Below are positions 1 through 64,000 of a stretch of 64,000 nucleotides of DNA, one piece after another. Source of the stretch: Rhodospirillaceae bacterium. Its GTDB lineage: Bacteria; Pseudomonadota; Alphaproteobacteria; UBA8366; Aestuariispiraceae. Both the position numbers and the translations under genes were made by a program. The notes beneath the pieces were generated by a model that was not told the DNA's origin, searched no databases, and saw nothing but the letters and a program-made list of their open reading frames with translations. Each line of letters opens with the position of its first letter. Within the stretch, counting starts at the first letter, position 1. Where the stretch lies: the NCBI GenBank assembly GCA_002709955.1, contig PAQY01000008.1, forward strand, positions 98,145-162,144, read 5' to 3'.

Positions 1-1014
1 CTGTTGCTGGCCAATGAAAAGAAGATCGTGCCGCTGAACAGCATCATCAAGAAATATGAATGGGGTCCGAAGATTCTCTACCCCGTGAATGGGGACAATT
101 TCTGGTATCCGTATGATTACAATCTGTGCTGGATCAACTATCGAAAAGATATATATGCCGCGAAAAGCCTGTCTGAGCCCCAGAATTGGGACCAGTATAT
201 GGGCAACCTTGCCAGCGTGACAGGAACTGGTGAAGGCCAATTGGCAAGCGGTGTCGTGCACCCAATCGGCAGCAATGGCGCAACGAATTACACGGCATTT
301 GGATATATGTGGGCAAATGGCGTCAGGTTGTTTGATGACAATTGGAATGTCATTCTGGATTCGCCGGAAATTCTTCCCAAGGCCGCGGAATATGTGGATT
401 TCATGGCGGACCTTACCCAGTATATGCCCCCGTCGCCGATGCAGGCTGATTGGCCCAATCTGGTTGGGGATTTCCAAGGTGGCATTATTTCCCATACGCC
501 TGGAACTGGTCGCCTGATTGATCAGATGAACATGACCATGCCGGATAAGGCGCAACAGGTGTCGTCCTTCCTGTACCCATAGAAGGATGGCAAGAAGTTC
601 GCTGTTAATCATGGGTATGATGGTTGGGTTGTCCTGGACACGGCCATGACGGATGAGGCGTTGAAGTTCCTGGAATGGTTCTCTGACGAACATCTGATCA
701 ACTTCCTGCACAGCTCTCCTGTTCATTATCAGCCGACCCGTCTGGATATCTATGAAGATGCCCGCTGGCTGGCGCATCCTGCACTGGAAACTTTTGCGGA
801 TATCATTGCGATGCAAAAGCGTGTGTTGAACGACCCGGATGTCATCATTCGGTCTATCGATACTGAAGGGCCTGAGCCTGATGTCCGCGCGGGTAAGGTC
901 TTCCGATCTTACGCCCTGCCGGAAATGCTTCAGGATCGCATTTTGAATGGATTGTCCGGTGAAGACAGTGTGAAGGCGGCTGCGGCCAAAATTCGTAAAG
1001 TCATCGCCTCTTAA
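1..1014 (+). pseudogene. ABC transporter substrate-binding protein (sugar type), interrupted by TAG, 5' end outside window
   Basis: C-terminal part of a periplasmic solute-binding protein of the carbohydrate/organic-solute ABC family. It fits because two MalF/MalG-like permeases follow directly on the same strand. The frame is open from base 1 to an in-frame TAG at 580-582. It then continues in the same frame (DGKKFAVNHGYDGW follows) to a TAA at 1012-1014. The residues on both sides read as one normal binding protein, so a single codon change, such as CAG or TGG to TAG, explains the break. The start and signal peptide lie left of the window. The part after the TAG could only be made by readthrough or reinitiation. 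The solute is unknown; the amide-hydrolase gene downstream hints at an amide or related compound. The family call is fairly sure; whether the gene is dead is not. Confidence 0.7.
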
Positions 1015-1085
1015 GGAAGCAGGAGGTGCCGGTTGCCCTTATGCAACTGGCACCTCTGTGCTCCCCCTATACGGGACCTACCCCT

Positions 1086-1949
1086 ATGCCCAGTGATCGC
1101 ATCATTTATGTAATACTATTTCTGGCCTTGGCCTTTACGGCTGTGCTGGTGCTATATCCTGCATTCTATGCCTTGGAGCTGAGCTTCCAGCATCGGGAGT
1201 CTTTGGTTTCCGAACCCGAATGGGTCTGGTTTGCGAATTATATAAAAGTCCTGGCCATGCCTGAATTCTGGCAGGCGCTGGGGCGTGGCGTTGTTTTCGC
1301 TGGGCTGACGATATTTCTTCAAATTGTGTTGGGTATCGGCTTTGCGCTTTTGCTGGCGCGCGAATTTCCTGGCATGCCGGTCATTCGGGGCCTTGCTGTC
1401 CTACCCTATCTATTGCCCACAGTCGTGGTCGCCTTAACCTTTCGTTGGATGTTGGACGGGTCGGTCGGGATATTGACCGTGGTCGCACAGTTTTTTGGAT
1501 TCGACTATATCCCGTGGGGCGAAGACCCGACCCTGGCGATGTTGACGGTCGTACTCATCAGTGTCTGGATATGGACCCCCTTCGTGACGCTGACCTGTCT
1601 TGCAGGCCTGCAATCCATTCCAGAGGAATTATACGAGGCGGCGCGCATTGATGGCGCTGGTCCCTGGCAGCGGTTTTGGCATGTAACCTTGCCACAGCTT
1701 CGCTCCGTCCTGCTTGTCGTGCTGCTGTTGCGTGCGATCTGGATGTTCAACAAATTCGACATCATCTGGCTGATGACCCAGGGCGGCCCCCAGCATGCGA
1801 CGGAACAGTTGCCCGTCTTCTCCTATCGGCTGGCGTTTGAGATGTATGACGTCGGCCTTGGCGCAGCAGTATCGTCCATATCCTTCCTAATTCTGTCTGC
1901 AATCATCCTTTTGTATTTCCACTTCTTCCCCTTAGAGCAGAAGGATTGA
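1086..1949 (+). CDS. ABC transporter permease, MalF/UgpA-like
   Basis: Inner-membrane permease of a carbohydrate-type ABC importer, about 287 residues. It has the usual six hydrophobic segments and the cytoplasmic EAA loop (YEAARIDGAGPWQRFWHVTLP), which contacts the ATPase. I chose the ATG at 1086 because it puts the first membrane helix (IIYVILFLALAFTAVLVLYP) at the N-terminus as is usual. ATG at 1041, preceded by AGGAGG at 1021-1026, and GTG at 1026 are alternatives. It lies between the binding protein and the second permease with short gaps and is clearly one operon with them. No ATPase gene is seen in the part of the operon that is visible; it may lie left of the window. Confidence 0.88.
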   Translation: MPSDRIIYVILFLALAFTAVLVLYPAFYALELSFQHRESLVSEPEWVWFANYIKVLAMPEFWQALGRGVVFAGLTIFLQIVLGIGFALLLAREFPGMPVIRGLAVLPYLLPTVVVALTFRWMLDGSVGILTVVAQFFGFDYIPWGEDPTLAMLTVVLISVWIWTPFVTLTCLAGLQSIPEELYEAARIDGAGPWQRFWHVTLPQLRSVLLVVLLLRAIWMFNKFDIIWLMTQGGPQHATEQLPVFSYRLAFEMYDVGLGAAVSSISFLILSAIILLYFHFFPLEQKD

Positions 1950-1955
1950 TCGACG

Positions 1956-2780
1956 ATGACAAAGCCGATTTCTCGAACAATCTACTGGCTGCTGCTGTTG
2001 TGCATGGTCGTGTATTCCGTGTTCCCGGTTTACTGGATGATCAATACCAGTTTTCGTGACGCACGGACCATATACAGTTCAATCGATTTCATTCCTGTGC
2101 CGTTTACGTTGGAAAATTTCTCGATCTTGCTGGAACTGACGGACTATCCAACATGGTTCATGAATTCGGTTATTGTGGCCCTGGGAACGGTGATCATAAC
2201 AATCGTGTTGTCTGTTCTGATTGCCTATTCGGTTACCCGGCTTCAGTTTCGCGGTAAGAGCCTGGTGATCGGCACCATGCTGTATGCCTATATGTTTCCG
2301 CCCCTTTTGTTGGCGATCCCGCTGGCAACTTTGTTCGTCCAGATCGGTATTCCAGACACATTACTGTCGCTGATTATCTCACACACGACCCTGGCGTTGC
2401 CACTTGGTGTTTGGCTGTTATGGGGTTTTTTCAAACAGATTCCAACGGATGTGGAAGAAGCCGCCATGGTGGATGGATGTTCCCGGTTGAAGGCCTTTAT
2501 CCTGGTGGTTCTTCCGCTGACTTTGCCAGGGATCGTAACGGTCGCGATTTTCGCGTTTCTGTTATCCTGGACCGACTATGTCTTCGCACTGGTCATGATC
2601 AGCAGTGATATGAACAAAACACTGCCGGTTGGCCTTGATACGATGGTTGGATTGTATGAATTGCGGTGGGGCGAATTGATGGCGGGATCGACCTTGATCG
2701 CTTTGCCGCTGTTTGTGATGTTCACCTTCCTCAGTCGGTTTTTCATACGCGGCTTAGCGGCTGGGGCGGTGAAAGGATGA
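1956..2780 (+). CDS. ABC transporter permease, MalG/UgpE-like
   Basis: Second inner-membrane permease of the importer, 274 residues, six predicted helices. The EAA loop (VEEAAMVDGCSRLKAFILVV) sits near residue 165. A typical MalG-type ending (FFIRGLAAGAVKG) is present. It starts 6 bases after the preceding permease. Its stop overlaps the ATG of the hydrolase gene (ATGA at 2777-2780), so translation of the transporter and the enzyme is probably coupled. The substrate cannot be read from the sequence. Confidence 0.9.
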   Translation: MTKPISRTIYWLLLLCMVVYSVFPVYWMINTSFRDARTIYSSIDFIPVPFTLENFSILLELTDYPTWFMNSVIVALGTVIITIVLSVLIAYSVTRLQFRGKSLVIGTMLYAYMFPPLLLAIPLATLFVQIGIPDTLLSLIISHTTLALPLGVWLLWGFFKQIPTDVEEAAMVDGCSRLKAFILVVLPLTLPGIVTVAIFAFLLSWTDYVFALVMISSDMNKTLPVGLDTMVGLYELRWGELMAGSTLIALPLFVMFTFLSRFFIRGLAAGAVKG

Positions 2781-4972
2781 TCCCGCTAATCGGTTATGCC
2801 AATGAGCTTGATGCCCGTCCGGGTGAAAGCCTTGGCTTCAAAGTCAGTTCCACCAGCGATCAACCCTATGACGTTCAGGTGGTCCGAATAATATCAGCAG
2901 ATCCGAATCCAGATGGTCCAGGCATCCTCCATGAAGAAGTCGATGCCACCTGTAATGGGCAGTATCCCTCACGGTTTCAGGACTATGCATTAGGCTCCTA
3001 TGCGGTGGTGCCGCTTAAACGCGCAACCGAACATCAGCAGCTAACGCTTGCCGTGATGGTATGCCCATTCCTGTTGGATCGTGATCGCCAGACGCTGATT
3101 GCCATCGGGGACCCCGCGGCGGGGGTGGTGTTGGAGCTTTGCCTTGATCGTGATGGTCCGGCCCTTTCCCTAACCCGGGATGGTCAGACAGATCGACTGT
3201 GCCTTGAGGCGCAGCCGCGCCTGCGCCACTGGTATCGCCTTACGGCGTCGATCGACTTGATGACCGGCAATGCCAAATTGGTGTTTCAGGATGCCCGCGA
3301 AATCACGACTGTGATGACTGTTTCCGGCAAGCTGTCTACCAGGGATGCATTGAAACTGTCTGATCTGTCCCAGGTGACGATTGCGGCCAGGAATATAGTC
3401 GGGACGCCCGATACTCTGTTCAATGGTCGTTTGGAAGCGCCTAGACTCTTTTCCAGCCAAGTTATCGGTGCAGATCCCTTTGCTGAAACTGTGCCGGCAG
3501 GATGTTTTGCCGCCTGGGATTTTTCTAAGGGAATTGATACCGACAGGATTTCTGATATCGGCCCAAATGAATTTCATGGAACCTTGATAAATATGCCGAC
3601 AAGGGGCGTGACGGGCGCGGGATGGCGGGGGCGTGAAATGTGCTGGCGTCATGCGCCGCAGGACTATGCAGCCATTCATTTTCATGAAGATGATTGTCAC
3701 GATTGTGGATGGGAAGATGACTTCACTTTTGAAATCCCGAAGGATTTTAAAAGCGGCAACTATGCCATGCGGCTGCGCTGCGGGGAGGAGACGGATTTTA
3801 TTCCGTTCTTCATTGCCGCCCCGTTGGGTCATCCGCGTGCGTCGATCTGCGTCGTCATCCCCACCTATACATATGTCATGTATGGCAATAATGGGCGTTA
3901 TGATTATGGCCCTGCAATCGAGCAACGGATGAGAGACTGGGGTGCCTATCCGTATAATCCAGAGCGTCAAAGCCAGTTCAGCCAATCCAGCTATAATCTG
4001 CATCCGGATGGATCTGGTATCAGCCTGTGTTCATGGCGCAGGCCATTGATAAATTTACGCTCTGGCTATTTGACCCTGCTGGCACCGCGTTGTGGATCAG
4101 GATTGCGTCACTATCAGGCCGACAGTCATCTTTGGTCCTGGCTGGAGAATAAGGGGTTGGACTTTGATGTGGTCACAGATCATCAACTGGAACGCGACGG
4201 CGCAGGGGCGTTGAAACCCTATCGGACTGTTCTGACCTGCACCCATCCAGAATACCATACAGAACGAACCCTGGATGCCTTTCAGGGATATACAGATCAG
4301 GGGGGGAATCTGTGTTATCTGGGCGGGAACGGATTTTACTGGCGGATTGCGGTATCCGATACCATTCCCGGGATCGCGGAAATCCGACGTAATGAAGGTG
4401 GTATCCGCACCTGGGCGGCACAGCCGGGGGAATATTATAACGCTCTGGACGGCCAATATGGTGGCCTATGGCGGCGCAATGGTCGCCCGCCGCAGATTTT
4501 GACGGGTGTCGGGTTTTCCGCTCAGGGGACCTTTAATGGATCCTATTATCGTCGCACAGCGCAGTCCTATTGCGACGAAGCGCAATGGATGTTTGAGGGT
4601 GTTGAGGGGGATGTCTTTGGGAATGAGGGCCTGTCTGGCAGCGGGGCCGCAGGCTATGAACTGGACCGTTATGATCCGCTGTTGGGATCACCAGAGAATG
4701 CGATTATCGTCGCCCAATCCGAAGCCCATGCTGAGACCTATGTCGTCGCGCCGGAAGAAATGCTGACCCATGTCAGCACAACGACGGGTGACCCTCCAGC
4801 AGACCTGATCCGTTCAGATATCATCTATTTCGACACGCCATCCGGGGGCGCGGTGTTTTCTGTCGGATCAATCACCTTTTGCGGCAGCCTGCCCTGCAAC
4901 AACTATGAAAATGCCGTCTCCCGTTTGCTGGAAAATGTCGTGCGACGGTTCTCGACCGCCGATATGAAATAA
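2777..4972 (+). CDS. N,N-dimethylformamidase large-subunit-like hydrolase
   Basis: 731 residues, counted from the ATG at 2777 that overlaps the permease stop; the open frame upstream of it lies inside the permease. The N-terminus (IGYANELDARPGESLGFKVS) and the C-terminal half from about residue 353 (ASICVVIPTYTYVMYGNNG, later GNLCYLGGNGFYWR) match the beta (large) subunit of N,N-dimethylformamidase. The middle, about residues 100-330, looks like a LamG/concanavalin-type beta sandwich. The known enzyme hydrolyses DMF to dimethylamine and formate using iron held by two Tyr and one Glu. Tyr residues in PTYTYVMY and SSYNLHP and the Glu in HPEYHTER are candidates for these, not an assignment. The small alpha subunit gene is not present nearby. 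The coupled ABC importer suggests uptake of the substrate, but the true substrate may be another amide. Confidence 0.75.
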   Translation: MIPLIGYANELDARPGESLGFKVSSTSDQPYDVQVVRIISADPNPDGPGILHEEVDATCNGQYPSRFQDYALGSYAVVPLKRATEHQQLTLAVMVCPFLLDRDRQTLIAIGDPAAGVVLELCLDRDGPALSLTRDGQTDRLCLEAQPRLRHWYRLTASIDLMTGNAKLVFQDAREITTVMTVSGKLSTRDALKLSDLSQVTIAARNIVGTPDTLFNGRLEAPRLFSSQVIGADPFAETVPAGCFAAWDFSKGIDTDRISDIGPNEFHGTLINMPTRGVTGAGWRGREMCWRHAPQDYAAIHFHEDDCHDCGWEDDFTFEIPKDFKSGNYAMRLRCGEETDFIPFFIAAPLGHPRASICVVIPTYTYVMYGNNGRYDYGPAIEQRMRDWGAYPYNPERQSQFSQSSYNLHPDGSGISLCSWRRPLINLRSGYLTLLAPRCGSGLRHYQADSHLWSWLENKGLDFDVVTDHQLERDGAGALKPYRTVLTCTHPEYHTERTLDAFQGYTDQGGNLCYLGGNGFYWRIAVSDTIPGIAEIRRNEGGIRTWAAQPGEYYNALDGQYGGLWRRNGRPPQILTGVGFSAQGTFNGSYYRRTAQSYCDEAQWMFEGVEGDVFGNEGLSGSGAAGYELDRYDPLLGSPENAIIVAQSEAHAETYVVAPEEMLTHVSTTTGDPPADLIRSDIIYFDTPSGGAVFSVGSITFCGSLPCNNYENAVSRLLENVVRRFSTADMK

Positions 4973-5231
4973 ATCTCTTAATTCCGATCCTGTTATAAGT
5001 CATCTGGCTATCTTGATGTCGTGGTCAATGGCGTCAAGCTAGCGGTTCTGCGCCCATACATTGCCTTGCCATTTTGGATCGCAAGGATACGTTTTTTATC
5101 TCTACGGGTAGTTTCCTGCATTAAGTTTGATATCAATAAAAAAATAACACTAAAAATGTAATCTTGCTTGATTCGTTTATCTACGCAACAGTCCTCTTTG
5201 TTTGGGGATGTTCGGTAAAAAAGGGACTTTT

Positions 5232-6572
5232 ATGGCCAATTTGGCGCGTCGTCTTATCTGGGGGGCGTTTGTCGTGGTGTCTGTTGCATTATTTCACAGT
5301 AATGCGGGCGCACAGGTTCTGCCATCTCAGGGCGAGGGGGCTCATTTAGGGGCGCAGACTTGTGCGGGATCCACCTGTCATGGGGCGGTTCAACCGTGGC
5401 CAAACTCGTCTGTATTACAGAATGAGGCGGTTACCTGGGCCAATCATGATAAGCATTCTAAAGCCTATGCGGTTCTGGCCAGTGAGCGTGGCAAGCGCAT
5501 TGCGGACAATCTTGGGGTTGCAGATCCGCAAAAGGCAGGCCTCTGCCTTGACTGTCATGCGGATAATGTGCCCGAGCAGCGACGGTCTAAGAACTTCAAG
5601 ATCAGTGAAGGCGTGACATGTGAAGCGTGCCATGGCGGGGCGGAGCGTTGGTTGGGGGTTCATGTGTCAGGCATCGGTGGACATAAAGATAATCTTGCGG
5701 CTGGCATGTATCCCACCGAACAGCCAGTTGCGCGGGCAAAGCTGTGTCTGAGCTGTCATTACGGCAATTCGGATAAATTCGTCACCCATCGCATTATGGG
5801 GGCGGGTCACCCTCGTTTGAGCTTTGAATTAGACACCTATACGGCATCGCAACCAGCACATTTCCGGGTTGATGCGGATTATATTCAACGTAAAGGCCGG
5901 ACCAATGGTGTGAAAACCTGGGCGATTGGGCAAGCGGTTGCGGTTCAGGAAACATTGACCGCATTGACAGATAAAGAACGCAATAAGGATGGCATCTTTC
6001 CAGAGCTGGTCTTTTTTGATTGCCATGCCTGCCATCATCCGATGTCAAATTTGCGATGGCAACCCCGCGAAACTGTGGGGTTGGGCCCTGGTGTTCCGCG
6101 CTTGAATGATGGCAATTTGATCATGCTGCGCCTTGTGGCCGGGGTCATTGATCCTGCCCTTGGCGAGAGGATTGAAAGCCAAACACTGCAATTGCATCAG
6201 GCATCTGCTGATGGCCATGCGGCGACCCTGGCGGCAGCCAATACACTGAAAGAGACACTGCAGGGGATGATTAGCAAAGTCTCGAGCCATGACTTTATGG
6301 GTGATGAGATGGCAAAAATCCTGGATGTCTTAATCACAAATGGCCTGCAGGGAGATTATGCCGACTATATTGGGGCAGAGCAGGCCACATATGCCATCGC
6401 GACCATTGTGGCGGCGATGCAATCTGCGAACAAGCTAGACGGAGAGGCTTTGAAAGCCGTCAACGATGGGCTGGAGGCTGCGTATAAAGCCGTCGCAAAT
6501 GACGAGTCATATCGACCCCAGGAATACATGGATGCTTTGCGCGTTGTTCAGGTGGCGGTTCGCTCAAGATAA
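5232..6572 (+). CDS. periplasmic pentaheme cytochrome c (cytochrome c-554-like)
   Basis: About 446 residues. I chose the ATG at 5232, with AAGGGA five bases upstream; it gives a clean Sec signal peptide ending near NAGAQ. Five covalent haem motifs are visible: CAGSTCH (an unusual CX4CH), CLDCH, CEACH, CLSCH and CHACH, all in the first 270 residues. The C-terminal third is helical and haem-free. The pattern resembles the cytochrome c-554 / multihaem nitrogen-and-sulfur redox families. It should act in the periplasm as an electron carrier or oxidoreductase. It opens a three-gene right-going block with another pentaheme protein and an outer-membrane-like protein. No substrate can be assigned. 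Confidence 0.85.
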   Translation: MANLARRLIWGAFVVVSVALFHSNAGAQVLPSQGEGAHLGAQTCAGSTCHGAVQPWPNSSVLQNEAVTWANHDKHSKAYAVLASERGKRIADNLGVADPQKAGLCLDCHADNVPEQRRSKNFKISEGVTCEACHGGAERWLGVHVSGIGGHKDNLAAGMYPTEQPVARAKLCLSCHYGNSDKFVTHRIMGAGHPRLSFELDTYTASQPAHFRVDADYIQRKGRTNGVKTWAIGQAVAVQETLTALTDKERNKDGIFPELVFFDCHACHHPMSNLRWQPRETVGLGPGVPRLNDGNLIMLRLVAGVIDPALGERIESQTLQLHQASADGHAATLAAANTLKETLQGMISKVSSHDFMGDEMAKILDVLITNGLQGDYADYIGAEQATYAIATIVAAMQSANKLDGEALKAVNDGLEAAYKAVANDESYRPQEYMDALRVVQVAVRSR

Positions 6573-6659
6573 GCTCTGGTGCGGGTATTTTGAGAGTTGT
6601 CTTGGTGTAAACGTATTGAATTATAGGCACCCCGTCTGGCGGGGGGATTGGAAGAGTAT

Positions 6660-8573
6660 ATGAGTGATCTGGCACGCATTCGCGGACGGACCGCCTGTGT
6701 CTTTGTATTTGTTGTTGCTTTGATGGCGACAACTGTCTGTCATGCACAGCAGCACGCACCGCTTGCGTCTCAGGTGTTGCCAAACGTGGACTATTACACC
6801 TCCTTTGCCCCGCGGTCTTTGGACAGTGATGTATCCACTGACGGTACGGTGGGTGACGGTACGGCGGACTCTATTCAGGTTGCTGAAGCATCCAACAAGA
6901 ATGAAAGCGCCGGCAATGATGCGCATTTGGCCTTGTTGCGGACATCTGAATATCCTTCCGCTGTGACCTGCGGTCGGTGCCATCAGAGCATTTTTACGGA
7001 ATGGGCATCTTCCAATCATGCCTATGCTTCAATTTCCCCCATGTTTCATAAGTTCGAACAAGCCATCAATCAGCTTTCATCCGGCACAATGGGTACGTTC
7101 TGTGTGCGTTGTCACCAGCAGGTCGGGACACAGATCGGTGAACCGCGCGAACTGCCTTTGTGGGATCGCTCCCCCATCGCGCGCGAGGGGGTGACCTGCA
7201 TAACCTGTCACCGTGTAAACGCTGCCTTTGGTCGGGTGAATGGGGAACGTCATATCACGCCGGGCACGATTTACGAGCCGGTTTACAATACCGGAACCGC
7301 CCCCGGCTTGGATGAAGTTCTGGGGGACATTGATTACTATGGTGTTTCCGTTGATAAGGATCATGAAGGGACCCCGATCCACGTTGCCGCAAAGGTGTTT
7401 GAGACGGTTGGGGAATCCGAGTTTTGCGTTTCCTGTCACCAGGTCGCGGTCAATCTGGGCATCAAGCTTGAGGTCGTGTGGGAGCAGTATCGTGACAGCC
7501 CTGCCCATGCCAAAGGTATAACCTGCCAGGAATGCCATATGGGCAAAGTACCTGGTGAGGCGAAGGGTTATGATACCTGGCCCGTGGCCATTGTGAATGG
7601 GCGCGTGGTCGGGGATCCAAACCGCAAACATTCAAACCATGCCTTCTATGGTCCCGGTTATCCGATCGCGCATCCTGGTATCTTCCCATTCAATCCGCGC
7701 GGTCTGAAATGGTCCATCAAGGACTGGCTGACTTTTGACTACCGTGCCCCCTGGGGGGAGCCGGAATGGGAACAATCCCTGGCAGATGGATCTATTTCTG
7801 CCCCAGACTTCCCTCAGATATGGTCTGCGCGGGAGGATCGAGAGGAAGCACGCTTTATCATCGGACAGAATTTGGTCCTGCTGGAAAACAAGCGCATCGA
7901 TCGCCTGGCGGTGATGGAAAATGGCAGCCGGGTTGATGGGCCTTTCTTTGACGATGGTGCACCGAAGGTTGGGGAAAGTTTCTCCTTCCGCTATCGCCTG
8001 ACCAATACTGATGAAGGACATAATCTTCCGTCAGGGTCTTTGGGGGCACAGCCAGAAATCTGGATGAATGTCGCCTTGTTCGACCCGGATGGTGACCGGG
8101 TGTTCGAGTCCGGTTATGTCGATAAATATGGGGACATGGCGGACTTGCATTCCCTGGAGGTTGCCGCAGGTACGATTGAGCATGATGATCAATTATTTAA
8201 TCTGCAGACCAAGTTTCTGACCACGAATGTCAAGGGGACAGACCGGGAAATGTATCTTCCGGTGCAGTTTGATGTTGATCAATTACCCTTCCTGCGACCA
8301 TCCAATGTGCCAACGACTGTGCTGAACCATCCACCTTTCGTGCGAATGGAGGCGCGATCAATCCCACCACTTGGCTATCGTGATGTCGACTATACCGTTC
8401 CGGCGGATCGCATGACAAAGCCTGGAACCTATCGCTTGCAGGTGCGTTTACGCAGCCGTGCCGAACCGATCTATTTCATGAAATTTGTTGGTGCGACATT
8501 AGATATGGAACAGCGGATCAATGAGTGGATGATCGACATCCATCCCTATGCTGTTGAATTTGAGGTACAATAG
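6660..8573 (+). CDS. periplasmic pentaheme cytochrome c with large C-terminal domain
   Basis: About 637 residues from the ATG at 6660. An N-terminal signal peptide ends near TTVCHAQQ. An acidic, low-complexity linker lies about residues 50-90. Five CX2CH motifs follow: CGRCH, CVRCH, CITCH, CVSCH and CQECH, all before about residue 300. The remaining half has no haem and looks beta-rich, with an Ig-like feel (SFRYRLTNTDEGHNLPSGS). Some multihaem oxidoreductases have a similar build, but I do not recognise a named enzyme. The gene stops with a TAG one base before the next ATG, so it is tightly coupled to the outer-membrane protein gene. It is the likely catalytic or docking partner of the neighbouring pentaheme protein. 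Confidence 0.82.
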   Translation: MSDLARIRGRTACVFVFVVALMATTVCHAQQHAPLASQVLPNVDYYTSFAPRSLDSDVSTDGTVGDGTADSIQVAEASNKNESAGNDAHLALLRTSEYPSAVTCGRCHQSIFTEWASSNHAYASISPMFHKFEQAINQLSSGTMGTFCVRCHQQVGTQIGEPRELPLWDRSPIAREGVTCITCHRVNAAFGRVNGERHITPGTIYEPVYNTGTAPGLDEVLGDIDYYGVSVDKDHEGTPIHVAAKVFETVGESEFCVSCHQVAVNLGIKLEVVWEQYRDSPAHAKGITCQECHMGKVPGEAKGYDTWPVAIVNGRVVGDPNRKHSNHAFYGPGYPIAHPGIFPFNPRGLKWSIKDWLTFDYRAPWGEPEWEQSLADGSISAPDFPQIWSAREDREEARFIIGQNLVLLENKRIDRLAVMENGSRVDGPFFDDGAPKVGESFSFRYRLTNTDEGHNLPSGSLGAQPEIWMNVALFDPDGDRVFESGYVDKYGDMADLHSLEVAAGTIEHDDQLFNLQTKFLTTNVKGTDREMYLPVQFDVDQLPFLRPSNVPTTVLNHPPFVRMEARSIPPLGYRDVDYTVPADRMTKPGTYRLQVRLRSRAEPIYFMKFVGATLDMEQRINEWMIDIHPYAVEFEVQ

Positions 8574-8574
8574 T

Positions 8575-10164
8575 ATGATCCGCGCCATGATCCTCCTTCG
8601 AAGCTGCCTCGCCCCCGTCGGGTTTTTAATTTTGGTATGCGTCACTGTCCTGTCGGCCCAGGCCCAGGTGCTGCGACGGGAACCCCCACCAGACACAATG
8701 CAGGAGGAACGCTCCGGTAGTCCAGAATATGAAAGCCACCACGGGCCGCGAGAGATGGACCCCGCAGTGCGCCCGGCAGAGTTGGATGTGAAAGCATTTC
8801 GGAAGGATCCGGAATACACCGAACTTGAATATGACGCGCAGAAGCAGTTGGAAATCTATGGCGGAAAGACTGCGTTTGACGCCCCACGACCTGTCCTTGA
8901 ATTGGGATATCCGCAATATTCGGAAGGCATCTTTGGGTCAGGCCATGACATCATTGGGGAAAAAAACCTGGTGCGGCCGCAATTGCTGGCTTATGGCGAT
9001 TGGCGGACGGCTGTTGCATTTAATGACAATGGTGCCAATGAAACCGGCCTGATAGCAACGCGTCTGAATCTGGATATTGATCTGAAACTGACAGCCACCG
9101 AGAGGGTGCATATGTTTTTGCGTCCCTTGGATCAGGGCGGGCAATTCAGCCGCAATGAATTCTTTGGGAATGATCGAAATGGTCCCGATTTGACGGTAGA
9201 TGGCAATGTTGAAACGCTGTTCTTTGAAGGCGATATTGGGGCCATTCAAGCAGGCTTAACCAATGAATGGTCTTCCTATGACTTGCCCATCAGCTTTGGT
9301 TTGATGCCGCTTTTCTATCAAAACGGTATTTGGGTGGATGACGCCTTTACGGGGGCGGCCTTTGCTATCCCTGCCAAGAATTCGCCGATGCTGGATATCT
9401 CTAACATGGATTTCAGCTTCTTTGCTGGATTTGATAAGGTTACGACCGCAGCGCTAAAAGATGCTGATGGCACCCTGGCCGACCATGCCGGTCGTGTCTA
9501 TGGGGCCGCAACATTCATTGAGACCCGCAATGGCTATCTGGAAATGGGCTATGGTTTTGTCGACGATATCCGCACATCCCAGACACTCAGCGGCTTTGAT
9601 CACAGCAGTTTAACGGCGGCCTGGACCAAGCGCTATGGTCATATCCTGTCAAATTCAGTGCGTGGGTTTTGGAATTTCGGGCAAGATCCTGTAAATGATC
9701 TGCCACAAACAGCTGATGGTTTCGCTCTGCTGATGGAAAATTCCCTGATCACGTCCAAGCCTTTGACCTTCGTGCCCTATGGTAACTTTTTTCTGGGCGT
9801 TGATCGCCCGCAACCTCTGGCGCGGGGCAATGATGGACTGCTGAAGAATACCGGAATTTCCTTTGAAACCGATGCTTTGACCGGGTTTCCGAAACTCGAT
9901 TCCTCCGCACAAGACGCATTTGGTGGCGCAATTGGGATGGAGTATCTTTTTGATTTATCCCGTCAGGTCATTGTGGAGGCGGCAACGGTCCAGCCCTTCG
10001 GGGGGCGGTCTGATACAATCCTTGGGGATCAGTATGCCCTAAGTGCCCGCTATCAGCATAATCTGGATGATCGCTGGCTCGTACGCAGTGATATCATTCG
10101 GGGTTGGTTGGATAATAGCGAGGATCTATTTGGCATTCGTTTGGAATTGCGCCGCAAGTTCTGA
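8575..10164 (+). CDS. outer-membrane beta-barrel-like protein of the multihaem locus
   Basis: 529 residues from the ATG at 8575, one base after the upstream cytochrome stop. It has a signal peptide (hydrophobic APVGFLILVCVTVLSAQAQ). It is rich in alternating polar/hydrophobic stretches and glycine/aromatic turns. It ends in Phe (FGIRLELRRKF), the usual C-terminal signature of outer-membrane barrels. There is no haem motif. Its place beside multihaem cytochromes recalls porin-cytochrome conduits (MtrB/PioB type). It is shorter than those and I cannot match it to them. It might instead be a plain porin or an assembly factor. The barrel call rests on composition and C-terminus only. Confidence 0.6.
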   Translation: MIRAMILLRSCLAPVGFLILVCVTVLSAQAQVLRREPPPDTMQEERSGSPEYESHHGPREMDPAVRPAELDVKAFRKDPEYTELEYDAQKQLEIYGGKTAFDAPRPVLELGYPQYSEGIFGSGHDIIGEKNLVRPQLLAYGDWRTAVAFNDNGANETGLIATRLNLDIDLKLTATERVHMFLRPLDQGGQFSRNEFFGNDRNGPDLTVDGNVETLFFEGDIGAIQAGLTNEWSSYDLPISFGLMPLFYQNGIWVDDAFTGAAFAIPAKNSPMLDISNMDFSFFAGFDKVTTAALKDADGTLADHAGRVYGAATFIETRNGYLEMGYGFVDDIRTSQTLSGFDHSSLTAAWTKRYGHILSNSVRGFWNFGQDPVNDLPQTADGFALLMENSLITSKPLTFVPYGNFFLGVDRPQPLARGNDGLLKNTGISFETDALTGFPKLDSSAQDAFGGAIGMEYLFDLSRQVIVEAATVQPFGGRSDTILGDQYALSARYQHNLDDRWLVRSDIIRGWLDNSEDLFGIRLELRRKF

Positions 10165-10177
10165 TCCGCATTCCTTG

Positions 10178-10283
10178 GAGTATCATGCGTTCACATGCGC
10201 TCACACAGGATGCTCTTACCCCTTGTTTTTTCAGCAAATACGTCGTCGCACATGATTCCCCTTGCGACGGCTTGGCGCTAAGA
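10178..10283. repeat. dispersed palindromic repeat, copy A
   Basis: Intergenic stretch between two converging genes. It is closely similar, along about 105 bases, to 56586-56691. The two copies share a 25-base identical core (10226-10250 and 56634-56658), which includes CAGCAAATACGTCGTCGCA. This copy has lost the clear terminal inverted repeats seen in the other one. It is probably a non-coding, mobile-type intergenic repeat. Confidence 0.7.
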
Positions 10284-10327
10284 ACCAGCGAACCGACGGC
10301 ACACGCTATTTGGATTGCCTCTGCAAT

Positions 10328-12046
10328 CTATTGTGCCAAAAGCCCCATTGTTTCTCTCTTCTGATGCCCAAACATTTCATTATGGAAACTGTGACAGGAT
10401 GTGCAGGATGTACGAACTTTGCCTTGGGCAAATTCGCCACCATGGCATGTCTGACAGACGGCCACTGACGGCAGCAACACATCCGTCGCAAGCTCACTCT
10501 CAGGGGCTGCATGACACGTCACACAGGTTCTGTCCTTGTGGGCCAGATGCGTGAACTCGCCCTTTGGTAGCCAACGTGTTTGAACCTGTACCGGGGCAAT
10601 GATCCAATCAGTCTCTGAAAGTCCGGATTCGATCTGATGGCACGTACCACAGACCCCTTTGCCATAAGGCCCGGCTATAACAGCTTTCGCCTTGGCTTCT
10701 GCCCACGCCAACCCTTCCAACCGTTCCTGTTCTGTCATCGGCGTGCCAATGATGCGGCGAACGGGTGCAGGGGTGTCTGGGGCGGTGGTTGCAAACCCTC
10801 CCCGCAGGGCCAGGGCGGCGTAGGTGTCTTCGATATACTGTTTCGCTGCATCAACGGTGCTGTGGGGCATGGCCCTGTCCAGCGCATTAGGTTCAAATTG
10901 CAGGGAATGACAGGTTGCGCAGCTCGTCTCGAATTTCGCTGGCAACATGGCAACTCCGCCGGTTTCTGCCTGATGGCAGGTGGCGCATGTCATAACCGTG
11001 CGGGTGCCTGTTGGGTTTTTGAGTCCTGCCGGGTTCATATGCTTTTTATGGGTGAACTTCAGATTGGACGTGTCAACCGGTCCAGGCACGGCACCCAATG
11101 CGACACGATTCACAGGTGTCGTTGTTGGGGCTTCAAGACCTGTCGGGTGAAATTCAGGGTGTTCAGAAAAACCTGAGACGGCATTCAAATGGCTGTCAGG
11201 GGCGATTGTCTTTATTTCAGAATGACAGCTTACGCAAAACTGCTCGCTGGACAGGACCAGATTTGCATCACCGGTATGTTCTTTATGGCAGGTGGCGCAC
11301 GACTGATCGTCCAAGGCGGCGACAGGAAAGGCGACAGGATCTGCATGGGGCCCGGCATCTTCATGGCAGGTTACGCAGGTATTGCTGCTGACCTGTTGAA
11401 AGGCGTCGGTATGACAGGTTCCGCATTCATCGCCGAAATGTGCATGAACGCTGGACATTGGTCCAGGTTGCCAAATTTTATCGGCACGGGCCAGCAAGGA
11501 TCGGGTAATTGGTGTTTCGGCGCGCTGAAACTCCGAAACATCAGTCGGCTTATCGGTCGTGTAGAACGACAGAAGAGGGGCCCCCAATCCAATTGTCAAA
11601 GTCAGGATCAACATCAACCAAGCCCATCCACGAATGGATAGGCCAGTTCGATTTTGGGTGATGTTGGAGCGTGCAATCAGTTCATCTAAATCGTTTCCAA
11701 GCGGTCGGGCATAGTCAATGCTTAACGCGCCATCCGTGTCGTCTGGCGGGTCCAGTATGACCAGGTCATAGGGTCCCATATATATATGGTCACCTGGCTT
11801 TACCGTGGCCGCGGTGTTCAAAACACCATTGAGCTGAAATTCAACGCCGGAACTGGCTTCCAGATACAGACCAGCCGGACGGTGGGTGATGTTTAGATGG
11901 TGCAGCAATACACGGGGATCGGTCAGGTGAACTTCACATTCAGCCCCCCGTCCGAAATGCAGGATTGTTGCCTCAATGATTTCATCGCGCTGGGCATAGC
12001 CGCCGCTGCGCGTCTTTTTCATCATGTGCCGAACTAGGATTTTCAT
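10328..12046 (-). CDS. FHA-like domain / transmembrane / decaheme cytochrome c fusion
   Basis: 572 residues. Residues 1-100 look like a forkhead-associated (FHA) fold: HFGRGAECEVHLTDP, then LLHHLNI, LNG and PGDHIYMGPYDLVIL. The conserved Gly-Arg, His and Asn are there, but the Ser before His is Leu, so classic phosphothreonine binding is doubtful. One membrane helix follows at about 141-160 (WAWLMLILTLTIGLGAPLLS). Ten CX2CH motifs then lie between about 208 and 560: CGTCH, CVTCH, CATCH, CVSCH, CATCH, CATCH, CGTCH, CVTCH, CQTCH, CTSCH. The layout implies a cytoplasmic sensor or docking domain tied to a periplasmic ten-haem wire. It starts 24 bases after the diheme-b gene and closes the left-going three-gene arm. 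The fusion is unusual; I know no named protein of this build. Confidence 0.85.
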   Translation of the reverse strand: MKILVRHMMKKTRSGGYAQRDEIIEATILHFGRGAECEVHLTDPRVLLHHLNITHRPAGLYLEASSGVEFQLNGVLNTAATVKPGDHIYMGPYDLVILDPPDDTDGALSIDYARPLGNDLDELIARSNITQNRTGLSIRGWAWLMLILTLTIGLGAPLLSFYTTDKPTDVSEFQRAETPITRSLLARADKIWQPGPMSSVHAHFGDECGTCHTDAFQQVSSNTCVTCHEDAGPHADPVAFPVAALDDQSCATCHKEHTGDANLVLSSEQFCVSCHSEIKTIAPDSHLNAVSGFSEHPEFHPTGLEAPTTTPVNRVALGAVPGPVDTSNLKFTHKKHMNPAGLKNPTGTRTVMTCATCHQAETGGVAMLPAKFETSCATCHSLQFEPNALDRAMPHSTVDAAKQYIEDTYAALALRGGFATTAPDTPAPVRRIIGTPMTEQERLEGLAWAEAKAKAVIAGPYGKGVCGTCHQIESGLSETDWIIAPVQVQTRWLPKGEFTHLAHKDRTCVTCHAAPESELATDVLLPSVAVCQTCHGGEFAQGKVRTSCTSCHSFHNEMFGHQKRETMGLLAQ

Positions 12047-12070
12047 TTTACTGCGCCCCTTGAGCCGCCC

Positions 12071-12913
12071 TTACCAATAGAAAAAGACGGAGAACACATG
12101 GGCGACCAATGCCCCTAGCAGTCCAATTGCCATAGGAACGTGAAAAAATAGCCATATGCGCATCAGTGTTTGCACTTGAACATCGCGCCGGGCCCGCCTG
12201 AGCAAGTTTGATTTACGAATGATCAGCGCGATGATTTTCGTTATGTTGGGGTCCAGGGCCCCCATTTCTGCATAGTCGGATTCAAGCAGGCGACGTGCTT
12301 TAGTGGTGGCGCAGTTGGGATCTGTTCCTGACAGCTTGCGGAACAAAGTGCCACCGATCCGCGTTTCTTGGGCTGCCGTCAGCAAGGCCGTTGAAAGCTC
12401 CTGAGAAACCCCTGTGCTTGATTCTCTGATTTCCTGATCGGCTTCGGCAATCTGTGCCATCATATCGCGTAACGTCAGTCCCGACCGGTTGGCGGCCATC
12501 AAACTGGGATAGCGGGCATAGATGTAAATACCAAAAACGCCGCTGAGAACCGTCAGCAGCATCAGGATATAGGCAGCGCTGTGGATGTTCCAACCCAATT
12601 GAAATCCAGAATGCAGTGTCGCCAGTATGACCAGAGCCAGACCAAAATAAACATGGGCGGACAACCAGACTTTCAATCGTGAGGGACCCAGCGAGTATTG
12701 CCGTTTGCGAACACCAAACCAGGTGAGCCACAGCACCAGGCCAGCACATATTGTTCCCAATGTGTATCCCAGCCATGTGCCGCCATTTGGGGCTTCCAAA
12801 GGCTGGTGCCAGATATATGCGATAACGGCTATGATGACACACAGAGCGGCGAGCCGAAAATATTTCAGGCCACGATGAACCAGAAAGGATTCATGAATGA
12901 TGGGGGTGTTCAT
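12071..12913 (-). CDS. integral membrane diheme cytochrome b-like protein
   Basis: 280 residues from the ATG at 12913, which overlaps the stop of the upstream gene (ATGA), so the two are translationally coupled. It has about five membrane helices. Two of them carry the HX13H spacing typical of diheme b proteins: HVYFGLALVILATLH near residue 107 and HVPMAIGLLGALVAH near the C-terminus. This predicts two stacked b haems spanning the inner membrane. A soluble, charged segment lies between them (about residues 150-245). The expected job is to pass electrons between quinone or the cytoplasmic flavin/FeS partner and the periplasmic decaheme protein encoded next. The family is not one I can name. 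Confidence 0.75.
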   Translation of the reverse strand: MNTPIIHESFLVHRGLKYFRLAALCVIIAVIAYIWHQPLEAPNGGTWLGYTLGTICAGLVLWLTWFGVRKRQYSLGPSRLKVWLSAHVYFGLALVILATLHSGFQLGWNIHSAAYILMLLTVLSGVFGIYIYARYPSLMAANRSGLTLRDMMAQIAEADQEIRESSTGVSQELSTALLTAAQETRIGGTLFRKLSGTDPNCATTKARRLLESDYAEMGALDPNITKIIALIIRKSNLLRRARRDVQVQTLMRIWLFFHVPMAIGLLGALVAHVFSVFFYW

Positions 12914-15327
12914 CGGTCGAAGTCCCCTCTGTGATCCATGACAAAGTCTATGAAGGCACGGGGTTTGACGCGAATGGCAGCCCCAGTGGGACAGGCACGA
13001 ACACAGGCTGCGCCGCCTGAGATATCCTTGCACATATCACATTTCGTTGCCTTCTTGCGGGCATCCTTTGGGGCCTTGCCTCGTTGTGACTTGTCCTCGC
13101 CGGGCCCTGACCCGGCCCCAAATAACAGCCAGGTCAGAAGCCCCGGCTTGGCGGGCGGATCTGCTGCCATTTGTATGACGCCATAGGGGCAATTGCGTTC
13201 ACAATTGCCACATCCGATACAGTCATTGGTAATAAAAACCTCTCCCTCACGATCGCGTTTGATCGCATCGGGGGGGCAATCGGCCATGCAATGAGGATGT
13301 TCACAGTGGCGACAACTGGTTGGCACATGTACCTGGGCAAAGGTCGGTCCCGCCTCGCGATCCAATCGGGATATGCCGCCATGGGTTTCCGCGCAGGCGG
13401 TTTCGCAATTGTTGCACCCGATGCACAAGGCCTCATGAATCAACAAGATATCGGTTGCTTCACCGATACCCTGTCCCATCAGGAATTCAATGATGCTGCC
13501 TGCTTCAGGACGTTCCAGCATCCGCTGTGTATCGACGATGCGTTGGCCGTATTTCTCTTTAACCTCTGCCTGCAGAACCGGGTGCTCTGCCATCAACTTT
13601 TGAAAGGCAATGCCGTCTATGCGGATTGTTTCGCAATCAACAGCCGCTGTGACAGTTGCCGTTCGGGGCAATCCTGACATCAGCGCCATTTCGCCGACAT
13701 AATTTCCCGCAGCAATATAACTCAGCACAATATCCCGCCCGGCTATTCGCTTTGAAATCAGTACCGAGCCTTTCCGGATCAAGTGAATCGAATCGCCAAC
13801 ATCACCTTCGTTGAATAACACCTGCCCCTTTTTGAAGGTCTCCAGTGTGGCCGATGCGGCCAGTTCCTGAACAGCTTCCTTGCTCAAAGACGTCGCGATA
13901 TAGGCTTGAATCTGGCGCACGATGGCTTCCTGATCCATGACGCGGCGCAGGCTTTGCACGGAGGCACGCAATTTCAGCATCGTCCGGCGAGGCGTTTCTA
14001 TCAGGATCGTATTATCAGCATTCGACAAAATCGTCGCGGATCGTGGACGCCCTGCAATCAGACCCATTTCTCCAAAAAATGCACCTGCCTCCAGGATCAC
14101 GGATTTAGAAGGGTCGGTTTCACTTAGTTGAATCCGCACAGATCCTTGGAAGATTGTAAAAACACTGTTTGTGTAGTCGCCTTTCTTGAAAACGATCTGT
14201 CCTGATCGGGGTGCCGTGATCGCAGATTCAACAATCGTTTCCCGCAGCATCAGTGGGTTCAAATCGTGGAAGATTGGCAGACGTTCCCGCACTTCCGATA
14301 AGAAGCTGTCTGTGGTGTATCCATGAACTGCCTTTAGACGGGTCTTGATCAAGGGCTCGTCTGCGGGCTCCAGCGCGTTGCCCTTGATGTATTCAATCAC
14401 CTCATAGCCCTGGTTGATCGCCTGCTTGATCAAGGGATATCCACCCAAGGCGCCAATGATATACAATCCATCTACATTTGATTCATAGGACTTGCTGACC
14501 TCTGGCAGGGCGGTACGAGACTCAGAAGGAAAAACAACACCACAGGATTCTATGAATTTGCGGGGGGGTGAGGCACCCAGACGGGCGATCACGCGATGAC
14601 AGTTAATTTTGATGTCGCCGTCGGGGGTTTCAAAGGTAATCGTGCCCTGGCTGCATTCCTTCGAATTGGAATTATAGATTGGCAGGATTCGTCCACGACC
14701 GATCTCTGCCAGGATGGCGGCCTCATTGGCTTCTTTCGCACGGGAGAATTCGTCACCCCGATTTGCTATATAAACCGTGTTATGGGTGCACAGGCCCAAC
14801 GCATTCTCAATAGCGGCATCCCCGGCCCCGATAACAACGATGGTTTCATGCTCATACTCGTTTGGGTCATCCAATTGGTATTGCAGATGGGTGGATGCCT
14901 GGGCCCCTGGGATTTGGAGCGTGTTTAGATTTCCTTGCAACCCGATTGCCAACACAACCGTTTCAGCAGCAATCACCTCGCCTGATATCAGGGTCAGTTC
15001 AAAGGCCCCGCGTGACCCGGTGATTGATTTTACTTCTGCATTGTACCTGATGTTGACGTTGTTGGTGACAAGCGCACTGTTCCAATTGGCCAAGACATCT
15101 TCCCGGCTTCCCATGGCAAACGGAATGTCTGACCGCAACGGCAATACGTCAGGCGTTGCCATGACATATTTTCCCTTTTGGAACTTATAGATAGTGTCAG
15201 ATGCATGATCCGACTTCTCTAGTAAAACATGGGAAAGTCCTATCGCCGCAGCATGGCATCCTGCACTCAACCCTGCAGGCCCCGAGCCGACAATTGCGAC
15301 CTCTACCTTGGCCGCTGTTTTTATCAA
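12910..15327 (-). CDS. FAD/NAD(P) oxidoreductase with two cNMP-binding domains and four 4Fe-4S motifs
   Basis: 805 residues, TTG start at 15327 behind a G-rich ribosome site. Residues 1-330 form a two-dinucleotide-fold flavin reductase (VGSGPAGLSAG for FAD, VVIGAGDAAIENAL for NAD(P)). It lacks the CXXC of thioredoxin reductases, so it is closer to ferredoxin-NADP reductase or YpdA types. Two cyclic-nucleotide-binding domains follow, about 350-465 and 475-595. Each has an intact phosphate-binding cassette (FFGEMGLIAGRPRSATI and YVGEMALMSGLPRTATV). The C-terminal 190 residues carry four ferredoxin cysteine groups (CIGCNNCETAC, CRHCEHPHCMADC, CIGCGNCERNC, CDMC...CVRAC). It is probably cytoplasmic and feeds or drains the membrane diheme b protein, with cAMP or cGMP as a control input. 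Confidence 0.85.
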   Translation of the reverse strand: MIKTAAKVEVAIVGSGPAGLSAGCHAAAIGLSHVLLEKSDHASDTIYKFQKGKYVMATPDVLPLRSDIPFAMGSREDVLANWNSALVTNNVNIRYNAEVKSITGSRGAFELTLISGEVIAAETVVLAIGLQGNLNTLQIPGAQASTHLQYQLDDPNEYEHETIVVIGAGDAAIENALGLCTHNTVYIANRGDEFSRAKEANEAAILAEIGRGRILPIYNSNSKECSQGTITFETPDGDIKINCHRVIARLGASPPRKFIESCGVVFPSESRTALPEVSKSYESNVDGLYIIGALGGYPLIKQAINQGYEVIEYIKGNALEPADEPLIKTRLKAVHGYTTDSFLSEVRERLPIFHDLNPLMLRETIVESAITAPRSGQIVFKKGDYTNSVFTIFQGSVRIQLSETDPSKSVILEAGAFFGEMGLIAGRPRSATILSNADNTILIETPRRTMLKLRASVQSLRRVMDQEAIVRQIQAYIATSLSKEAVQELAASATLETFKKGQVLFNEGDVGDSIHLIRKGSVLISKRIAGRDIVLSYIAAGNYVGEMALMSGLPRTATVTAAVDCETIRIDGIAFQKLMAEHPVLQAEVKEKYGQRIVDTQRMLERPEAGSIIEFLMGQGIGEATDILLIHEALCIGCNNCETACAETHGGISRLDREAGPTFAQVHVPTSCRHCEHPHCMADCPPDAIKRDREGEVFITNDCIGCGNCERNCPYGVIQMAADPPAKPGLLTWLLFGAGSGPGEDKSQRGKAPKDARKKATKCDMCKDISGGAACVRACPTGAAIRVKPRAFIDFVMDHRGDFDR

Positions 15328-16555
15328 ATTCTACCCCCCAAGATATATAACGCAGTGAGTATATGTCGGCGTGATCTATGCCGATATATCTAATTTGCTT
15401 TTAGCGTAAAATCGTCAAGAAGAATGTGTGCCTCATTGGTCTAACAGCACCTCATCCAAATATGACCTGCTGACTTGTTGTGTTTTAAAATGTGCTTATG
15501 ACTTATTGAGGGGATTCAAACGCCAGGGCTGATACATCTTAAATGTAAATCGTCTTTATAGGACGAATATAACGGAATTTTTTGTGGACAGCCGAAACGC
15601 CAAAATTGGCCATCAACTGCGCAACGCCAGCCTTAATAAGATCAATCTTAAAACTAGCGGAGGGTGAAAGTCGAAGGTCGAACCAGAAGCCATGCGCGCC
15701 GGGTTGGTGTCATATCCCATTAATAATGGCACAGAAGCGGCCGATGGAATCGGAAATACCGCTTAATTTTGTCATTTTATGCCGTTTCAATTTGTCATAG
15801 TAGTGCATTATGCCACTTAAACTTGGCACAATATTCATAGAAAAGTAAATTAATTCAATTGGTTAGATTTTACGTCAGCTTGGCACATGATGAAAACACG
15901 AACGATGTTAAACTCAGACGTCGATCCGTTGTCAGCCTTGATAACCGTCCGATCCATGATGCAAATATGAAGAAAAAGGACTGATAATTCGATCCAGATT
16001 ATCAAGCCGCAGCGTGATTTTCGGGAGTAAAAATACAGGCAACAGCATGAATTGTTATATCCGTGAATATGGAGTGCAATCGGCTCACGGAAGAATAGAC
16101 CACCGCAATTTAGGTGTCTTACGACACCAGTCGCCGTCGCACTCTGAAGTCGGATTTGGCGTATTCTGCCGACGGTCGCGTCCAGATGTGGGTCCAGATT
16201 CTGACCCGTCAGATATCCAGATCCTCTCTCTCTTGAATCATAGGCTGGTCCCTGTCTGGGAAATCAATCGGGTCTTTGGCCCGTTCGTCAAAGAAGTCCT
16301 TCCAGTATTCTCCCTCCCGAGAAATCTGAAGGCCATTTCCATACCTTGATATAAGGACAGTTGTCATATCCGATGGAAAGCCATTTCCTTCGGAATCCGA
16401 ATCATCTGACTGTCATTATCCTGAAAAATTGTCGTCTTCATAACGGTTTTCGACATATCACACCCTCCACCGGAAAATCCGGGATCGTTTTGGTAATCAG
16501 CGTCTTTGGGTGTCAGCGATTGTTGCTATATGAACATCGATCACACGCCCAGTCT
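15328..16555. other. gene-poor, probably decayed intergenic stretch
   Basis: 1.2 kb without a convincing gene. Short open frames at 15582-15800, 16014-16349 and 16361-16846 have no recognisable domain and unlikely composition. The part next to 15327 must hold the promoter of the left-going redox operon. An AT-rich block at 15764-15885 contains repeated TTTGTCAT and TATGCC/TTGGCAC motifs like the ends of a transposon. I see nothing else certain. Confidence 0.6.
15764..15832. repeat. transposon-end-like direct repeats (TTTGTCAT...TATGCC)
   Basis: Two adjacent direct units begin TTTGTCATTTTATGCCG (near 15769) and TTTGTCATAGTAG (near 15791), the second followed by TATGCCACTTAAACTTGGCA. A third, weaker CTTGGCACA lies near 15878. 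Tn7/Tn5053-type ends begin with TGTCA and carry such spaced transposase sites. No transposase of that type is next to it, so it would be an orphan end. Confidence 0.3.
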
Positions 16556-17209
16556 TCACAATACTGCCTTGCACTCGCGGGAAGACAAAGGACAAAGGCT
16601 ATTCTCACCGCCCGATGTATTCGACAGTCCAATCAGTATCCGCTGTGCGTCGGCCGGAGTCAGACCTGCAGCGGAGTAGCTCTTCTCGAAACGGTTGGCA
16701 CCGTCCTCGTCGCCGGGGAATATATTGAGATACAGCCGACGCAGTTCCTCTGGACCGCAAAGACCGAGTTCGGCCTGCATATCCACGCGGCCGGGACGGA
16801 TCAGCGCCGGGTCGAGCCGATCCGGATGGTTGGTTGTCATGAATAGCATCCGACCCTCCTGGCTGGCCGGGCCGTCGATTGCGTTGAGCAGACCGGAGAA
16901 GGAGATGCTCGAGGACGCCCCGGTGCTTTCTCGTTCGATGAACAAGGCATCGATGTCCTCCAGAACCAGCACCGCATGTTCCGGTGCGTTGCCCAGCAGC
17001 GCTACGAGCCCTGCGTCATCCAGATGCCTGTTCGTCAAATGGACGATGGCGAGTTCGAGACCCAGTTCACTCGCTATTCCGCGGATGAGGCTTGTCTTGC
17101 CGGTACCGGGCGGGCCGTGCAGGAGATAGCCGCGCCGCCAGGGTAACCCACGGCGGAGATAAAAATCCTCGTTCTCGAGGAAACGCCGCGCATCCGCCAG
17201 TACCGCATG
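16556..17209 (-). pseudogene. BCS1-like AAA ATPase, N-terminally truncated remnant
   Basis: Open frame of about 217 codons after an in-frame TAG at 17210-17212, with no good start. It holds the core of an AAA ATPase: Walker A GPPGTGKTS, Walker B region VLVLEDIDALF, then LLNAIDG, MLFMTTNHPDRLDPALIRPG and GRVD (arginine-finger region). These are hallmarks of BCS1-type AAA proteins. The N-terminal half is absent, and the last 15 residues read as unrelated tail. It lies in a decayed, IS-rich stretch and is probably non-functional. From 17213 to about 17464 I see only sequence without a recognisable gene. Confidence 0.7.
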
Positions 17210-17464
17210 CTACCCATTAAGAATGTCACTGGCCCGGACAACAGCGCCGTGCCCTGTCGGGCGACGACCAGGTCCCAGAAGGCGCAAGCCTATCAAGAAC
17301 TTAACACGGTGTTGCGTAAGATGCTGGACCCTGACACGGGGAGCGCGACCCCCGTCGAACCTTCTCTGCATCGCAAGTTATGGATTTCTTTACATTCGGC
17401 TCTTGGTTCGAATCCCGCTCGGAGTATCCGTCCTGATCAAGCGGTTTTTTGGGTCCAAGCTCGA

Positions 17465-17825
17465 TCAGCTTTGACGAGTGCGTTTGCCGTTTCGATTAAG
17501 CTTGCGCATGACGGCGGCAATAGCGACTTTTGCTGGTTTTTCCTGCGGCGCGGAGGTTTTCATACTTTGCCTTGAGGTCGGGATTGTGGCGCATGGCGAC
17601 CAGCGCCGGCATGTAGAGGGCATCTCGCAATGGCTTGCGCCCACCTCCAATGAATGCCTTGCCCTGCCATTGGCTAGATTGACGGGTGATGGGGGCTAGG
17701 CCCGCAAGACTGGCAACCTGTTTGCGTTCCAGCGTTCCAATCTCCGTTAGCAGGATCAGCATCGCAGCCGCCGTGACGGATAATGCTGGGGCGACGCTCG
17801 ACAAAGGGAAAATCAAATGCGCGCT
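17465..17825 (-). pseudogene. IS110-family transposase C-terminal fragment, frameshifted
   Basis: Fragment of a DEDD-type IS110/IS116 transposase. One frame, ending at 17496, reads GTLERKQVASLAGLAPITRQ, then GGRKPLRDALYMPALVAMRHN. This is the well-known C-terminal part, RNase-H-like domain lost. The last 25 residues (KPAKVAIAAVMRKLN) continue in a different frame down to 17465, so a frameshift lies near 17545. No N-terminal catalytic part is present. It is a dead remnant that appears to cut off the gene to its right. Confidence 0.78.
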
Positions 17826-17934
17826 CTTTGAGCTTTAGATAAGTACTGGCGTCGGGGTTTTGGCTTACCTGCTCGTGAGGCGCGCCGTCGGTGGCGTCTG
17901 GTCGCGGGCCGATGCGGGGTGTCAGTTCAAACAT
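17826..17934 (-). pseudogene. truncated start of an unknown gene, cut by the IS110 remnant
   Basis: ATG at 17934, 25 bases downstream of the LLM flavoprotein stop and on the same strand. It opens about 36 codons (MFELTPRIGPRPDATDG) and then runs into the IS110 remnant in a different frame. It may be the next gene of the flavoprotein operon, destroyed by insertion. The product is not recognisable. Confidence 0.3.
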
Positions 17935-17958
17935 TTTCAGCCTTTCTGGCTTATATGG

Positions 17959-19014
17959 TTAGGACCCCAGCGCCTTGCGGACATCCGGAGCGACGCGAGT
18001 TCCCAGAATCTCGATCGCGTTCATCAAGGATTTGTGATCGAGCCGCCCAATTGCCATCTGAATGGTAATCCGGGTAAAGCCGAAAATTTCATGATGGGCG
18101 AGGATCTTGTCGGTCAGCTCTGCGGGTCCGCCCACGAACAACGCGCCGCTGGGGCCGCTCATGGTATCAAACTGTTCACGGGTTGCGGGGGGCCATCCGC
18201 GTTCTGCGCCAAGGCGCGTCATGACCTCGTTATGGGGGTCACTGTAAATATCGCGGGCAGCTTGACTGGTTTCAGCCACAAACCCATGCACATTCAGTGA
18301 GGTTTCAAGGCTGGCCGGGTCGTGCCCCGCCTTGCTCGCGGCAGCGCGGTAAAGATCGAACAAAGGCGCAAACCGCACTGGTTCCCCACCAATTATGCCA
18401 AGCGCAAGGGGCAGGCCAAGTTTTCCGGCCCGCACCGCAGATTGCGGGGTGCCGCCTACGCCCAGCCAGATCGGCAGCTTGCCCCGATAGGGACGTGGAT
18501 AGACGCCCTGATGATTGACCGCAGGCAAATGCTTCGTGCGGGGCCAACTTATGTGTTCGGCATCGTTCACCGCCATCAATAGCTGGAGTTTTTCGGCAAA
18601 AAGGCCGTCGTAATCATCCAACGCATGACCAAACAGCGGAAAGGATTCAAAAAAGGCACCGCGCCCGACCATGATCTCGGCGCGCCCCTGGGTCAGGTTG
18701 TCCAGCATCGAAAACTGTTGAAAGACGCGGATCGGATCATCGGAACTCAGCACTGTAACGGCGCTGGAAAGGCGGATATTCTTGGTTTGCATAGCCGCCG
18801 CTGCCAGCGACATCGCGGGATTTGAAACCGCATAATCGGGGCGGTGATGTTCGCCAACGCCGAACCAATCCAACCCGACCTGATCGGCCAGCACGATTTC
18901 CTCAACCAGATTGCGCAGTCTTTGCGAAGGGCTGATGCTGCCGTCCCGGCCAGTGTCCGATTCGGCGCCCGATTCAGCGCCCGATTCAGCGAATGTGTAT
19001 ATTCCAATTTGCAC
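17959..19014 (-). CDS. LLM-class flavin-dependent oxidoreductase
   Basis: 351 residues, GTG start at 19014 with AAGAAGG upstream. Luciferase-like TIM-barrel monooxygenase: IVLADQVGLDWFGVGEHH near residue 40, SSAVTVLSSDDPIRVFQQF near 85, GRAEIMVGRGAFFESF near 112. These fit FMN-dependent enzymes of this superfamily; substrates vary widely. Residues 10-20 contain a small coded repeat (GAESGAES) from 2.5 copies of a 12-base direct repeat at 18964-18991. This lies in the N-terminal strand region and may be a recent expansion. First of a row of left-going redox genes divergent from an HxlR regulator. Confidence 0.88.
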   Translation of the reverse strand: MQIGIYTFAESGAESGAESDTGRDGSISPSQRLRNLVEEIVLADQVGLDWFGVGEHHRPDYAVSNPAMSLAAAAMQTKNIRLSSAVTVLSSDDPIRVFQQFSMLDNLTQGRAEIMVGRGAFFESFPLFGHALDDYDGLFAEKLQLLMAVNDAEHISWPRTKHLPAVNHQGVYPRPYRGKLPIWLGVGGTPQSAVRAGKLGLPLALGIIGGEPVRFAPLFDLYRAAASKAGHDPASLETSLNVHGFVAETSQAARDIYSDPHNEVMTRLGAERGWPPATREQFDTMSGPSGALFVGGPAELTDKILAHHEIFGFTRITIQMAIGRLDHKSLMNAIEILGTRVAPDVRKALGS

Positions 19015-19086
19015 GAAGTGGCCTTCTTTAGGGCGGGCTTTAGGGCGGGGGCGAATGGCTCGCCCCCACAGATATGTTTGTGAATT

Positions 19087-19725
19087 CTAGCCGCCAAACA
19101 GGGCCAGAACCGGTGCAAACGCATCCTTCCACGAGGCGCGCGCCTCAAGTCGTTCGATCCAGGCCGCGACATTCGGCAGATCGTCAAGCGAGATATCAGA
19201 CTGCACACGATACATGAATGTCGAGGCCAGCGCGAAATCCGCGACGCTCAGATCGCCCGCGATCCAGTCCTTGCCCTCGAGGCCGATTTCCAGCACGGCC
19301 AGAAACTGATCGACGTTTTTCAACTCACTGTCGACAACGCTTTGATCCGGCTCTCCCATGCCGAACTTCCCCTTCAGGAACCGCTCGAACGACAGCTTCT
19401 GCATCGCCGGGCCAAGGTGTATCGTCTGCCAGTAAAGCCATTGATCCACCGTTGCGCGGGCCTTTGGGTCGTCGGGATAAAGACCGCGCTCGGGTTTCTT
19501 GCTTGCCAGATACGAATTGATGGCGCGCGATTCCCAGACCACGAAATCGCCGTCCACCAGCACTGGGACCTTGGCGTTGGGGTTCATTGCCAGGAATTCA
19601 ATGCTGCGGTTTTCGCCGCCACGTAGGTTGACCTCGATGATCTCAAGGTCGATCCCCAGTTCCAGGGCAACCGCCCGCACCCGAAGGGCGTTGGGCGAGA
19701 AATTGGCGTTGTAAAGCTTCATCAT
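19087..19725 (-). CDS. glutathione S-transferase family protein
   Basis: 212 residues. Thioredoxin-fold N-domain (MMKLYNANFSPNALRVRAVA, then NPNAKVPVLVDGDFVVWES with the cis-Pro and the Ser/Glu pair that bind glutathione). The all-helical C-domain starts near residue 90 (ATVDQWLYWQ) and has DWIAGDLSVADFALA, the usual N-capping box. Cytosolic; conjugation or reductive dehalogenation/isomerisation chemistry is possible. Stop and start are close to the flanking genes, so it probably belongs to one operon with the SDR-type reductase upstream. Confidence 0.9.
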   Translation of the reverse strand: MMKLYNANFSPNALRVRAVALELGIDLEIIEVNLRGGENRSIEFLAMNPNAKVPVLVDGDFVVWESRAINSYLASKKPERGLYPDDPKARATVDQWLYWQTIHLGPAMQKLSFERFLKGKFGMGEPDQSVVDSELKNVDQFLAVLEIGLEGKDWIAGDLSVADFALASTFMYRVQSDISLDDLPNVAAWIERLEARASWKDAFAPVLALFGG

Positions 19726-19732
19726 GGCTTCC

Positions 19733-20632
19733 TCAATGCGCCGGTGGGGTCAACAGAGCCGCCTTGTTGGCAATCAAAAAGTCACGCGCCGACTGGCCGG
19801 CCTGTCCGGTCAGTTTTTCCAGATCACCCGTTGCAACATTCAGATAGTCCTTGGCCATCGCCTCGTCGAAGGACGCAAAAACCTTTGCCATGAACTCTGG
19901 CAAGCCAGCGCCGATCATGGCCTGAACCAGATCGTCGGTTGAGATTGGGATATAGGGGATATCCTTGCCCGAGATTTCCGAAAGGATGACCGCGATGTCG
20001 CCTTGGGAAAGCGCCGCAGGGCCGGTGATGTCCAGAACACTTGAACCGGTTTCCTGCATCAGGGCCGCTGCGGCGGCGCGGGCGCAATCGGCGCGGGTGA
20101 CATAGCCAGTTTTCCCCACAGCAGCAGCGGCGAAATGTTGCCCCATACCAATGCTTTGGCCACCACCCATCAGCACCAGATCGGTGTAAAGGTTGTTGCG
20201 CAGGATGGTATAGCTGGCACCGGTTTCTTTAATCAGCGCTTCGGTGTCGCAGTGATCTTTGGAGAACGTGATCGGGCTTTCCTCAACCGGGTTCGTCAGC
20301 GAGGTATAGACGATATGTGTGATCCCTTCCTTCATCGCGGCTGCGATGGCGTGTTTATGCGCTTCCAGTCGCTTTCCTGGTTCCAGATCGTCGATCGAAA
20401 TGATCAGCAGGCGATTGCCACCGGCAAAAGCCGCGCTCAGCGATGCGGGGTCATTGAAATCCCCCTTGCGGGCCTCGACTCCCTTGTCAGCCAGATCGGC
20501 CAGCTTTTCCGGCGAACGCGAAACGGCGACGATCGGACCGGCACCGGCCTCAATCAGATTATCGATGACCTGCCGGCCAAGTTGGCCGGATGCGCCGGTG
20601 ACGATGAAAGGGCCGTTTTGAATGTTTGTCAT
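19733..20632 (-). CDS. NmrA-like / atypical SDR NAD(P)-binding protein
   Basis: 299 residues. Rossmann start VTGASGQLGRQVIDNLIEAG with the GXXGXXG pattern of the atypical SDR group. The downstream HIVYTSLTNP replaces the classic YXXXK. Related proteins are quinone reductases (QorB type, azoreductase-like) or redox sensors. Eight bases separate its stop from the GST start, so they are co-transcribed. With GST, LLM flavoprotein and DoxX it suggests handling of quinones or other electrophiles. Confidence 0.85.
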   Translation of the reverse strand: MTNIQNGPFIVTGASGQLGRQVIDNLIEAGAGPIVAVSRSPEKLADLADKGVEARKGDFNDPASLSAAFAGGNRLLIISIDDLEPGKRLEAHKHAIAAAMKEGITHIVYTSLTNPVEESPITFSKDHCDTEALIKETGASYTILRNNLYTDLVLMGGGQSIGMGQHFAAAAVGKTGYVTRADCARAAAAALMQETGSSVLDITGPAALSQGDIAVILSEISGKDIPYIPISTDDLVQAMIGAGLPEFMAKVFASFDEAMAKDYLNVATGDLEKLTGQAGQSARDFLIANKAALLTPPAH

Positions 20633-20743
20633 TGGTTTTTCCTAGATTTTCCGGGTTGGATTTGGATGTTCAAGCGTCTCAATGGATTCAGCCGAAAGTA
20701 AACGCGCTTTCGACTGCGCCTAGCACGTGATCCTCCAGCGTTT

Positions 20744-21499
20744 TCATGCCTTTGTCGGCAAGGGCTGCCCCGCGACCACATGCAGCGGAATCAGATGTTC
20801 CTCGCGCGGGTTTGCATCGCGAGCACCGGGAGCGGCGGCCCATTGTGCCAGCATTCGATCACGCTCTACCGGATCGGTGCGGGTGGCCGCATCGCTCAGC
20901 CAGCGGTCAAATTCCTGCCCGTTCACGAAATCGGCGGCGCCACCCCGCATCGCGCGCATCATTTTTTGCATGTTATGATAGGTGTTGCCCGAACCGATGA
21001 TCAGAACACCTTCATCTCGCAACGGTGCCAATGCCCGCCCGACCGCAATATGCGCAGCCGGGTCAAGATCACTTCGCAGGCTCAGCTGTACACAGGGAAT
21101 GTCGGCCTGCGGAAAGGCCACCTTAAGCGGAATGAACACGCCGTGATCGTAACCGCGCGCCTCATCAACGGGGCAGGGAAACCCGGCCGCCTCGAGCAGC
21201 GCCTGCACCCTGTCGGATAGCGCCGGAGCGCCGGGCGCGGGCCAGGTCAGTTCGTAGGTGTGGGGTGGAAACCCGTTATAATCGAACAACAGCGGTGGGC
21301 CCGGGTTTCTCTGCACGGTGAACTGCGGCTCTTCCCAATGGCCCGAAATCACCAGCAATGCCTTGGGGGTTTCCGGCAGTGATACCGGTAAATCCGCAAG
21401 GAACTCGCGCTGCCGGTTCCAGGTTTCTGGCGGGGTCCAGTCCATGAAGAAACATGGGCCTCCACCGTGTGGAATGAACATCGTCGGCATCCGAGTCAT
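20744..21499 (-). CDS. class III extradiol dioxygenase, DODA/YgiD-like
   Basis: 251 residues. Family marks: IPHGGGPCFF near residue 9, LLVISGHWEEPQF near 48, YDHGVFIPLK near 118, GSGNTYHN near 168 and HLIPLHVVAG near 235. The His residues in these motifs are the usual Fe(II)/Zn(II) ligands and acid/base. Relatives cleave catechols or 4,5-DOPA. Cytosolic. A 111-base gap separates it from the NmrA gene. Substrate not known; in this set it may open a catechol formed from a quinone. Confidence 0.88.
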   Translation of the reverse strand: MTRMPTMFIPHGGGPCFFMDWTPPETWNRQREFLADLPVSLPETPKALLVISGHWEEPQFTVQRNPGPPLLFDYNGFPPHTYELTWPAPGAPALSDRVQALLEAAGFPCPVDEARGYDHGVFIPLKVAFPQADIPCVQLSLRSDLDPAAHIAVGRALAPLRDEGVLIIGSGNTYHNMQKMMRAMRGGAADFVNGQEFDRWLSDAATRTDPVERDRMLAQWAAAPGARDANPREEHLIPLHVVAGQPLPTKA

Positions 21500-21572
21500 G
21501 TACTGCGTTCTTTCGCTTGTTTTACTGGCAGAGCGTGATGGCCAGCCGGCATGTGGCCGTCGGAAAATCCGG

Positions 21573-21977
21573 TTACGCGGCGCGCTTCAGCAAATCACCG
21601 TAGGGTGATTTCTTTTCGCGCACCCGGTTTTGCGTCAGGAACGACACAAGCAGCGCAATCCAGGCAACAATCGCCGGCGGCCAGCCCGGATCGCCGGCAG
21701 CCATATGCGCCGAGGCGGCCAGCAACAGGTGCCAGAACATCGCCGCATAGGCGAAATCGGACAGAAACGTCGACGGGCGCCAAAGGATGACTACGGCCGC
21801 CACGATCTTCAGCATGGCCAACGGCCATATTATGTAGGTTGGGTATTTCAACAGGCCCTCATACATTCCCGCAACCATGTCATGCGCGGTGATGTAAAAT
21901 GCCGCTCCGCCCAGATAGACCAATGCAACCAGCCCGGTTGCAGCCCAGTACGTAATTTTCGCAGATTTGTCGCTCAT
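21573..21977 (-). CDS. DoxX-like family membrane protein
   Basis: 134 residues with four hydrophobic helices (for example YWAATGLVALVYLGGAAFYI and IIWPLAMLKIVAAVVIL). The PTYIIWPLAMLKIVAA motif is typical of the DoxX-like group. Inner membrane. The exact role is unknown; relatives help quinone-linked or redox-stress reactions. It is the first gene after the divergent regulator and may lead the whole left-going set. Confidence 0.82.
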   Translation of the reverse strand: MSDKSAKITYWAATGLVALVYLGGAAFYITAHDMVAGMYEGLLKYPTYIIWPLAMLKIVAAVVILWRPSTFLSDFAYAAMFWHLLLAASAHMAAGDPGWPPAIVAWIALLVSFLTQNRVREKKSPYGDLLKRAA

Positions 21978-22129
21978 CTAGACGTCCTCTATTTTGTTCA
22001 AATTACCCGAGCACTCTTCCGTATGGCTCACCCTTGCCAGGTTTTGCCTTTCACTCTAGTATCTTTAGGCGTCTTAGTTCAAAAGGAAAAGTAGGCACAG
22101 AAAAGTAACCACCTTTGGAAAACCTCAAA
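21978..22129. promoter_or_regulatory. divergent promoter region, DoxX set / HxlR regulator
   Basis: 152-base gap between two genes that run apart. HxlR-family regulators usually bind such gaps and sense electrophiles or quinones. I cannot point to a certain operator; the AT-rich stretch 22055-22090 is the likeliest place. Confidence 0.4.
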
Positions 22130-22483
22130 ATGAAACAGAAAACACCGCCCGCGTGTCCCATGGACTCCATTCTGCGCCTGCTGATGGGTCCGTGGACGAG
22201 TTATATCATCTGGGTGCTGAGCGATCAGGGTCCGCAAAGGTTCGGGGCACTGAAACGTGCCGTGCCGGGGATATCGACCCGCATGCTGACCGAACGCCTG
22301 CGCATGCTGCAAGGCGCCGGGGTCATCTGGCGGGAACAGGCGGAGACTATTCCGCCTGCGGTGACCTATGGCCTGACGCCGCGCGGCAACGACCTGCACA
22401 GCGTTCTGGAGGCACTGGGAAGTATCGCGGAACGATGGAAGGTTGAGGGGGTCTTTGAAGACAATGCCTTCGGCGTTGGTTGA
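22130..22483 (+). CDS. HxlR-family transcriptional regulator
   Basis: 117 residues from the ATG at 22130; a TTG at 22115 is less likely. Winged-helix signature: CPMDSILRLLMGPWTSYIIW, then RFGALKRAVPGISTRMLTERL and the wing GVIWRE...VTYGLTPRG. One Cys near the N-terminus (PPACPM) sits where HxlR/YodB proteins carry their redox-sensing Cys. It faces the DoxX-led redox genes and probably represses them until an electrophile modifies it. Confidence 0.9.
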   Translation: MKQKTPPACPMDSILRLLMGPWTSYIIWVLSDQGPQRFGALKRAVPGISTRMLTERLRMLQGAGVIWREQAETIPPAVTYGLTPRGNDLHSVLEALGSIAERWKVEGVFEDNAFGVG

Positions 22484-22687
22484 TTGCTCCACCCGGCAAG
22501 AAAAGTTAGAGTGCTAACCAGCATGCTCCGGTGGCGACCTGTCGGTCGTCAGCGCACCAGGCAGCACCCGCGATGCGAGCAGGAGCCGTTCAAATGACTG
22601 TCTAACGTCATCGCCTATGGGACAGATTAGTGGAATTGCATAGGAGAGGATTTCTGGTTCATCGTAATGACCCGAAGGGGAATGAAG

Positions 22688-23062
22688 ATGAGACAGAAAT
22701 CGCAGACACGACAGACAGGTGGCGACAAAGCTATTAAGGACATTCGCCGGGCGACCCGGAAGCAATATTCTGCTGAAGAAAAGATCCGTATCGTTCTGGA
22801 CGGCTTGCGTGGCGAAGAATCTATAGCCGAGCTGTGTCGGCGCGAAGGCATCGCCGAGAGCATTTATTACAAATGGTCGAAGGAGTTTCTTGAAGCTGGC
22901 AAGCGCCGACTTGCTGGTGATACAGCGCGTGCAGCCTCCACGGGTGAGGTGACGGCCCTTCGCCGGGAAGCGCGTGATCTGAAAGAAGTTGTTGCAGAGC
23001 AGACATTGGAATTGCGGTTGCTCAAAAAAAGCATGATCGCGGATGGGGGAGACGACGAATGA
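22688..23062 (+). CDS. IS3-family transposase OrfA
   Basis: About 124 residues; ATG at 22688 (22682 and 22667 also possible). Helix-turn-helix of IS3 OrfA (YSAEEKIRIVLDGLRGEES, CRREGIAESIYYKW) followed by a leucine-zipper-like region. An A7 run at 23024-23030 near its end, with the OrfB frame open across it, is a fitting site for the programmed -1 frameshift that makes OrfAB. The frame overlaps OrfB by four bases (ATGA). OrfA itself looks intact, but the element is dead because OrfB is cut. Confidence 0.88.
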   Translation: MRQKSQTRQTGGDKAIKDIRRATRKQYSAEEKIRIVLDGLRGEESIAELCRREGIAESIYYKWSKEFLEAGKRRLAGDTARAASTGEVTALRREARDLKEVVAEQTLELRLLKKSMIADGGDDE

Positions 23063-23630
23063 GATATCCCGCATCTGAAAAACTTGAGATCATCCGGCTT
23101 GTTGAGCAATCCCATCTGCCAATCAAACAGACGCTGGATAAGCTGGGCATCCCCCGCACCACATTTTATCGGTGGTACGACCGCTATCAGACCGGCGGGC
23201 CTTTAGCATTGGAAGATCAATCACCAAGGCCGTCACAGGTCTGGAATCGTATCCCTGATGACGTTCGCCAGCGCATTGTTGATCTGGCCCTGGATGTGCC
23301 AGAACTGTCACCTCGTGAACTGGCCGTGCGTTATATGGACACAGAAAGCTACTTTGTCTCAGAGGCTTCCGTCTATCGCCTGCTTAAATCGCTGGATCTG
23401 ATTACCAGTCCCGCTTTTATCGTCATCAAGGCAGCAGATGAGTTCAGGGAGAAGACAACCGCCATCAATCAACTGTGGCAAACTGACTTCACTTATCTGA
23501 AGGTTATCGGCTGGGGCTGGATGTACTTATCGACGATCCTCGATGATTACTCGCGCTATATCATTGCCTGGAAGTTGTGCACGACCATGAAGTCGAGCGA
23601 TGTGACCGACACGCTGGACCTCGCCCTGAA
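23059..23630 (+). pseudogene. IS3-family transposase OrfB, 3'-truncated
   Basis: About 190 codons of an IS3 integrase: N-terminal MRYPASEKLEIIRLVEQSHL, a helix-turn-helix, then the first catalytic Asp in INQLWQTDFTYLKVIGWG and [14 protein letters not shown]. The sequence stops being OrfB after TLDLAL, near 23625-23630. There an IS66 fragment in the other direction begins. The second Asp and the Glu of the DDE triad are lost, so the protein is inactive. Confidence 0.85.
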
Positions 23631-23746
23631 TACGGATCTTGCCCCAAAGCCTTCTCTGCCAGAGACGACAAACCTGCGAAGCCCTTGCGCATGTCGGTTA
23701 CGCCCGCACACAACCAGACCTTCGTTTGTGACGGGACGGGGATCAT
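23626..23746 (-). pseudogene. IS66-family TnpB (Orf2), N-terminal fragment
   Basis: About 40 codons matching the start of IS66 Orf2: [20 protein letters not shown], then [20 protein letters not shown]. The match ends near 23626, where IS3 OrfB sequence begins. The start overlaps the TnpA stop, as in intact IS66 elements. The rest of TnpB and all of TnpC are missing. Confidence 0.8.
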
Positions 23747-24105
23747 TCAGAAAGACCACGGGCTAAACGGACAACAGTATCTGTATCAAAGGCACCACTG
23801 ATCTCCAGGTGGTGGCCGTTTGCCAAAACTATCTTTATCAAACCCGGTTCGGCCGTGTGTTCCTGAGCCGGTTCAGTCGTTGGCAAACGGGTTACGACCT
23901 CAACAGGCAGGAAGCTCATTACCTTCGGTTCATCGTCACCGCCAGAATTATACCGGGGGTCTCTTATCCATTTGAAGACCATGTTGGTATTTAAATCATA
24001 GCGATGCGCAACCTCGGGAACCGATACACCCGGCACCCTGGTCTGGGCAACAATCCTGATCTTCTCCTCATCGCTCCATTTACGCCGTTTACGTCTCTCT
24101 GCCAT
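23743..24105 (-). CDS. IS66-family TnpA (Orf1)
   Basis: 120 residues. Helix-turn-helix start ([40 protein letters not shown]) and the usual basic end. Complete, but orphaned because TnpB is cut and TnpC is absent. Just upstream, at about 24115-24134, is a near-perfect palindrome, GTCCGCTTAAGTTAAGCGGA. It may be part of the element end or promoter. Confidence 0.85.
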
Positions 24106-24129
24106 CGTTTAGCGTCCGCTTAAGTTAAG

Positions 24130-24249
24130 CGGACACCTGTTGCCCGCTTAGTCGATGCAGAGTCGCAGGTCAGAGCACCAATTGTAAGGTGGGTCAGGCC
24201 GGACGCTAACGTCGAAACCTATCGCGATCTTATTGCCGACGGATATTAA
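24130..24249 (+). pseudogene. possible C-terminal remnant of an unknown gene
   Basis: Frame open for about 39 codons, with protein-like composition (LVDAESQVRAPIVRWVRPD...YRDLIADGY), ending in TAA at 24247-24249. It abuts the IS66 end, so the rest of the gene may have been lost there. Product not recognised; could be chance. Confidence 0.25.
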
Positions 24250-24301
24250 GTTCCTGACGTCGAATTTTTGGGTCAGGCTAGACGCGGGGTAGGTGGACAT
24301 C

Positions 24302-24346
24302 TGTCAAATCTGATGCCGTTGACGTTTACAATTTACCATTTTAGGT
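24302..24346. repeat. putative left end of Tn7-like element
   Basis: Starts TGTCAAATC and holds an inward-facing ACAATTTACCATTTTAGG near 24329. This is close to ACAATTACCACTTAAG of the right end (bottom strand). It lies three bases before the tnsC stop codon, so this end is very short. Confidence 0.45.
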
Positions 24347-24348
24347 CG

Positions 24349-25260
24349 TTATAAAGTTTCATTGGCTTTAGCGCGGCGTGCATGAACAGAAACGAATTCC
24401 ATCTCGTCTAGGATTGAAGCGTGCAGGCAGTTTGTGCCATTCCCCAAAGATCTGTACATGGCGTATCTCAGTAATTTTAGCGTATCGCCTGTTCGTCCCT
24501 TGGTCCTAGATTGGATACTTTCCGTGATTCGTTTCGTTTTGAAGCTCTTGTCCATATCGAAACCAGATGAAGTTACATAAGTTTGTATAAATTTCCCATA
24601 ATGCTCCCCGGGTTGCCAAATCGGTACCCGAACCGGTTCAAACCGGCTCCCGAATTGTTGGTCAGTTTGGAAGGCTGATTCTGCCTGCCGCGTTCCGATC
24701 ACGACAATCGGGATTTGGAGTGAGTTCGTGAGGAATTTTAGGCCATTCAGAAAGATCGTTCGTTGGTCGCGGCTACCAGGAAGAATGTTATGAATTTCGT
24801 CGACGAAGATCATGCGCACCCCAATCGCTGGAAACAGATTCAGTATCTGCGTTTCCGCTCTCTGTCGGCTTAAAGTCTCTGGTACAGCCGCATTCACGGC
24901 ACGCAACAATCCTCCGTAGAACTCTCCCAGGAACGGCCCTGGCGGTGTTTCAACAAACACGACGGGATGCTTCGTATCAGTCTCATCTGCGCTTCGCTGA
25001 GGTGTGTGTCGGTGTTGAAATTCCCGCGCGATTGACGTTTTCCCTGTGTTGGTCTCACCAACGATCATTGCGCATGGAGGGCGGATCGACTTGGGCTGGT
25101 CGAATATGTTCTCTAGCAATGCCAATATTTTCGATGCGGCCGCATATTCGATCCACCGATCCCTACGGATTGCATCTCGTTGCTCTGCTGAGATTATCGA
25201 GGGACGGTTCTTATTAACGCCCTCCGATGCAACTTCTTCTACTTTGATCAATCGTGCCAC
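24349..25260 (-). CDS. tnsC: TnsC/TniB-like AAA ATPase of a Tn7-like transposon
   Basis: 303 residues. Walker A GETNTGKTS near residue 68 and Walker B MIFVDEIHNILPG near 150 are intact, followed by a sensor region (PIVVIGTRQAESAF). In the family it is the ATP-dependent regulator that links the target-selection protein (TniQ/TnsD) to the TnsAB transposase and gives target immunity. Its start overlaps the tnsB stop, so it is translationally coupled. The length is nearer to TniB than to Tn7 TnsC (about 555). Confidence 0.88.
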   Translation of the reverse strand: MARLIKVEEVASEGVNKNRPSIISAEQRDAIRRDRWIEYAAASKILALLENIFDQPKSIRPPCAMIVGETNTGKTSIAREFQHRHTPQRSADETDTKHPVVFVETPPGPFLGEFYGGLLRAVNAAVPETLSRQRAETQILNLFPAIGVRMIFVDEIHNILPGSRDQRTIFLNGLKFLTNSLQIPIVVIGTRQAESAFQTDQQFGSRFEPVRVPIWQPGEHYGKFIQTYVTSSGFDMDKSFKTKRITESIQSRTKGRTGDTLKLLRYAMYRSLGNGTNCLHASILDEMEFVSVHARRAKANETL

Positions 25261-27176
25261 CCTGCGTTCAGATCTTCTTCAGAAAACTCATAATACTCCT
25301 CCTCATTCTGTTGATCGGAATGAGGAGCATCGTTATCAACCACTATCTGTAAATTTAGCGGCGGTTTGTCGTCGACTTTCTGTTCACTGCGCAAAGTACT
25401 GTGGCCTGCGCGTGTGCTTGTGTTTTCTCGATGGAGTTTGGCTTGCTTCCGACGCTGGTTAGTCCTCCGAGCCTTTTTGGTTTCGGTCTTTGCGCTTTTC
25501 ACAACCGCTCCCATTTCTTCGATCGTCCTGAAAATAAGGGCTTCGTTTACTTTTTCCGCACCCTGACGTTTCAATTCCTTGATCGCTTCCTTGAGTTCCC
25601 AAACTGTGATCGTTGGATGACCTATGTCGAGAAAGGGAACGGGGATGTAATCCTGCTTTTGGGGATCCAGGAAATAGATCGTGCTGATGTCGAGAGGATC
25701 CCGCCGCACTTTGAATTTCGGCGTCAGGCCGTTGACTTTGTACCCGATCCAGCAACGGATTTCGTCGCTATAGTATCGGACATGATTCATGGTGATGCCC
25801 TGGCGTTGAACGGTGCATTCTTTGAAGGGAAGAAAGTCGATGCGAAGTCTTTCAGGGTCTTGGTGTTTCGGGGGGATGCCGATGCCTTTGAGATTCTTGC
25901 CATCACCAAGGAGGCCTCGTTCCCACATTGCCCGGGGAGACATATTTAGCTGAGAATGGATGCGCTCATGGTAGACGCCGGTTATCCAGAGCAACAGCCA
26001 GCGCTGTGCCTCTTTAAAGGTCATCGCTGAATTTTTGTCGGAGTCGTAGCCATCCCGATCGCGGGTGTTCGAGAAGGTCGTTCCTGGGAGCGCGTGGAAC
26101 TCCTTGGCTATTGTTCCGAACAGCCGTTCAATTCGGCCTCCCCAGTTTGGTGTTTTTACCGGCCTCCATTCAATCGATATCCCATGTTCGATACATGCTT
26201 CCGACACAGATTTGCATCGAAAATCCTTACCATTGTCCGCATGAAGCGTTGCCATCCTTCCCCAAACATCCCAGTGATTGGCTACATTCAAGTCAGCCAG
26301 TGCCTGATCCTTCGGCAGGATAGCGTTCTGAACGCACATGCCGACCGATTGGGCACTAGGTGCTTCGAGTGACAAATAGTAACCGACCACCATCCGGCTA
26401 AAGACATCGATTGCGAGCGTTAACCAGGGACGTCCGATAGGCTTGCGAGAAATGTCATCTACAAGAATCAGATCGAGATAATGGTGATCGATCTGAACAA
26501 CGGACAACGGATGAGAGGCGCCGGGGAAATCTCCCGCCGCCGGATCGAAGCGGTCGCGTGCGGCCTTTTTGCCACGGCGGGCTTGAGTTGCTTCCTTCGG
26601 GGAGATTTTGGCTATCCTGCGCCGAACCGTTTTATGGTCAGGTGCATTGAGTCCGGCAGCCCGGCATCTTATTTCGACTGCTTCGATAACCTTCTTCGGG
26701 GATTTTTTCTGTGTATGGAGATACTCGACCTCAATGGCGGTGCGGATGATTGCCTCAACATCATCCGAAAGGCGTCGGGCTCTCGTTTGACCATGTTGAG
26801 GGGCGAGAGCGGCACGGCTCTCGAAAGTATTATAACGTTCGAGCCAACGATAGATCGTTCTTACAGATTTGCCAGACTGTTTGGCAATTTTCTGTATTTC
26901 CCCTCGGGGTAGTGTTCTGTTGGTTAGCGATCTAATGATTTCAAACCGCTGCTCCATTGCAGCGATTTTCTTTGGTGAAAGTGCATCGGGATGGGGTAGT
27001 GATCGTCTGGATTCTGCTTTCGGTTCCTCAAGATCCGACACGCGCACTATCTTGGTTTCACCCGTATCTTTGAGTTGGACCATCACCTCAGCAACGCCAG
27101 CCACGCGCAGGAGCTCGCACCGCTGACCGCAATAGGTCGCCTTCGTTCCAGGCGTGAATGATTTCAGCGCGCTCAT
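25248..27176 (-). CDS. tnsB: TnsB/TniA-like DDE transposase
   Basis: 642 residues. N-terminal helix-turn-helix region (LPRGEIQKIAKQSGKSVRTI) binds the ends. The RNase-H-fold core carries a full DDE triad: Asp in SVVQIDHHYLDL, Asp in TLHADNGKDF, Glu in GGRIERLFGTI. A Mu-type C-terminal barrel and a long basic, then acidic tail follow (from about 545), which probably contacts TnsC. It cuts and joins the transposon 3' ends. The start overlaps tnsA by four bases (ATGA). Confidence 0.9.
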   Translation of the reverse strand: MSALKSFTPGTKATYCGQRCELLRVAGVAEVMVQLKDTGETKIVRVSDLEEPKAESRRSLPHPDALSPKKIAAMEQRFEIIRSLTNRTLPRGEIQKIAKQSGKSVRTIYRWLERYNTFESRAALAPQHGQTRARRLSDDVEAIIRTAIEVEYLHTQKKSPKKVIEAVEIRCRAAGLNAPDHKTVRRRIAKISPKEATQARRGKKAARDRFDPAAGDFPGASHPLSVVQIDHHYLDLILVDDISRKPIGRPWLTLAIDVFSRMVVGYYLSLEAPSAQSVGMCVQNAILPKDQALADLNVANHWDVWGRMATLHADNGKDFRCKSVSEACIEHGISIEWRPVKTPNWGGRIERLFGTIAKEFHALPGTTFSNTRDRDGYDSDKNSAMTFKEAQRWLLLWITGVYHERIHSQLNMSPRAMWERGLLGDGKNLKGIGIPPKHQDPERLRIDFLPFKECTVQRQGITMNHVRYYSDEIRCWIGYKVNGLTPKFKVRRDPLDISTIYFLDPQKQDYIPVPFLDIGHPTITVWELKEAIKELKRQGAEKVNEALIFRTIEEMGAVVKSAKTETKKARRTNQRRKQAKLHRENTSTRAGHSTLRSEQKVDDKPPLNLQIVVDNDAPHSDQQNEEEYYEFSEEDLNAGWHD

Positions 27177-27820
27177 GTCACAAAGCCCGATAGTTCTATG
27201 ACGGACTCCATCGTAAGCTCCTTGTCGAAATCAGCAGTGAGGATGCCAGTTGCCAATAGGCACCAAATTGTATGAAGCGTTGCACCTTTCAATGCGAGTG
27301 CCGATCCATTACACTCGGCCAACCGCTCGACAGAAATCCCGCATCGGACTTCGGTAAGCTTTCTCCGTAAGGCTGTTGCTATAGAGGAATCGAGTGATTG
27401 GGTTCTGAACGGCAGCAGGAATTTTGCGTTCTCAAGACGTGGTCCGCGAATTTCATCTTCGGTCCAAATCGAAAACTCCCAGTCGCGGTCGTTAGCAAAT
27501 CGGCGCGCCGCCTCAAATCGCTCTTCATAGTGATCTGCATCAGACTTAAGTATATCTGCGGGTTTGACTTCAACCAGCATTGTAGGCCGTTCGCGTCGAT
27601 GCACTAGGAAGTCCGGGATATAGTAACCTGCTCGACCTCGTTTCCCTGGAACAGGTACTTCAACCGGTTGCTCTTCGATGGATATGAAATCGGCGTCGAA
27701 CATCATCAATGATATGAAATCGCGCTCCAAAGAAGACTCGAAGGCAACCCCTTGTCCGCCCGAGCCAGCATGTATGCCAGAGAGGCTTTTCTGTTTGGGA
27801 GGGATTTTCCTGACTGGCAT
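27173..27820 (-). CDS. tnsA: TnsA endonuclease
   Basis: 215 residues. Restriction-like endonuclease fold with catalytic residues visible: Glu in FESSLERDF, Asp in YYIPDFLVHRR, and Glu-X-Lys in TMLVEVKPAD. In Tn7-like elements it cuts the 5' strands so that the element is cut and pasted, not copied. The C-terminal part binds TnsC. It starts four bases after tniQ ends and overlaps tnsB. All known key residues are present, so it should be active. Confidence 0.9.
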   Translation of the reverse strand: MPVRKIPPKQKSLSGIHAGSGGQGVAFESSLERDFISLMMFDADFISIEEQPVEVPVPGKRGRAGYYIPDFLVHRRERPTMLVEVKPADILKSDADHYEERFEAARRFANDRDWEFSIWTEDEIRGPRLENAKFLLPFRTQSLDSSIATALRRKLTEVRCGISVERLAECNGSALALKGATLHTIWCLLATGILTADFDKELTMESVIELSGFVT

Positions 27821-27823
27821 CGT

Positions 27824-29152
27824 TCAGTCCGCTTTTTTGAACAATCTTCTCGCACTAGATGTATCGATTCGCTCTGTGTCACGAGAAAGAGTTTCGATGA
27901 TTGCTTTTTCGACCCATGCAGAAACCTTCTCCCCTTCCCGTTTAGCAGCCTGTTTCGCTAGTGCCCTCGCTGATGGAGATATACCGTCCAGCTTCCAGTA
28001 TCGGCTCTGACCGTAAGGAATATGTTCGTGCGCCGGCTCAGCGATCTTTGAGAGAGATCGAGGCCTGCGTCCGGAAAGGATTCTGATCTGGCGTTGCGTA
28101 GGAACGATCCCTCGCTTGGCGAGGTGATGTTTCACTTCTTCCAGGTGAAGTTTGTTGGATTTGGGCGGATTGCCGTATGGCAGGTTATCTATCGGATCGA
28201 CCAAGGCGAACGGCTCGTTGCGTCGATCTTTGAAGAGATGTCGGCTTCGAATACCAAGGGCCTCACACGCGGTAACGAAACGAGTGGGCCATTCCTCGAT
28301 GAGAGTGGATGCCATTTGTAGGAGCGCAAATCGGCTGCGTGGGTTTAGTTTATCCACTTCCCTAAGCGCAGGTATCGCGCGACCCTGCAGGTTCAGGGAG
28401 TAAGTATTGCAAACATAATCCCGAAGGGGATATGCGTGCATACCCGCTGTCAGAATTCTGAAAATACGCCACATCACTAGAAAGAACAGCAACGGATGAA
28501 TCCTGCCGAAATGTCCCATGACAATCCAGCCGCCTGCCAAAGCGGCTAATATTTGCGGCTCCAGAGAGTTTCGATCCTTGAGATCATTGGGAGTTGGGGG
28601 TGTCTTGCGCAAATCGAAGGTGCAATTCCAGCATGCAGAAATTGGCTTTCCAGACCCGGTGAGATTGCCCGGATAAATCACGCTCGCGCAGTTTGGACAG
28701 CGATCAATCAACAAGCATTCGTGTTCCGTACAGGTCGGGAGGCACGATACTCTCCATATTGATCTCAAATATGGAGTTTCATCTTCGGCCAAACAAACCG
28801 GGCATGCTTGCTGTCCGAAGGATTGAATCCTTTGCCGGTTTCCTATCGCAGGCAACCACGGCAATAGCATGCGGCCGTCATCTTCTCCGATTAATGTGCC
28901 ATGCCAGCTGTGAAACGTCATTGCTTCCAGCTTTTCGATCGGAACTAGAGTTCCTTCCTGAAGACCGGAAAGCAGATGAGGTGACCAATGCCTGTCGAGA
29001 TCTGCAAAGTACATATGGCCGCCAGGCAGGGCAGCACGGTACAGTTCTTCTAGCGTTACGCAGTTCGCCTGTGAAACGCGCGTGAACCAAGATAAAAAAG
29101 ATTCGCCTGGCAATGGCGCGGGGCGTCGTGGCCAGGGGCCAATATTATGCAT
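27824..29152 (-). CDS. tniQ: TniQ/TnsD-like target-selection protein
   Basis: 442 residues. N-terminal TniQ domain (PAPLPGESFLSWFTRVSQAN) with zinc-ligand pairs CPVC, CPNC and CWNC plus HEC near 110-180. A longer C-terminal part follows, which in TnsD proteins reads a fixed DNA site. It ends with a basic region. Because the transposon right end lies just beyond a tRNA-Ser 3' end, this protein probably recognises that tRNA gene. This is inference; tRNA-directed TniQ/TnsD proteins are known for other Tn7-like elements. It is the first gene of the operon, unlike Tn7, where TnsD comes last. Confidence 0.85.
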   Translation of the reverse strand: MHNIGPWPRRPAPLPGESFLSWFTRVSQANCVTLEELYRAALPGGHMYFADLDRHWSPHLLSGLQEGTLVPIEKLEAMTFHSWHGTLIGEDDGRMLLPWLPAIGNRQRIQSFGQQACPVCLAEDETPYLRSIWRVSCLPTCTEHECLLIDRCPNCASVIYPGNLTGSGKPISACWNCTFDLRKTPPTPNDLKDRNSLEPQILAALAGGWIVMGHFGRIHPLLFFLVMWRIFRILTAGMHAYPLRDYVCNTYSLNLQGRAIPALREVDKLNPRSRFALLQMASTLIEEWPTRFVTACEALGIRSRHLFKDRRNEPFALVDPIDNLPYGNPPKSNKLHLEEVKHHLAKRGIVPTQRQIRILSGRRPRSLSKIAEPAHEHIPYGQSRYWKLDGISPSARALAKQAAKREGEKVSAWVEKAIIETLSRDTERIDTSSARRLFKKAD

Positions 29153-29379
29153 CGCATTATCTCGAAATTTTTCGAGGCGATTAGAATACGCCAGATAGTG
29201 GCCTGTGGCTATAAATAAATGAGTATCAGAATACCGTAACGTCTCGCCCTAACGGGACGGTACTGCTGACCTAAAGAGTGATCGGCAAATCCTCCAAGGT
29301 CTCGTGCAGAAAGTTACCGATCTGCTGCCGCCCATCAAAACGTCATTTCTGAGCATGCGGAGAGGGCAGGAAATCCGAG

Positions 29380-29592
29380 ATTTATCGGTAAAATATAAAG
29401 TGGGGTAAATTATGAACAACCAACTATTGTCATTTTTAAACGGTAATATAGGCCGGATTTGCTAATTTTCTTGCAATGTGATCATTCTTTTTGAAGAAAA
29501 GGGTAGAAAAACTAATATATTGAAAACATTGGATGTTTTCCAAATCTCTGCCATTCTTAAGTGGTAATTGTCATTTTAAATGGGAAATGACA
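29380..29592. repeat. putative right end of Tn7-like element with four GGTAA motifs
   Basis: AT-rich, gene-free. GGTAA motifs at 29388, 29404, 29442 and 29563 lie in one direction, several within TAAACGGTAAT/GTGGGGTAAAT contexts. The terminus holds an imperfect palindrome: TGTCATTT at 29569-29576 and AAATGACA at 29585-29592. Likely TnsB-binding sites. The rest of the gap 29153-29729 holds only this end and the island repeat at 29623. Confidence 0.5.
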
Positions 29593-29622
29593 GTTGGCTG
29601 GCGGCGGCGTTCATATAAAACA

Positions 29623-29637
29623 TGGCGGAGAGAGGGG
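29623..29637. repeat. distal att site, copy of tRNA-Ser 3' end
   Basis: Fifteen bases identical to 38076-38090, covering the CCA end and acceptor stem of tRNA-Ser. It differs at once on both sides. It marks the far end of the island. It also lies about 30 bases from the Tn7-like right end. Confidence 0.75.
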
Positions 29638-29729
29638 CCGCCATACTATTCAATTATCTATTTGTTTAAATTGTTATTTTTCACATTCATCAAAAATTAT
29701 ACCACATAAAATACCACATCAGATACAGT

Positions 29730-32375
29730 CTATGCCAACTTCGAGACCAACTGCTCACGCATCGTCAAACCATCCTTGTTCTTCACCGCTAACAAGAACA
29801 ATGCCTTTTCAGAGCTTCGTTCCCAAAGTTGGCCAATCGCAATTTTTGCCAAAGTGTCAGGCTTGCTAAGCAGATGCTCGCCTTTGTATTCAACCACCAG
29901 TGTTCTGCCATCCTGAAGCTCAGCGACAAAGTCTGGATAGAATTTACCTCCAGCTAGCGGAAGCCAGAATGAATTGGGGTGATTTGCGACGTTTCGTATC
30001 CAGTGTTTCACCTTTGCGTTGGCGTCTAGGAACACCGCACACTCGAACTCTTCGCCACCCTCGGCTTTGCCATCAAACGCGGGTACTTGTCGTTTGCCTG
30101 TGAAGTGTTTGCCGAAAACCTGGCGACCTTGGTACTTTCGCACTCCATCATACATGCCATCAAAAAATGTAAATCCGCTTTCAAAGCTAACTTCAGGCTT
30201 CGCCAACTCGTCAAACAGAGATGATTGAAAGGCAGTTGATTGTTCTGCCTCATAGATCGCTTGGAGGCGTTCCTGGACCCTACGCGCAAGGATGTACTGG
30301 CAGCGCATCAAAGCGGCTAACGGGATACCACGTTCTCGCGTGAGGAAACTGACTAGAGCTGACAACCAGTTAACCAATTCACTTTGACCGATGTAGCGGT
30401 CGCGCACCTTGCGGTCCAACCACAAGACCAGCCCCTGTTCAGTCCAGCCCTCAACATCGATATCCGCACTCCACAACTCGGTCTGATCTGTCATTTGGAC
30501 CGAGACGGATTGCCCGTCAAAATCAACCTCGAATGTGTCGGCTACCTGTTTGATTGAGAACTGTTGCTCGTTCAGTTGATGGCTATGGGACGACAAGGAC
30601 CAATCATGATACTCAAAAAATCGATCGGTATCGGCAAATATCAACTCACCCTGCACATTGGCCATAAGTCGCGGCGCTATGAAAGGGGTACCCAGTTGTG
30701 CAGGGGACGCCTTGTTCCTGTTGCGCTCCTTGAACAACGCAAGCTCTTCCTCAAACCTACCCCGGTGTTGTTCTGGAATGGCCGCCAAAACGCGTGATTC
30801 TTCCTCGGGTGTGGGAAAGTCAACGACTGTAACCTTGGCTCTACCCTCTTCATCAGGAGTAATCTTGATCTTGTTGGGGGCTGCGCGTTCTATTCCTTGG
30901 ATATCACTGACCCGTATGTCTACAGAAATTGTGGACACGTCCATCGGGTTAGGTCGCGTCCTCCCATCGTGTGTGAAAATTTCTCCTTGAACACTTTCGA
31001 CGTTCTCCAAGGCTTCGGTTTCATCGAAACCCATGTCGATCAGGCGGTCCACCAACCCGCGCACAGCATCCTGGAAACGGGGAGAACTCAGGCACGCGTA
31101 TGACTTGTTGAGCGCATCCGCTGCACGGCGTTTTGCAAACGGCATTCGCAAGACTCTGCCCAAGAGCTGCTCGGCATCACCCGCCGATGAAATATTGGCG
31201 ACGGAACAGAAGACATAGGCAAAGGAGCAATCCCACCCCTCTTTCAATGCCTGAACCGTGATCACGTAGTCGATCGCGCAGGCCGGATCCTTCAGGTCGA
31301 TCCCGTCCAACTCTCGTTGCTTGCCGGTTACCACAGCAATCTGATCAGCTGGGATACCCTTCTGTTCGATCAGGTAATCTCGCAGATATTCAACATGGAC
31401 CTCTTGATCTCGGTTTTGAGCTTGGAATAGCACAATAGGACGAATGTAATTTTCAGTATCAGTCTTGGCTACTGCATCCAGCTGAGCGCGTCTGAGGATT
31501 GCACCGTTAACCGCAGATTGCCAAGTCTGGTGCTCTTCCAACACCACCGGCATCTTGATCATCTGTTCGTCTTTTAATTCCTGCGCGGATACGGAATGCA
31601 GGATATTCTGCCGCCCCTTTGGTGTGGCCGTGAACTCCACAATTGCGGATGGGTTGATCCGGCGCTGCATCTCATCGGCCAGTGACGTCACTGCACCGTG
31701 CGCCTCATCCACGATAACGAGTGGGTTGTTCATATGCAGCAAGTTGGCGAAGGAAAACCGAATATCGCCCTTGAACGGCCCCTAGTCATTACGTTCCAGC
31801 CCCGGCGCACTTGGCGACACGGCTGAAAAATGCGGCTCCAGCATCTCGTTATGGGCGTAGACCTTGCGGCCATTGGTATTGCCGACCTTTAACGTCTGAA
31901 TTGTGCCCACAAACACGCACAGCTTGGATCGGATATCGCTTGGTGTCACTTGCCGGAAATCAGCAATGTCTAATACGCGCACCCGGCCCTCGAACGCATC
32001 GTCTAGTACCCGGCGATAGAAGTGCTTGGGGTCTTTCAACGCCTCCACAGTCTGCCGCCGTATTGCGTCAGACGGGACCAGCCACAGGACCACGGGATAG
32101 TCCCGCTCCAACCAATGGTCGCGGGCACGCACGATGGTCTCGGACGCCAACAGGGTCTTGCCGCCGCCAGTGGGCAGGCGCAAGCAGACGTAGGGTACCC
32201 GTTCCAGCCCTTTGATCATCTTGTAGGACTTGGCATAATGGCCCAATCGCTTAGCCTGCTCTTCCTCGGTCGTGATGGTGTTGAACACCGCTTCAGGGTC
32301 GCCCGTCACCCGTGCCTCTTTCAGGAATGCGGAAAGGGTCGCCAGCGTGTCGGCTTGATACTTCTTCAGCCTCAT
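29730..32375 (-). pseudogene. res: type III restriction enzyme Res subunit, interrupted by in-frame TAG
   Basis: One frame of about 880 codons broken by a single TAG at 31782-31784. Before it is a helicase start (MRLKKYQADTLATLSAFLKE, Walker A LPTGGGKT). After it come PLVIVDEAHGA, EFTATPKG, VQALKEGWDCSFAYVFCS and AEQLLGRVLRMP. The C-terminus carries a PD-(D/E)XK nuclease motif (FYPDFVAEL...VVEYKG). Res cuts DNA after ATP-driven sliding, together with Mod. The neighbours of the TAG fit normal Res (often a Gln or similar there), so one base change may have broken it. If translation ends there, only Mod activity would remain. The start overlaps mod (ATGA). Confidence 0.85.
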
Positions 32376-33907
32376 TTGCGCGCCCTCACGTCATAGGGGG
32401 TCTGTTTGAAGGTTACGCGTTCTTCACTCAGAGAGGTTTCGGACAACACCGTGCGCTCGCCATAGATCGTCAACGGCCCGTCAAAGCTCCCCGCTGCCTC
32501 GCGTACCGTGCGCAGGGACTTGCGGGTCAGCACGTTACCACCGCTGACAGACTTGTCGCCAAGGATACCGTTATAGAGTAGCGCCAGCCCCGCCCCGTCG
32601 TGCGCGCCAAGATAGGGGCTGGCCCCATCGCCCGAAAACGGCACCCCGGTTTCCGAGAACCAGATATGGACGGCCAGCGTGGGAAAGAGGATTTCAGGCT
32701 GAATTTGGCCAGTTTCGTCAAAAACATTGGGACCAAGACGGTAAAAGCGAAAGCCAGCGCCGCCTTGCCAGTCTTGAGCCTTGGAGATTCCGCCTTGTTC
32801 GCCATCCGTCACCTTCTGGAGACGCGGCGCGCAATGAGTGACGGCATGGTCCCCCATCTCTATCCCGATGCAGCGACGGCCCATTTTGAGGGCAACGGCG
32901 GCAGTTGTGCCGGAGCCAAGGAATGAGTCGAGCACTAGTTCACCGGGTTTTGTGGCGATGTGAAGAATGCGCTCGATGAGGCGTTCTGGTTTTGGCGTGC
33001 CAAAAGGTTGCCCCCCAAACGCTCTTTGTTCTAACATAGCCATTTGAGTATGGCCTGCTTCGTCATGCCCCCAAACGCTTCTCGGAATTACAGGCTTGGC
33101 ATCCTTGAGGAATTGCTTGATCCTTGGAGACTTTGATGTACCTGTCTTACCCCAATAGAAATAACCACCACGCAATAACTCTTGCGCTTTGTCTTTGCCA
33201 TATCTCCATGTTAGATTTTCCGGCGGAAAAATTTCTTCGCGAGTATTGGGATTTGTCACAGAATAATAAAGGTTTGGCCGTTCTTTTCGGTTTTTGTTTC
33301 CCGTAAACGTAATGCTATTCCAAGGCCCTCGCGAATCATTATCTGGGTTTGTGTAATGTTTATTATGCCGTTCCTCACGCTCTAGCTTATTGAGTGAAAC
33401 GGCATCCATATTTTTTGCAAAAACATGGATGTAATCATGATCATTACTAAAATATTTGGCATCGTTGGCAGGTGAAGCTTTTCTGTTCCAAACTATACCT
33501 TGCAAGAAATTTCTGCGCCCGAAAATTTCATCAAGCAACACTTTCAGATAGTGCCCCTCTCTGTCTTCTATATTCACCCAGATTGACCCGTCTTCTGACA
33601 GCAAGTCACGCAGCAATTCCAAGCGCGGCCACATCATCGCCAGCCAATTGGAGTGCTCCAAATTGTCATCGTAATGTTCAAATGCTGACCGGGTGTTGTA
33701 GGGTGGATCGATATAGATACATTTCACCTGCCCCGCGTAGTACGGCAACAGCGCCTTAAGCGCCTCTAGATTGTCCCCTTGTATCAACATATTACCGATA
33801 GTTCGGTCGCCGTAACTAAGCTCTGGCACTTCCTCTAACAGCTTGTACGGCACCTTCTGCGCCGCCTGTACATCTTGATCCCGCGTCAACCACCGCAATG
33901 TGGGCAT
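32372..33907 (-). CDS. mod: type III DNA methyltransferase Mod
   Basis: 511 residues. Catalytic motif IV DPPYNTRSAFEHYDD near residue 68 and the S-adenosylmethionine motif DSFLGSGTTAAVALKMGRR near 345. The order (DPPY before FxGxG) marks a beta-class N6-adenine methyltransferase as in type III Mod. The middle, about 130-300, is the target-recognition region and sets the site read. It lies directly upstream of res and overlaps it. It should be functional even if Res is not, giving a methyltransferase without its nuclease. Confidence 0.92.
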   Translation of the reverse strand: MPTLRWLTRDQDVQAAQKVPYKLLEEVPELSYGDRTIGNMLIQGDNLEALKALLPYYAGQVKCIYIDPPYNTRSAFEHYDDNLEHSNWLAMMWPRLELLRDLLSEDGSIWVNIEDREGHYLKVLLDEIFGRRNFLQGIVWNRKASPANDAKYFSNDHDYIHVFAKNMDAVSLNKLEREERHNKHYTNPDNDSRGPWNSITFTGNKNRKERPNLYYSVTNPNTREEIFPPENLTWRYGKDKAQELLRGGYFYWGKTGTSKSPRIKQFLKDAKPVIPRSVWGHDEAGHTQMAMLEQRAFGGQPFGTPKPERLIERILHIATKPGELVLDSFLGSGTTAAVALKMGRRCIGIEMGDHAVTHCAPRLQKVTDGEQGGISKAQDWQGGAGFRFYRLGPNVFDETGQIQPEILFPTLAVHIWFSETGVPFSGDGASPYLGAHDGAGLALLYNGILGDKSVSGGNVLTRKSLRTVREAAGSFDGPLTIYGERTVLSETSLSEERVTFKQTPYDVRARK

Positions 33908-34007
33908 AAAATCAAACCTGTGATCTGAGTGATTCAGACGTTCTTCACGCCAATGCTATAACCCTAACCACTGGCTCAGATTGCCACAATTCATTTTAGC
34001 ACCCAGT

Positions 34008-35033
34008 TTACCCCATTGCCCGGATCAACTCCATCTGTCGTTCTGTCGTAACCGGAAGATATGAATTGATCGTGGTGGCCACATTCTCATGCCCCAAATT
34101 CATCGACCATGCCTTGAAGGCTTCAGGACTCTCGCAAATCTCATTCCCGAAATGGGTCAGCGTCTTGCGAAAGGCATGAGGCGTATATTGGGGCATCTGG
34201 ACGTTGGCAAAGGCGGTGCGGATGATCGCGTTCAGCTTGGCGGCGTTGGCAAACCCTTCTCGCGCCAAACCCAGATTGGCAAACCCCTGCCCCTCAACCA
34301 GCCCGACCTTGGCTTTTGGAAACAAGGCGTCCTCTTGCCCAAACAGTTTGACCTCGACCAGATAGGCGACCCAATCGGTAAAACATGTGCGATAGGCGGC
34401 ATCAACGGGGAAGAACTGGCAATGAATCGTTTTCCCGGCCTTGGTGTTCACTTCACGCGCGTCCTGGAAGACATGGCCCAGTTCAATATTCACATGTTTC
34501 AGCTTGAGGGATGCCACAGCGCCATCCCGTGCCCCCGTCAGCATAAAGAACGCAAACAGCGCCTTGTCGCGTTTCTGGAACTCGGTCTCAAACGGCATTG
34601 CCTGAAACGCATGGGCGGCTTGCTGCATCGACGGATACGGGATTTGGCGCTGGGTATGCGCCACACGCCCCGCCTTGCGGGTGTTGTTGAAATACTCCAC
34701 ATCGGCATAGCTAAGTACCCGTTTGAACCCCGGACGGCTGACCAACCAGTGAAAGAAGTTCTTAACCAAGCGCAAGGTGGCGTCGACGGTCGAGAAGCCC
34801 AAAGGCTTGCCTGTTTTGATGTTTCGCTGCTTGGCTAGAAAATCCTTGAAGTCCGCTGCCTGTTGCCGATGAAACTTTTTGAACGGTTTGAACTTGGTGC
34901 TTTCCTCAAAGCGCCGAATTGCTGCCCGTGCTTTATCAATCGAGGTGTCGTCCTGCCCTTTTGCATGGTGCAAATAGGTGGCGTAGTCGTGCTTGATCCG
35001 CTCGTTCTCTTCAACATATCGGGTCATCGTCAT
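34008..35033 (-). CDS. tyrosine recombinase / phage-type integrase
   Basis: 341 residues. N-terminal SAM-like core-binding domain to about 120. Catalytic residues visible: Arg in LTGARDGAVASL, His-X-X-Arg in TPHAFRKTLTHF, His in LGHENVATTINSY and the Tyr nucleophile in that last motif. It can cut and rejoin DNA at a short site. It is the second recombinase of the island and lies next to two HTH proteins. It may be the integrase of an older element within the island. Confidence 0.88.
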   Translation of the reverse strand: MTMTRYVEENERIKHDYATYLHHAKGQDDTSIDKARAAIRRFEESTKFKPFKKFHRQQAADFKDFLAKQRNIKTGKPLGFSTVDATLRLVKNFFHWLVSRPGFKRVLSYADVEYFNNTRKAGRVAHTQRQIPYPSMQQAAHAFQAMPFETEFQKRDKALFAFFMLTGARDGAVASLKLKHVNIELGHVFQDAREVNTKAGKTIHCQFFPVDAAYRTCFTDWVAYLVEVKLFGQEDALFPKAKVGLVEGQGFANLGLAREGFANAAKLNAIIRTAFANVQMPQYTPHAFRKTLTHFGNEICESPEAFKAWSMNLGHENVATTINSYLPVTTERQMELIRAMG

Positions 35034-35143
35034 TCATCCTTGTGTCGCTGGTTTTGGCCCATTTTTCTGCCCATCAACTCCACTATGTTTGGCGAACAGC
35101 TGGAAGTGATGATTCACGCTAGGTTTGACAGGTTCCTTTAAGG

Positions 35144-35563
35144 TCATTTCCTGTTGCGTGTTGCGATAGAAAGAATTGGGGCCAATTCCGCGCAAAGTCG
35201 TGGGCTGGCGAACTTGCCACACGGCCCTTGGCAGGCCTCACAAAGCACCTCAAGCCTGCCCCGTGTTGCGGTGTAAGGCAGATAGTCAGCCATGCCACCA
35301 TAGGCCCGCCGGGGCGCGTTGCAGGTCATGCAAAGGAACTGGTCATTTGCCAAACGCCGTTTGGGTTGGCTGTACCGACCGGCCAGAAAATCCTTCAGCA
35401 TGAAGCCCAGAATCAAGTGTGGTTTCTGACTGTCCAAAACGCCCAGTCCAGATTGCCGCCACGACCGCACCGTCTGCACCGAAACGCCCAGCACATCCGC
35501 CGCCTGTTGATACGTATATTGGTTGTGGATTTTGACCTTGCGTGATGACGCCCGCTTGGCCAT
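35144..35563 (-). CDS. small protein with MerR-like HTH and zinc-binding motifs
   Basis: 139 residues. Residues 15-45 (YTYQQAADVLGVSVQTVRSW) form a MerR/excisionase-like helix-turn-helix. The C-terminal part has CMTC and CEAC pairs, likely one zinc site. The start ATG at 35563 shares a base with the stop of the HTH gene upstream. It may be a directionality or control factor for the neighbouring recombinase. No exact family recognised. Confidence 0.6.
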   Translation of the reverse strand: MAKRASSRKVKIHNQYTYQQAADVLGVSVQTVRSWRQSGLGVLDSQKPHLILGFMLKDFLAGRYSQPKRRLANDQFLCMTCNAPRRAYGGMADYLPYTATRGRLEVLCEACQGPCGKFASPRLCAELAPILSIATRNRK

Positions 35564-35775
35564 CAGGCGCGATCACCATTACCAGGCTCAACCCGGCTCG
35601 CCTCTGCCCAAGTGTTCAGATCAGCACCGCGATAGATGATCTTGCGCCCAAGACGATAAAATGCTGGCCCTATGCCTTTGTGCCGCCATTGAGCCAGCTT
35701 GTCGCGGTCACCAATCAGATCAAGCTCGGGGTCACCAAGAACATAGTTTCGGTTTTGGTCGAATAGATTTGCCAT
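35563..35775 (-). CDS. AlpA/excisionase-like HTH protein
   Basis: 70 residues. Layout (DPELDLIGDRDKLAQWRHKG, then GPAFYRLGRKIIYRGADLNT) is typical of small MerR-superfamily excisionase or AlpA proteins of integrative elements. It overlaps the next small gene, and both lie upstream of the second recombinase on the same strand. It probably regulates excision. Confidence 0.7.
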   Translation of the reverse strand: MANLFDQNRNYVLGDPELDLIGDRDKLAQWRHKGIGPAFYRLGRKIIYRGADLNTWAEASRVEPGNGDRA

Positions 35776-35865
35776 TCTTCAATCCCTATCATTCGGTTGT
35801 GATAACCTTGAATACGAGGGAATTTAGGCAGAGGCAGTCTAGAAACTGAGAAGGTTCGACATGAT

Positions 35866-35880
35866 TTCCCAATTTGGGAA
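35866..35880. promoter_or_regulatory. 15-base palindrome upstream of AlpA-like gene
   Basis: TTCCCAATTTGGGAA, seven-base arms around a single base. It lies between the unknown gene's stop (35892) and the AlpA-like start (35775), so it may be an operator or a weak terminator. No T-run follows. Confidence 0.4.
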
Positions 35881-35891
35881 TTTTAGGCGAA

Positions 35892-36737
35892 TTATCCAAT
35901 TTTTTCTAACTTACGAAGGGCCAATAGCCGCTTCCTGATCGCCTCAGGGCCAATAATTTCTCCAGTTGATTTCAACTGCAATTCCCTTGGCTGTCTCTTC
36001 AACGCAATTGTATAAATTGCCTGGGCAGCATTGCTATCACGCCGCATTACTTCTGAGCCAAGCTCCTTCTCTGCCTCAGCCCAATACGAAGCGATCACAC
36101 TCATCTTTGCCTCATTTTGGGTTTTTGATTGCTGCTGTCTCGCCGTGTTAGCTCGCTCAAGAGACGCAGCATTCGCATTCCCCCTCAATGCGGCTTCCTC
36201 CAATTCGAACTTCCACCACATTTGCGCAAGGAGAATTCCGACCGTCAAAGCAACATCTGGCACGTCGATATCTATGAAATAAAGGTGGGACACCTTCGCA
36301 TGAAACCATTCTTGAGAAAATGCGCGCTCACTCACCTCTAACTCTTCACATACATCTTCGAGATAATATGCCAAGTCCACTTGCGCGCTAGTATTCCAAG
36401 TATCTGACCAGCCCTCTAGCCGAACCTCATCATGCGGTTCAGCACCGTCGATCCAAAATTTGACCTTTGGATCGAACCAACCATTTTCCTGTAAAAAATA
36501 TAGTGCGAGCAGAATATGAGAACTGACGCTATACCGAATCGCAGAAACAGCTCTTTGAATTGGGATTATGGGATAGCCATCATTATCTAGGTCGGATTGA
36601 AATACTTCAGTTGAGAAAAAGTTGGTTGTCAATCCGTGAACAATTTTGCCAAAGGCTATTCCAACAACACCCAACGTATGCGGTTTAGAAAATTTCTTGA
36701 AATCAATAATCTCAATTCTGGTCTTGTCGTTCGCCAT
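35892..36737 (-). CDS. unknown island protein
   Basis: About 281 residues from the ATG at 36737; the open frame upstream of that is probably untranslated. Acidic, Trp-rich N-terminal two-thirds. A charged, Gln/Ala-rich coiled-coil-like stretch lies about 185-215 (RANTARQQQSKTQNEAK). A C-terminal basic piece follows (IGPEAIRKRLLALRKLEKIG) that could be a small DNA-binding helix bundle. No membrane segment or signal. I do not recognise the family. Its place between two recombinases and next to an R-M system makes a defence or element-maintenance role possible, but nothing in the sequence proves it. Confidence 0.65.
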   Translation of the reverse strand: MANDKTRIEIIDFKKFSKPHTLGVVGIAFGKIVHGLTTNFFSTEVFQSDLDNDGYPIIPIQRAVSAIRYSVSSHILLALYFLQENGWFDPKVKFWIDGAEPHDEVRLEGWSDTWNTSAQVDLAYYLEDVCEELEVSERAFSQEWFHAKVSHLYFIDIDVPDVALTVGILLAQMWWKFELEEAALRGNANAASLERANTARQQQSKTQNEAKMSVIASYWAEAEKELGSEVMRRDSNAAQAIYTIALKRQPRELQLKSTGEIIGPEAIRKRLLALRKLEKIG

Positions 36738-36751
36738 CCAGCATATCCGAT

Positions 36752-37927
36752 TCAAACAGAACGATCTGAAACAAATCCACTCCAAGTTTCCATCAACAAG
36801 CGCCTCTTTTCCAGCAAATCTGACCGCGCGTACGCCCGCTCCACATCGGAACCAACTTTATGCGCTAGGCTCATTTCCGCAACCTCTCGCGGTACGTTTG
36901 CTGCTTCTGACGCCCAATCACGGAATGTAGACCTGAACCCATGTACTGTAACACCGTCAACCTGCATCCGGCGCAATAGCATCAGCATCGCCATGTTCGA
37001 CAAAGGCTTGTGCCGCTTTTGCCCTTCAAACACATAATCAGACTCCATCGCTCGCAAGGGTTCAATGATTGCCAACATTTCATCGGTTAACGGAACGCGA
37101 TGAAACTCCCCGCCTTTCATCCGCTCCGCTGGGCAGGTCCACAGCCGCGCGTCAAAATCAACCTCGTGCCATTTCATCCCCAACACCTCACCCGTACGTG
37201 ATCCGGTCAGGCAAGTGAACATCAACGCCTTGGCGGCCATCGCATCGCGGGTTTTCAGGTCAGCATAAAACGCTGGCACCTCTTGCCAATGCATTGATTT
37301 ATGGTGCTTGGGTTTGGCCTTCACCTTCGGCAACACTTGCGCATCATGAATCGCTGTCACCGGGTTCTCACCCGACCTAAAGCCTTTGGATTTGGCCACA
37401 TCCAAAACAATTTTGATCCGTTGTGCCAAACGCCGTGCTGTTTCGTGCTTTTCAGTCCAAATTGGTGACAGGCACATAAGCACCTCTGGTTGGCCAATGC
37501 CATCAACAGGCATTCGCCCAATTTTGGGGAAGGCATAATCGCGCAAGGTGTTGATCCATTGCGCCCCGTGTTTGGCATTTTTCCAAGTCGGCATCCGGTC
37601 AATATGGACCTGTCCTGCGATTTCCTCGAAACTGGGGATTTCACGGCTGACGTTGAATCGTGGGTTCAATCCCTGCTTGGCCATCCGCCGATACTCCAAC
37701 GCCCGTTCACGCGCTTGGTTCAGCGTCACCACATCCGCCCCGCCCAAACCAAAGTCAGTGCGAAGCGGCGCACCCTTCATATTGCGCTGTCCCTTGACCA
37801 CTACGCGGACGATCCAGCGCCGCGCACCCGATGGATCAACGACCAGATAAAGCCCGCCGCCATCGCCATGCCGCCCAGCGCCCAGATTCTCCACTAGCTT
37901 TTTAGTCAACTTGCCTGTCAGAGCCAT
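36752..37927 (-). CDS. P4-type tyrosine integrase (DUF4102 N-domain)
   Basis: 391 residues from the ATG at 37927. N-terminal arm-binding domain (LTKKLVENLGAGRHGDGGGL, YLVVDPSGARRWIVRV) is typical of P4/CP4-57 integrases, which insert at tRNA genes. Catalytic residues: Arg in LTGSRTGEVLGMKW, HXXR in VHGFRSTFRDWA, His in LAHKVGSDVERAYAR with the Tyr in the same motif. Located 148 bases from tRNA-Ser, whose 3' end is duplicated 8.5 kb away. It is the likely enzyme that inserted the island. Confidence 0.93.
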   Translation of the reverse strand: MALTGKLTKKLVENLGAGRHGDGGGLYLVVDPSGARRWIVRVVVKGQRNMKGAPLRTDFGLGGADVVTLNQARERALEYRRMAKQGLNPRFNVSREIPSFEEIAGQVHIDRMPTWKNAKHGAQWINTLRDYAFPKIGRMPVDGIGQPEVLMCLSPIWTEKHETARRLAQRIKIVLDVAKSKGFRSGENPVTAIHDAQVLPKVKAKPKHHKSMHWQEVPAFYADLKTRDAMAAKALMFTCLTGSRTGEVLGMKWHEVDFDARLWTCPAERMKGGEFHRVPLTDEMLAIIEPLRAMESDYVFEGQKRHKPLSNMAMLMLLRRMQVDGVTVHGFRSTFRDWASEAANVPREVAEMSLAHKVGSDVERAYARSDLLEKRRLLMETWSGFVSDRSV

Positions 37928-38075
37928 CTTGATATACCACGTTCCATACCACACAATGAAACGATATCAATGTAATCGAAAGAAATCTAGCACAATCAGA
38001 AATTTGAATTACCGCCAGAATTCTGGCGTTTCTGACAACCTAGACCATCAAGGGAAATCTGAGAAGAAGAGAGTC

Positions 38076-38165
38076 TGGCGGAGAGAGGGGGATTCGAACC
38101 CCCGAGGGGCTCTCACCCCAACACGATTTCCAGTCGTGCGCCTTAAACCGCTCGGCCATCTCTCC
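38076..38165 (-). tRNA. tRNA-Ser (anticodon GGA)
   Basis: 90 bases including encoded CCA. 5' GGAGAGATGGCCGAGCGG opens the acceptor and D arms. The anticodon arm CACGACTGGAAATCGTG has GGA. A long class II variable arm follows (TTGGGGTGAGAGCCCC region), then the T arm GGGGGTTCGAATCCCCC. The acceptor stem closes with CTCTCC and G-CCA. The long variable arm confirms Ser. Its 3' end is the attachment site of the island. Confidence 0.97.
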
Positions 38166-38373
38166 ACAGACATCCGGCGGGGCCGGGTGTCATAATCCTT
38201 TCGCAAGGCGGCGGAACATAACCGAGTGCGCGCGGCTGGGCAAGCATTGGTATGACAAAAAAAGCCATTGTGTATTCTGATGCCAAGCCTATGGTTTATT
38301 GGGAAAATCGTGTTATGGTCTGCCCTTGATCAGGGGTTTCTTGGTATCCAGGCGTTAGCAAAAGGGGATTGGC

Positions 38374-38700
38374 ATGGCCGTCCTGCATTTTTTTGGGCGT
38401 GTATTTATGGTGTTGGCCCTGGTCTTTTTGGCGCTGGGGGTGTTTGTCTGGCTGGATGGTCGTGCGACACTTCCTGCCGGGCGCGTCTGGTTTGAAACCC
38501 ATTCCCCCAGCCTGGGCTATACAGAAGTTATCGTGTCGCGCCATCTGGGGGCACCAGATTTCTGGCACGATAAGGCATTGCCCTACCTGAAACGCGATGC
38601 GTGGGAGGCCCTGTTATGGCCGGTGATCCTGTTCCTGATCCTGGGGGGGCTGCTGTTGCTGATCGGTCGCCGCAGACGCCGTCGCAGCGGATTCCACTGA
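38374..38700 (+). CDS. small two-helix membrane protein
   Basis: 108 residues. Two hydrophobic segments (VFMVLALVFLALGVFVWL and LLWPVILFLILGGLLLLIG) flank a soluble middle, and the end is a poly-basic RRRRRR. The basic tail suggests a cytoplasmic C-terminus. Ribosome site AAAGGGG upstream. Function unknown; no family recognised. Confidence 0.65.
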   Translation: MAVLHFFGRVFMVLALVFLALGVFVWLDGRATLPAGRVWFETHSPSLGYTEVIVSRHLGAPDFWHDKALPYLKRDAWEALLWPVILFLILGGLLLLIGRRRRRRSGFH

Positions 38701-38713
38701 TACACTCATCCCA

Positions 38714-38757
38714 CGCGAAGGTCAGGCCGTCTTATCTGACCTGACCCCGCCTTCGCG
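38714..38757. terminator. hairpin between converging genes
   Basis: Arms CGCGAAGG (38714-38721) and CCTTCGCG (38750-38757), with an inner GGTCAG/CTGACC pairing. Placed between the converging small membrane gene and lepA; likely a two-way terminator. Confidence 0.7.
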
Positions 38758-38773
38758 GTTCTGGATCGGCGCG

Positions 38774-40579
38774 TCAGTTATCGCCCATCTTCAGTGCTTC
38801 CAGGAAGGCGGATTGCGGGATTTCGACCTTGCCGAACTGGCGCATCCGCTTCTTCCCTTCCTTTTGCTTGTCCAGCAGTTTGCGTTTGCGCGACACGTCC
38901 CCGCCATAGCATTTGGCCGTAACATCCTTGCGCATGGCGCTGAGCGTTTCGCGGGCGATCACCTTGCCCCCGATGGCGGCCTGCAGGGCGACCTTGAACA
39001 ATTGCCGGGGAATCAGATCCTTCAGGCGGGCACAGATATGCCGACCGCGATAATCGGCCTGGCTGCGGTGCACGATCATCGCCAGGGCATCGACCGGGTC
39101 CGCGTTGATCAGGATCGAGACCTTGACCAGATCGCCCTCCCGATACTCCGTCATTTCATAGTCAAACGAGGCATAGCCTTTGGTGACGGATTTCAGCCGG
39201 TCATAAAAATCGAAAACCACTTCGTTCAGCGGCAATTCATACACTGCCATCGCCCGGTTGCCGACATAGGTCAGGTCCCGCTGTTCGCCGCGCTTTTCGG
39301 TGCAGAGAGTCAGCACAGGGCCCAGATAGTCATCTGGCACCATAATGGTCGCCTTGATCCAGGGTTCAGAGATGGAGGCGATATGGGTCGGGTCCGGATA
39401 GTCGGCCGGATTGTGCAATTCGATCTCTTTGCCGCTGTTCAGCGTGATCTTGTAAACCACAGACGGCGCGGTGGAGATCAGGTCCAGATCATATTCGCGG
39501 GATAAACGCTCCTGCACGATTTCCAGATGCAACAGACCCAGGAAGCCACAGCGGAAGCCAAATCCCAGCGCGGCTGAGGTTTCCATTTCTGCATGGAAGC
39601 TGGAATCGTTCAGCGCCAACTTGCCCATCGCGTCGCGCAGGGCTTCAAAGTCTGAGGCATCGACCGGGAACAGGCCACAGAAGACCACAGGTACCGTGGG
39701 CTGGAAGCCGGGCAGGGGCTTGTCGGTGGGTCGCTTGTCTTCGGTGATCGTATCCCCGATCTTACAATCGGCCACCGCCTTAATGCCCGATGTGATAAAG
39801 CCCATCTCACCCGGGCCCAGACTGTCAACGACCAGACCTTTGGGCGTGAAAATCCCGACCCGGTCCACTTCATGTGCCGCCCCGGTGGACAGCATGCGGA
39901 TTTTCTGACCCTTCTTGATCGTGCCATCTACGACGCGGATCAGGGTCACCACGCCCAAATAGGCATCATACCAGCTATCGACCAGCAAGGCGCGCAAGGG
40001 GGCTTTTGCATCGGATGGCGGCGGGGCAGGCAGGCGCTTCACAATCGCTTCCAGCAGATTATTCACGCCCAGGCCGCTTTTGGCAGAAATTTCCAGGGCT
40101 TCACTGCAATCCAGGCCAATCACATCCTCAATCTGTTGCTTTACCCGTTCCGTTTCGGCGGCGGGCAGGTCGATCTTGTTCAGCACCGGCAGGATTTCGT
40201 GATCATTGTCCAGCGCCAGATAGACGTTTGCGAGGGTTTGCGCCTCAACCCCCTGGCTGGCATCGACAATCAGCAATGACCCCTCACAGGCGGCCAGCGA
40301 CCGGCTGACCTCATAGGAAAAGTCCACATGGCCGGGCGTGTCCATCAGGTTCAGCGTATATTCGATACCATCCTTTGCCGTGTATAGCAGGCGCACGGCC
40401 TGGGCCTTGATCGTGATGCCGCGTTCGCGCTCGATATCCATGGAATCAAGCACTTGCTCCTTCATCTCCCGATCGGTCAGGCCACCGCACAGCTGGATCA
40501 GGCGATCCGCCAGGGTGGATTTGCCATGATCGATATGCGCGATGATGGAGAAGTTACGAATACGGCTCTGGTCAGTCAT
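38774..40579 (-). CDS. lepA: elongation factor 4 (LepA)
   Basis: 601 residues, usual length. Translational GTPase with P-loop [15 protein letters not shown], switch [13 protein letters not shown] and NKIDLP. EF-G-like domains II, III and V follow, then the LepA-only C-terminal domain ([20 protein letters not shown]). It binds ribosomes and affects initiation or elongation, mostly under stress. Stands alone; its promoter is in the gap with the divergent enolase-family gene. Confidence 0.98.
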
Positions 40580-40734
40580 AATGGTTTGGTTCGCCTAGTT
40601 TAGCTGAGGATCGGTCCGACCCCGAAAGAAGCGCAAAATAGGGCCCAAAAGCGTCGCTTGCAATCCTTGTCGGTGGGGTTGTTTCTGATACGCTCCCCTC
40701 AGTTCACTCTCAGGGATTTTGGGGCACGCATAAT

Positions 40735-41976
40735 ATGAAACTGAAAGACATCAAAACCTTTGTCACCGTTCCGCCGACCGGCATTGGTGGATCCTTCTGG
40801 GTGATCGTGAAACTGACCACGGATAATGGCATAGAAGGGATCGGGGAATGCTATGGCATCCCGGTTTCCGGCGACATTGCCTGCCGCATGGTGGAAGACA
40901 CCTTCGCCCGCTACATTGCTGGGGAAGACCCGCATAATGTGGAGACAATGTTCCGCCGTGTCTATTCCGGTGGCTTCACCCAACGCCCGGACATCACCAT
41001 GATGGCGGTGTTCAGCGGCATTGAAATGGCGGTCTGGGATATTCTGGGCAAGGCACAGAACCAGCCGGTCTATAATCTGCTGGGCGGCAAGTTTCATCCG
41101 CGTCTTCGGACCTACAGCTATTTATATCCAAAGGCCTATGCCCCCCCTGGCTGGGTCTGGCAGGGGACGGGCCAGGGCGATCCCTATCATGAACCCGACG
41201 CGGCAGCAGAGGCGGCACTGAATTATGTTGCCATGGGCTATACCGCGATCAAGCAGGATCCGGCCGGCCCCTATAGCTTTCAGGGCGGGCGGGAATTGTC
41301 CCTGCATGAATTGAGCCGCAGCGAGGCGAATGTGAAACGCCTGCGCGAAACCGTGGGGGATCGCGCCGATATCCTGTTTGGCACCCATGGTCAGATGACA
41401 ACATCGTCTGCCATTCGCCTGGCCAAGCGGTTAGAGCCTTATGACCCGCTGTGGTTTGAAGAACCCTGTCCACCCGATCAGATGGATGCGTTGGCCCGGG
41501 TGGTGCAGGCGACATCCATTCCCATTGCAACGGGGGAGCGTCTGACGACCAAAATAGAATTCCATCAGGCCTTGAAGGCGGGTGTTTCGATCCTGCAGCC
41601 GGATATCGGGCGCAGCGGTGGGATTTGGGAAACCAAGAAGATCGCGATATTGGCAGAAGTCTTCAATGCCCAGATTGCGCCGCATATTTATTGTGGGCCC
41701 ATCGCCCATGCGGCGGCCGCCCATGTTGCTTTCAGCAGTCCGAACTTCTTGGTGCTGGAGACAATTGATACGGCCTTCCACCGGGATATTCTGACCAAAC
41801 GCCTGGACTGGGAAGACGGATATCTGAATGCACCGACAGAACCGGGATTGGGCATTGAGTTGAACGAAGAGCTGGTTCTGGCTCATCCCTATACAACGGG
41901 CGGGCGTCTGCATCTGGAAATGTGTCAGACGCCGCTCAGCTCCGCCAATGAGAAACCAATACAGGAGATTGAGTAA
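40735..41976 (+). CDS. mandelate racemase / muconate lactonising enzyme family protein
   Basis: 413 residues, enolase superfamily. N-terminal cap (MKLKDIKTFVTVPPTGIGGS). Barrel motifs: GYTAIKQDPAGPY near residue 165; metal ligands in GTHGQMT, WFEEPCPPDQM and ATGERLTT; general acid His in APHIYCGPIAHAAA near 320. This looks like a sugar-acid dehydratase branch (galactonate dehydratase-like), but the exact substrate is not readable. First of five closely spaced genes, probably one catabolic operon. Confidence 0.85.
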   Translation: MKLKDIKTFVTVPPTGIGGSFWVIVKLTTDNGIEGIGECYGIPVSGDIACRMVEDTFARYIAGEDPHNVETMFRRVYSGGFTQRPDITMMAVFSGIEMAVWDILGKAQNQPVYNLLGGKFHPRLRTYSYLYPKAYAPPGWVWQGTGQGDPYHEPDAAAEAALNYVAMGYTAIKQDPAGPYSFQGGRELSLHELSRSEANVKRLRETVGDRADILFGTHGQMTTSSAIRLAKRLEPYDPLWFEEPCPPDQMDALARVVQATSIPIATGERLTTKIEFHQALKAGVSILQPDIGRSGGIWETKKIAILAEVFNAQIAPHIYCGPIAHAAAAHVAFSSPNFLVLETIDTAFHRDILTKRLDWEDGYLNAPTEPGLGIELNEELVLAHPYTTGGRLHLEMCQTPLSSANEKPIQEIE

Positions 41977-42043
41977 CGAGCCTTGTTATCACACGCTGAT
42001 TGTCGATACTGGGGCAATCTGACGTTTGAGAAGGAGTGAGACG

Positions 42044-42535
42044 ATGACCGAACGACGCTGGCATATCTATCTGTCCGGTGAGATCCACAGTGATTGGCGC
42101 GAAAGAATCCGCCAGGGCGTTGCAGAGGCGGGCCTGCCGGTCGATATTTCTGCACCCATTACTGTGCATGAGGATTCAGATGATTGCGGTGTTGCGATCT
42201 TTGGTCCTGAAGCAGACAAAGTCTGGCATGATCGCAAGGGCGCGCAGTTGAACGCCATGCGCACACAGACTTTGATTGAGGCCGCTGATATCGTCGTCGT
42301 GCGATTTGGGGAGAAATACAAGCAATGGAACGCTGCCTTTGATGCCGGTTATGCGGTGGCGAAGGGCAAGCCCATCATCACCCTGCACCCGCCGGAACAT
42401 GACCATGCCTTAAAAGAAGTCGATGGTGCGGCCAATGCGGTTGCAAGAGAACCTGAACAGGTTGTCCAAGCGCTGGCATACATTATCTGTGGCACAATGC
42501 CGACCGCAGCGAAGAAGGCTCAAGCGGCGGAATAA
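42044..42535 (+). CDS. ytoQ: YtoQ family protein
   Basis: 163 residues from the ATG at 42044, with AAGGAG eight bases before. Starts RRWHIYLSGEIHSDWRERIR and has EAADIVVVRFGEKYKQWNAA, the marks of the YtoQ family, related to nucleoside 2-deoxyribosyltransferase folds. Activity is not known in general. Its place inside the cluster suggests it helps the neighbouring enzymes. Confidence 0.82.
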   Translation: MTERRWHIYLSGEIHSDWRERIRQGVAEAGLPVDISAPITVHEDSDDCGVAIFGPEADKVWHDRKGAQLNAMRTQTLIEAADIVVVRFGEKYKQWNAAFDAGYAVAKGKPIITLHPPEHDHALKEVDGAANAVAREPEQVVQALAYIICGTMPTAAKKAQAAE

Positions 42536-42556
42536 CCTCTCGCAGGAGTAACCAAA

Positions 42557-43420
42557 TTGCGCACAACACCTTTGCACCGGGACTTTGGGGTTGAGGTTCA
42601 TGATGTTTCTTTGAAAGAGATCACAGCCACGCAGGGATATGACGAGTTGCGCAGGTTGTTCGAGGAACATTCCTTGCTGTTGTTTCGGGATCAGGACCTT
42701 TCGGATGAGGCACAGTTAGAATTTGGTGCGTTATTTGGGCCGCTGGAAGATCGCCATGATCGCCCAAAGCCTGAGATTTCCCCTGTCGCCAATTTGGATG
42801 CGACTGGCGCAGTGATCGCGTCGGACGCTGACACGCATGTGAAAAATTTGCGGGCCAACTTTCTGTGGCATACCGACAGCACTTTCCTGCCGGTGCCCGC
42901 CCTGGTGAATGTCTTGCAGGCCCGCATATTGCCCAACCAAGGAGGGGAGACTGAACTGGTTTCCACCCGCGCTGGATTCGCCAGATTGTCGACAGATCTG
43001 CAACAGCGTCTGCGCAAAACCGTGTTCCGGCATCGATACACCCATTCCCGCGCGAAGATTGATCCGGAACTGGCGAAGCAGGCCCTGTTTACCAAATGGT
43101 CGGATCAGGAATGGAAGGCGGTCTGGCGCAATCCGGTCACGGGAACGGAATCGCTTTATATCGCGTCCCATGTCTGCGCCGTATCGGGTATGGATGAGGC
43201 AGAGGGGCTGGCTTTCGTCGATGAATTGGTCGACGAAATGACAGTGCCCGAAGCGATTTACAGCCATGTCTGGCGACCCAATGATGTGCTGGTCTGGGAT
43301 GAACGCGCGACCTTGCATCGTGGTCGGGCCTGGCCGTATGAACAGGCGCGAAAGCTGGTCAGTTGCTGTGTTTCCTTGCAAGCCCGTGACGGGTTGGAGG
43401 ATATGCGCGCCCGTATCTGA
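42557..43420 (+). CDS. TauD/TfdA-family Fe(II)/2-oxoglutarate dioxygenase
   Basis: 287 residues with a TTG start at 42557 behind AGGAG. Iron ligands: His and Asp in LWHTDSTFLPVPA (HXD) and the distal His in WDERATLHRGRAWPY. A 2-oxoglutarate-binding Arg lies shortly after. Relatives hydroxylate sulfonates, phenoxyacetates and similar compounds. Substrate not known. Third gene of the catabolic set. Confidence 0.9.
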   Translation: MRTTPLHRDFGVEVHDVSLKEITATQGYDELRRLFEEHSLLLFRDQDLSDEAQLEFGALFGPLEDRHDRPKPEISPVANLDATGAVIASDADTHVKNLRANFLWHTDSTFLPVPALVNVLQARILPNQGGETELVSTRAGFARLSTDLQQRLRKTVFRHRYTHSRAKIDPELAKQALFTKWSDQEWKAVWRNPVTGTESLYIASHVCAVSGMDEAEGLAFVDELVDEMTVPEAIYSHVWRPNDVLVWDERATLHRGRAWPYEQARKLVSCCVSLQARDGLEDMRARI

Positions 43421-43502
43421 CGTGCAGGACTTGTTGCATGACCTGTCCTGGATGGTGCAATAAGGGGCCCTAACCCACAATCCGTCGTGAAAGGAAATTT
43501 CC

Positions 43503-43853
43503 ATGAGTGATATTACCCGTCTGGACCCTGGTGCCCGTATGAGCGGTGCCGTTATTCATAATGGCGTCGTGTATCTGGCCGGTCAGGTTGGAACCGCTGG
43601 CGAAAGCGTTACTGTTCAGGCACAGACCGCCCTGGCCAAGGTGGATGAATTGCTGGCCAAGGCCGGGTCCAACAAATCCCGCATTCTGCAGGCAGTGATC
43701 TGGCTGGCGGATATGAATGATTTCGCGGAAATGAATGCGGTTTGGGATGCCTGGGTCGATAAAGACAACACGCCAGCCCGCGCAACCGGTGAGGCGAAAC
43801 TGGCTACGCCAGACTATCGCTTTGAAGTGATCATCGTCGCCGCGCAAGCGTAA
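43503..43853 (+). CDS. RidA family protein
   Basis: 116 residues. YjgF/YER057c/UK114 fold: GVVYLAGQVG, VDELLAKAGSNKSRILQAVI and the RATGEAKLATPDYRFEVIIV end, close to the conserved RXXXXXXXLXXPXXXVEI. Trimeric imine/enamine deaminase family. The conserved Arg is present. In this cluster it may deal with an enamine intermediate. Confidence 0.9.
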   Translation: MSDITRLDPGARMSGAVIHNGVVYLAGQVGTAGESVTVQAQTALAKVDELLAKAGSNKSRILQAVIWLADMNDFAEMNAVWDAWVDKDNTPARATGEAKLATPDYRFEVIIVAAQA

Positions 43854-43875
43854 GTCAAAGAGCGGGACGAATCTG

Positions 43876-45222
43876 ATGTCATCCATAGTGCTGCAATCAC
43901 GGCTGTTCGGGGATATGTTCGGGACCGCAGAAATGCGGGCCTTGTATTCTGATGAGGCCCTGGTTCAGCGCTATCTGGATGTGGAAATTGCCCTGGCCCG
44001 TGCGCAAGCCGGGCTGGGCATCATTCCGGCCGAAGCGGCAGAGGCCCTGGCCCGTGTGGCCCAGGTGTCGCGTGTGGATTGGGATCACCTGGCGACGCGC
44101 ACGCGCATCGTTGGCTATCCGATCCTGCCGCTGGTCGAACAATTGTCGAAATGGGCTGAAGGTGGCCTGGGTCAATGGTCCCATTGGGGCGCAACCACTC
44201 AGGACATCATGGATACCGCAGATGTGCTGCAATTGCGCGATGCGCTGGATCTGATTTCAACAGATTTGGATGCGGTCGGGGCCGCACTGGCAACGCTGGC
44301 GGAAGATCATGCCACAACGCCCATGGCCGGGCGCACCCATTTACAGCATGCCCTGCCAATTTCCTTTGGATATAAGGCCGCGACCTGGTTGGCGGCAATT
44401 GATCGTCATCGCGAACGCCTGTTGCAATTGCGGCCCCGGATAGAGGTGGTTGCCTTTTCCGGTGCGACGGGAACGCTGGCGTCTCTGGGAGAAAATGGCC
44501 TTAAGGTTCAGGCGGCCTTGGCCGAGGAATTAAACCTCGCGGTGCCTGATATTACCTGGCACACCGCGCGGGATGGCTTTACAGAAGTCACCGGATTTCT
44601 GGCCCTGACCTGTTCGACCCTGGGCAAAATCGGCTATGACATCATGTTGATGATGCAATCGGAAACCGGTGAAGTCCTGGAACCTTTTGTTCAGGGGCGC
44701 GGCGCGTCATCGACCATGCCGCAAAAGCGCAACCCCATCTCGTCAGAAATGATGCTGGCCAGTGCAAAGATCGTGCGGGAACAGCATTCCGCCATGCTGG
44801 ATGCGATGGTGCAGGATCATGAGCGGGCGACCGGCCAATGGCAGGTGGAATGGCAGGCGTTGCCCACTGCGATGATCGTTGCCTCGGGTGGATTGCGTGC
44901 CGCGCGCGATGTCCTGGAAGGGCTGGAGGTTCGCCCTGACGCGATGCGCAAGGTGTTGGATGTAACCGGCGGGTTGATCGTGGCGGAGGCTGTGATGATG
45001 GGCCTGGCGCCGGATCTGGGCCGTCAGGTTGCCCATGATCTTGTCTATGATTGCTGTCGTGATGCGCTGGCAGGTAAGGGGACGTTTCTGGACCTGCTGT
45101 GTGCCGTGCCTGAAATCACGAAGGTCAAAAGCCGTGAGGACCTTGCGGCCCTGGTGGAACCGGGGAACTATCTGGGATCGGCCCCTGAAATGGTGCGGCG
45201 TTTGCTGCAAAACCGGCAATAA
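43876..45222 (+). CDS. class II lyase, 3-carboxy-muconate cycloisomerase/adenylosuccinate lyase type
   Basis: 448 residues. Fumarase/aspartase superfamily signature GASSTMPQKRNPISSEMM near residue 275, with the flexible-loop Ser. MAGRTHLQHALPISFGY near 155 and GATTQDIMDTADVL near 100 are the other conserved regions. The TTQD/RTHLQHA pattern fits PcaB-like cycloisomerases or purB-like lyases; which one cannot be told. No other protocatechuate genes are nearby. Last gene of the cluster. Confidence 0.85.
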   Translation: MSSIVLQSRLFGDMFGTAEMRALYSDEALVQRYLDVEIALARAQAGLGIIPAEAAEALARVAQVSRVDWDHLATRTRIVGYPILPLVEQLSKWAEGGLGQWSHWGATTQDIMDTADVLQLRDALDLISTDLDAVGAALATLAEDHATTPMAGRTHLQHALPISFGYKAATWLAAIDRHRERLLQLRPRIEVVAFSGATGTLASLGENGLKVQAALAEELNLAVPDITWHTARDGFTEVTGFLALTCSTLGKIGYDIMLMMQSETGEVLEPFVQGRGASSTMPQKRNPISSEMMLASAKIVREQHSAMLDAMVQDHERATGQWQVEWQALPTAMIVASGGLRAARDVLEGLEVRPDAMRKVLDVTGGLIVAEAVMMGLAPDLGRQVAHDLVYDCCRDALAGKGTFLDLLCAVPEITKVKSREDLAALVEPGNYLGSAPEMVRRLLQNRQ

Positions 45223-45223
45223 C

Positions 45224-45243
45224 CTCCCCCAGTGAAGGGGGAG
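45224..45243. terminator. hairpin between converging lyase and tupA genes
   Basis: CTCCCCC (45224-45230) and GGGGGAG (45237-45243) with a six-base loop. Sits in the 37-base gap between converging genes. No T-run; two-way action plausible. Confidence 0.6.
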
Positions 45244-45259
45244 ATTGATGCGGGATGTC

Positions 45260-46096
45260 TTACGACCCCTGTGCAGGTGCATTGGGGAAGAACAATTGTG
45301 TGCCATTCAGCTTGTAATCAGCGATCACAGCCTGGCCTTCTTTGGAAATAACCCAGTCAACGAAAGCCTGTGCATCGTCAATTTTGATATGGGAGAATTT
45401 CTCTGGGCTGACGGCAATGATACCATATTGGTTGAACAGGTTTTTATCCCCCTCAAACACGATCTCAAAACCGTCTTTATTCTTATAGGCCAACCAGGTG
45501 GCGCGGTCGGTCAGGGCATAGGCTCCCATGCCGTGGGCCGTGTTCAGGGTGGCGCCCATGCCAGACCCGGTTTCCCGATACCATTCACCACCCGCTTCGA
45601 TATTTGCCAGTTTCCAAAGGGATTTTTCCCGCTTGTCTGTGCCGCTGTCATCCCCGCGTGATGCAAAGGGTGTCTTGCTGTCGGCAATCTTCTTCAAGGC
45701 TGCGGCAATGCCGTCACTGCCCTTGATACCGGCGGGGTCTTCAGAGGGGCCGACGACAACAAAGTCATTATACATCACGTCAAACCGTTCGATGCCAAAT
45801 CCATCTGCGACAAAGGCTTCTTCCGACGGCTTGTGGTGTACGAACAACACATCCGCATCGCCATTACGGGCCAGTTTGATTGCTTGACCGGTGCCAACCG
45901 CGACGACCCGTACTTCAATACCTGTTTCCTTCGTGAATACCGGCAGCATGAATTCAAACAGACCGGAATTCTGTGTCGATGTTGTGGATGCGACCGTGAT
46001 GAACCGATCATCCGCCTGACCGGGCAGGCTGTGCGACAATGAAAGTGCCAATAGGGCGACTAGCCCCAGGCTGAAAGCCTTAATCCTGGTTACCAT
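45260..46096 (-). CDS. tupA: tungstate ABC transporter substrate-binding protein
   Basis: 278 residues with a Sec signal peptide (FSLGLVALLALSLSHSLPGQA). The oxyanion motif VASTTSTQNSGLFEF at about 35, VRVVAVGTGQAIKLARNGDAD and RGDDSGTDKREKSLW are typical of TupA, which binds tungstate more tightly than molybdate. Third gene of tupBCA. Its location beside a formate dehydrogenase that uses Mo or W supports the tungstate reading. WtpA or ModA are less likely by motif. Confidence 0.92.
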   Translation of the reverse strand: MVTRIKAFSLGLVALLALSLSHSLPGQADDRFITVASTTSTQNSGLFEFMLPVFTKETGIEVRVVAVGTGQAIKLARNGDADVLFVHHKPSEEAFVADGFGIERFDVMYNDFVVVGPSEDPAGIKGSDGIAAALKKIADSKTPFASRGDDSGTDKREKSLWKLANIEAGGEWYRETGSGMGATLNTAHGMGAYALTDRATWLAYKNKDGFEIVFEGDKNLFNQYGIIAVSPEKFSHIKIDDAQAFVDWVISKEGQAVIADYKLNGTQLFFPNAPAQGS

Positions 46097-46848
46097 GTTA
46101 GGTCTCCTTTTAAGAAAGCGGTGAGTTCCCGGCTCTGTGGATTATCGAACAGGGATGGGAACGGGCCAGCCTCAATGGGCCGGCCCGCGTGAAGAAACAG
46201 GGCCCGATCTGCCAAGCGGCGCACCTGGCCCAATTCGTGGCTGGAAACGACGACCGCCATGCCATCGGCGGCGGCCTCTGCGATCATGTTTTCAACGCCA
46301 TTTGCTGCGGTGGGGTCCAGTCCGGCCGTCGGCTCGTCCAGCAACAGCACGCGGGGGGCCTGTGCCAGGGCTTGGGCCAGTGCCAACCGCCTTTTCTGAC
46401 CACCAGAGAGATGGCGTGCCGGGCGGTTTGCGCAGTCTTCCAGACGTGCTTTCGTCAGGCTTTGGGCGATCATGTCGCGACGCTGTTGCTTTGCAATGCT
46501 TCGGCGTTTCAGTATGAAATCTATATTGGATGCCACTGTCCGGCGCAGCAGAACTGGCGACTGTAACAGAATTGCCCTGGATGGGGCTGGTCCTGTTGGC
46601 CAGTGTAATGAACCCGCATCTGGTTTGATCAGCCCTTGTAACAAGCGCAACAGGGTGGTCTTCCCGGCCCCATTGGGCCCAATCAAGGCCGTGACCCCAC
46701 CCGATATCGGGACGGACCAGTCGGGTACGTTCAGGATATCGCGACCAGCGCGGCGAACCAGCACGTCCTGCAATCGAAGCAGGGAATTGACATCAACATC
46801 CGTCTCAGGTGGCATTACATCTGCCGAAGGGATGTCGCGGGGCATCAT
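46090..46848 (-). CDS. tupC: tungstate ABC transporter ATP-binding protein
   Basis: 252 residues. Walker A GPNGAGKTTLLRLL near residue 47, signature LSGGQKRRLALAQALA near 152, Walker B VLLLDEPTAGLDP, H-loop VVSSHELGQ. Cytoplasmic engine of the tup importer. The start overlaps tupB (ATGA) and its stop overlaps tupA, so all three are coupled. Confidence 0.92.
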   Translation of the reverse strand: MMPRDIPSADVMPPETDVDVNSLLRLQDVLVRRAGRDILNVPDWSVPISGGVTALIGPNGAGKTTLLRLLQGLIKPDAGSLHWPTGPAPSRAILLQSPVLLRRTVASNIDFILKRRSIAKQQRRDMIAQSLTKARLEDCANRPARHLSGGQKRRLALAQALAQAPRVLLLDEPTAGLDPTAANGVENMIAEAAADGMAVVVSSHELGQVRRLADRALFLHAGRPIEAGPFPSLFDNPQSRELTAFLKGDLTW

Positions 46849-47573
46849 GCTTCCCCCCGTGCGGGTGCTTCGCCAGCGGCTTTCCGGCCGATTTCGCGCG
46901 CCGCGGCGGCAAACATGTTAACCGCCAGGGCCAGCATAATCAGAATGATACCCAGCGCCAGGGCCAAGGCTAGATCGCCCTTGCTGGTTTCCAGGGCGAT
47001 TGCGGTTGTCATGACACGGGTGACATTTGCGATGTTACCGCCCACGATCATGACCGCGCCGACTTCTGCCACAGCCCGCCCAAATCCTGCCAGGACTGCC
47101 GTGGCCAGACTGAACCGCGCTTCCCAAAGCAGAGTTTGCGCCCGCTCAAAACCAGTCAATCCAATGGCACGCAGCTGTTCGGTATATTCTGAATTGAAAT
47201 CTTCCAGACTGCGCAGGGCGACGGCGGCAACTATTGGGGTGATCAGGATGGTCTGGGCGATAACCATGGCAGTCGGGGTGAACAACAATCCCAATTCGCC
47301 CAGCGGGCCTGCCCTGGACAGGGCCAGATAAACGAACAGGCCGACCACAACCGGGGGCAGTCCCAAAAGGGCATTCAGAACGGTGCTGATCATGTCCCGC
47401 CCGGGAAAGCGCGCAATCGCCAACAGGGCGGCCAATGGCAGTCCCAGGCAGGTTGCAATCAATGTTGCCAGTAAGCTGACCTTCAGTGATAGCGCCACGA
47501 TGCCATACAACTGATAGTCACCGCTTAACACCAAATTGATGGCTAAAAAAAAGGCTGACTCGTTCGCATCCAT
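46845..47573 (-). CDS. tupB: tungstate ABC transporter permease
   Basis: 242 residues from the ATG at 47573; an upstream start at 47633 is possible but less likely. Five or six helices and the coupling loop LRAIGLTGFERAQTLLWEAR. Ends in a cytoplasmic basic tail. It is the first gene of the operon, divergent from the formate dehydrogenase cluster. Confidence 0.9.
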   Translation of the reverse strand: MDANESAFFLAINLVLSGDYQLYGIVALSLKVSLLATLIATCLGLPLAALLAIARFPGRDMISTVLNALLGLPPVVVGLFVYLALSRAGPLGELGLLFTPTAMVIAQTILITPIVAAVALRSLEDFNSEYTEQLRAIGLTGFERAQTLLWEARFSLATAVLAGFGRAVAEVGAVMIVGGNIANVTRVMTTAIALETSKGDLALALALGIILIMLALAVNMFAAAAREIGRKAAGEAPARGEA

Positions 47574-47769
47574 CCCGTGGTCCTGTTTTTTAATCTTTAA
47601 TCCTGTTTCAATTACGTAATCTAATGAAATCAAGAATACTCACAGTATTGTATCTTTCACAGTTGGGCGCAAGAATGGTCTTACCAATAAAACCCTCCGA
47701 CCCTGGTCGTTAGAAAGATCCGGGTAATAACAAAGAAGAGGGCTCAGGGAAGAAAGGCTTTCAAGCGGG
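47574..47769. promoter_or_regulatory. divergent promoter region tupB / DUF3305 gene
   Basis: 196-base gap. It contains a perfect ten-base palindrome, ATTACGTAAT, at 47611-47620, close to tupB, which may be a regulator site. I do not see a molybdenum-cofactor riboswitch. One regulator could match metal uptake with enzyme synthesis. Confidence 0.45.
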
Positions 47770-48369
47770 ATGCCAGAGGCCCCTTCTAGCGAATTTTACA
47801 CCTCGCCGGATGATACTTTCGCCGCGCGGGAAATCGAAATGCCACTGGGCATTGTCGTCGAGAAAAGACCGGCCATCAGTCGGTGGATCACGCATGTCTG
47901 GAAACCTGTCGCGGTCCTGCCAGGTGCAACGCCTATTTCCGATTGGAAGCTGTTGATCGACGATGGATCAATCCAAACGTATCATATCGCAACGCTTCCC
48001 CTGATCCTTCACCGGAAAGAAACAGAAGCGTATCTGGTCAATCTGGCCAATGACACGCCCGCGATTTATGTCGTCCTGCGAACATCCGATGTCGATGACG
48101 ATCCGGATGGGCCAGAGATTTACGCCGTTGCCGCCACTGCATCCCCCTATGCCGCACAGGATTTTACCGACAGTGCAGAGGATACGGTCGAAGCCGTGCC
48201 AATGCCGGATGGTTTGGTCGCCTGGATACAGGAATTCATTGATCGCCATCACACCGATACGCCGTTCAAAAAGCGAAAGCGCACACCCAACAGGATGGAA
48301 GAAGCGCGTTTCGGGAAGGAACTGCATCCTATTGAACAGCGGTTTTACGATAAAACGAAACCAAACTAG
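47770..48369 (+). CDS. DUF3305 domain protein of formate dehydrogenase cluster
   Basis: 199 residues. Opening block MPLGIVVEKRPAISRWITHV and the following WKPVAVLPGA are the DUF3305 mark. This family occurs in alphaproteobacterial formate dehydrogenase clusters just before DUF3306. Role not known; a maturation or assembly role is likely. First gene of a long right-going operon. Confidence 0.88.
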   Translation: MPEAPSSEFYTSPDDTFAAREIEMPLGIVVEKRPAISRWITHVWKPVAVLPGATPISDWKLLIDDGSIQTYHIATLPLILHRKETEAYLVNLANDTPAIYVVLRTSDVDDDPDGPEIYAVAATASPYAAQDFTDSAEDTVEAVPMPDGLVAWIQEFIDRHHTDTPFKKRKRTPNRMEEARFGKELHPIEQRFYDKTKPN

Positions 48370-48410
48370 CACAGGCCCGACAAGGCTGCCTGGAAGGAGA
48401 TTTAATCGCC

Positions 48411-49091
48411 GTGCCCAATGACCGCTTCCTGAACCGATGGTCCCGTATGAAGGCCCAGGCCCGCCCGCAGCGTGGCATCGGGGCTTCTGCGCCTGCTGTC
48501 GCCGTCTATCCGGAAGAGGGAGAATTGTTGGAGGATATGGCACCAGGCGAACGGGATGGCGTTCAGGAATTGGCACCGGTGGTTCAGCAGGCCGCTGCGT
48601 TGGACTCTGAGCCTGAATTAAGTGAGCAAGCGCTGGCCGAGAAGGCCAATGAGCTTGGCCTTCCCTCGCTCGACAGTCTGGGGCCAGGATCAGATTTCAA
48701 GGCCTTTATGGCCAGCACCGTGCCCGCCCAATTGCGCAATCTTGCGCTTCGGAAGTTATGGCGCAGCAATCCGGTTTTGGCGAATTTGGATGGTTTGATC
48801 GACTATGGCGATGATTTCACCGATGCCGGGACGGTGGTTGCCAATATGCAGACCGCCTATCAGGCCGGGCGCGGCTATAAGCGCGACCCTGAGCCTGAAA
48901 TACTGGAAGAGGATGATCTGGACGGACTGGATCAGGATCAGATTGCGTCGGCGGAGGCAGATCAAGACCCTGAGTCAGAAGATGATTGTACAGAACATGA
49001 TGGGGAAGGTGGCACTGACGATCAGGATTGCCTGAATGAACCGGTGCCGACGGCAGCAGGGGAGACTGCACAGAAAGTGGCGCAGGGCTAG
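48411..49091 (+). CDS. DUF3306 domain protein of formate dehydrogenase cluster
   Basis: 226 residues with a GTG start at 48411. Begins NDRFLNRWSRMKAQ, the DUF3306 mark. The conserved core is about 80-145 (FMASTVPAQLRNLALRKLWR, DYGDDFTD). The tail from about 155 is strongly acidic and low in complexity, probably disordered. Always paired with DUF3305 in these clusters. A maturation role is inferred. Confidence 0.88.
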   Translation: MPNDRFLNRWSRMKAQARPQRGIGASAPAVAVYPEEGELLEDMAPGERDGVQELAPVVQQAAALDSEPELSEQALAEKANELGLPSLDSLGPGSDFKAFMASTVPAQLRNLALRKLWRSNPVLANLDGLIDYGDDFTDAGTVVANMQTAYQAGRGYKRDPEPEILEEDDLDGLDQDQIASAEADQDPESEDDCTEHDGEGGTDDQDCLNEPVPTAAGETAQKVAQG

Positions 49092-49139
49092 TACGAATAG
49101 AGCATTTCAAAACACATTTTGGTTTGGAGAGAATACAGT

Positions 49140-49772
49140 ATGATAGGGTCGCAATCGATTTATAGCCCCCCGGCACCGGACCAGGCCGCCTCTGCGGAAG
49201 AATTGGCGCGCCAGTCGCTGTATGCCTTTCTGACCCGGGTGCTTGCGAAACCCATGACACCCGCAGAAGTGCACAGCATTGCCCCGTTCACTGGGTCCGA
49301 CAGCGCGTTGGGTCGTGCTGCGGCCGCATTGCGTGACGGCATTGCGGCGTCTGATGCGGGACAATTTTCAGAAGAGTATCAGAACCTGTTCATTGGGGTG
49401 GGGCGGGGCGAATTGCTGCCATTTGCATCCTATTATCTGACGGGTTTCCTGAATGAAAAGCCGCTTGCTCAATTACGCCGCGACATGGCGCGATTGGGCT
49501 TTGAGCGCCCGGCTGAAGTGAAAGAGCCGGAAGATCATATTGCAGCAATCTGCGATATCATGAGCCACCTGATCGAAGGAACCGCGCTGGGCGGCTTCGA
49601 TATCTATGATCAGGATCAGTTCTTTGCTGCCCATTTAAGATCCTGGGCGGGAAAGTTTTTTGCTGATTTGGAATCAGCAAAAACCGCCGACGTTTACCGC
49701 CATGTGGGGAGCGTCGGGAAACTCTTTATGGAGATTGAGGAACAAGGGTTCGGGATGATTGCCCGCGCCTGA
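49140..49772 (+). CDS. TorD/DmsD-family molybdoenzyme chaperone
   Basis: 210 residues from the ATG at 49140, with GGAGAG eight bases before. All-helical TorD-like chaperone: SLYAFLTRVLAKP, LPFASYYLTGFLNEKPLAQL, EPEDHIAAICDIMSHLIEG with the conserved D-H motif. Cytoplasmic. It should bind the TAT signal of the catalytic subunit and guard cofactor insertion before export. Confidence 0.92.
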   Translation: MIGSQSIYSPPAPDQAASAEELARQSLYAFLTRVLAKPMTPAEVHSIAPFTGSDSALGRAAAALRDGIAASDAGQFSEEYQNLFIGVGRGELLPFASYYLTGFLNEKPLAQLRRDMARLGFERPAEVKEPEDHIAAICDIMSHLIEGTALGGFDIYDQDQFFAAHLRSWAGKFFADLESAKTADVYRHVGSVGKLFMEIEEQGFGMIARA

Positions 49773-49830
49773 AGGGCCTGAAGCGCCATAAAGGGGTTTG
49801 TGAAACCCTTACGATAAGGGAGTGAGTGCG

Positions 49831-50040
49831 ATGAGTGACCAAGAGCAACAGAACCGGGAGTCGGCTGTCAGCCGTCGTCAGTTCTTCGGTGCCGCCACCA
49901 AGGGCGTTGCCGTTGGGGCCGGTGCGATGGTCGCGGCTGTCGGTGTTTCCTCTGCGCAAGCGGAAGAACCATCGACAACCACAGGCGATTATCGTGAGAC
50001 TGCGCATGTGAAAACTTACTATGAACTCGCCCGCTTCTAG
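49831..50040 (+). CDS. small TAT-signal protein of formate dehydrogenase region
   Basis: 69 residues from the ATG at 49831. Twin-arginine motif SRRQFFGAATKG, a hydrophobic stretch to AQAEE and a short mature end (HVKTYYELARF). This is the known small TAT-target protein seen in such formate dehydrogenase clusters. Its role is not settled. It may be a small subunit exported with the enzyme. Confidence 0.88.
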   Translation: MSDQEQQNRESAVSRRQFFGAATKGVAVGAGAMVAAVGVSSAQAEEPSTTTGDYRETAHVKTYYELARF

Positions 50041-50144
50041 GCGGTTGGGTTCGGTGTTCAGAGTGCATTGAAAACGCGGGTCAAACGCCCCTGACGAAGA
50101 CTGTAAGGCGGTGGTTCAGGCCCAGAACAAGGAAAGGGAGAGAC

Positions 50145-53024
50145 ATGCTCCGGAAAAAGACCAACGGGGTTGCAAATGGCCCCCGTTCGGCAGCGGCCTT
50201 CGGGACCGTATCCGGTGACGCTGTTGATCGCCGCACCTTCTTAAAGCGTTCCGGCCTGACGGCTGGAGGGATTGCAGTTGCGTCTGCAGCCCCTGCGGGT
50301 CTGATGACCCGACGCGCAGAAGCGGCATCTACTGGCGAGGCCAGCGGCAATGTGAAGATGGTGAAATCCGTCTGCACACATTGTTCTGTTGGGTGCACCG
50401 TGATGGCTGAAGTGGATAACGGCGTTTGGATCGGGCAGGAGCCCGGCTTCGACAGCCCGTTCAATTTGGGTGCCCATTGTGCGAAAGGGGCTTCGGTCCG
50501 TGAACACGCCCATGGCGAACGGCGCCTGAAATATCCAACCAAGCTTGTCGACGGCAAATGGACCAAGATTTCCTGGGACCAGGCGATCGAGGAAATCGGC
50601 GACAAAATGCTGGAAATCCGCGAAACGTCGGGACCGGATTCGGTGTATTGGCTGGGCTCTGCGAAACACAGCAACGAGCAAGCGTATCTGTTCCGTAAGT
50701 TCTATGCTTTCTGGGGCTCCAATAACGGGGATCATCAGGCGCGTATCTGTCACTCCACCACAGTAGCGGGTGTCGCCAGTACATGGGGCTATGGCGCCAT
50801 GACCAACTCGTATAACGACATCCATAATTCACGCGCGATCTTCGTGATCGGGGGCAACCCGGCCGAAGCGCATCCTGTTTCCCTGCTTCACCTGTTGAAG
50901 GCGAAGGAGATGAACAATGCGCCGCTGATCGTTTGTGATCCACGCTTTACCCGCACGGCGGCCCATGCCGATGAATTTGTGCGGTTCCGGCCCGGCACGG
51001 ACGTTGGCCTGATCTGGGGGCTGCTGTGGCATATCTTCGAAAACAAATGGGAAGATACTGAATTCATCCGCCAGCGCGTCTGGGGTATGGATCAGATTCG
51101 CAAGGAAGTGGCCGCCTGGACCCCGGAAGAAACAGAACGTGTAACCGGTGTTCCGGGTTCCCAGCTTGCGCGGGTTGCGCGGACGCTGGCGAATAACCGG
51201 CCAGGGACGGTGATCTGGTGTATGGGGGGAACGCAGCATACCAACGGGAACAACAATACCCGCGCCTACTGCATCCTTCAGCTTGCGCTGGGCAATATGG
51301 GCAAAGCGGGCGGCGGAACGAATATCTTCCGCGGTCATGACAATGTTCAGGGGGCAACCGATCTGGGCGTTTTAAGCCATACACTGCCTGGTTATTATGG
51401 CCTGGCGGCGGGTGCCTGGAAACATTGGTCCCGGGTCTGGGGTGTTGATTACGAATACCTGCTGGGGCGTTTCGCCTCCAAGGACCTGATGGAATCTTCT
51501 GGGATTCCTGTATCGCGCTGGATTGATGGCGTTCTTGAAAACAAGGACAATATGGATCAGCCGAACAATCTTCGGGCCATGGTATTCTGGGGTCACGCAC
51601 CGAACTCTCAAACCCGGCTGCCGGAAATGAAGACGGCGATGGAGAAACTGGACCTTCTGGTCGTGGTCGATCCTTATCCGACGGTTTCCGCAGTGCTGCA
51701 TGATCGCAAGGACGGGGTCTACCTGTTGCCTGCGGCGACACAGTTTGAAACCTATGGCTCTGTCACGGCGTCGAACCGGTCTCTTCAATGGCGCGACAAG
51801 ATTGTCGAGCCATTGTTTGAATCCCTGCCGGATCACACGATCATGTACAAATTCGCGAAGAAATTCGGTTTCGCGGATGAAATGTTCAAGAACATCGCCG
51901 TCGAGGGGGAAGAACCGCTTGTCGAGGATGTGACGCGGGAATTCAACAGGGGCATGTGGACAATCGGCTATACCGGTCAATCACCGGAGCGGTTGAAGAA
52001 GCACATGGCAAACCAGCATACCTTTGACCGCACGACCTTACAGGCGGTTGGTGGCCCATGCGACGGGGATTATTACGGATTGCCCTGGCCGTCCTGGGGC
52101 ACACCGGAAATGAACCATCCGGGGACGCCAATCCTGTATGATCCTTCCAAGCCAGTGGCCGAAGGGGGATTGACCTTCCGGGCACGGTTCGGGGTTGAAC
52201 GGGATGGTGAAAACCTGCTGGCGGAAGGGTCTTATTCGGTGGGATCGGAAATCACCGATGGCTATCCGGAATTCACCATGCAGAGCCTGATGGATCTGGG
52301 CTGGGATGGCGATTTGACGGCCGATGAAAAGGCCGCCATTGATGCTGTTGGCGGTCCAAAGGCCAACTGGAAAGTCGACCTGTCGGGCGGTATCCAGCGG
52401 GTTGCGATCAAGCATGGCTGCGCACCCTTCGGGAATGCAAAAGCCCGCTGCGTGGTCTGGAACTTCCCGGATCCTGTGCCGACGCACCGTGAACCACTGT
52501 ACACGCCGCGGCGGGACCTTGTGGCGGATTATCCGACCTATGAGGACCGGAAGTCTTATCGGCTGCCGACCCTGTATGCCTCCATCCAGAAGAACGATTT
52601 CTCGAAGGATTTCCCAACCATCCTTACATCCGGCCGTTTGGTCGAATATGAGGGCGGCGGGGACGAGACCCGGTCGAACCCCTGGCTGGCGGAACTGCAA
52701 CAGAACATGTTCGTCGAAATCAATACGCGGGATGCCAATAATGGCGGCATCACCGATGGCGACATGGTCTGGGTGTATGGTCCAGAAGGCGGCAAGGTGA
52801 AGGTCATGGCGATGGTGACGGAGCGCGTTGGCGCTGGCGTTGCCTTCATGCCCTTCCACTTTGGCGGGGTTTATCAGGGAGAGGATCAGCGCAGCAAATA
52901 TCCAGAAGGGGCTGATCCATACATCCTTGGGGAATCGACCAATACCGCCCAAACCTATGGTTATGACTCGGTGACACAGATGCAGGAGACGAAAGTCACC
53001 CTGTGTCGTGTCGAACGCGCGTAA
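50145..53024 (+). CDS. fdhA: formate dehydrogenase catalytic (alpha) subunit, periplasmic
   Basis: 959 residues. TAT signal DRRTFLKRSGLTAGG. A 4Fe-4S site follows (CTHCSVGCTVMAEV and GAHCAKGASV). The molybdopterin domains contain ARICHSTTVAG, where Cys, not selenocysteine, is the metal ligand next to the catalytic His. HGCAPFGNAKARCVVWN and the C-terminal GGVYQGEDQRS complete the family pattern. It oxidises formate to CO2 with a Mo- or W-bis-MGD cofactor. tup genes nearby favour W. Electrons go to the FeS subunit. Confidence 0.95.
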   Translation: MLRKKTNGVANGPRSAAAFGTVSGDAVDRRTFLKRSGLTAGGIAVASAAPAGLMTRRAEAASTGEASGNVKMVKSVCTHCSVGCTVMAEVDNGVWIGQEPGFDSPFNLGAHCAKGASVREHAHGERRLKYPTKLVDGKWTKISWDQAIEEIGDKMLEIRETSGPDSVYWLGSAKHSNEQAYLFRKFYAFWGSNNGDHQARICHSTTVAGVASTWGYGAMTNSYNDIHNSRAIFVIGGNPAEAHPVSLLHLLKAKEMNNAPLIVCDPRFTRTAAHADEFVRFRPGTDVGLIWGLLWHIFENKWEDTEFIRQRVWGMDQIRKEVAAWTPEETERVTGVPGSQLARVARTLANNRPGTVIWCMGGTQHTNGNNNTRAYCILQLALGNMGKAGGGTNIFRGHDNVQGATDLGVLSHTLPGYYGLAAGAWKHWSRVWGVDYEYLLGRFASKDLMESSGIPVSRWIDGVLENKDNMDQPNNLRAMVFWGHAPNSQTRLPEMKTAMEKLDLLVVVDPYPTVSAVLHDRKDGVYLLPAATQFETYGSVTASNRSLQWRDKIVEPLFESLPDHTIMYKFAKKFGFADEMFKNIAVEGEEPLVEDVTREFNRGMWTIGYTGQSPERLKKHMANQHTFDRTTLQAVGGPCDGDYYGLPWPSWGTPEMNHPGTPILYDPSKPVAEGGLTFRARFGVERDGENLLAEGSYSVGSEITDGYPEFTMQSLMDLGWDGDLTADEKAAIDAVGGPKANWKVDLSGGIQRVAIKHGCAPFGNAKARCVVWNFPDPVPTHREPLYTPRRDLVADYPTYEDRKSYRLPTLYASIQKNDFSKDFPTILTSGRLVEYEGGGDETRSNPWLAELQQNMFVEINTRDANNGGITDGDMVWVYGPEGGKVKVMAMVTERVGAGVAFMPFHFGGVYQGEDQRSKYPEGADPYILGESTNTAQTYGYDSVTQMQETKVTLCRVERA

Positions 53025-53038
53025 GAGGAGATTGAACA

Positions 53039-53632
53039 ATGGCTAGAATGAAATTCCTCTGTGATGCGGAACGGTGCATTGAATGCAACGCCTGCGTCAC
53101 GGCGTGCAAAAACGAGCATGAAGTGCCATGGGGCATCAACCGCCGGCGCGTCGTCACGATCAATGATGGCAAGCCGGGGGAGCGGTCGATCTCCGTTGCC
53201 TGCATGCATTGTTCGGACGCGCCGTGTATGGCGGTTTGTCCTGTGGATTGCTTCTACCAGACCGATGAAGGTGTGGTGCTGCATTCCAAGGATCTGTGCA
53301 TCGGGTGTGGCTATTGCTTCTACGCCTGCCCATTCGGCGCACCGCAATATCCGCAGGCTGGAAACTTTGGCAGCCGGGGCAAGATGGACAAATGTACCTT
53401 CTGTGCCGGTGGACCGGAGGAAAACAACTCCACGGCTGAATTCCAGAAATACGGGCGCAACCGTTTGGCAGAAGGCAAGCTGCCGCTGTGTGCGGAAATG
53501 TGTTCGACCAAGGCACTTCTCGCAGGGGATGGTGACACCGTCTCTGATATTTATCGCGAGCGTGTCGTGTCCCGTGGCTTTGGCTCTGGGGCCTGGGGTT
53601 GGGGTACCGCCTACGACCAAAAGGGAACCTAA
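53039..53632 (+). CDS. fdhB: formate dehydrogenase iron-sulfur (beta) subunit
   Basis: 197 residues, no own signal, so it is exported with the alpha subunit. Four cysteine groups (CIECNACVTACKNEHE, CMHCSDAPCMAVCPVDCF, CIGCGYCFYACPFGAP and CTFC...CAEMC) for four 4Fe-4S clusters. It passes electrons from alpha to the cytochrome b subunit. Starts 14 bases after alpha. Confidence 0.95.
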   Translation: MARMKFLCDAERCIECNACVTACKNEHEVPWGINRRRVVTINDGKPGERSISVACMHCSDAPCMAVCPVDCFYQTDEGVVLHSKDLCIGCGYCFYACPFGAPQYPQAGNFGSRGKMDKCTFCAGGPEENNSTAEFQKYGRNRLAEGKLPLCAEMCSTKALLAGDGDTVSDIYRERVVSRGFGSGAWGWGTAYDQKGT

Positions 53633-53636
53633 AATC

Positions 53637-53676
53637 ACCCCCCTCCGCATGGAAAGTCAGTCCGTGCGGAGGGGAT
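53637..53676. terminator. hairpin after fdhB
   Basis: Arms CCCCTCCGCA (53640-53649) and TGCGGAGGGG (53664-53673), with flanking ATCA/TGAT pairing. It may partly stop transcription or protect the upstream message, lowering expression of the downstream genes. Confidence 0.6.
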
Positions 53677-53753
53677 GATTTCAGATCAATGCAGGCGCAG
53701 GATAGGGCGAAACTTTCGTCTGTCTTGTCCCATGCTTTGGAAGATCGGTGCGA

Positions 53754-53981
53754 ATGATGACAAACAGAACTGCAAGCCACCCACACACATCCCGAAAGGG
53801 GCGTGTCCTGTTGGTTGCATGTGCGGCCATTTTGATTGGGCTGACGGGGTGCCGCGAGTCAGAACAGGATCGTATCATTGATTTTGATCCAGGTGTGTAT
53901 AAGGGCAAGGAAGATACGCCCTTGAGCCAGGAAACATTGGATGAATTGCGCCGTCGCGCTGCGATACAAGAGACTCCGTAA
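53754..53981 (+). CDS. small lipoprotein of formate dehydrogenase cluster
   Basis: About 75 residues. N-terminal basic stretch, hydrophobic VLLVACAAILIGLTGC with the lipobox Cys at the end, then a short charged mature part (ESEQDRIIDFDPGVYKGKED). Small lipoproteins of this kind occur between fdh beta and gamma genes in related clusters. Role unknown. Confidence 0.7.
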   Translation: MMTNRTASHPHTSRKGRVLLVACAAILIGLTGCRESEQDRIIDFDPGVYKGKEDTPLSQETLDELRRRAAIQETP

Positions 53982-54056
53982 CAGGTCCGGCGGTCGCGCG
54001 GGGGCCAGCCCCGGCGCGGACTGTAAGGGGCTATCGGGACTATCGGGAGATTTGGG

Positions 54057-55109
54057 ATGAAACGGCTAACATACGCTTTGAGTGCGGGCCCATTGCGGGC
54101 GGGCGCAACACTGGCGACCATTTTACTGATACAGTTATGGGCAGGTGTTGCTGGGGCTCAACAATCTGGTCAGGTGCCAGGGCAAGCCCTTGGCAATGCC
54201 AGTGATGCCGATCTGTGGCGCGCCATTCGACAGGGCGCGGGCAACCTTATCCAGGCAGAAGGCAGCACCTGGCGCGCCCTTCACAATGGGCCGCTATCCA
54301 CCTATGGCATATGGATCATGGCGGGCATGGTTTTCCTGCTGGCGTTATTCTTCCTGCTGCGGGGACGGATTAAGATAGAACATGGATGGGCTGGGCGAAC
54401 GATAGAGCGTTTCAGTTTCATCGAACGGATTGGTCACTGGCTGACAGCGGGATCATTTGTCGTTCTGGCCATCACCGGACTGAATATAATGTACGGAAAA
54501 TACTTCCTGATGCCCGTAATCGGCAAGGAAGCGTTTTCGATCATTACGGCGGCTGGGAAATACGCCCATAACTGGATCGCCTTTGCCTTCATGGCGGGGC
54601 TGGTCATGATCTTCCTGATGTGGGTCCTGCACAACATTCCCAACCGGCATGACATCAAATGGATACTACAGGCCGGTGGTCTGTTTTCCAAAGGGGTCCA
54701 TCCCCCCGCAAAGAAATTTAATGCCGGCCAAAAGATCGTGTTCTGGGTGACGATCCTGGGTGGATTATCCCTCAGCCTGTCAGGATGGACATTACTGGAT
54801 CCGTTCACGACGACGATGTTTGCCGATACATTTGCCTTGTTGAATGTGGTCGGTTTTTCTCTGCCGACAGATCTCAGCCCGATGCAGGAACAGCAATATG
54901 CCCAATTGTGGCATGCGGCCGTTTCCATGGTCATGATCGCGATTATTTTGGCCCATATCTATATCGGGTCATTGGGCATGGAAGGGGCGTTTGATGCGAT
55001 GGGGTCCGGCCAGGTCGATCTGAACTGGGCCAAGGAGCACCACAGCCTGTGGGTCGATGAAGTTCAGGAAAAAGAGCAGCATTCCGGGCGCACGGCACCG
55101 GCGGAATAG
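54057..55109 (+). CDS. fdhC: formate dehydrogenase cytochrome b (gamma) subunit
   Basis: 350 residues. Extra N-terminal helix and periplasmic piece, then the four-helix FdnI-like core. Haem-ligand His are in FIERIGHWLTAGSFV, KYAHNWIAFAF, LWHAAVSMVMIA and LAHIYIGSLGMEGAF. It anchors the enzyme and reduces quinone. It ends 20 bases before the WD40-cytochrome gene, so they are co-transcribed. Confidence 0.93.
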   Translation: MKRLTYALSAGPLRAGATLATILLIQLWAGVAGAQQSGQVPGQALGNASDADLWRAIRQGAGNLIQAEGSTWRALHNGPLSTYGIWIMAGMVFLLALFFLLRGRIKIEHGWAGRTIERFSFIERIGHWLTAGSFVVLAITGLNIMYGKYFLMPVIGKEAFSIITAAGKYAHNWIAFAFMAGLVMIFLMWVLHNIPNRHDIKWILQAGGLFSKGVHPPAKKFNAGQKIVFWVTILGGLSLSLSGWTLLDPFTTTMFADTFALLNVVGFSLPTDLSPMQEQQYAQLWHAAVSMVMIAIILAHIYIGSLGMEGAFDAMGSGQVDLNWAKEHHSLWVDEVQEKEQHSGRTAPAE

Positions 55110-55128
55110 CCCCTGTCAGGGGAAGGAC

Positions 55129-56532
55129 ATGATCAGACTGCGTCGGTCGTATTCGATAGGGGCTGTGTTGTTTCATAAGGCGGTGATTTTGGGGGCGCTC
55201 CTTCAACTCACCGCCTTTCTTTTGATGATGACTGGTTCCGCCCAGGCTGATTTTGTGGGCCACGGGGCCCCTGTCCGGGATGTGGAAATCTCCCCCGATG
55301 GTCGCTATGCGGTGACGGCCGGGTTTGATGATATCGCCATTCTCTGGTCTCTTGAGGACCGATCCCAACTGGCACGCCTGTACGGTCATCAGGCCGGGGT
55401 GAATGCCGTCAGCTTTTTGCCACCCCTGACAGGTAAGACGCATCCCCGGGTGATCAGCGCCAGTGATGATGGAACCGCCCGGATCTGGGATGGTGATACC
55501 GGGACCGTTCTGCATGTCTTGCAGGGACACGAGAAAAAGGTTGTCGCAATCGCATCCTCCCCCGATGGTCAACAGGTTGCCACAGCCTCCTGGGATCGGA
55601 CTGTTCGGCTTTGGGATGCGACATCCGGGCAGGTGTTAAAGACGTTCACCGGTCACACCAACAGCGTGAATGATGTTGTTTTCAATGCCAGTGGTGATGC
55701 GCTGATATCTGCAGGCTATGACGGTGATATCCGCGTTTAGCCGCTGGCGGCGGGCGTGGAGTCTTATCGCCTCGCGAAAGTCGGGTTTCCAATCAATGGG
55801 CTGGCGTTGTCGGGGCAGGTTCTGGTCACTGGATCATCGGACCAGACTGTGCGCGTGTGGGATGTTGACTCCGGCACCCTGCGGCAGGAATTGGGCAACC
55901 AGCATGATAGCGCGGTTCTGGCCGTAGCGATTTCCAAAGATGGCAAAGTAATCGCGTCTGGCGGGGTGGGCGGTAGCCTTTATCTGTGGGATATCGGATC
56001 ACAGGCCCCACGCATATCATTGCAGGTTGAGCATTATCGGGCAGTTTGGTCGCTGGCCTTCACACCCGATGGCAGCCGAATATATGCGGGTGGTATAGAT
56101 TCCGTGGTGCGGGGCTGGCTTACTGAATCCGGTGAGTCCGTGATTGGTCAGTCAACCCGATTTCAACCTGTGGAGCGGGTATCCAGTTCAATGGCCTTTT
56201 CTGACGACCCGGTGGAGCGAGGCAGTTATCAGTTCCGAAAATGTGCGATCTGCCATGCCTTGAAGCCGGGGGGGCCGGATCGATCTGGGCCCAGCCTTTC
56301 TGGGGTTTTCGGGCGTCCCGCGGGGACTTTGCCGGGATATACCTATTCTGAGGCCCTGAAGAACACACCCATTATCTGGGACGAGGAGACAATTGCGCGG
56401 TTGTTTGATATCGGCCCGAACAAGATGTTCCCAGGCACGAAAATGCCAGAACAACGCTTAACGAATCCACGGGATCGTCAGGATCTGGTTGAGTTTCTGA
56501 AACACGCGACACAAAAGACTGACGCGGACTGA
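55129..56532 (+). pseudogene. WD40-repeat / cytochrome c fusion, interrupted by in-frame TAG
   Basis: 467 codons in one frame with a single TAG at 55738-55740. ATG at 55129 behind GGAAGGA; signal peptide ending AQA. Several WD40 repeats follow (DDIAILWSLED, DGTARIWDGDTG, DRTVRLWDATSG, then YDGDIRV-stop). At the break a Trp is expected (V-W in every repeat), so TGG to TAG explains it. Repeats resume after it (QTVRVWDVDSG). The end carries a class I cytochrome c: CAICHA haem site and GTKMPEQ with the Met ligand. Such a protein would be a periplasmic electron acceptor or docking factor for the dehydrogenase. Broken unless the TAG is read through. Confidence 0.82.
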
Positions 56533-56583
56533 TTCAGGCCTGTGAAAGAATCCTGGTTGACCCCGAATAACCGCGCACCACGC

Positions 56584-56688
56584 TAGAGCATCATGCGTTC
56601 GCATGAGCTCACACATAATACTCTAACCATTTCTTTTTTCAGCAAATACGTCGTCGCAAACGATTCCGTTCGCTCGGGATTTGCTCTA
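56584..56688. repeat. dispersed palindromic repeat, copy B
   Basis: About 105 bases, bounded by TAGAGCA (56584-56590) and TGCTCTA (56682-56688). Similar to 10178-10283 along its length, with a 25-base identical core. Its termini match those of the larger element at 57723-57985, so they may be one family of non-coding mobile repeats. Confidence 0.7.
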
Positions 56689-57654
56689 AAGGGTGGCACC
56701 CTTCTTTTGCTGCTTCTGCTTGAAGGTCTCCACCGCCTTATTGATCTCGTTATACATCTCAGACGATGACTGATCGGGATTGAAGGCGGCGATGATGGCC
56801 TCTGCCATGGGTTTCAACAGTTCGACATCTCTGCCGTCTGGATGGGAGATACTGTCACTGATAGAAGAGGCGACCCGAATCATGGAGGTGCACAGGCTTG
56901 TGACATGTTCGTATTTCGTCCCCTTCATGCGATTGCCGGTATCGCGGGAGACGGAAATCAGGCGATCGACGGTTTTTATCCGATCATCAGTAACCTCAAA
57001 TTTCTTTAACTCTGGCAGAAGCAGCTTTACCAAAAAGCCAATCTGGAACGCATTTCGCTTCAATCTCTGGTCATTGATGCCGCTTTGGGCATCCTGAATC
57101 GCAGAAATGATCATGTCGGTATCAACCGGCTCGCCCTTTGCCTTTGACCGCAATGTGTTGGGAACTTCTATTGTGGGAATTTCCGACTCGCGGTTGACGT
57201 CCTTGCGGCGGTCCGGCCCAATATAGTCGCTGGTCACGACAAAGGGTTTGCGATGATTTACCAGCGCCTTGATGCGGTCAAACACCTGGGCCGGGCTCAG
57301 CGGTTTAACCAACAGGTCATCGGTTCCTGACGACGCCACCCGACGCACCAGTTCCGGGGTAGGTTCCCAGATTGTTAAAATGACCGGAACGAAGGGATTT
57401 TTACCCAATTTATTATTGCGAAGCTCTGTGATCATGACATCGGCATGCCCGATATCCATTTCCGAATCCATAACGATCAGGTCAGGTTCGGTATTGTTGA
57501 TTGCCTCGCGCATGGGGCCTGCGCGATCATAATCGGTCACCGACTCATATCCCTCACGATGCAGGGCAGCACGGATCGCGCCGCGCAAAGATTGCTGCGG
57601 CTCCCCGAAGAGGATCCGTATATCGCGATTATTACTGTTTTTTCCCATATTCAT
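56686..57654 (-). CDS. receiver-domain response regulator with YIGPDRR motif
   Basis: 322 residues. CheY-like receiver domain to about 135 (RILFGEPQQSLRGAIRAALH, phospho-acceptor Asp in LIVMDSEMD, Lys in DDLLVKPLS). Next comes SDYIGPDRRKD, a motif often seen after receivers in alphaproteobacteria. A helical C-terminal part of about 140 residues follows, with no known DNA-binding domain. No kinase gene is adjacent, so it is an orphan. The output is not clear. Confidence 0.82.
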   Translation of the reverse strand: MNMGKNSNNRDIRILFGEPQQSLRGAIRAALHREGYESVTDYDRAGPMREAINNTEPDLIVMDSEMDIGHADVMITELRNNKLGKNPFVPVILTIWEPTPELVRRVASSGTDDLLVKPLSPAQVFDRIKALVNHRKPFVVTSDYIGPDRRKDVNRESEIPTIEVPNTLRSKAKGEPVDTDMIISAIQDAQSGINDQRLKRNAFQIGFLVKLLLPELKKFEVTDDRIKTVDRLISVSRDTGNRMKGTKYEHVTSLCTSMIRVASSISDSISHPDGRDVELLKPMAEAIIAAFNPDQSSSEMYNEINKAVETFKQKQQKKGATL

Positions 57655-57722
57655 CGTGAATTTAGTTATACATTGTTCGTATCAATGCGCAATTAACTCA
57701 AATCACGGTACTTGTTTGTTTT

Positions 57723-57985
57723 AGAGCAATATCAGGTCATTCATGGTCGCTCTGACCGAGATGTTTTAAGGCTGGATTAGGAGCAGCTTGCTGCGCGTAG
57801 CGGGGCTACGGGCAAGAGCTGCGACGCAGGCCAGCCTTAAAACATCCGGCCGGAACGGTGACTTTCGGCGGACCGCTGCTGCGTTACCCGCCTTGCGCGA
57901 TGCCCCGCATCGCTCTGCGGCGGGTGCCTCGCATCGTCCTCGCCGAAAGACATCAGAGTGACCATGAATGACCTGATATTGCTCT
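57723..57985. repeat. 263-base nested palindromic element
   Basis: Outer inverted repeat of 33 bases, 32 matching (57723-57755 and 57953-57985), beginning AGAGCAATATCAGGTCATTC. Inside: a perfect 16-base pair (57760-57775 with 57831-57846), a small CGTAGC/GCTACG hairpin (57796-57810), a 9-base pair (57862-57870 with 57941-57949), ACCCGCC/GGCGGGT and GCGATGC/GCATCGC (57897-57913). It can fold into a multi-arm cruciform. No open frame. Rest of 57655-58038: promoters only. Confidence 0.85.
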
Positions 57986-58038
57986 TATACACCTTGTGAC
58001 AAATCAGTCCTATTTGATAACTGTCGTCAGATTTTCTG

Positions 58039-59886
58039 ATGGGGATGCTGTTTAAGGCAGTGGACCCTTTGGTTCGGTTCCGTCATAGTCTGGCCATGCG
58101 ATGGATCGGAAAACTATTTCTTTGGCTTTTGGCTGGCATTGGCGGTCTGGTTGTCGTGATCACCCTGGCGGTGGTTACATTCACGGCATCAATGCGCACG
58201 GATAAACCCACAATGCCCGACAGCGCCGTTTTGTCCCTGAACTGGAATGAAGTTCTGGAAGAACGGTATGCAACGCTGCCTTCCTTTAAGGCCGTTCCGC
58301 CCGCGACCCTGCTGGATACAGTAACAGCATTGGACCGGGCCGCGGCCTCTCCCGCCGTTAAGGCACTGGTTGTGCGGTTAGGGAATACATCCCTTGGCTT
58401 TGCGCGGGCGGAAGAGCTTGCAGCCGCGGTTCGGCGCTTCCGTGCTTCTGGCAAGCCTGCCTATGTCTATGCCGATGATCTGGGGGGATTTGGGGATGGA
58501 ACGCGCCTGACGACCCTGGCTGCGGCTTTTGATGATGTGTGGATGGCACCGTCCGGGACAGTAGGATTGACGGGTGTCGCGCTGGAAACCCCCTATTTCG
58601 CAGACGCGCTGGAAGAGGTGGGTATAGAAGCCGAATTTGAACAACGGTACGAATTCAAGGGTGGCGCGGATCCAATGACGCGCTCTGACATGTCGGGTCC
58701 AATTCGTCAGTCATTGACCCGCTTGGTGGATGGCCTGTTGGACCATGCCGTTGCCTCAATCGCAGCAGACCGCGACCTGACACAGCAACAGGTTCGCGCC
58801 CTTGTCGATGGCGGTCCCTATCTGGGGCGAGAGGCTGTCGCTGCTGGATTGATTGATCGCCTGGATTACCCAGATGCCTTTGAAGCCCATGTAAAAGCCC
58901 TGACCGGATCGGATGCAAAATGGATTGATGCCCCCTTCCTGTTGGCGGCGACCCAGGCTGAACCGCCAGAGGAAGGACCGGGATCGTCCAGAGTTGCGGT
59001 CCTTTATGGGGTCGGGCCAATCGGCGTGGACGATCAACTGGGGGGGCCTTTTGGCGACCCCGGATTTAACAGCCAGGGGCTGATTGATATTCTGAATGAT
59101 ATCGCGAAACACAAGGATTATGCGGCCGTGCTGTTTCGCGTCGACAGTCCGGGCGGTGCCTATGGACCGTCTGATGCGGTGTGGCATGCGGTCGGACAAG
59201 TTCAGGCGGCAGGTATTCCGGTCGTGGTGTCCATGGGCGATGTTGCCGCCAGCGGTGGATATTTCGTCTCAGCCAGCGCGGATCAGATCATCGCTTATCC
59301 CAGCACGATCACGGGATCGATCGGCGTCTATGGGGGAAAGTTTGACGCCAGTCAGGTGTGGGATCAATTGGGCGTGAATTGGGAACATGTGACGGCCGGG
59401 CAGAATGCGGGCATGTGGTCATTCAACCGCGGTTTTGATGAGTCTGAGCGGGAACGCTTCGCGACATCGATTGATTTCGTCTACGAAGATTTTACCAGCA
59501 AGGTCGCCCAGGGTCGTGGCTTTGATGCGGCAAAGATAAATGCTGTTGCCCGTGGTCGCATCTGGTTGGGCAGTCAAGCCGTCGAAGTTGGATTGGTGGA
59601 TCGATTGGGTGGCTTTTCAGAAGCAATGGCTGCAATTCGCGACCTATTGGGCCTGGATGCGGGGGCGCAGCTTGATCTGCATGTCCTGCCACAACCGAAA
59701 TCACCCATTGAAGCGATTGCGGAGGCCCTGGAGTCAGGTGACTTCTCCCTAGCCTTTGGGACGATGATTGCAGAGGCTGCCGAACGCCGGATCATGACGC
59801 GGGTCGAGGCCGTTCTTGGGGATATCGATGGTGTCATGGGGCCGCGTGGATTGCTGTCGGCACCCCCAATGCACTTTGGGGATTAG
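58039..59886 (+). CDS. sppA: signal peptide peptidase SppA, long (67K) type
   Basis: 615 residues. One N-terminal membrane anchor (LFLWLLAGIGGLVVVITLAV). Two crotonase-like halves. The catalytic Lys is expected in RYEFKGGADPMTRSD (about 215) and the nucleophile Ser in GDVAASGGYFVSA (about 410), as in the E. coli enzyme. It cuts released signal peptides in the inner membrane. The preceding repeat element separates it from the response regulator. Confidence 0.93.
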   Translation: MGMLFKAVDPLVRFRHSLAMRWIGKLFLWLLAGIGGLVVVITLAVVTFTASMRTDKPTMPDSAVLSLNWNEVLEERYATLPSFKAVPPATLLDTVTALDRAAASPAVKALVVRLGNTSLGFARAEELAAAVRRFRASGKPAYVYADDLGGFGDGTRLTTLAAAFDDVWMAPSGTVGLTGVALETPYFADALEEVGIEAEFEQRYEFKGGADPMTRSDMSGPIRQSLTRLVDGLLDHAVASIAADRDLTQQQVRALVDGGPYLGREAVAAGLIDRLDYPDAFEAHVKALTGSDAKWIDAPFLLAATQAEPPEEGPGSSRVAVLYGVGPIGVDDQLGGPFGDPGFNSQGLIDILNDIAKHKDYAAVLFRVDSPGGAYGPSDAVWHAVGQVQAAGIPVVVSMGDVAASGGYFVSASADQIIAYPSTITGSIGVYGGKFDASQVWDQLGVNWEHVTAGQNAGMWSFNRGFDESERERFATSIDFVYEDFTSKVAQGRGFDAAKINAVARGRIWLGSQAVEVGLVDRLGGFSEAMAAIRDLLGLDAGAQLDLHVLPQPKSPIEAIAEALESGDFSLAFGTMIAEAAERRIMTRVEAVLGDIDGVMGPRGLLSAPPMHFGD

Positions 59887-59893
59887 AGAATCT

Positions 59894-60685
59894 TTAAGCC
59901 GGTTTCATGCCGTATAAATGACAGGGACGTAACGCCCCTTCATTCACCGCTTGCTGCCTGATTTCATAGCTTCGGACGCGCTTTTCAGCATTCTCCATCC
60001 CGATTGCGGCAATCAGCTGCTGTAGCCCCGGGCCGGTCACCTGCAATTCTTCTTTTTTGATTTCTTCCCGATACCAGGCATTGCGATCCTTCACATGGGC
60101 CGCCTGGAAGCCAGCCCTGCGCAGCGCGTCCTCTGTCTCGGCCGGGGTTGCAAAATCTGCCTTCAGGCCGTTCTGTTCGCCCCATTCAACCAGAATGGGC
60201 GGGACCGCGTCGCTTTCGTCCCCGCCGCGCAGCCAGTCGCTGGCGATCAACTGTCCGCCCGGCTTCAACACCCGCAGAACCTCTTTATACAGGCTGTGCT
60301 TTTCGGGGATATGCAGCATGGCATCCTTGCTGAACACGCTGTCAAACTGGTTGTCGGCAAAGGGTAAAGGCCCCGGTTCAACCAAGTGCGCAGTGATTTT
60401 ATGTGACAGATCATGTTGGTGGAACCGTCGCGATGCGTGATCGATCAATTGGGGTTCAACATCAATTGCGGTAACCTGGCTGGCCCCATATTCCTGGACC
60501 AACAGGCAGTCGATACCGCCAACGCCACAGCCAATATCCAGTACAGAAAGCCCCGTAATATCGAGACCGTCCAGCATCGCGGCGATCTCTTCGGGACCGC
60601 CGGGTGACAGGAACCCATCGCCCCAGATCGCTTGCAGCGCGTTAATGAAGGAATCCGGATAGTGCAGTGTTTCTTCGTCTTTCAT
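59894..60685 (-). CDS. class I SAM-dependent methyltransferase
   Basis: 263 residues. Motif I VLDIGCGVGGIDCLLVQEYG near residue 50, acidic post-I VTAIDVEP, DAMLHIPEKHSLYKEVLRVL near 115, then LKPGGQLIASDW. Resembles phosphoethanolamine or sarcosine/dimethylglycine N-methyltransferases. The substrate is not certain. Converges on sppA with only seven bases between stops. Confidence 0.82.
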   Translation of the reverse strand: MKDEETLHYPDSFINALQAIWGDGFLSPGGPEEIAAMLDGLDITGLSVLDIGCGVGGIDCLLVQEYGASQVTAIDVEPQLIDHASRRFHQHDLSHKITAHLVEPGPLPFADNQFDSVFSKDAMLHIPEKHSLYKEVLRVLKPGGQLIASDWLRGGDESDAVPPILVEWGEQNGLKADFATPAETEDALRRAGFQAAHVKDRNAWYREEIKKEELQVTGPGLQQLIAAIGMENAEKRVRSYEIRQQAVNEGALRPCHLYGMKPA

Positions 60686-60764
60686 GACATTAACATCGCC
60701 TTACCTGACAGCGTTTCTGTGTGTTGGACAATCATACTTGCGCATATACGGGCATACTAGAGGC

Positions 60765-61097
60765 TTACACCCCTTGTAAATGCAGGATCAGGGCATAGCT
60801 GATCACCCCTGCCACCAGACCAATGGGGACGGATTTTCCGCTACGATACCAGACCGCCAGGGCAATCAGAAAAGCGATTGCCCGCCAGGTGAGTGGCTGA
60901 AGGGACATGTCGCCAGCGGGCATCAGCAGAACACGGGCCATCAATCCCGCAACCATAGCATAGGCAACACAGCCGATCCAATTGAACAGGGGGCTGTCCT
61001 CTTGGACGCGGGTTTCCACCGCGACACCCAGCGCCCGCCACATGAAGGTGCCAAACCCACCAATCAGAACAGCGATCCATATAGCAGCATCGCCCAC
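60765..61097 (-). CDS. azlD: AzlD family branched-chain amino acid exporter subunit
   Basis: 110 residues, about four helices (WIAVLIGGFGTFMWRALGVA, IGCVAYAMVAGLMARVLLMP). Small partner of AzlC in export of branched-chain amino acids or analogues. Starts two bases after azlC ends. Confidence 0.88.
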   Translation of the reverse strand: MGDAAIWIAVLIGGFGTFMWRALGVAVETRVQEDSPLFNWIGCVAYAMVAGLMARVLLMPAGDMSLQPLTWRAIAFLIALAVWYRSGKSVPIGLVAGVISYALILHLQGV

Positions 61098-61099
61098 GA

Positions 61100-61843
61100 T
61101 CAGTCCCCCGCATTATTGCGAAACAGGTGGGGGGCGCTGATAAAGCCCAGTGTGCCGCCCAGCAGTCCTGCCGCAATCACGGCCCAATCCCCCATCACGG
61201 GATACAGCGCCAGCCCGACGGCAATGCCAAACAGGACCGACAGTCGATTGGCCCATTGTCGCGCACCAGAGATCAGCAGCAACAGATAAAGCGGTGTCAT
61301 AAAGATAGCTACAGTCAGCACGCTTTGGGGAACGACGCGGCCCAGTTGATGGCCAATGGTGGTTCCCAGCAATCCCGCTGACATCAAGGTTACGGCGAAA
61401 CCGATATAGTATCGCAGCCTTTGGTGTGCTGGTACATGATCGGCGCGGGTCATCATCTGTGTCCAGCAGGATATCGCCAGGGATTGCATCAGCAACAGGC
61501 GCGAGAGGACGGAAAGCTTCCGCCCCCCGGTAACGGAAGAAAGGCCGGTCACCACCATTGGGAACATCCGCAGATTGGCCAGAGCAACCGCCACGAACAG
61601 GGCCAGCAGACCGCCCCCGCTGGCATGAATATCCACCAGCGCGACCTGACCGGCAATGCCCCATACCAGGGTTGTTATGCCCAAGGCGGGGAGAATCGCC
61701 AGCCCCGCATCCTGCGCCATGGCCCCAAAACCAATCATTGTCAGGCCTATGCCAAGGGCCGGTACGTTCAGGCAATCCCGCATTCCACGCAGAAAAGGGC
61801 GCGGGAGATCCGGCGGCACAGTAACGGGATGGGGCATGGGCAA
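61100..61843 (-). CDS. azlC: AzlC family branched-chain amino acid exporter
   Basis: 247 residues, about eight helices. The N-terminus (FLRGMRDCLNVPALGIGLTM) and the LRMFPMVVTGLSSV segment near residue 90 match AzlC. Works with AzlD in the inner membrane. No regulator gene is adjacent. Confidence 0.9.
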   Translation of the reverse strand: MPMPHPVTVPPDLPRPFLRGMRDCLNVPALGIGLTMIGFGAMAQDAGLAILPALGITTLVWGIAGQVALVDIHASGGGLLALFVAVALANLRMFPMVVTGLSSVTGGRKLSVLSRLLLMQSLAISCWTQMMTRADHVPAHQRLRYYIGFAVTLMSAGLLGTTIGHQLGRVVPQSVLTVAIFMTPLYLLLLISGARQWANRLSVLFGIAVGLALYPVMGDWAVIAAGLLGGTLGFISAPHLFRNNAGD

Positions 61844-61874
61844 CAGAGAGGGCTTTCAACATATGAAAAGGAAA

Positions 61875-61903
61875 ACGAGACCCGATTATCCACCGGGTCT
61901 CGT
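61875..61903 (-). terminator. Rho-independent terminator of odhB
   Basis: Perfect ten-base arms ACGAGACCCG (61875-61884) and CGGGTCTCGT (61894-61903). On the bottom strand the hairpin is followed by TTTTCCTTTT, a good U-rich tail. It ends the odhA-odhB message. Confidence 0.85.
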
Positions 61904-61939
61904 CCCTGTAAAGCGAAGGCTGGTTTAAATAGCTGTGCC

Positions 61940-63244
61940 TTAAACGTCGATCAACAGGCGGGCCGGGTCTTCCAGCAGTTCCTTGATGCGTACCAGGAAG
62001 GTGACCGCCTCGCGCCCATCAATGATGCGGTGATCATAGGAATGGGCGACATACATCATATTGCCGACCACAATTTCACCATCGCTGTTCACGATCGGGC
62101 GTTTCTGGATTTTGTGCATGCCCAGAATACCAGATTGTGGCGGGTTGATGATTGGCGTGGACAGCAAAGACCCAAAGACACCGCCATTGGTGATGGTGAA
62201 GCTGCCGCCCTGCATTTCCGCCATGCTGAGCTTGCCATCGCGGGCGCGACGACCGAAATCAGCAATCGACCCTTCGATTTCCGCAAAGCTTTTCTTGTCG
62301 GCATCGCGCAGCACAGGAACCACTAGGCCCGACGGGGTGCCAACGGCGATCCCGATGTCATAGTAGTTCTTATAGATGATCTGATCGCCGTAGATTTCGC
62401 CATTCACAGCGGGCAGTTCTTTCAGGGCCACAACGGCCGCCTTCACGAAGAAGGACATGAAGCCCAGCTTCACAGAATGTTTCTTCTCAAACCGATCTTT
62501 GTAATTGTTGCGGACCTCCATCATCGGACCCATATCGATCTCGTTGAAGGTGGTCAACATCGCCGCGGTGTTTTGCGCCTCTTTCAGGCGGGTCGCGATG
62601 ACCTTGCGCAGCTTGGACATTTTCACATGTTCTTCGCCGCGCGGATCTGGGGTGCGTTCCGGCAGCGCTTCATAGGTCGGCGTGGCAGGCTTTGTGCCCC
62701 CCACTGCCGCCGCTGGTGCCGCAGCCTTTGCCGGGGCGGGCGTCGCTGAACCACCGGATTTCATGAAATTCTGAACATCTTCTTTGGTCAGATTTCCCTT
62801 CGGTCCGGACGCTGGAATTTTGGACGCATCCAGATCATTTTCCGCCACCATCTTCGCAACGGCGGGCGACAGCGTTTCATTGCTGGTAGTTGCAGCGGGC
62901 TTCGCTTCGGACTTCGATTCGGGCGCTGGCTTCTTTTCCTCTTTGGCGGGCTCTGGTGCGGCCTCAGCCTTGGGGGCGTCTTCCTTTTTCGAGTCACTGC
63001 CTGTGGCGCCTTCGTCGATGCGGCACAGTAAGGCACCGACTTCGACATCAGCGCCTGAATCAGCGATAATTTCCGCCATTGCGCCTGCGACCGGGGAGGG
63101 AACTTCAATCGTTACCTTATCGGTTTCAAGTTCGACCAAGGGCTCGTCTTTGGCGACAGAATCACCAACTTTTTTGAACCATTGAATGACGCTGGCTTCA
63201 CTGACTGATTCGCCCAGCGTTGGCACCGTAATATCCGTCGCCAT
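61940..63244 (-). CDS. odhB: dihydrolipoamide succinyltransferase (E2 of 2-oxoglutarate dehydrogenase)
   Basis: 434 residues. Lipoyl domain 1-75 with the lipoyl Lys in [14 protein letters not shown]. An Ala/Pro/Glu/Lys linker follows, then the peripheral-subunit-binding domain near 125-160 ([20 protein letters not shown]). The acyltransferase core ends with the catalytic His/Asp in [19 protein letters not shown] cycle; transfers succinyl to CoA. Lies after the E1 gene as usual. Confidence 0.96.
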
Positions 63245-63349
63245 GTGTCCTCTTGCCTTTCCGGCTTTCGCCGTCTTTCAATGCCCCGTTATCTTTAGTC
63301 TCAGGGCGCTCTTCCGATTTTACCCAGTGCACTCTCTATTCAGAACACG

Positions 63350-64000
63350 TTACTTTTTCTTGGCCGCTGCCTTTTTAGCAGATGCCTTTTTCGCCGACGT
63401 TTTCTTGGCTTCGGCTTTCTTTGATGCTGTTTTTGACACAGCAACCTTGCGCGCCCGTTCTGGCAGGGTCAGCGCTTCATCGACCAATTTGGATTGCTCC
63501 ATCGCATGGCGTTTTGCGCTGCCTGTGGCGGGAGAGGCCGCCGCGTCCCGACCTATATAGCGGGGGCGCTGATTGGGCTTGTGGTTGACTTCTTCCAGCA
63601 CGCGCTCAATGCGTCGATCAACGAAGAACCATGCCCCGTTATTCTCGGGCTCTTCCTGACACCAGATCACTTCGGCATTCGGGAAGCGGCTTAATTCCGT
63701 TGTCACCGCATGGAACGGGAACGGATAGATCTGTTCAACGCGCATGATATAGACATCGTTGATGCCTTTTGCGTCTCGCTCTGCTTCCAGGTCGAAATAG
63801 ACCTTACCGGAGCACAGAACGACCCGCCGGATATCCTCATCTGCCGCCAATTTCCCCTGCAGTTGGGCATTGTCCCACAAAACGCGGTGGAAGCTGGTGC
63901 CGGGACCGAATTCTTCCAGCTTCGACACACAGGCTTTATGGCGCAGCAGCGATTTTGGCGTCATCTGAATCAGGGGCTTGCGGAAATTCCGCCGAACCTG
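63350..64000 (-). CDS. odhA: 2-oxoglutarate dehydrogenase E1, C-terminal part (start outside window)
   Basis: The last 217 or so codons of E1: MTPKSLLRHKACVSKLEEFG, then RRVVLCSGKVYFDLEAERD, EQIYPFPFH and WCQEEPENNGAWFFVDRRI. RPRYIGRDAAASPATGSAKRH is the normal end of the enzyme. After it comes an extra tail of about 45 residues, very rich in Lys and Ala (KKASAKKAAAKKK). This is not usual for E1 and looks like a histone H1-like basic tail. The frame runs off the right edge. Confidence 0.93.
   Translation of the reverse strand, partial: QVRRNFRKPLIQMTPKSLLRHKACVSKLEEFGPGTSFHRVLWDNAQLQGKLAADEDIRRVVLCSGKVYFDLEAERDAKGINDVYIMRVEQIYPFPFHAVTTELSRFPNAEVIWCQEEPENNGAWFFVDRRIERVLEEVNHKPNQRPRYIGRDAAASPATGSAKRHAMEQSKLVDEALTLPERARKVAVSKTASKKAEAKKTSAKKASAKKAAAKKK

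Follow-up and report, generated by a model that had tools for sequence, protein, structure and literature searches.

Six redox genes in two convergent arms

The locus occupies positions 5232–15327 of the window, our term for the whole 64,000-nucleotide stretch of Rhodospirillaceae DNA analysed here. Its six genes, all confirmed present, form two convergent arms with the following features.

5232..6572, plus strand: P1 (P0001), periplasmic multihaem c cytochrome, 446 aa, four CXXCH and one CX4CH
6660..8573, plus strand: P2 (P0002), pentaheme cytochrome with a C-terminal Ig-like domain, 637 aa, Thermochromatium tepidum c552/ExtKL type
8193..8345, plus strand: P2 residues 512–562, candidate partner-binding segment, picked out by conservation
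8575..10164, plus strand: P0003, 18-strand outer-membrane beta-barrel by structure model, 529 aa, C-terminal Phe
9808..9915, plus strand: barrel residues 412–447, long loop joining strand 13 to strand 14 (model and conservation)
10328..12046, minus strand: P0004, decaheme c cytochrome, 572 aa, ten CXXCH (Cytochrome_C7, 49.1 bits)
11756..11965, minus strand: FHA-like domain of P0004, residues 28–97 (Pfam search)
12071..12913, minus strand: P0005, diheme b inner-membrane protein, 280 aa, two WX3HX13H and SGXXG
12910..15327, minus strand: P0006, cytoplasmic protein with FAD/NAD(P), two cNMP-binding and four [4Fe-4S] units, 805 aa (Pfam/NCBIfam), probable TTG start codon
14407..15303, minus strand: FAD/NAD(P) domain of P0006, residues 9–307 (PF13738, 104.5 bits)
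12958..13437, minus strand: cysteines for four [4Fe-4S] clusters in P0006, residues 631–790 (sequence and Fer4-type domains)

Every member of the set named in the initial annotation (flavin/FeS, diheme b and decaheme proteins, two pentahemes and a barrel) was found. Its total of 20 c-haems also held, as 19 CXXCH motifs (4 in P1, 5 in P2, 10 in P0004) and one CX4CH in P1. Shuffling each cytochrome 2000 times yielded at most one CXXCH, and Cytochrome_C7 matches at E <= 0.01 fall in only three places genome-wide: P1, P2 and P0004. The genes lie close together as claimed, with left-arm gaps of 87 and 1 bases, but the overlap assigned to the left arm sits in the right, where P0005 and P0006 overlap by 4 bases and P0005 is separated from P0004 by 24. 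Promoter and terminator scans returned 14 and 10 hits against 10.3 and 11.4 in shuffles, both within two standard deviations.

The left arm encodes two cytochromes and the barrel. P1 has a cytochrome c554-like N-terminal part (PF13435, 40.2 bits against a cut-off of 20.8); its CX4CH is kept in 38 of 42 'penta1' relatives, and it aligns with a tetraheme of the other type at 30% identity over 153 columns only. P2 keeps five CXXCH in all of the best 80 of at least 545 relatives. Its most conserved segment, residues 512–562 (mean identity 0.87), is a candidate docking site for a partner; residues 521–560 folded alone without confidence (block pLDDT 36–41). Neither cytochrome shows a lipobox by eye, and P2 had no match at E <= 1e-10 among 72,556 plasmid records. 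P0003 matches nothing in Pfam or NCBIfam at E <= 0.1. Its predicted structure (pLDDT 85) is a barrel of OprD/AlgE-like fold, best matched by OprD/Occ substrate-specific porins, MOMP and AlgE. Conservation in the barrel peaks (0.79) at loop 412–447, which probably faces the cell exterior, to go by strand parity in the model.

The right arm joins a flavoprotein to two membrane proteins. The decaheme is membrane-tied, as had been claimed, by a single hydrophobic helix at residues 136–154, ahead of which lies a cytoplasmic FHA-like N-terminus that the initial annotation did not notice. This region scores 20.2 bits, just below the 20.7 cut-off for an FHA domain. The canonical FHA motif is SRxH; by eye, GR is present in 19 of the 21 relatives printed and the SRxH serine in none. 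Both HX13H helices ascribed to the b protein are there, as WX3HX13H at residues 83 and 254, separated by a stretch that includes SGVFG; two or more HX13H arose in 243 of 20,000 shuffles of P0005. In b proteins of related loci the paired motif recurs in 52 of 53, a 217-aa frame being the exception, and the intervening SGXXG in 47 of 53. All matches of the b proteins to PF01794 and PF01292 fall below cut-offs, the best PF01794 score being 20.2 bits against 28 in one of eight relatives, with none listed for P0005 itself.

P0006 is the cytoplasmic NAD(P)H/FAD/FeS protein originally described, with FAD/NAD(P), cNMP-binding and 4Fe-4S domains all exceeding Pfam cut-offs. The two cyclic-nucleotide-binding domains had been overlooked. 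We considered and rejected a YpdA/TrxR-like thiol-disulfide reductase for P0006: by eye its FAD domain lacks CXXC, and its 131 bits miss the YpdA cut-off of 339.9.

Recurrence of the arms across genomes

The two arms recur together. A search with P2 returned at least 545 related stretches at E <= 1e-3; we examined the gene set in the best 80, of which 33 had 8 kb on both sides of P2. When all six families were sought side by side in these 33 flanked loci, a barrel was present in every one, P1 or a tetraheme in 31, the decaheme and b protein in 27 and a cNMP-binding/Fe-S protein in 22. Across the best 80, the barrel lies within 143 bases of P2 on the same strand in 77, tying it to the cytochromes; the three others are short or cut loci. 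A sample of 398 genomes gave two exceptions, a P2-like protein without a barrel match (G322) and a barrel, close to the end of its contig, that lacks P2 (G174). The second P2-like protein of G444 has five CXXCH in the whole frame.

Six flanked loci have no right arm nearby. Four of these genomes carry a full-length P0006 relative elsewhere (51–59% identity), adjoined by b protein and decaheme in three and, at a contig end, by the b protein only in the fourth. In the other two, L077 and L084, the P2–barrel pair has no clearly own arm and the arm found may serve another unit: that of L135 adjoins a second, divergent pentaheme with a barrel, and L136 resembles it and ends near a contig end. The window's layout is kept in two relatives of its genus, and the gene set is a single operon in other genomes. 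Together with the recurrence of both arms, this gene context supports the view that the six genes form one system. That they are two unrelated operons, neighbours by chance, would accord with their convergence and with their separation in some genomes, but they form one operon in many genomes and all genomes followed up have both, subject to the doubt about L077 and L084; we consider it extremely improbable.

The left-arm terminus also tracks the type of the right arm. The P2 tree splits, with support of 100/99, into 24 rows (19 of type A, 5 without type) and 34 rows (20 of type B, 6 labelled C, 7 without type and 1 A). Labels come from profile scores, except that L049, L058, L059, L077, L079 and L084 were labelled by reading the loci. 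L074 and L099 received the label C solely on account of truncated loci, and the C clade proper comprises eight rows: L086, L105, L107–L110, L112 and L113. Mantel correlations between the arms over 45 loci range from r 0.59 to 0.95, with co-transfer and species relatedness not separated. The loci are not independent, as L072 and L077 share one genome and several MAGs are near-copies. Organism names are as deposited and some are doubtful: L035 (Mesoflavibacter) scores exactly like L022, which belongs to the window's genus.

Clustering of flanking genes over 87 loci yielded no eighth constant partner and no recurrent gene that names a substrate. The most frequent other gene-like family, by our own reading an acetolactate-synthase-like enzyme, occurs in 10 of the 87.

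Flavoproteins of three kinds accompany the gene set. One or another lies within 26 of the 33 flanked loci (among the best 80 of at least 545): a P0006-type fusion in 12, a FAD-NAD-[2Fe-2S] protein with a separate cNMP-binding/Fe-S protein in 10 (Pfam-checked in two proteins), and a [2Fe-2S]-FAD-NAD protein in 4 (Pfam-checked in one). Fusion and separate reductase never occur together in these 33. Five more loci have the fusion elsewhere in the genome; the remaining two, L077 and L084, have a flavoprotein elsewhere, in units possibly serving another P2. This association makes NAD(P)H a likelier electron partner on the inner side than quinone. The reductase of L034 carries an FHA domain (60.8 bits).

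A putative route for electrons

We propose, with a probability of roughly 55%, that the locus encodes a trans-envelope electron-export chain, a homologue of the cluster PCC4 that has an entry module of its own for NAD(P)H. The FAD of P0006, whose domain is seen in the sequence, would take electrons from NAD(P)H, and four [4Fe-4S] clusters, whose motifs are likewise seen, would pass electrons to the diheme b protein. The latter, recognised by its signature, would carry them across the inner membrane. They may then run from the tethered decaheme through P1 to pentaheme P2 at the 18-strand barrel and reduce an acceptor at the surface, or after its entry through the barrel. The cytoplasmic cyclic-nucleotide-binding and FHA-like domains would probably gate this flow. 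With no pump on the way, moving electrons from NAD(P)H over b-haems into the periplasm would cost energy instead of conserving it, which fits an assimilatory or protective reductase better than respiration.

The initial annotation suggested electron movement to or from an acceptor at the cell surface. The path from flavoprotein to outer membrane stands as the best reading, whereas the crossing to the exterior is only putative, since the barrel is OprD/AlgE-like rather than of the MtrB type and, with 18 strands, probably lacks the width to enclose a decahaem in the way MtrB encloses MtrA. The alternative offered in the initial annotation, a periplasmic nitrogen or sulfur reaction, is a possible role only.

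P0005 shares two HX13H haem-binding helices with the ferric reductase/NOX membrane domain (PF01794). In a bolder version, the export chain would be a signal-gated, envelope-spanning bacterial counterpart of NADPH oxidases and ferric reductases. Second messengers bound by the cNMP domains would switch an NAD(P)H-driven current through 20 c-haems to a surface site, formed where the invariant P2 segment 512–562 docks on the conserved extracellular barrel loop, in aerobic proteobacteria not thought electroactive. We think this unlikely and offer it tentatively.

Relatives of the terminal pentaheme occur in probably hundreds of species, given at least 545 related stretches at E <= 1e-3. With NAD(P)H as inner partner, the expected direction of electron flow changes. 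For aerobic bacteria of sea and soil this opens two questions to experiment: what they would gain by directing reducing power from the cytoplasm to the outer membrane, and whether a second messenger controls that supply.

Relation to known porin–cytochrome systems

MtrAB, MtoAB and PioAB share with the window the general idea of a barrel combined with multihaem cytochromes. Unlike theirs, the window barrel is an 18-strand OprD/AlgE-like one, and its cytochromes come nowhere near the cut-offs of the DmsE/MtrC families; fold and scores argue against an MtrCAB relation, which we rejected. The MtrB/PioB model TIGR03509 found no match in the window's genome, its positive control being equally silent.

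P2 belongs to the c552/ExtKL family by its five CXXCH and its C-terminal Ig-like domain in the c552 fold. Both domains align with T. tepidum c552 (5ze8; Foldseek E 3.7e-10; Z 18.3, 4.2 A, 360 residues, 17% identity), though P2, with 637 aa, exceeds the 435 of that entry. In the sources consulted, T. tepidum c552 has no clear assigned role. The Geobacter ext cluster, extHIJKLMNOPQS, resembles the window in its non-MtrB porin (ExtI), a pentaheme of P2's fold family (ExtKL), a cytochrome b and additional cytochromes with 4, 10 and 12 haems. It differs in its bc-type cytochrome b with a Rieske protein, its rhodanese and its selenoprotein, and the parts of PMC5877670 consulted list no NAD(P)H flavoprotein.

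The comparison with ext suggests another function: a reductase, in the periplasm or the outer membrane, dedicated to one small oxidant such as an oxyanion or metal chelate, with the barrel as uptake channel, P2 as reductase or docking cytochrome, and only the substrate crossing the outer membrane, as has been proposed for ExtI with ExtKL. The barrel's best matches to OprD/Occ porins, MOMP and AlgE fit, as does the ExtKL/c552 type of P2, and without ExtI the reduction of selenite and tellurite was impaired, that of Fe(III) citrate not (PMC5877670). Yet no substrate gene recurs in the neighbourhood over 87 loci, and the kinship of P2 with ExtKL is remote (NF040886, 36.1 bits against a cut-off of 250), in a comparison that covered ExtKL; within the window's own genome this model gives two weak matches, both in P2. 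We judge this function somewhat unlikely.

The export chain we favour has its nearest named counterpart in PCC4. The initial annotation knew no named pathway with this set, but the homologous cluster had already been named by He et al. (2017), who predicted PCC4 as a putative porin–cytochrome cluster (PMC5566968). Their model, drawn for clusters in iron-oxidiser genomes and water filters, has electrons enter from outside and reach the quinones by way of the b protein. Electron uptake of this kind, for example from Fe(II) oxidation, would suit the window's b protein, whose signature is that of PCC4. Against it, NAD(P)H-type flavoproteins, superfluous to quinone-linked uptake, lie in 26 of the 33 flanked loci, those of the remaining seven being encoded at other places in the genome (best 80 of at least 545), and some carriers are named Solimonas and Nevskia. 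Both are genera of aerobic heterotrophs. We hold uptake to be distinctly improbable.

The likeness of the proposed export chain to PCC4, as described in the main text of PMC5566968, is close in content. The window has the porin and cytochromes with 4, 5 and 10 CXXCH, and P0005 bears the two WX3HX13H and SGXXG that mark the PCC3/PCC4 inner-membrane protein. PF13247, which Subgroup II encodes in an Fe-S protein upstream of that membrane protein, is present (35.0 bits against 26.2), but fused to the flavoprotein in P0006. Subgroups I and II have one more redox gene, upstream of the tetraheme; it is absent among the window-locus frames, where P0006 has a YpdA-like FAD/NAD(P) domain instead. In type B and C loci the counterpart of that gene is the FAD-NAD-[2Fe-2S] protein. 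Hyphomicrobium locus L110, Subgroup I by content, has P2 61% and a barrel 46% identical to the window proteins.

The fused form is absent from the main-text sections on PCC4 (PMC5566968), and full-text searches of open-access article texts found no third form in print; they also found no experiment on PCC4 since 2017. The gene set may be among the 440 multihaem cytochrome clusters new to the library of PMC11475568, which are unnamed in its text. Read from gene content, the window cluster is a third form of the PCC4-homologous set: its flavoprotein, of YpdA-like type, is joined in one chain with two cNMP-binding domains and the Fe-S domain where PCC4, in the main-text sections, has a separate FNR-type protein, its decaheme carries an FHA-like domain, its P1 is longer and has one CX4CH site more, and its arms are convergent.

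The six-gene locus

The initial annotation described a flavin/Fe-S protein, a diheme b protein, a decaheme cytochrome, two further cytochromes and a barrel-like protein in two convergent arms. All six genes are present:

5232-10164, plus strand: left arm, with the c cytochromes P1 (446 aa) and P2 (637 aa) and the barrel protein (529 aa)
15327-10328, minus strand: right arm, with the flavin fusion P0006 (805 aa), the b-type membrane protein P0005 (280 aa) and the decaheme P0004 (572 aa)

The proposed total of 20 c-haems is borne out by motif counts. P1 carries four CXXCH and one CX4CH, P2 five CXXCH and P0004 ten, against a maximum of one in shuffled sequences; Cytochrome_C7 matches at E <= 0.01 are confined to these three proteins in the whole genome. 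P0004 begins with an FHA-like domain scoring slightly below the Pfam cut-off, and a single hydrophobic helix precedes its haem motifs. In P0005, an SGXXG is flanked by two WX3HX13H motifs. P0006 comprises a YpdA-like FAD/NAD(P) domain, two cNMP-binding domains and four [4Fe-4S] motifs.

Elsewhere the window holds:

24349-29152, minus strand: Tn7-like transposition set of TniB-type ATPase, Mu-type transposase, TnsA-like endonuclease and TniQ (Pfam each)
29730-38165: likely genomic island, with type III restriction-modification genes (restriction gene split over two frames) and two integrase-like genes adjoining tRNA-Ser, read from the frames
45260-47633, minus strand: tungstate-type ABC transporter genes (read from the frames), near a molybdopterin oxidoreductase gene
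50145-53024: molybdopterin oxidoreductase gene (Pfam)
55057-56532, plus strand: WD40 repeats spanning two consecutive frames, the second with a terminal cytochrome c domain (Pfam), possibly a frameshift; adjoins a formate-dehydrogenase-like gene set

Joint occurrence of the arms

Of 43 genomes of the window's order, three have a full-length P0006 relative: the window's genome and two congeners (77-78% identity). A further three congeners among the 43 searched have none, so P0006 presence is patchy. In the two congeners with a relative, the six genes are all present in the identical convergent layout; an additional frame of 553 aa separates the arms in one. Other families have a single operon of tetraheme, cNMP-binding/Fe-S protein without FAD domain, b protein, decaheme, P2, barrel and FAD-NAD-[2Fe-2S] reductase.

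Scanning a P2 alignment against one genome per species (84,980 species) gave at least 545 relatives, and our locus counts rest on the best 80. In 77 of these best 80, P2 and barrel share a strand with no more than 143 bases between them, contradicting the notion that the barrel is unrelated to cytochromes; the remaining three loci are 3346, 11064 and 7206 bases long. Among the 33 of the best 80 with at least 8 kb on each side of P2, all have the barrel, 31 have P1 or a tetraheme, and 22 have the cNMP-binding/Fe-S protein (FAD-fused in 12, unfused and accompanied by a separate reductase in 10). Decaheme and b protein lie near P2 and barrel in 27, which contradicts the view that the arms never meet in other genomes. 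In 398 genomes sampled evenly from the phylum, P2 is present in 3, barrel in 3 and both in 2; the exceptions are a P2-like protein alone (G322) and a barrel alone at a contig end (G174).

We searched whole genomes for P0006 for the six of the 33 loci without a nearby right arm, for locus L079 and for two Hyphomicrobium-type loci (9 genomes). Full-length relatives (51-59% identity) appeared in five and the unfused type in two; the two Hyphomicrobium-type genomes gave weak matches only. b protein and decaheme adjoin the P0006 relative at three loci (L130, L131, L133), and b protein only on a short contig (L123). At L132 neither adjoins; its b protein and decaheme sit beside P2 in L079. Arm evidence is weaker in the genomes of loci L077 and L084; in each, the arm used by the P2-barrel pair may also serve another unit. 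Besides a complete unit (L072), the L077 genome has an additional arm, L135, next to which lie a strongly diverged second pentaheme and barrel; the L135-like arm of the L084 genome (L136) stops close to a contig end.

Six P2 loci (L057, L058, L061, L077, L084, L093) lie, by reading, near molybdenum-hydroxylase-type (xanthine/CO dehydrogenase-like) genes.

Three forms and a candidate electron path

The gene set takes three forms. Type A, that of the window, has its FAD domain in one protein with the cNMP-binding and Fe-S domains, together with an FHA-like decaheme and a P1 with CX4CH, a site found in 38/42 P1 relatives. Type B has an unfused cNMP-binding/Fe-S protein and a FAD-NAD-[2Fe-2S] reductase with, by eye, a hydrophobic N-terminus; one such reductase, in L034, scores 60.8 bits for an FHA domain and has a counterpart of similar length in L033. 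In type C (Hyphomicrobium and kin), a [2Fe-2S]-FAD-NAD protein adjoins the tetraheme and the cNMP-binding/Fe-S protein is absent. A split with 100/99 support divides the P2 tree into 24 rows (19 type A, 5 without assigned type) and 34 rows (20 B, 6 labelled C, 7 without assigned type and one A, the hybrid L079); the left-arm terminal cytochrome thus tracks right-arm type. The strongly diverged second pentaheme of the L077 genome (677 aa, with five CXXCH) and its neighbouring barrel of 507 aa (L137:880-4616 and L135) have another type B arm alongside and are perhaps a further family branch.

The strongest hint to the inner electron partner points to NAD(P)H, against the quinone link drawn for the putative porin-cytochrome cluster PCC4 in the main text of He et al. 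2017 (PMC5566968): flavoprotein kinds replace each other while the remaining set is kept. An NAD(P)H-type flavoprotein of one of three kinds lies inside 26 of the 33 flanked loci (12 + 10 + 4); five have the fused flavoprotein elsewhere in the genome, and the last two only within units that may serve another P2. We infer outward flow, in which electrons would pass from NAD(P)H through FAD and Fe-S of P0006 to the two b haems of P0005, then to the decaheme, P1, P2 and an acceptor. Reductive iron or oxyanion handling and export to a solid are all possible roles.

Both cNMP-binding domains of P0006 keep, as read off the sequence, what we take to be a plausible phosphate-binding motif, so nucleotide control is possible. 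Among 20 type A relatives, the strict pattern is kept twice in 11, once in 6 and not at all in 3.

The barrel model (pLDDT 85.1, about 18 strands) matches Campylobacter MOMP (best Foldseek E 8.1e-10), OprD-family porins (best VIA-align Z 27.4, OpdQ, 2.8 A over 319 residues) and AlgE. Both domains of the P2 model (pLDDT 74.4) match pentaheme c552 of Thermochromatium tepidum, which P2 also matches in sequence (E 4e-4). A cable-bacteria paper (PMC11976967) connects c552-like pentahemes to ExtKL and points out a resemblance to an archaeal cytochrome filament. Conservation peaks at P2 residues 512-562 (0.87), left unfolded by the model, and at barrel residues 412-447 (0.79), a long loop outside by strand parity; the two may meet in a putative contact.

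Relation to PCC4 and other systems

The window set is not the nameless pathway first supposed, since a homologous cluster is already named PCC4. The main text of He et al. 2017 (PMC5566968) defines it by a porin, periplasmic cytochromes of 4, 5 and 10 haems, an inner-membrane protein with P0005's motifs and other redox proteins, and window P2 shares 61% identity with P2 of a Hyphomicrobium locus. In that text, Subgroup I is from Hyphomicrobium and Subgroup II, with a PF13247 Fe-S gene, from Zeta-, Gamma- and Alphaproteobacteria and Planctomycetes; by gene content, types C and B match Subgroups I and II respectively. We did not find fused type A in its main-text description of PCC4. A 2026 paper mentions PCC4 once. 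A possibly PCC3-like cluster in another family of the window's order (L032:5117-9032) has 15- and 22-CXXCH frames adjoining a b-type protein, with an FAD protein nearby. In the literature we found, the nearest system with mutant data is the Geobacter ext cluster: loss of ExtI is reported (PMC5877670) to lower selenite and tellurite reduction and to leave Fe(III) citrate reduction unaffected.
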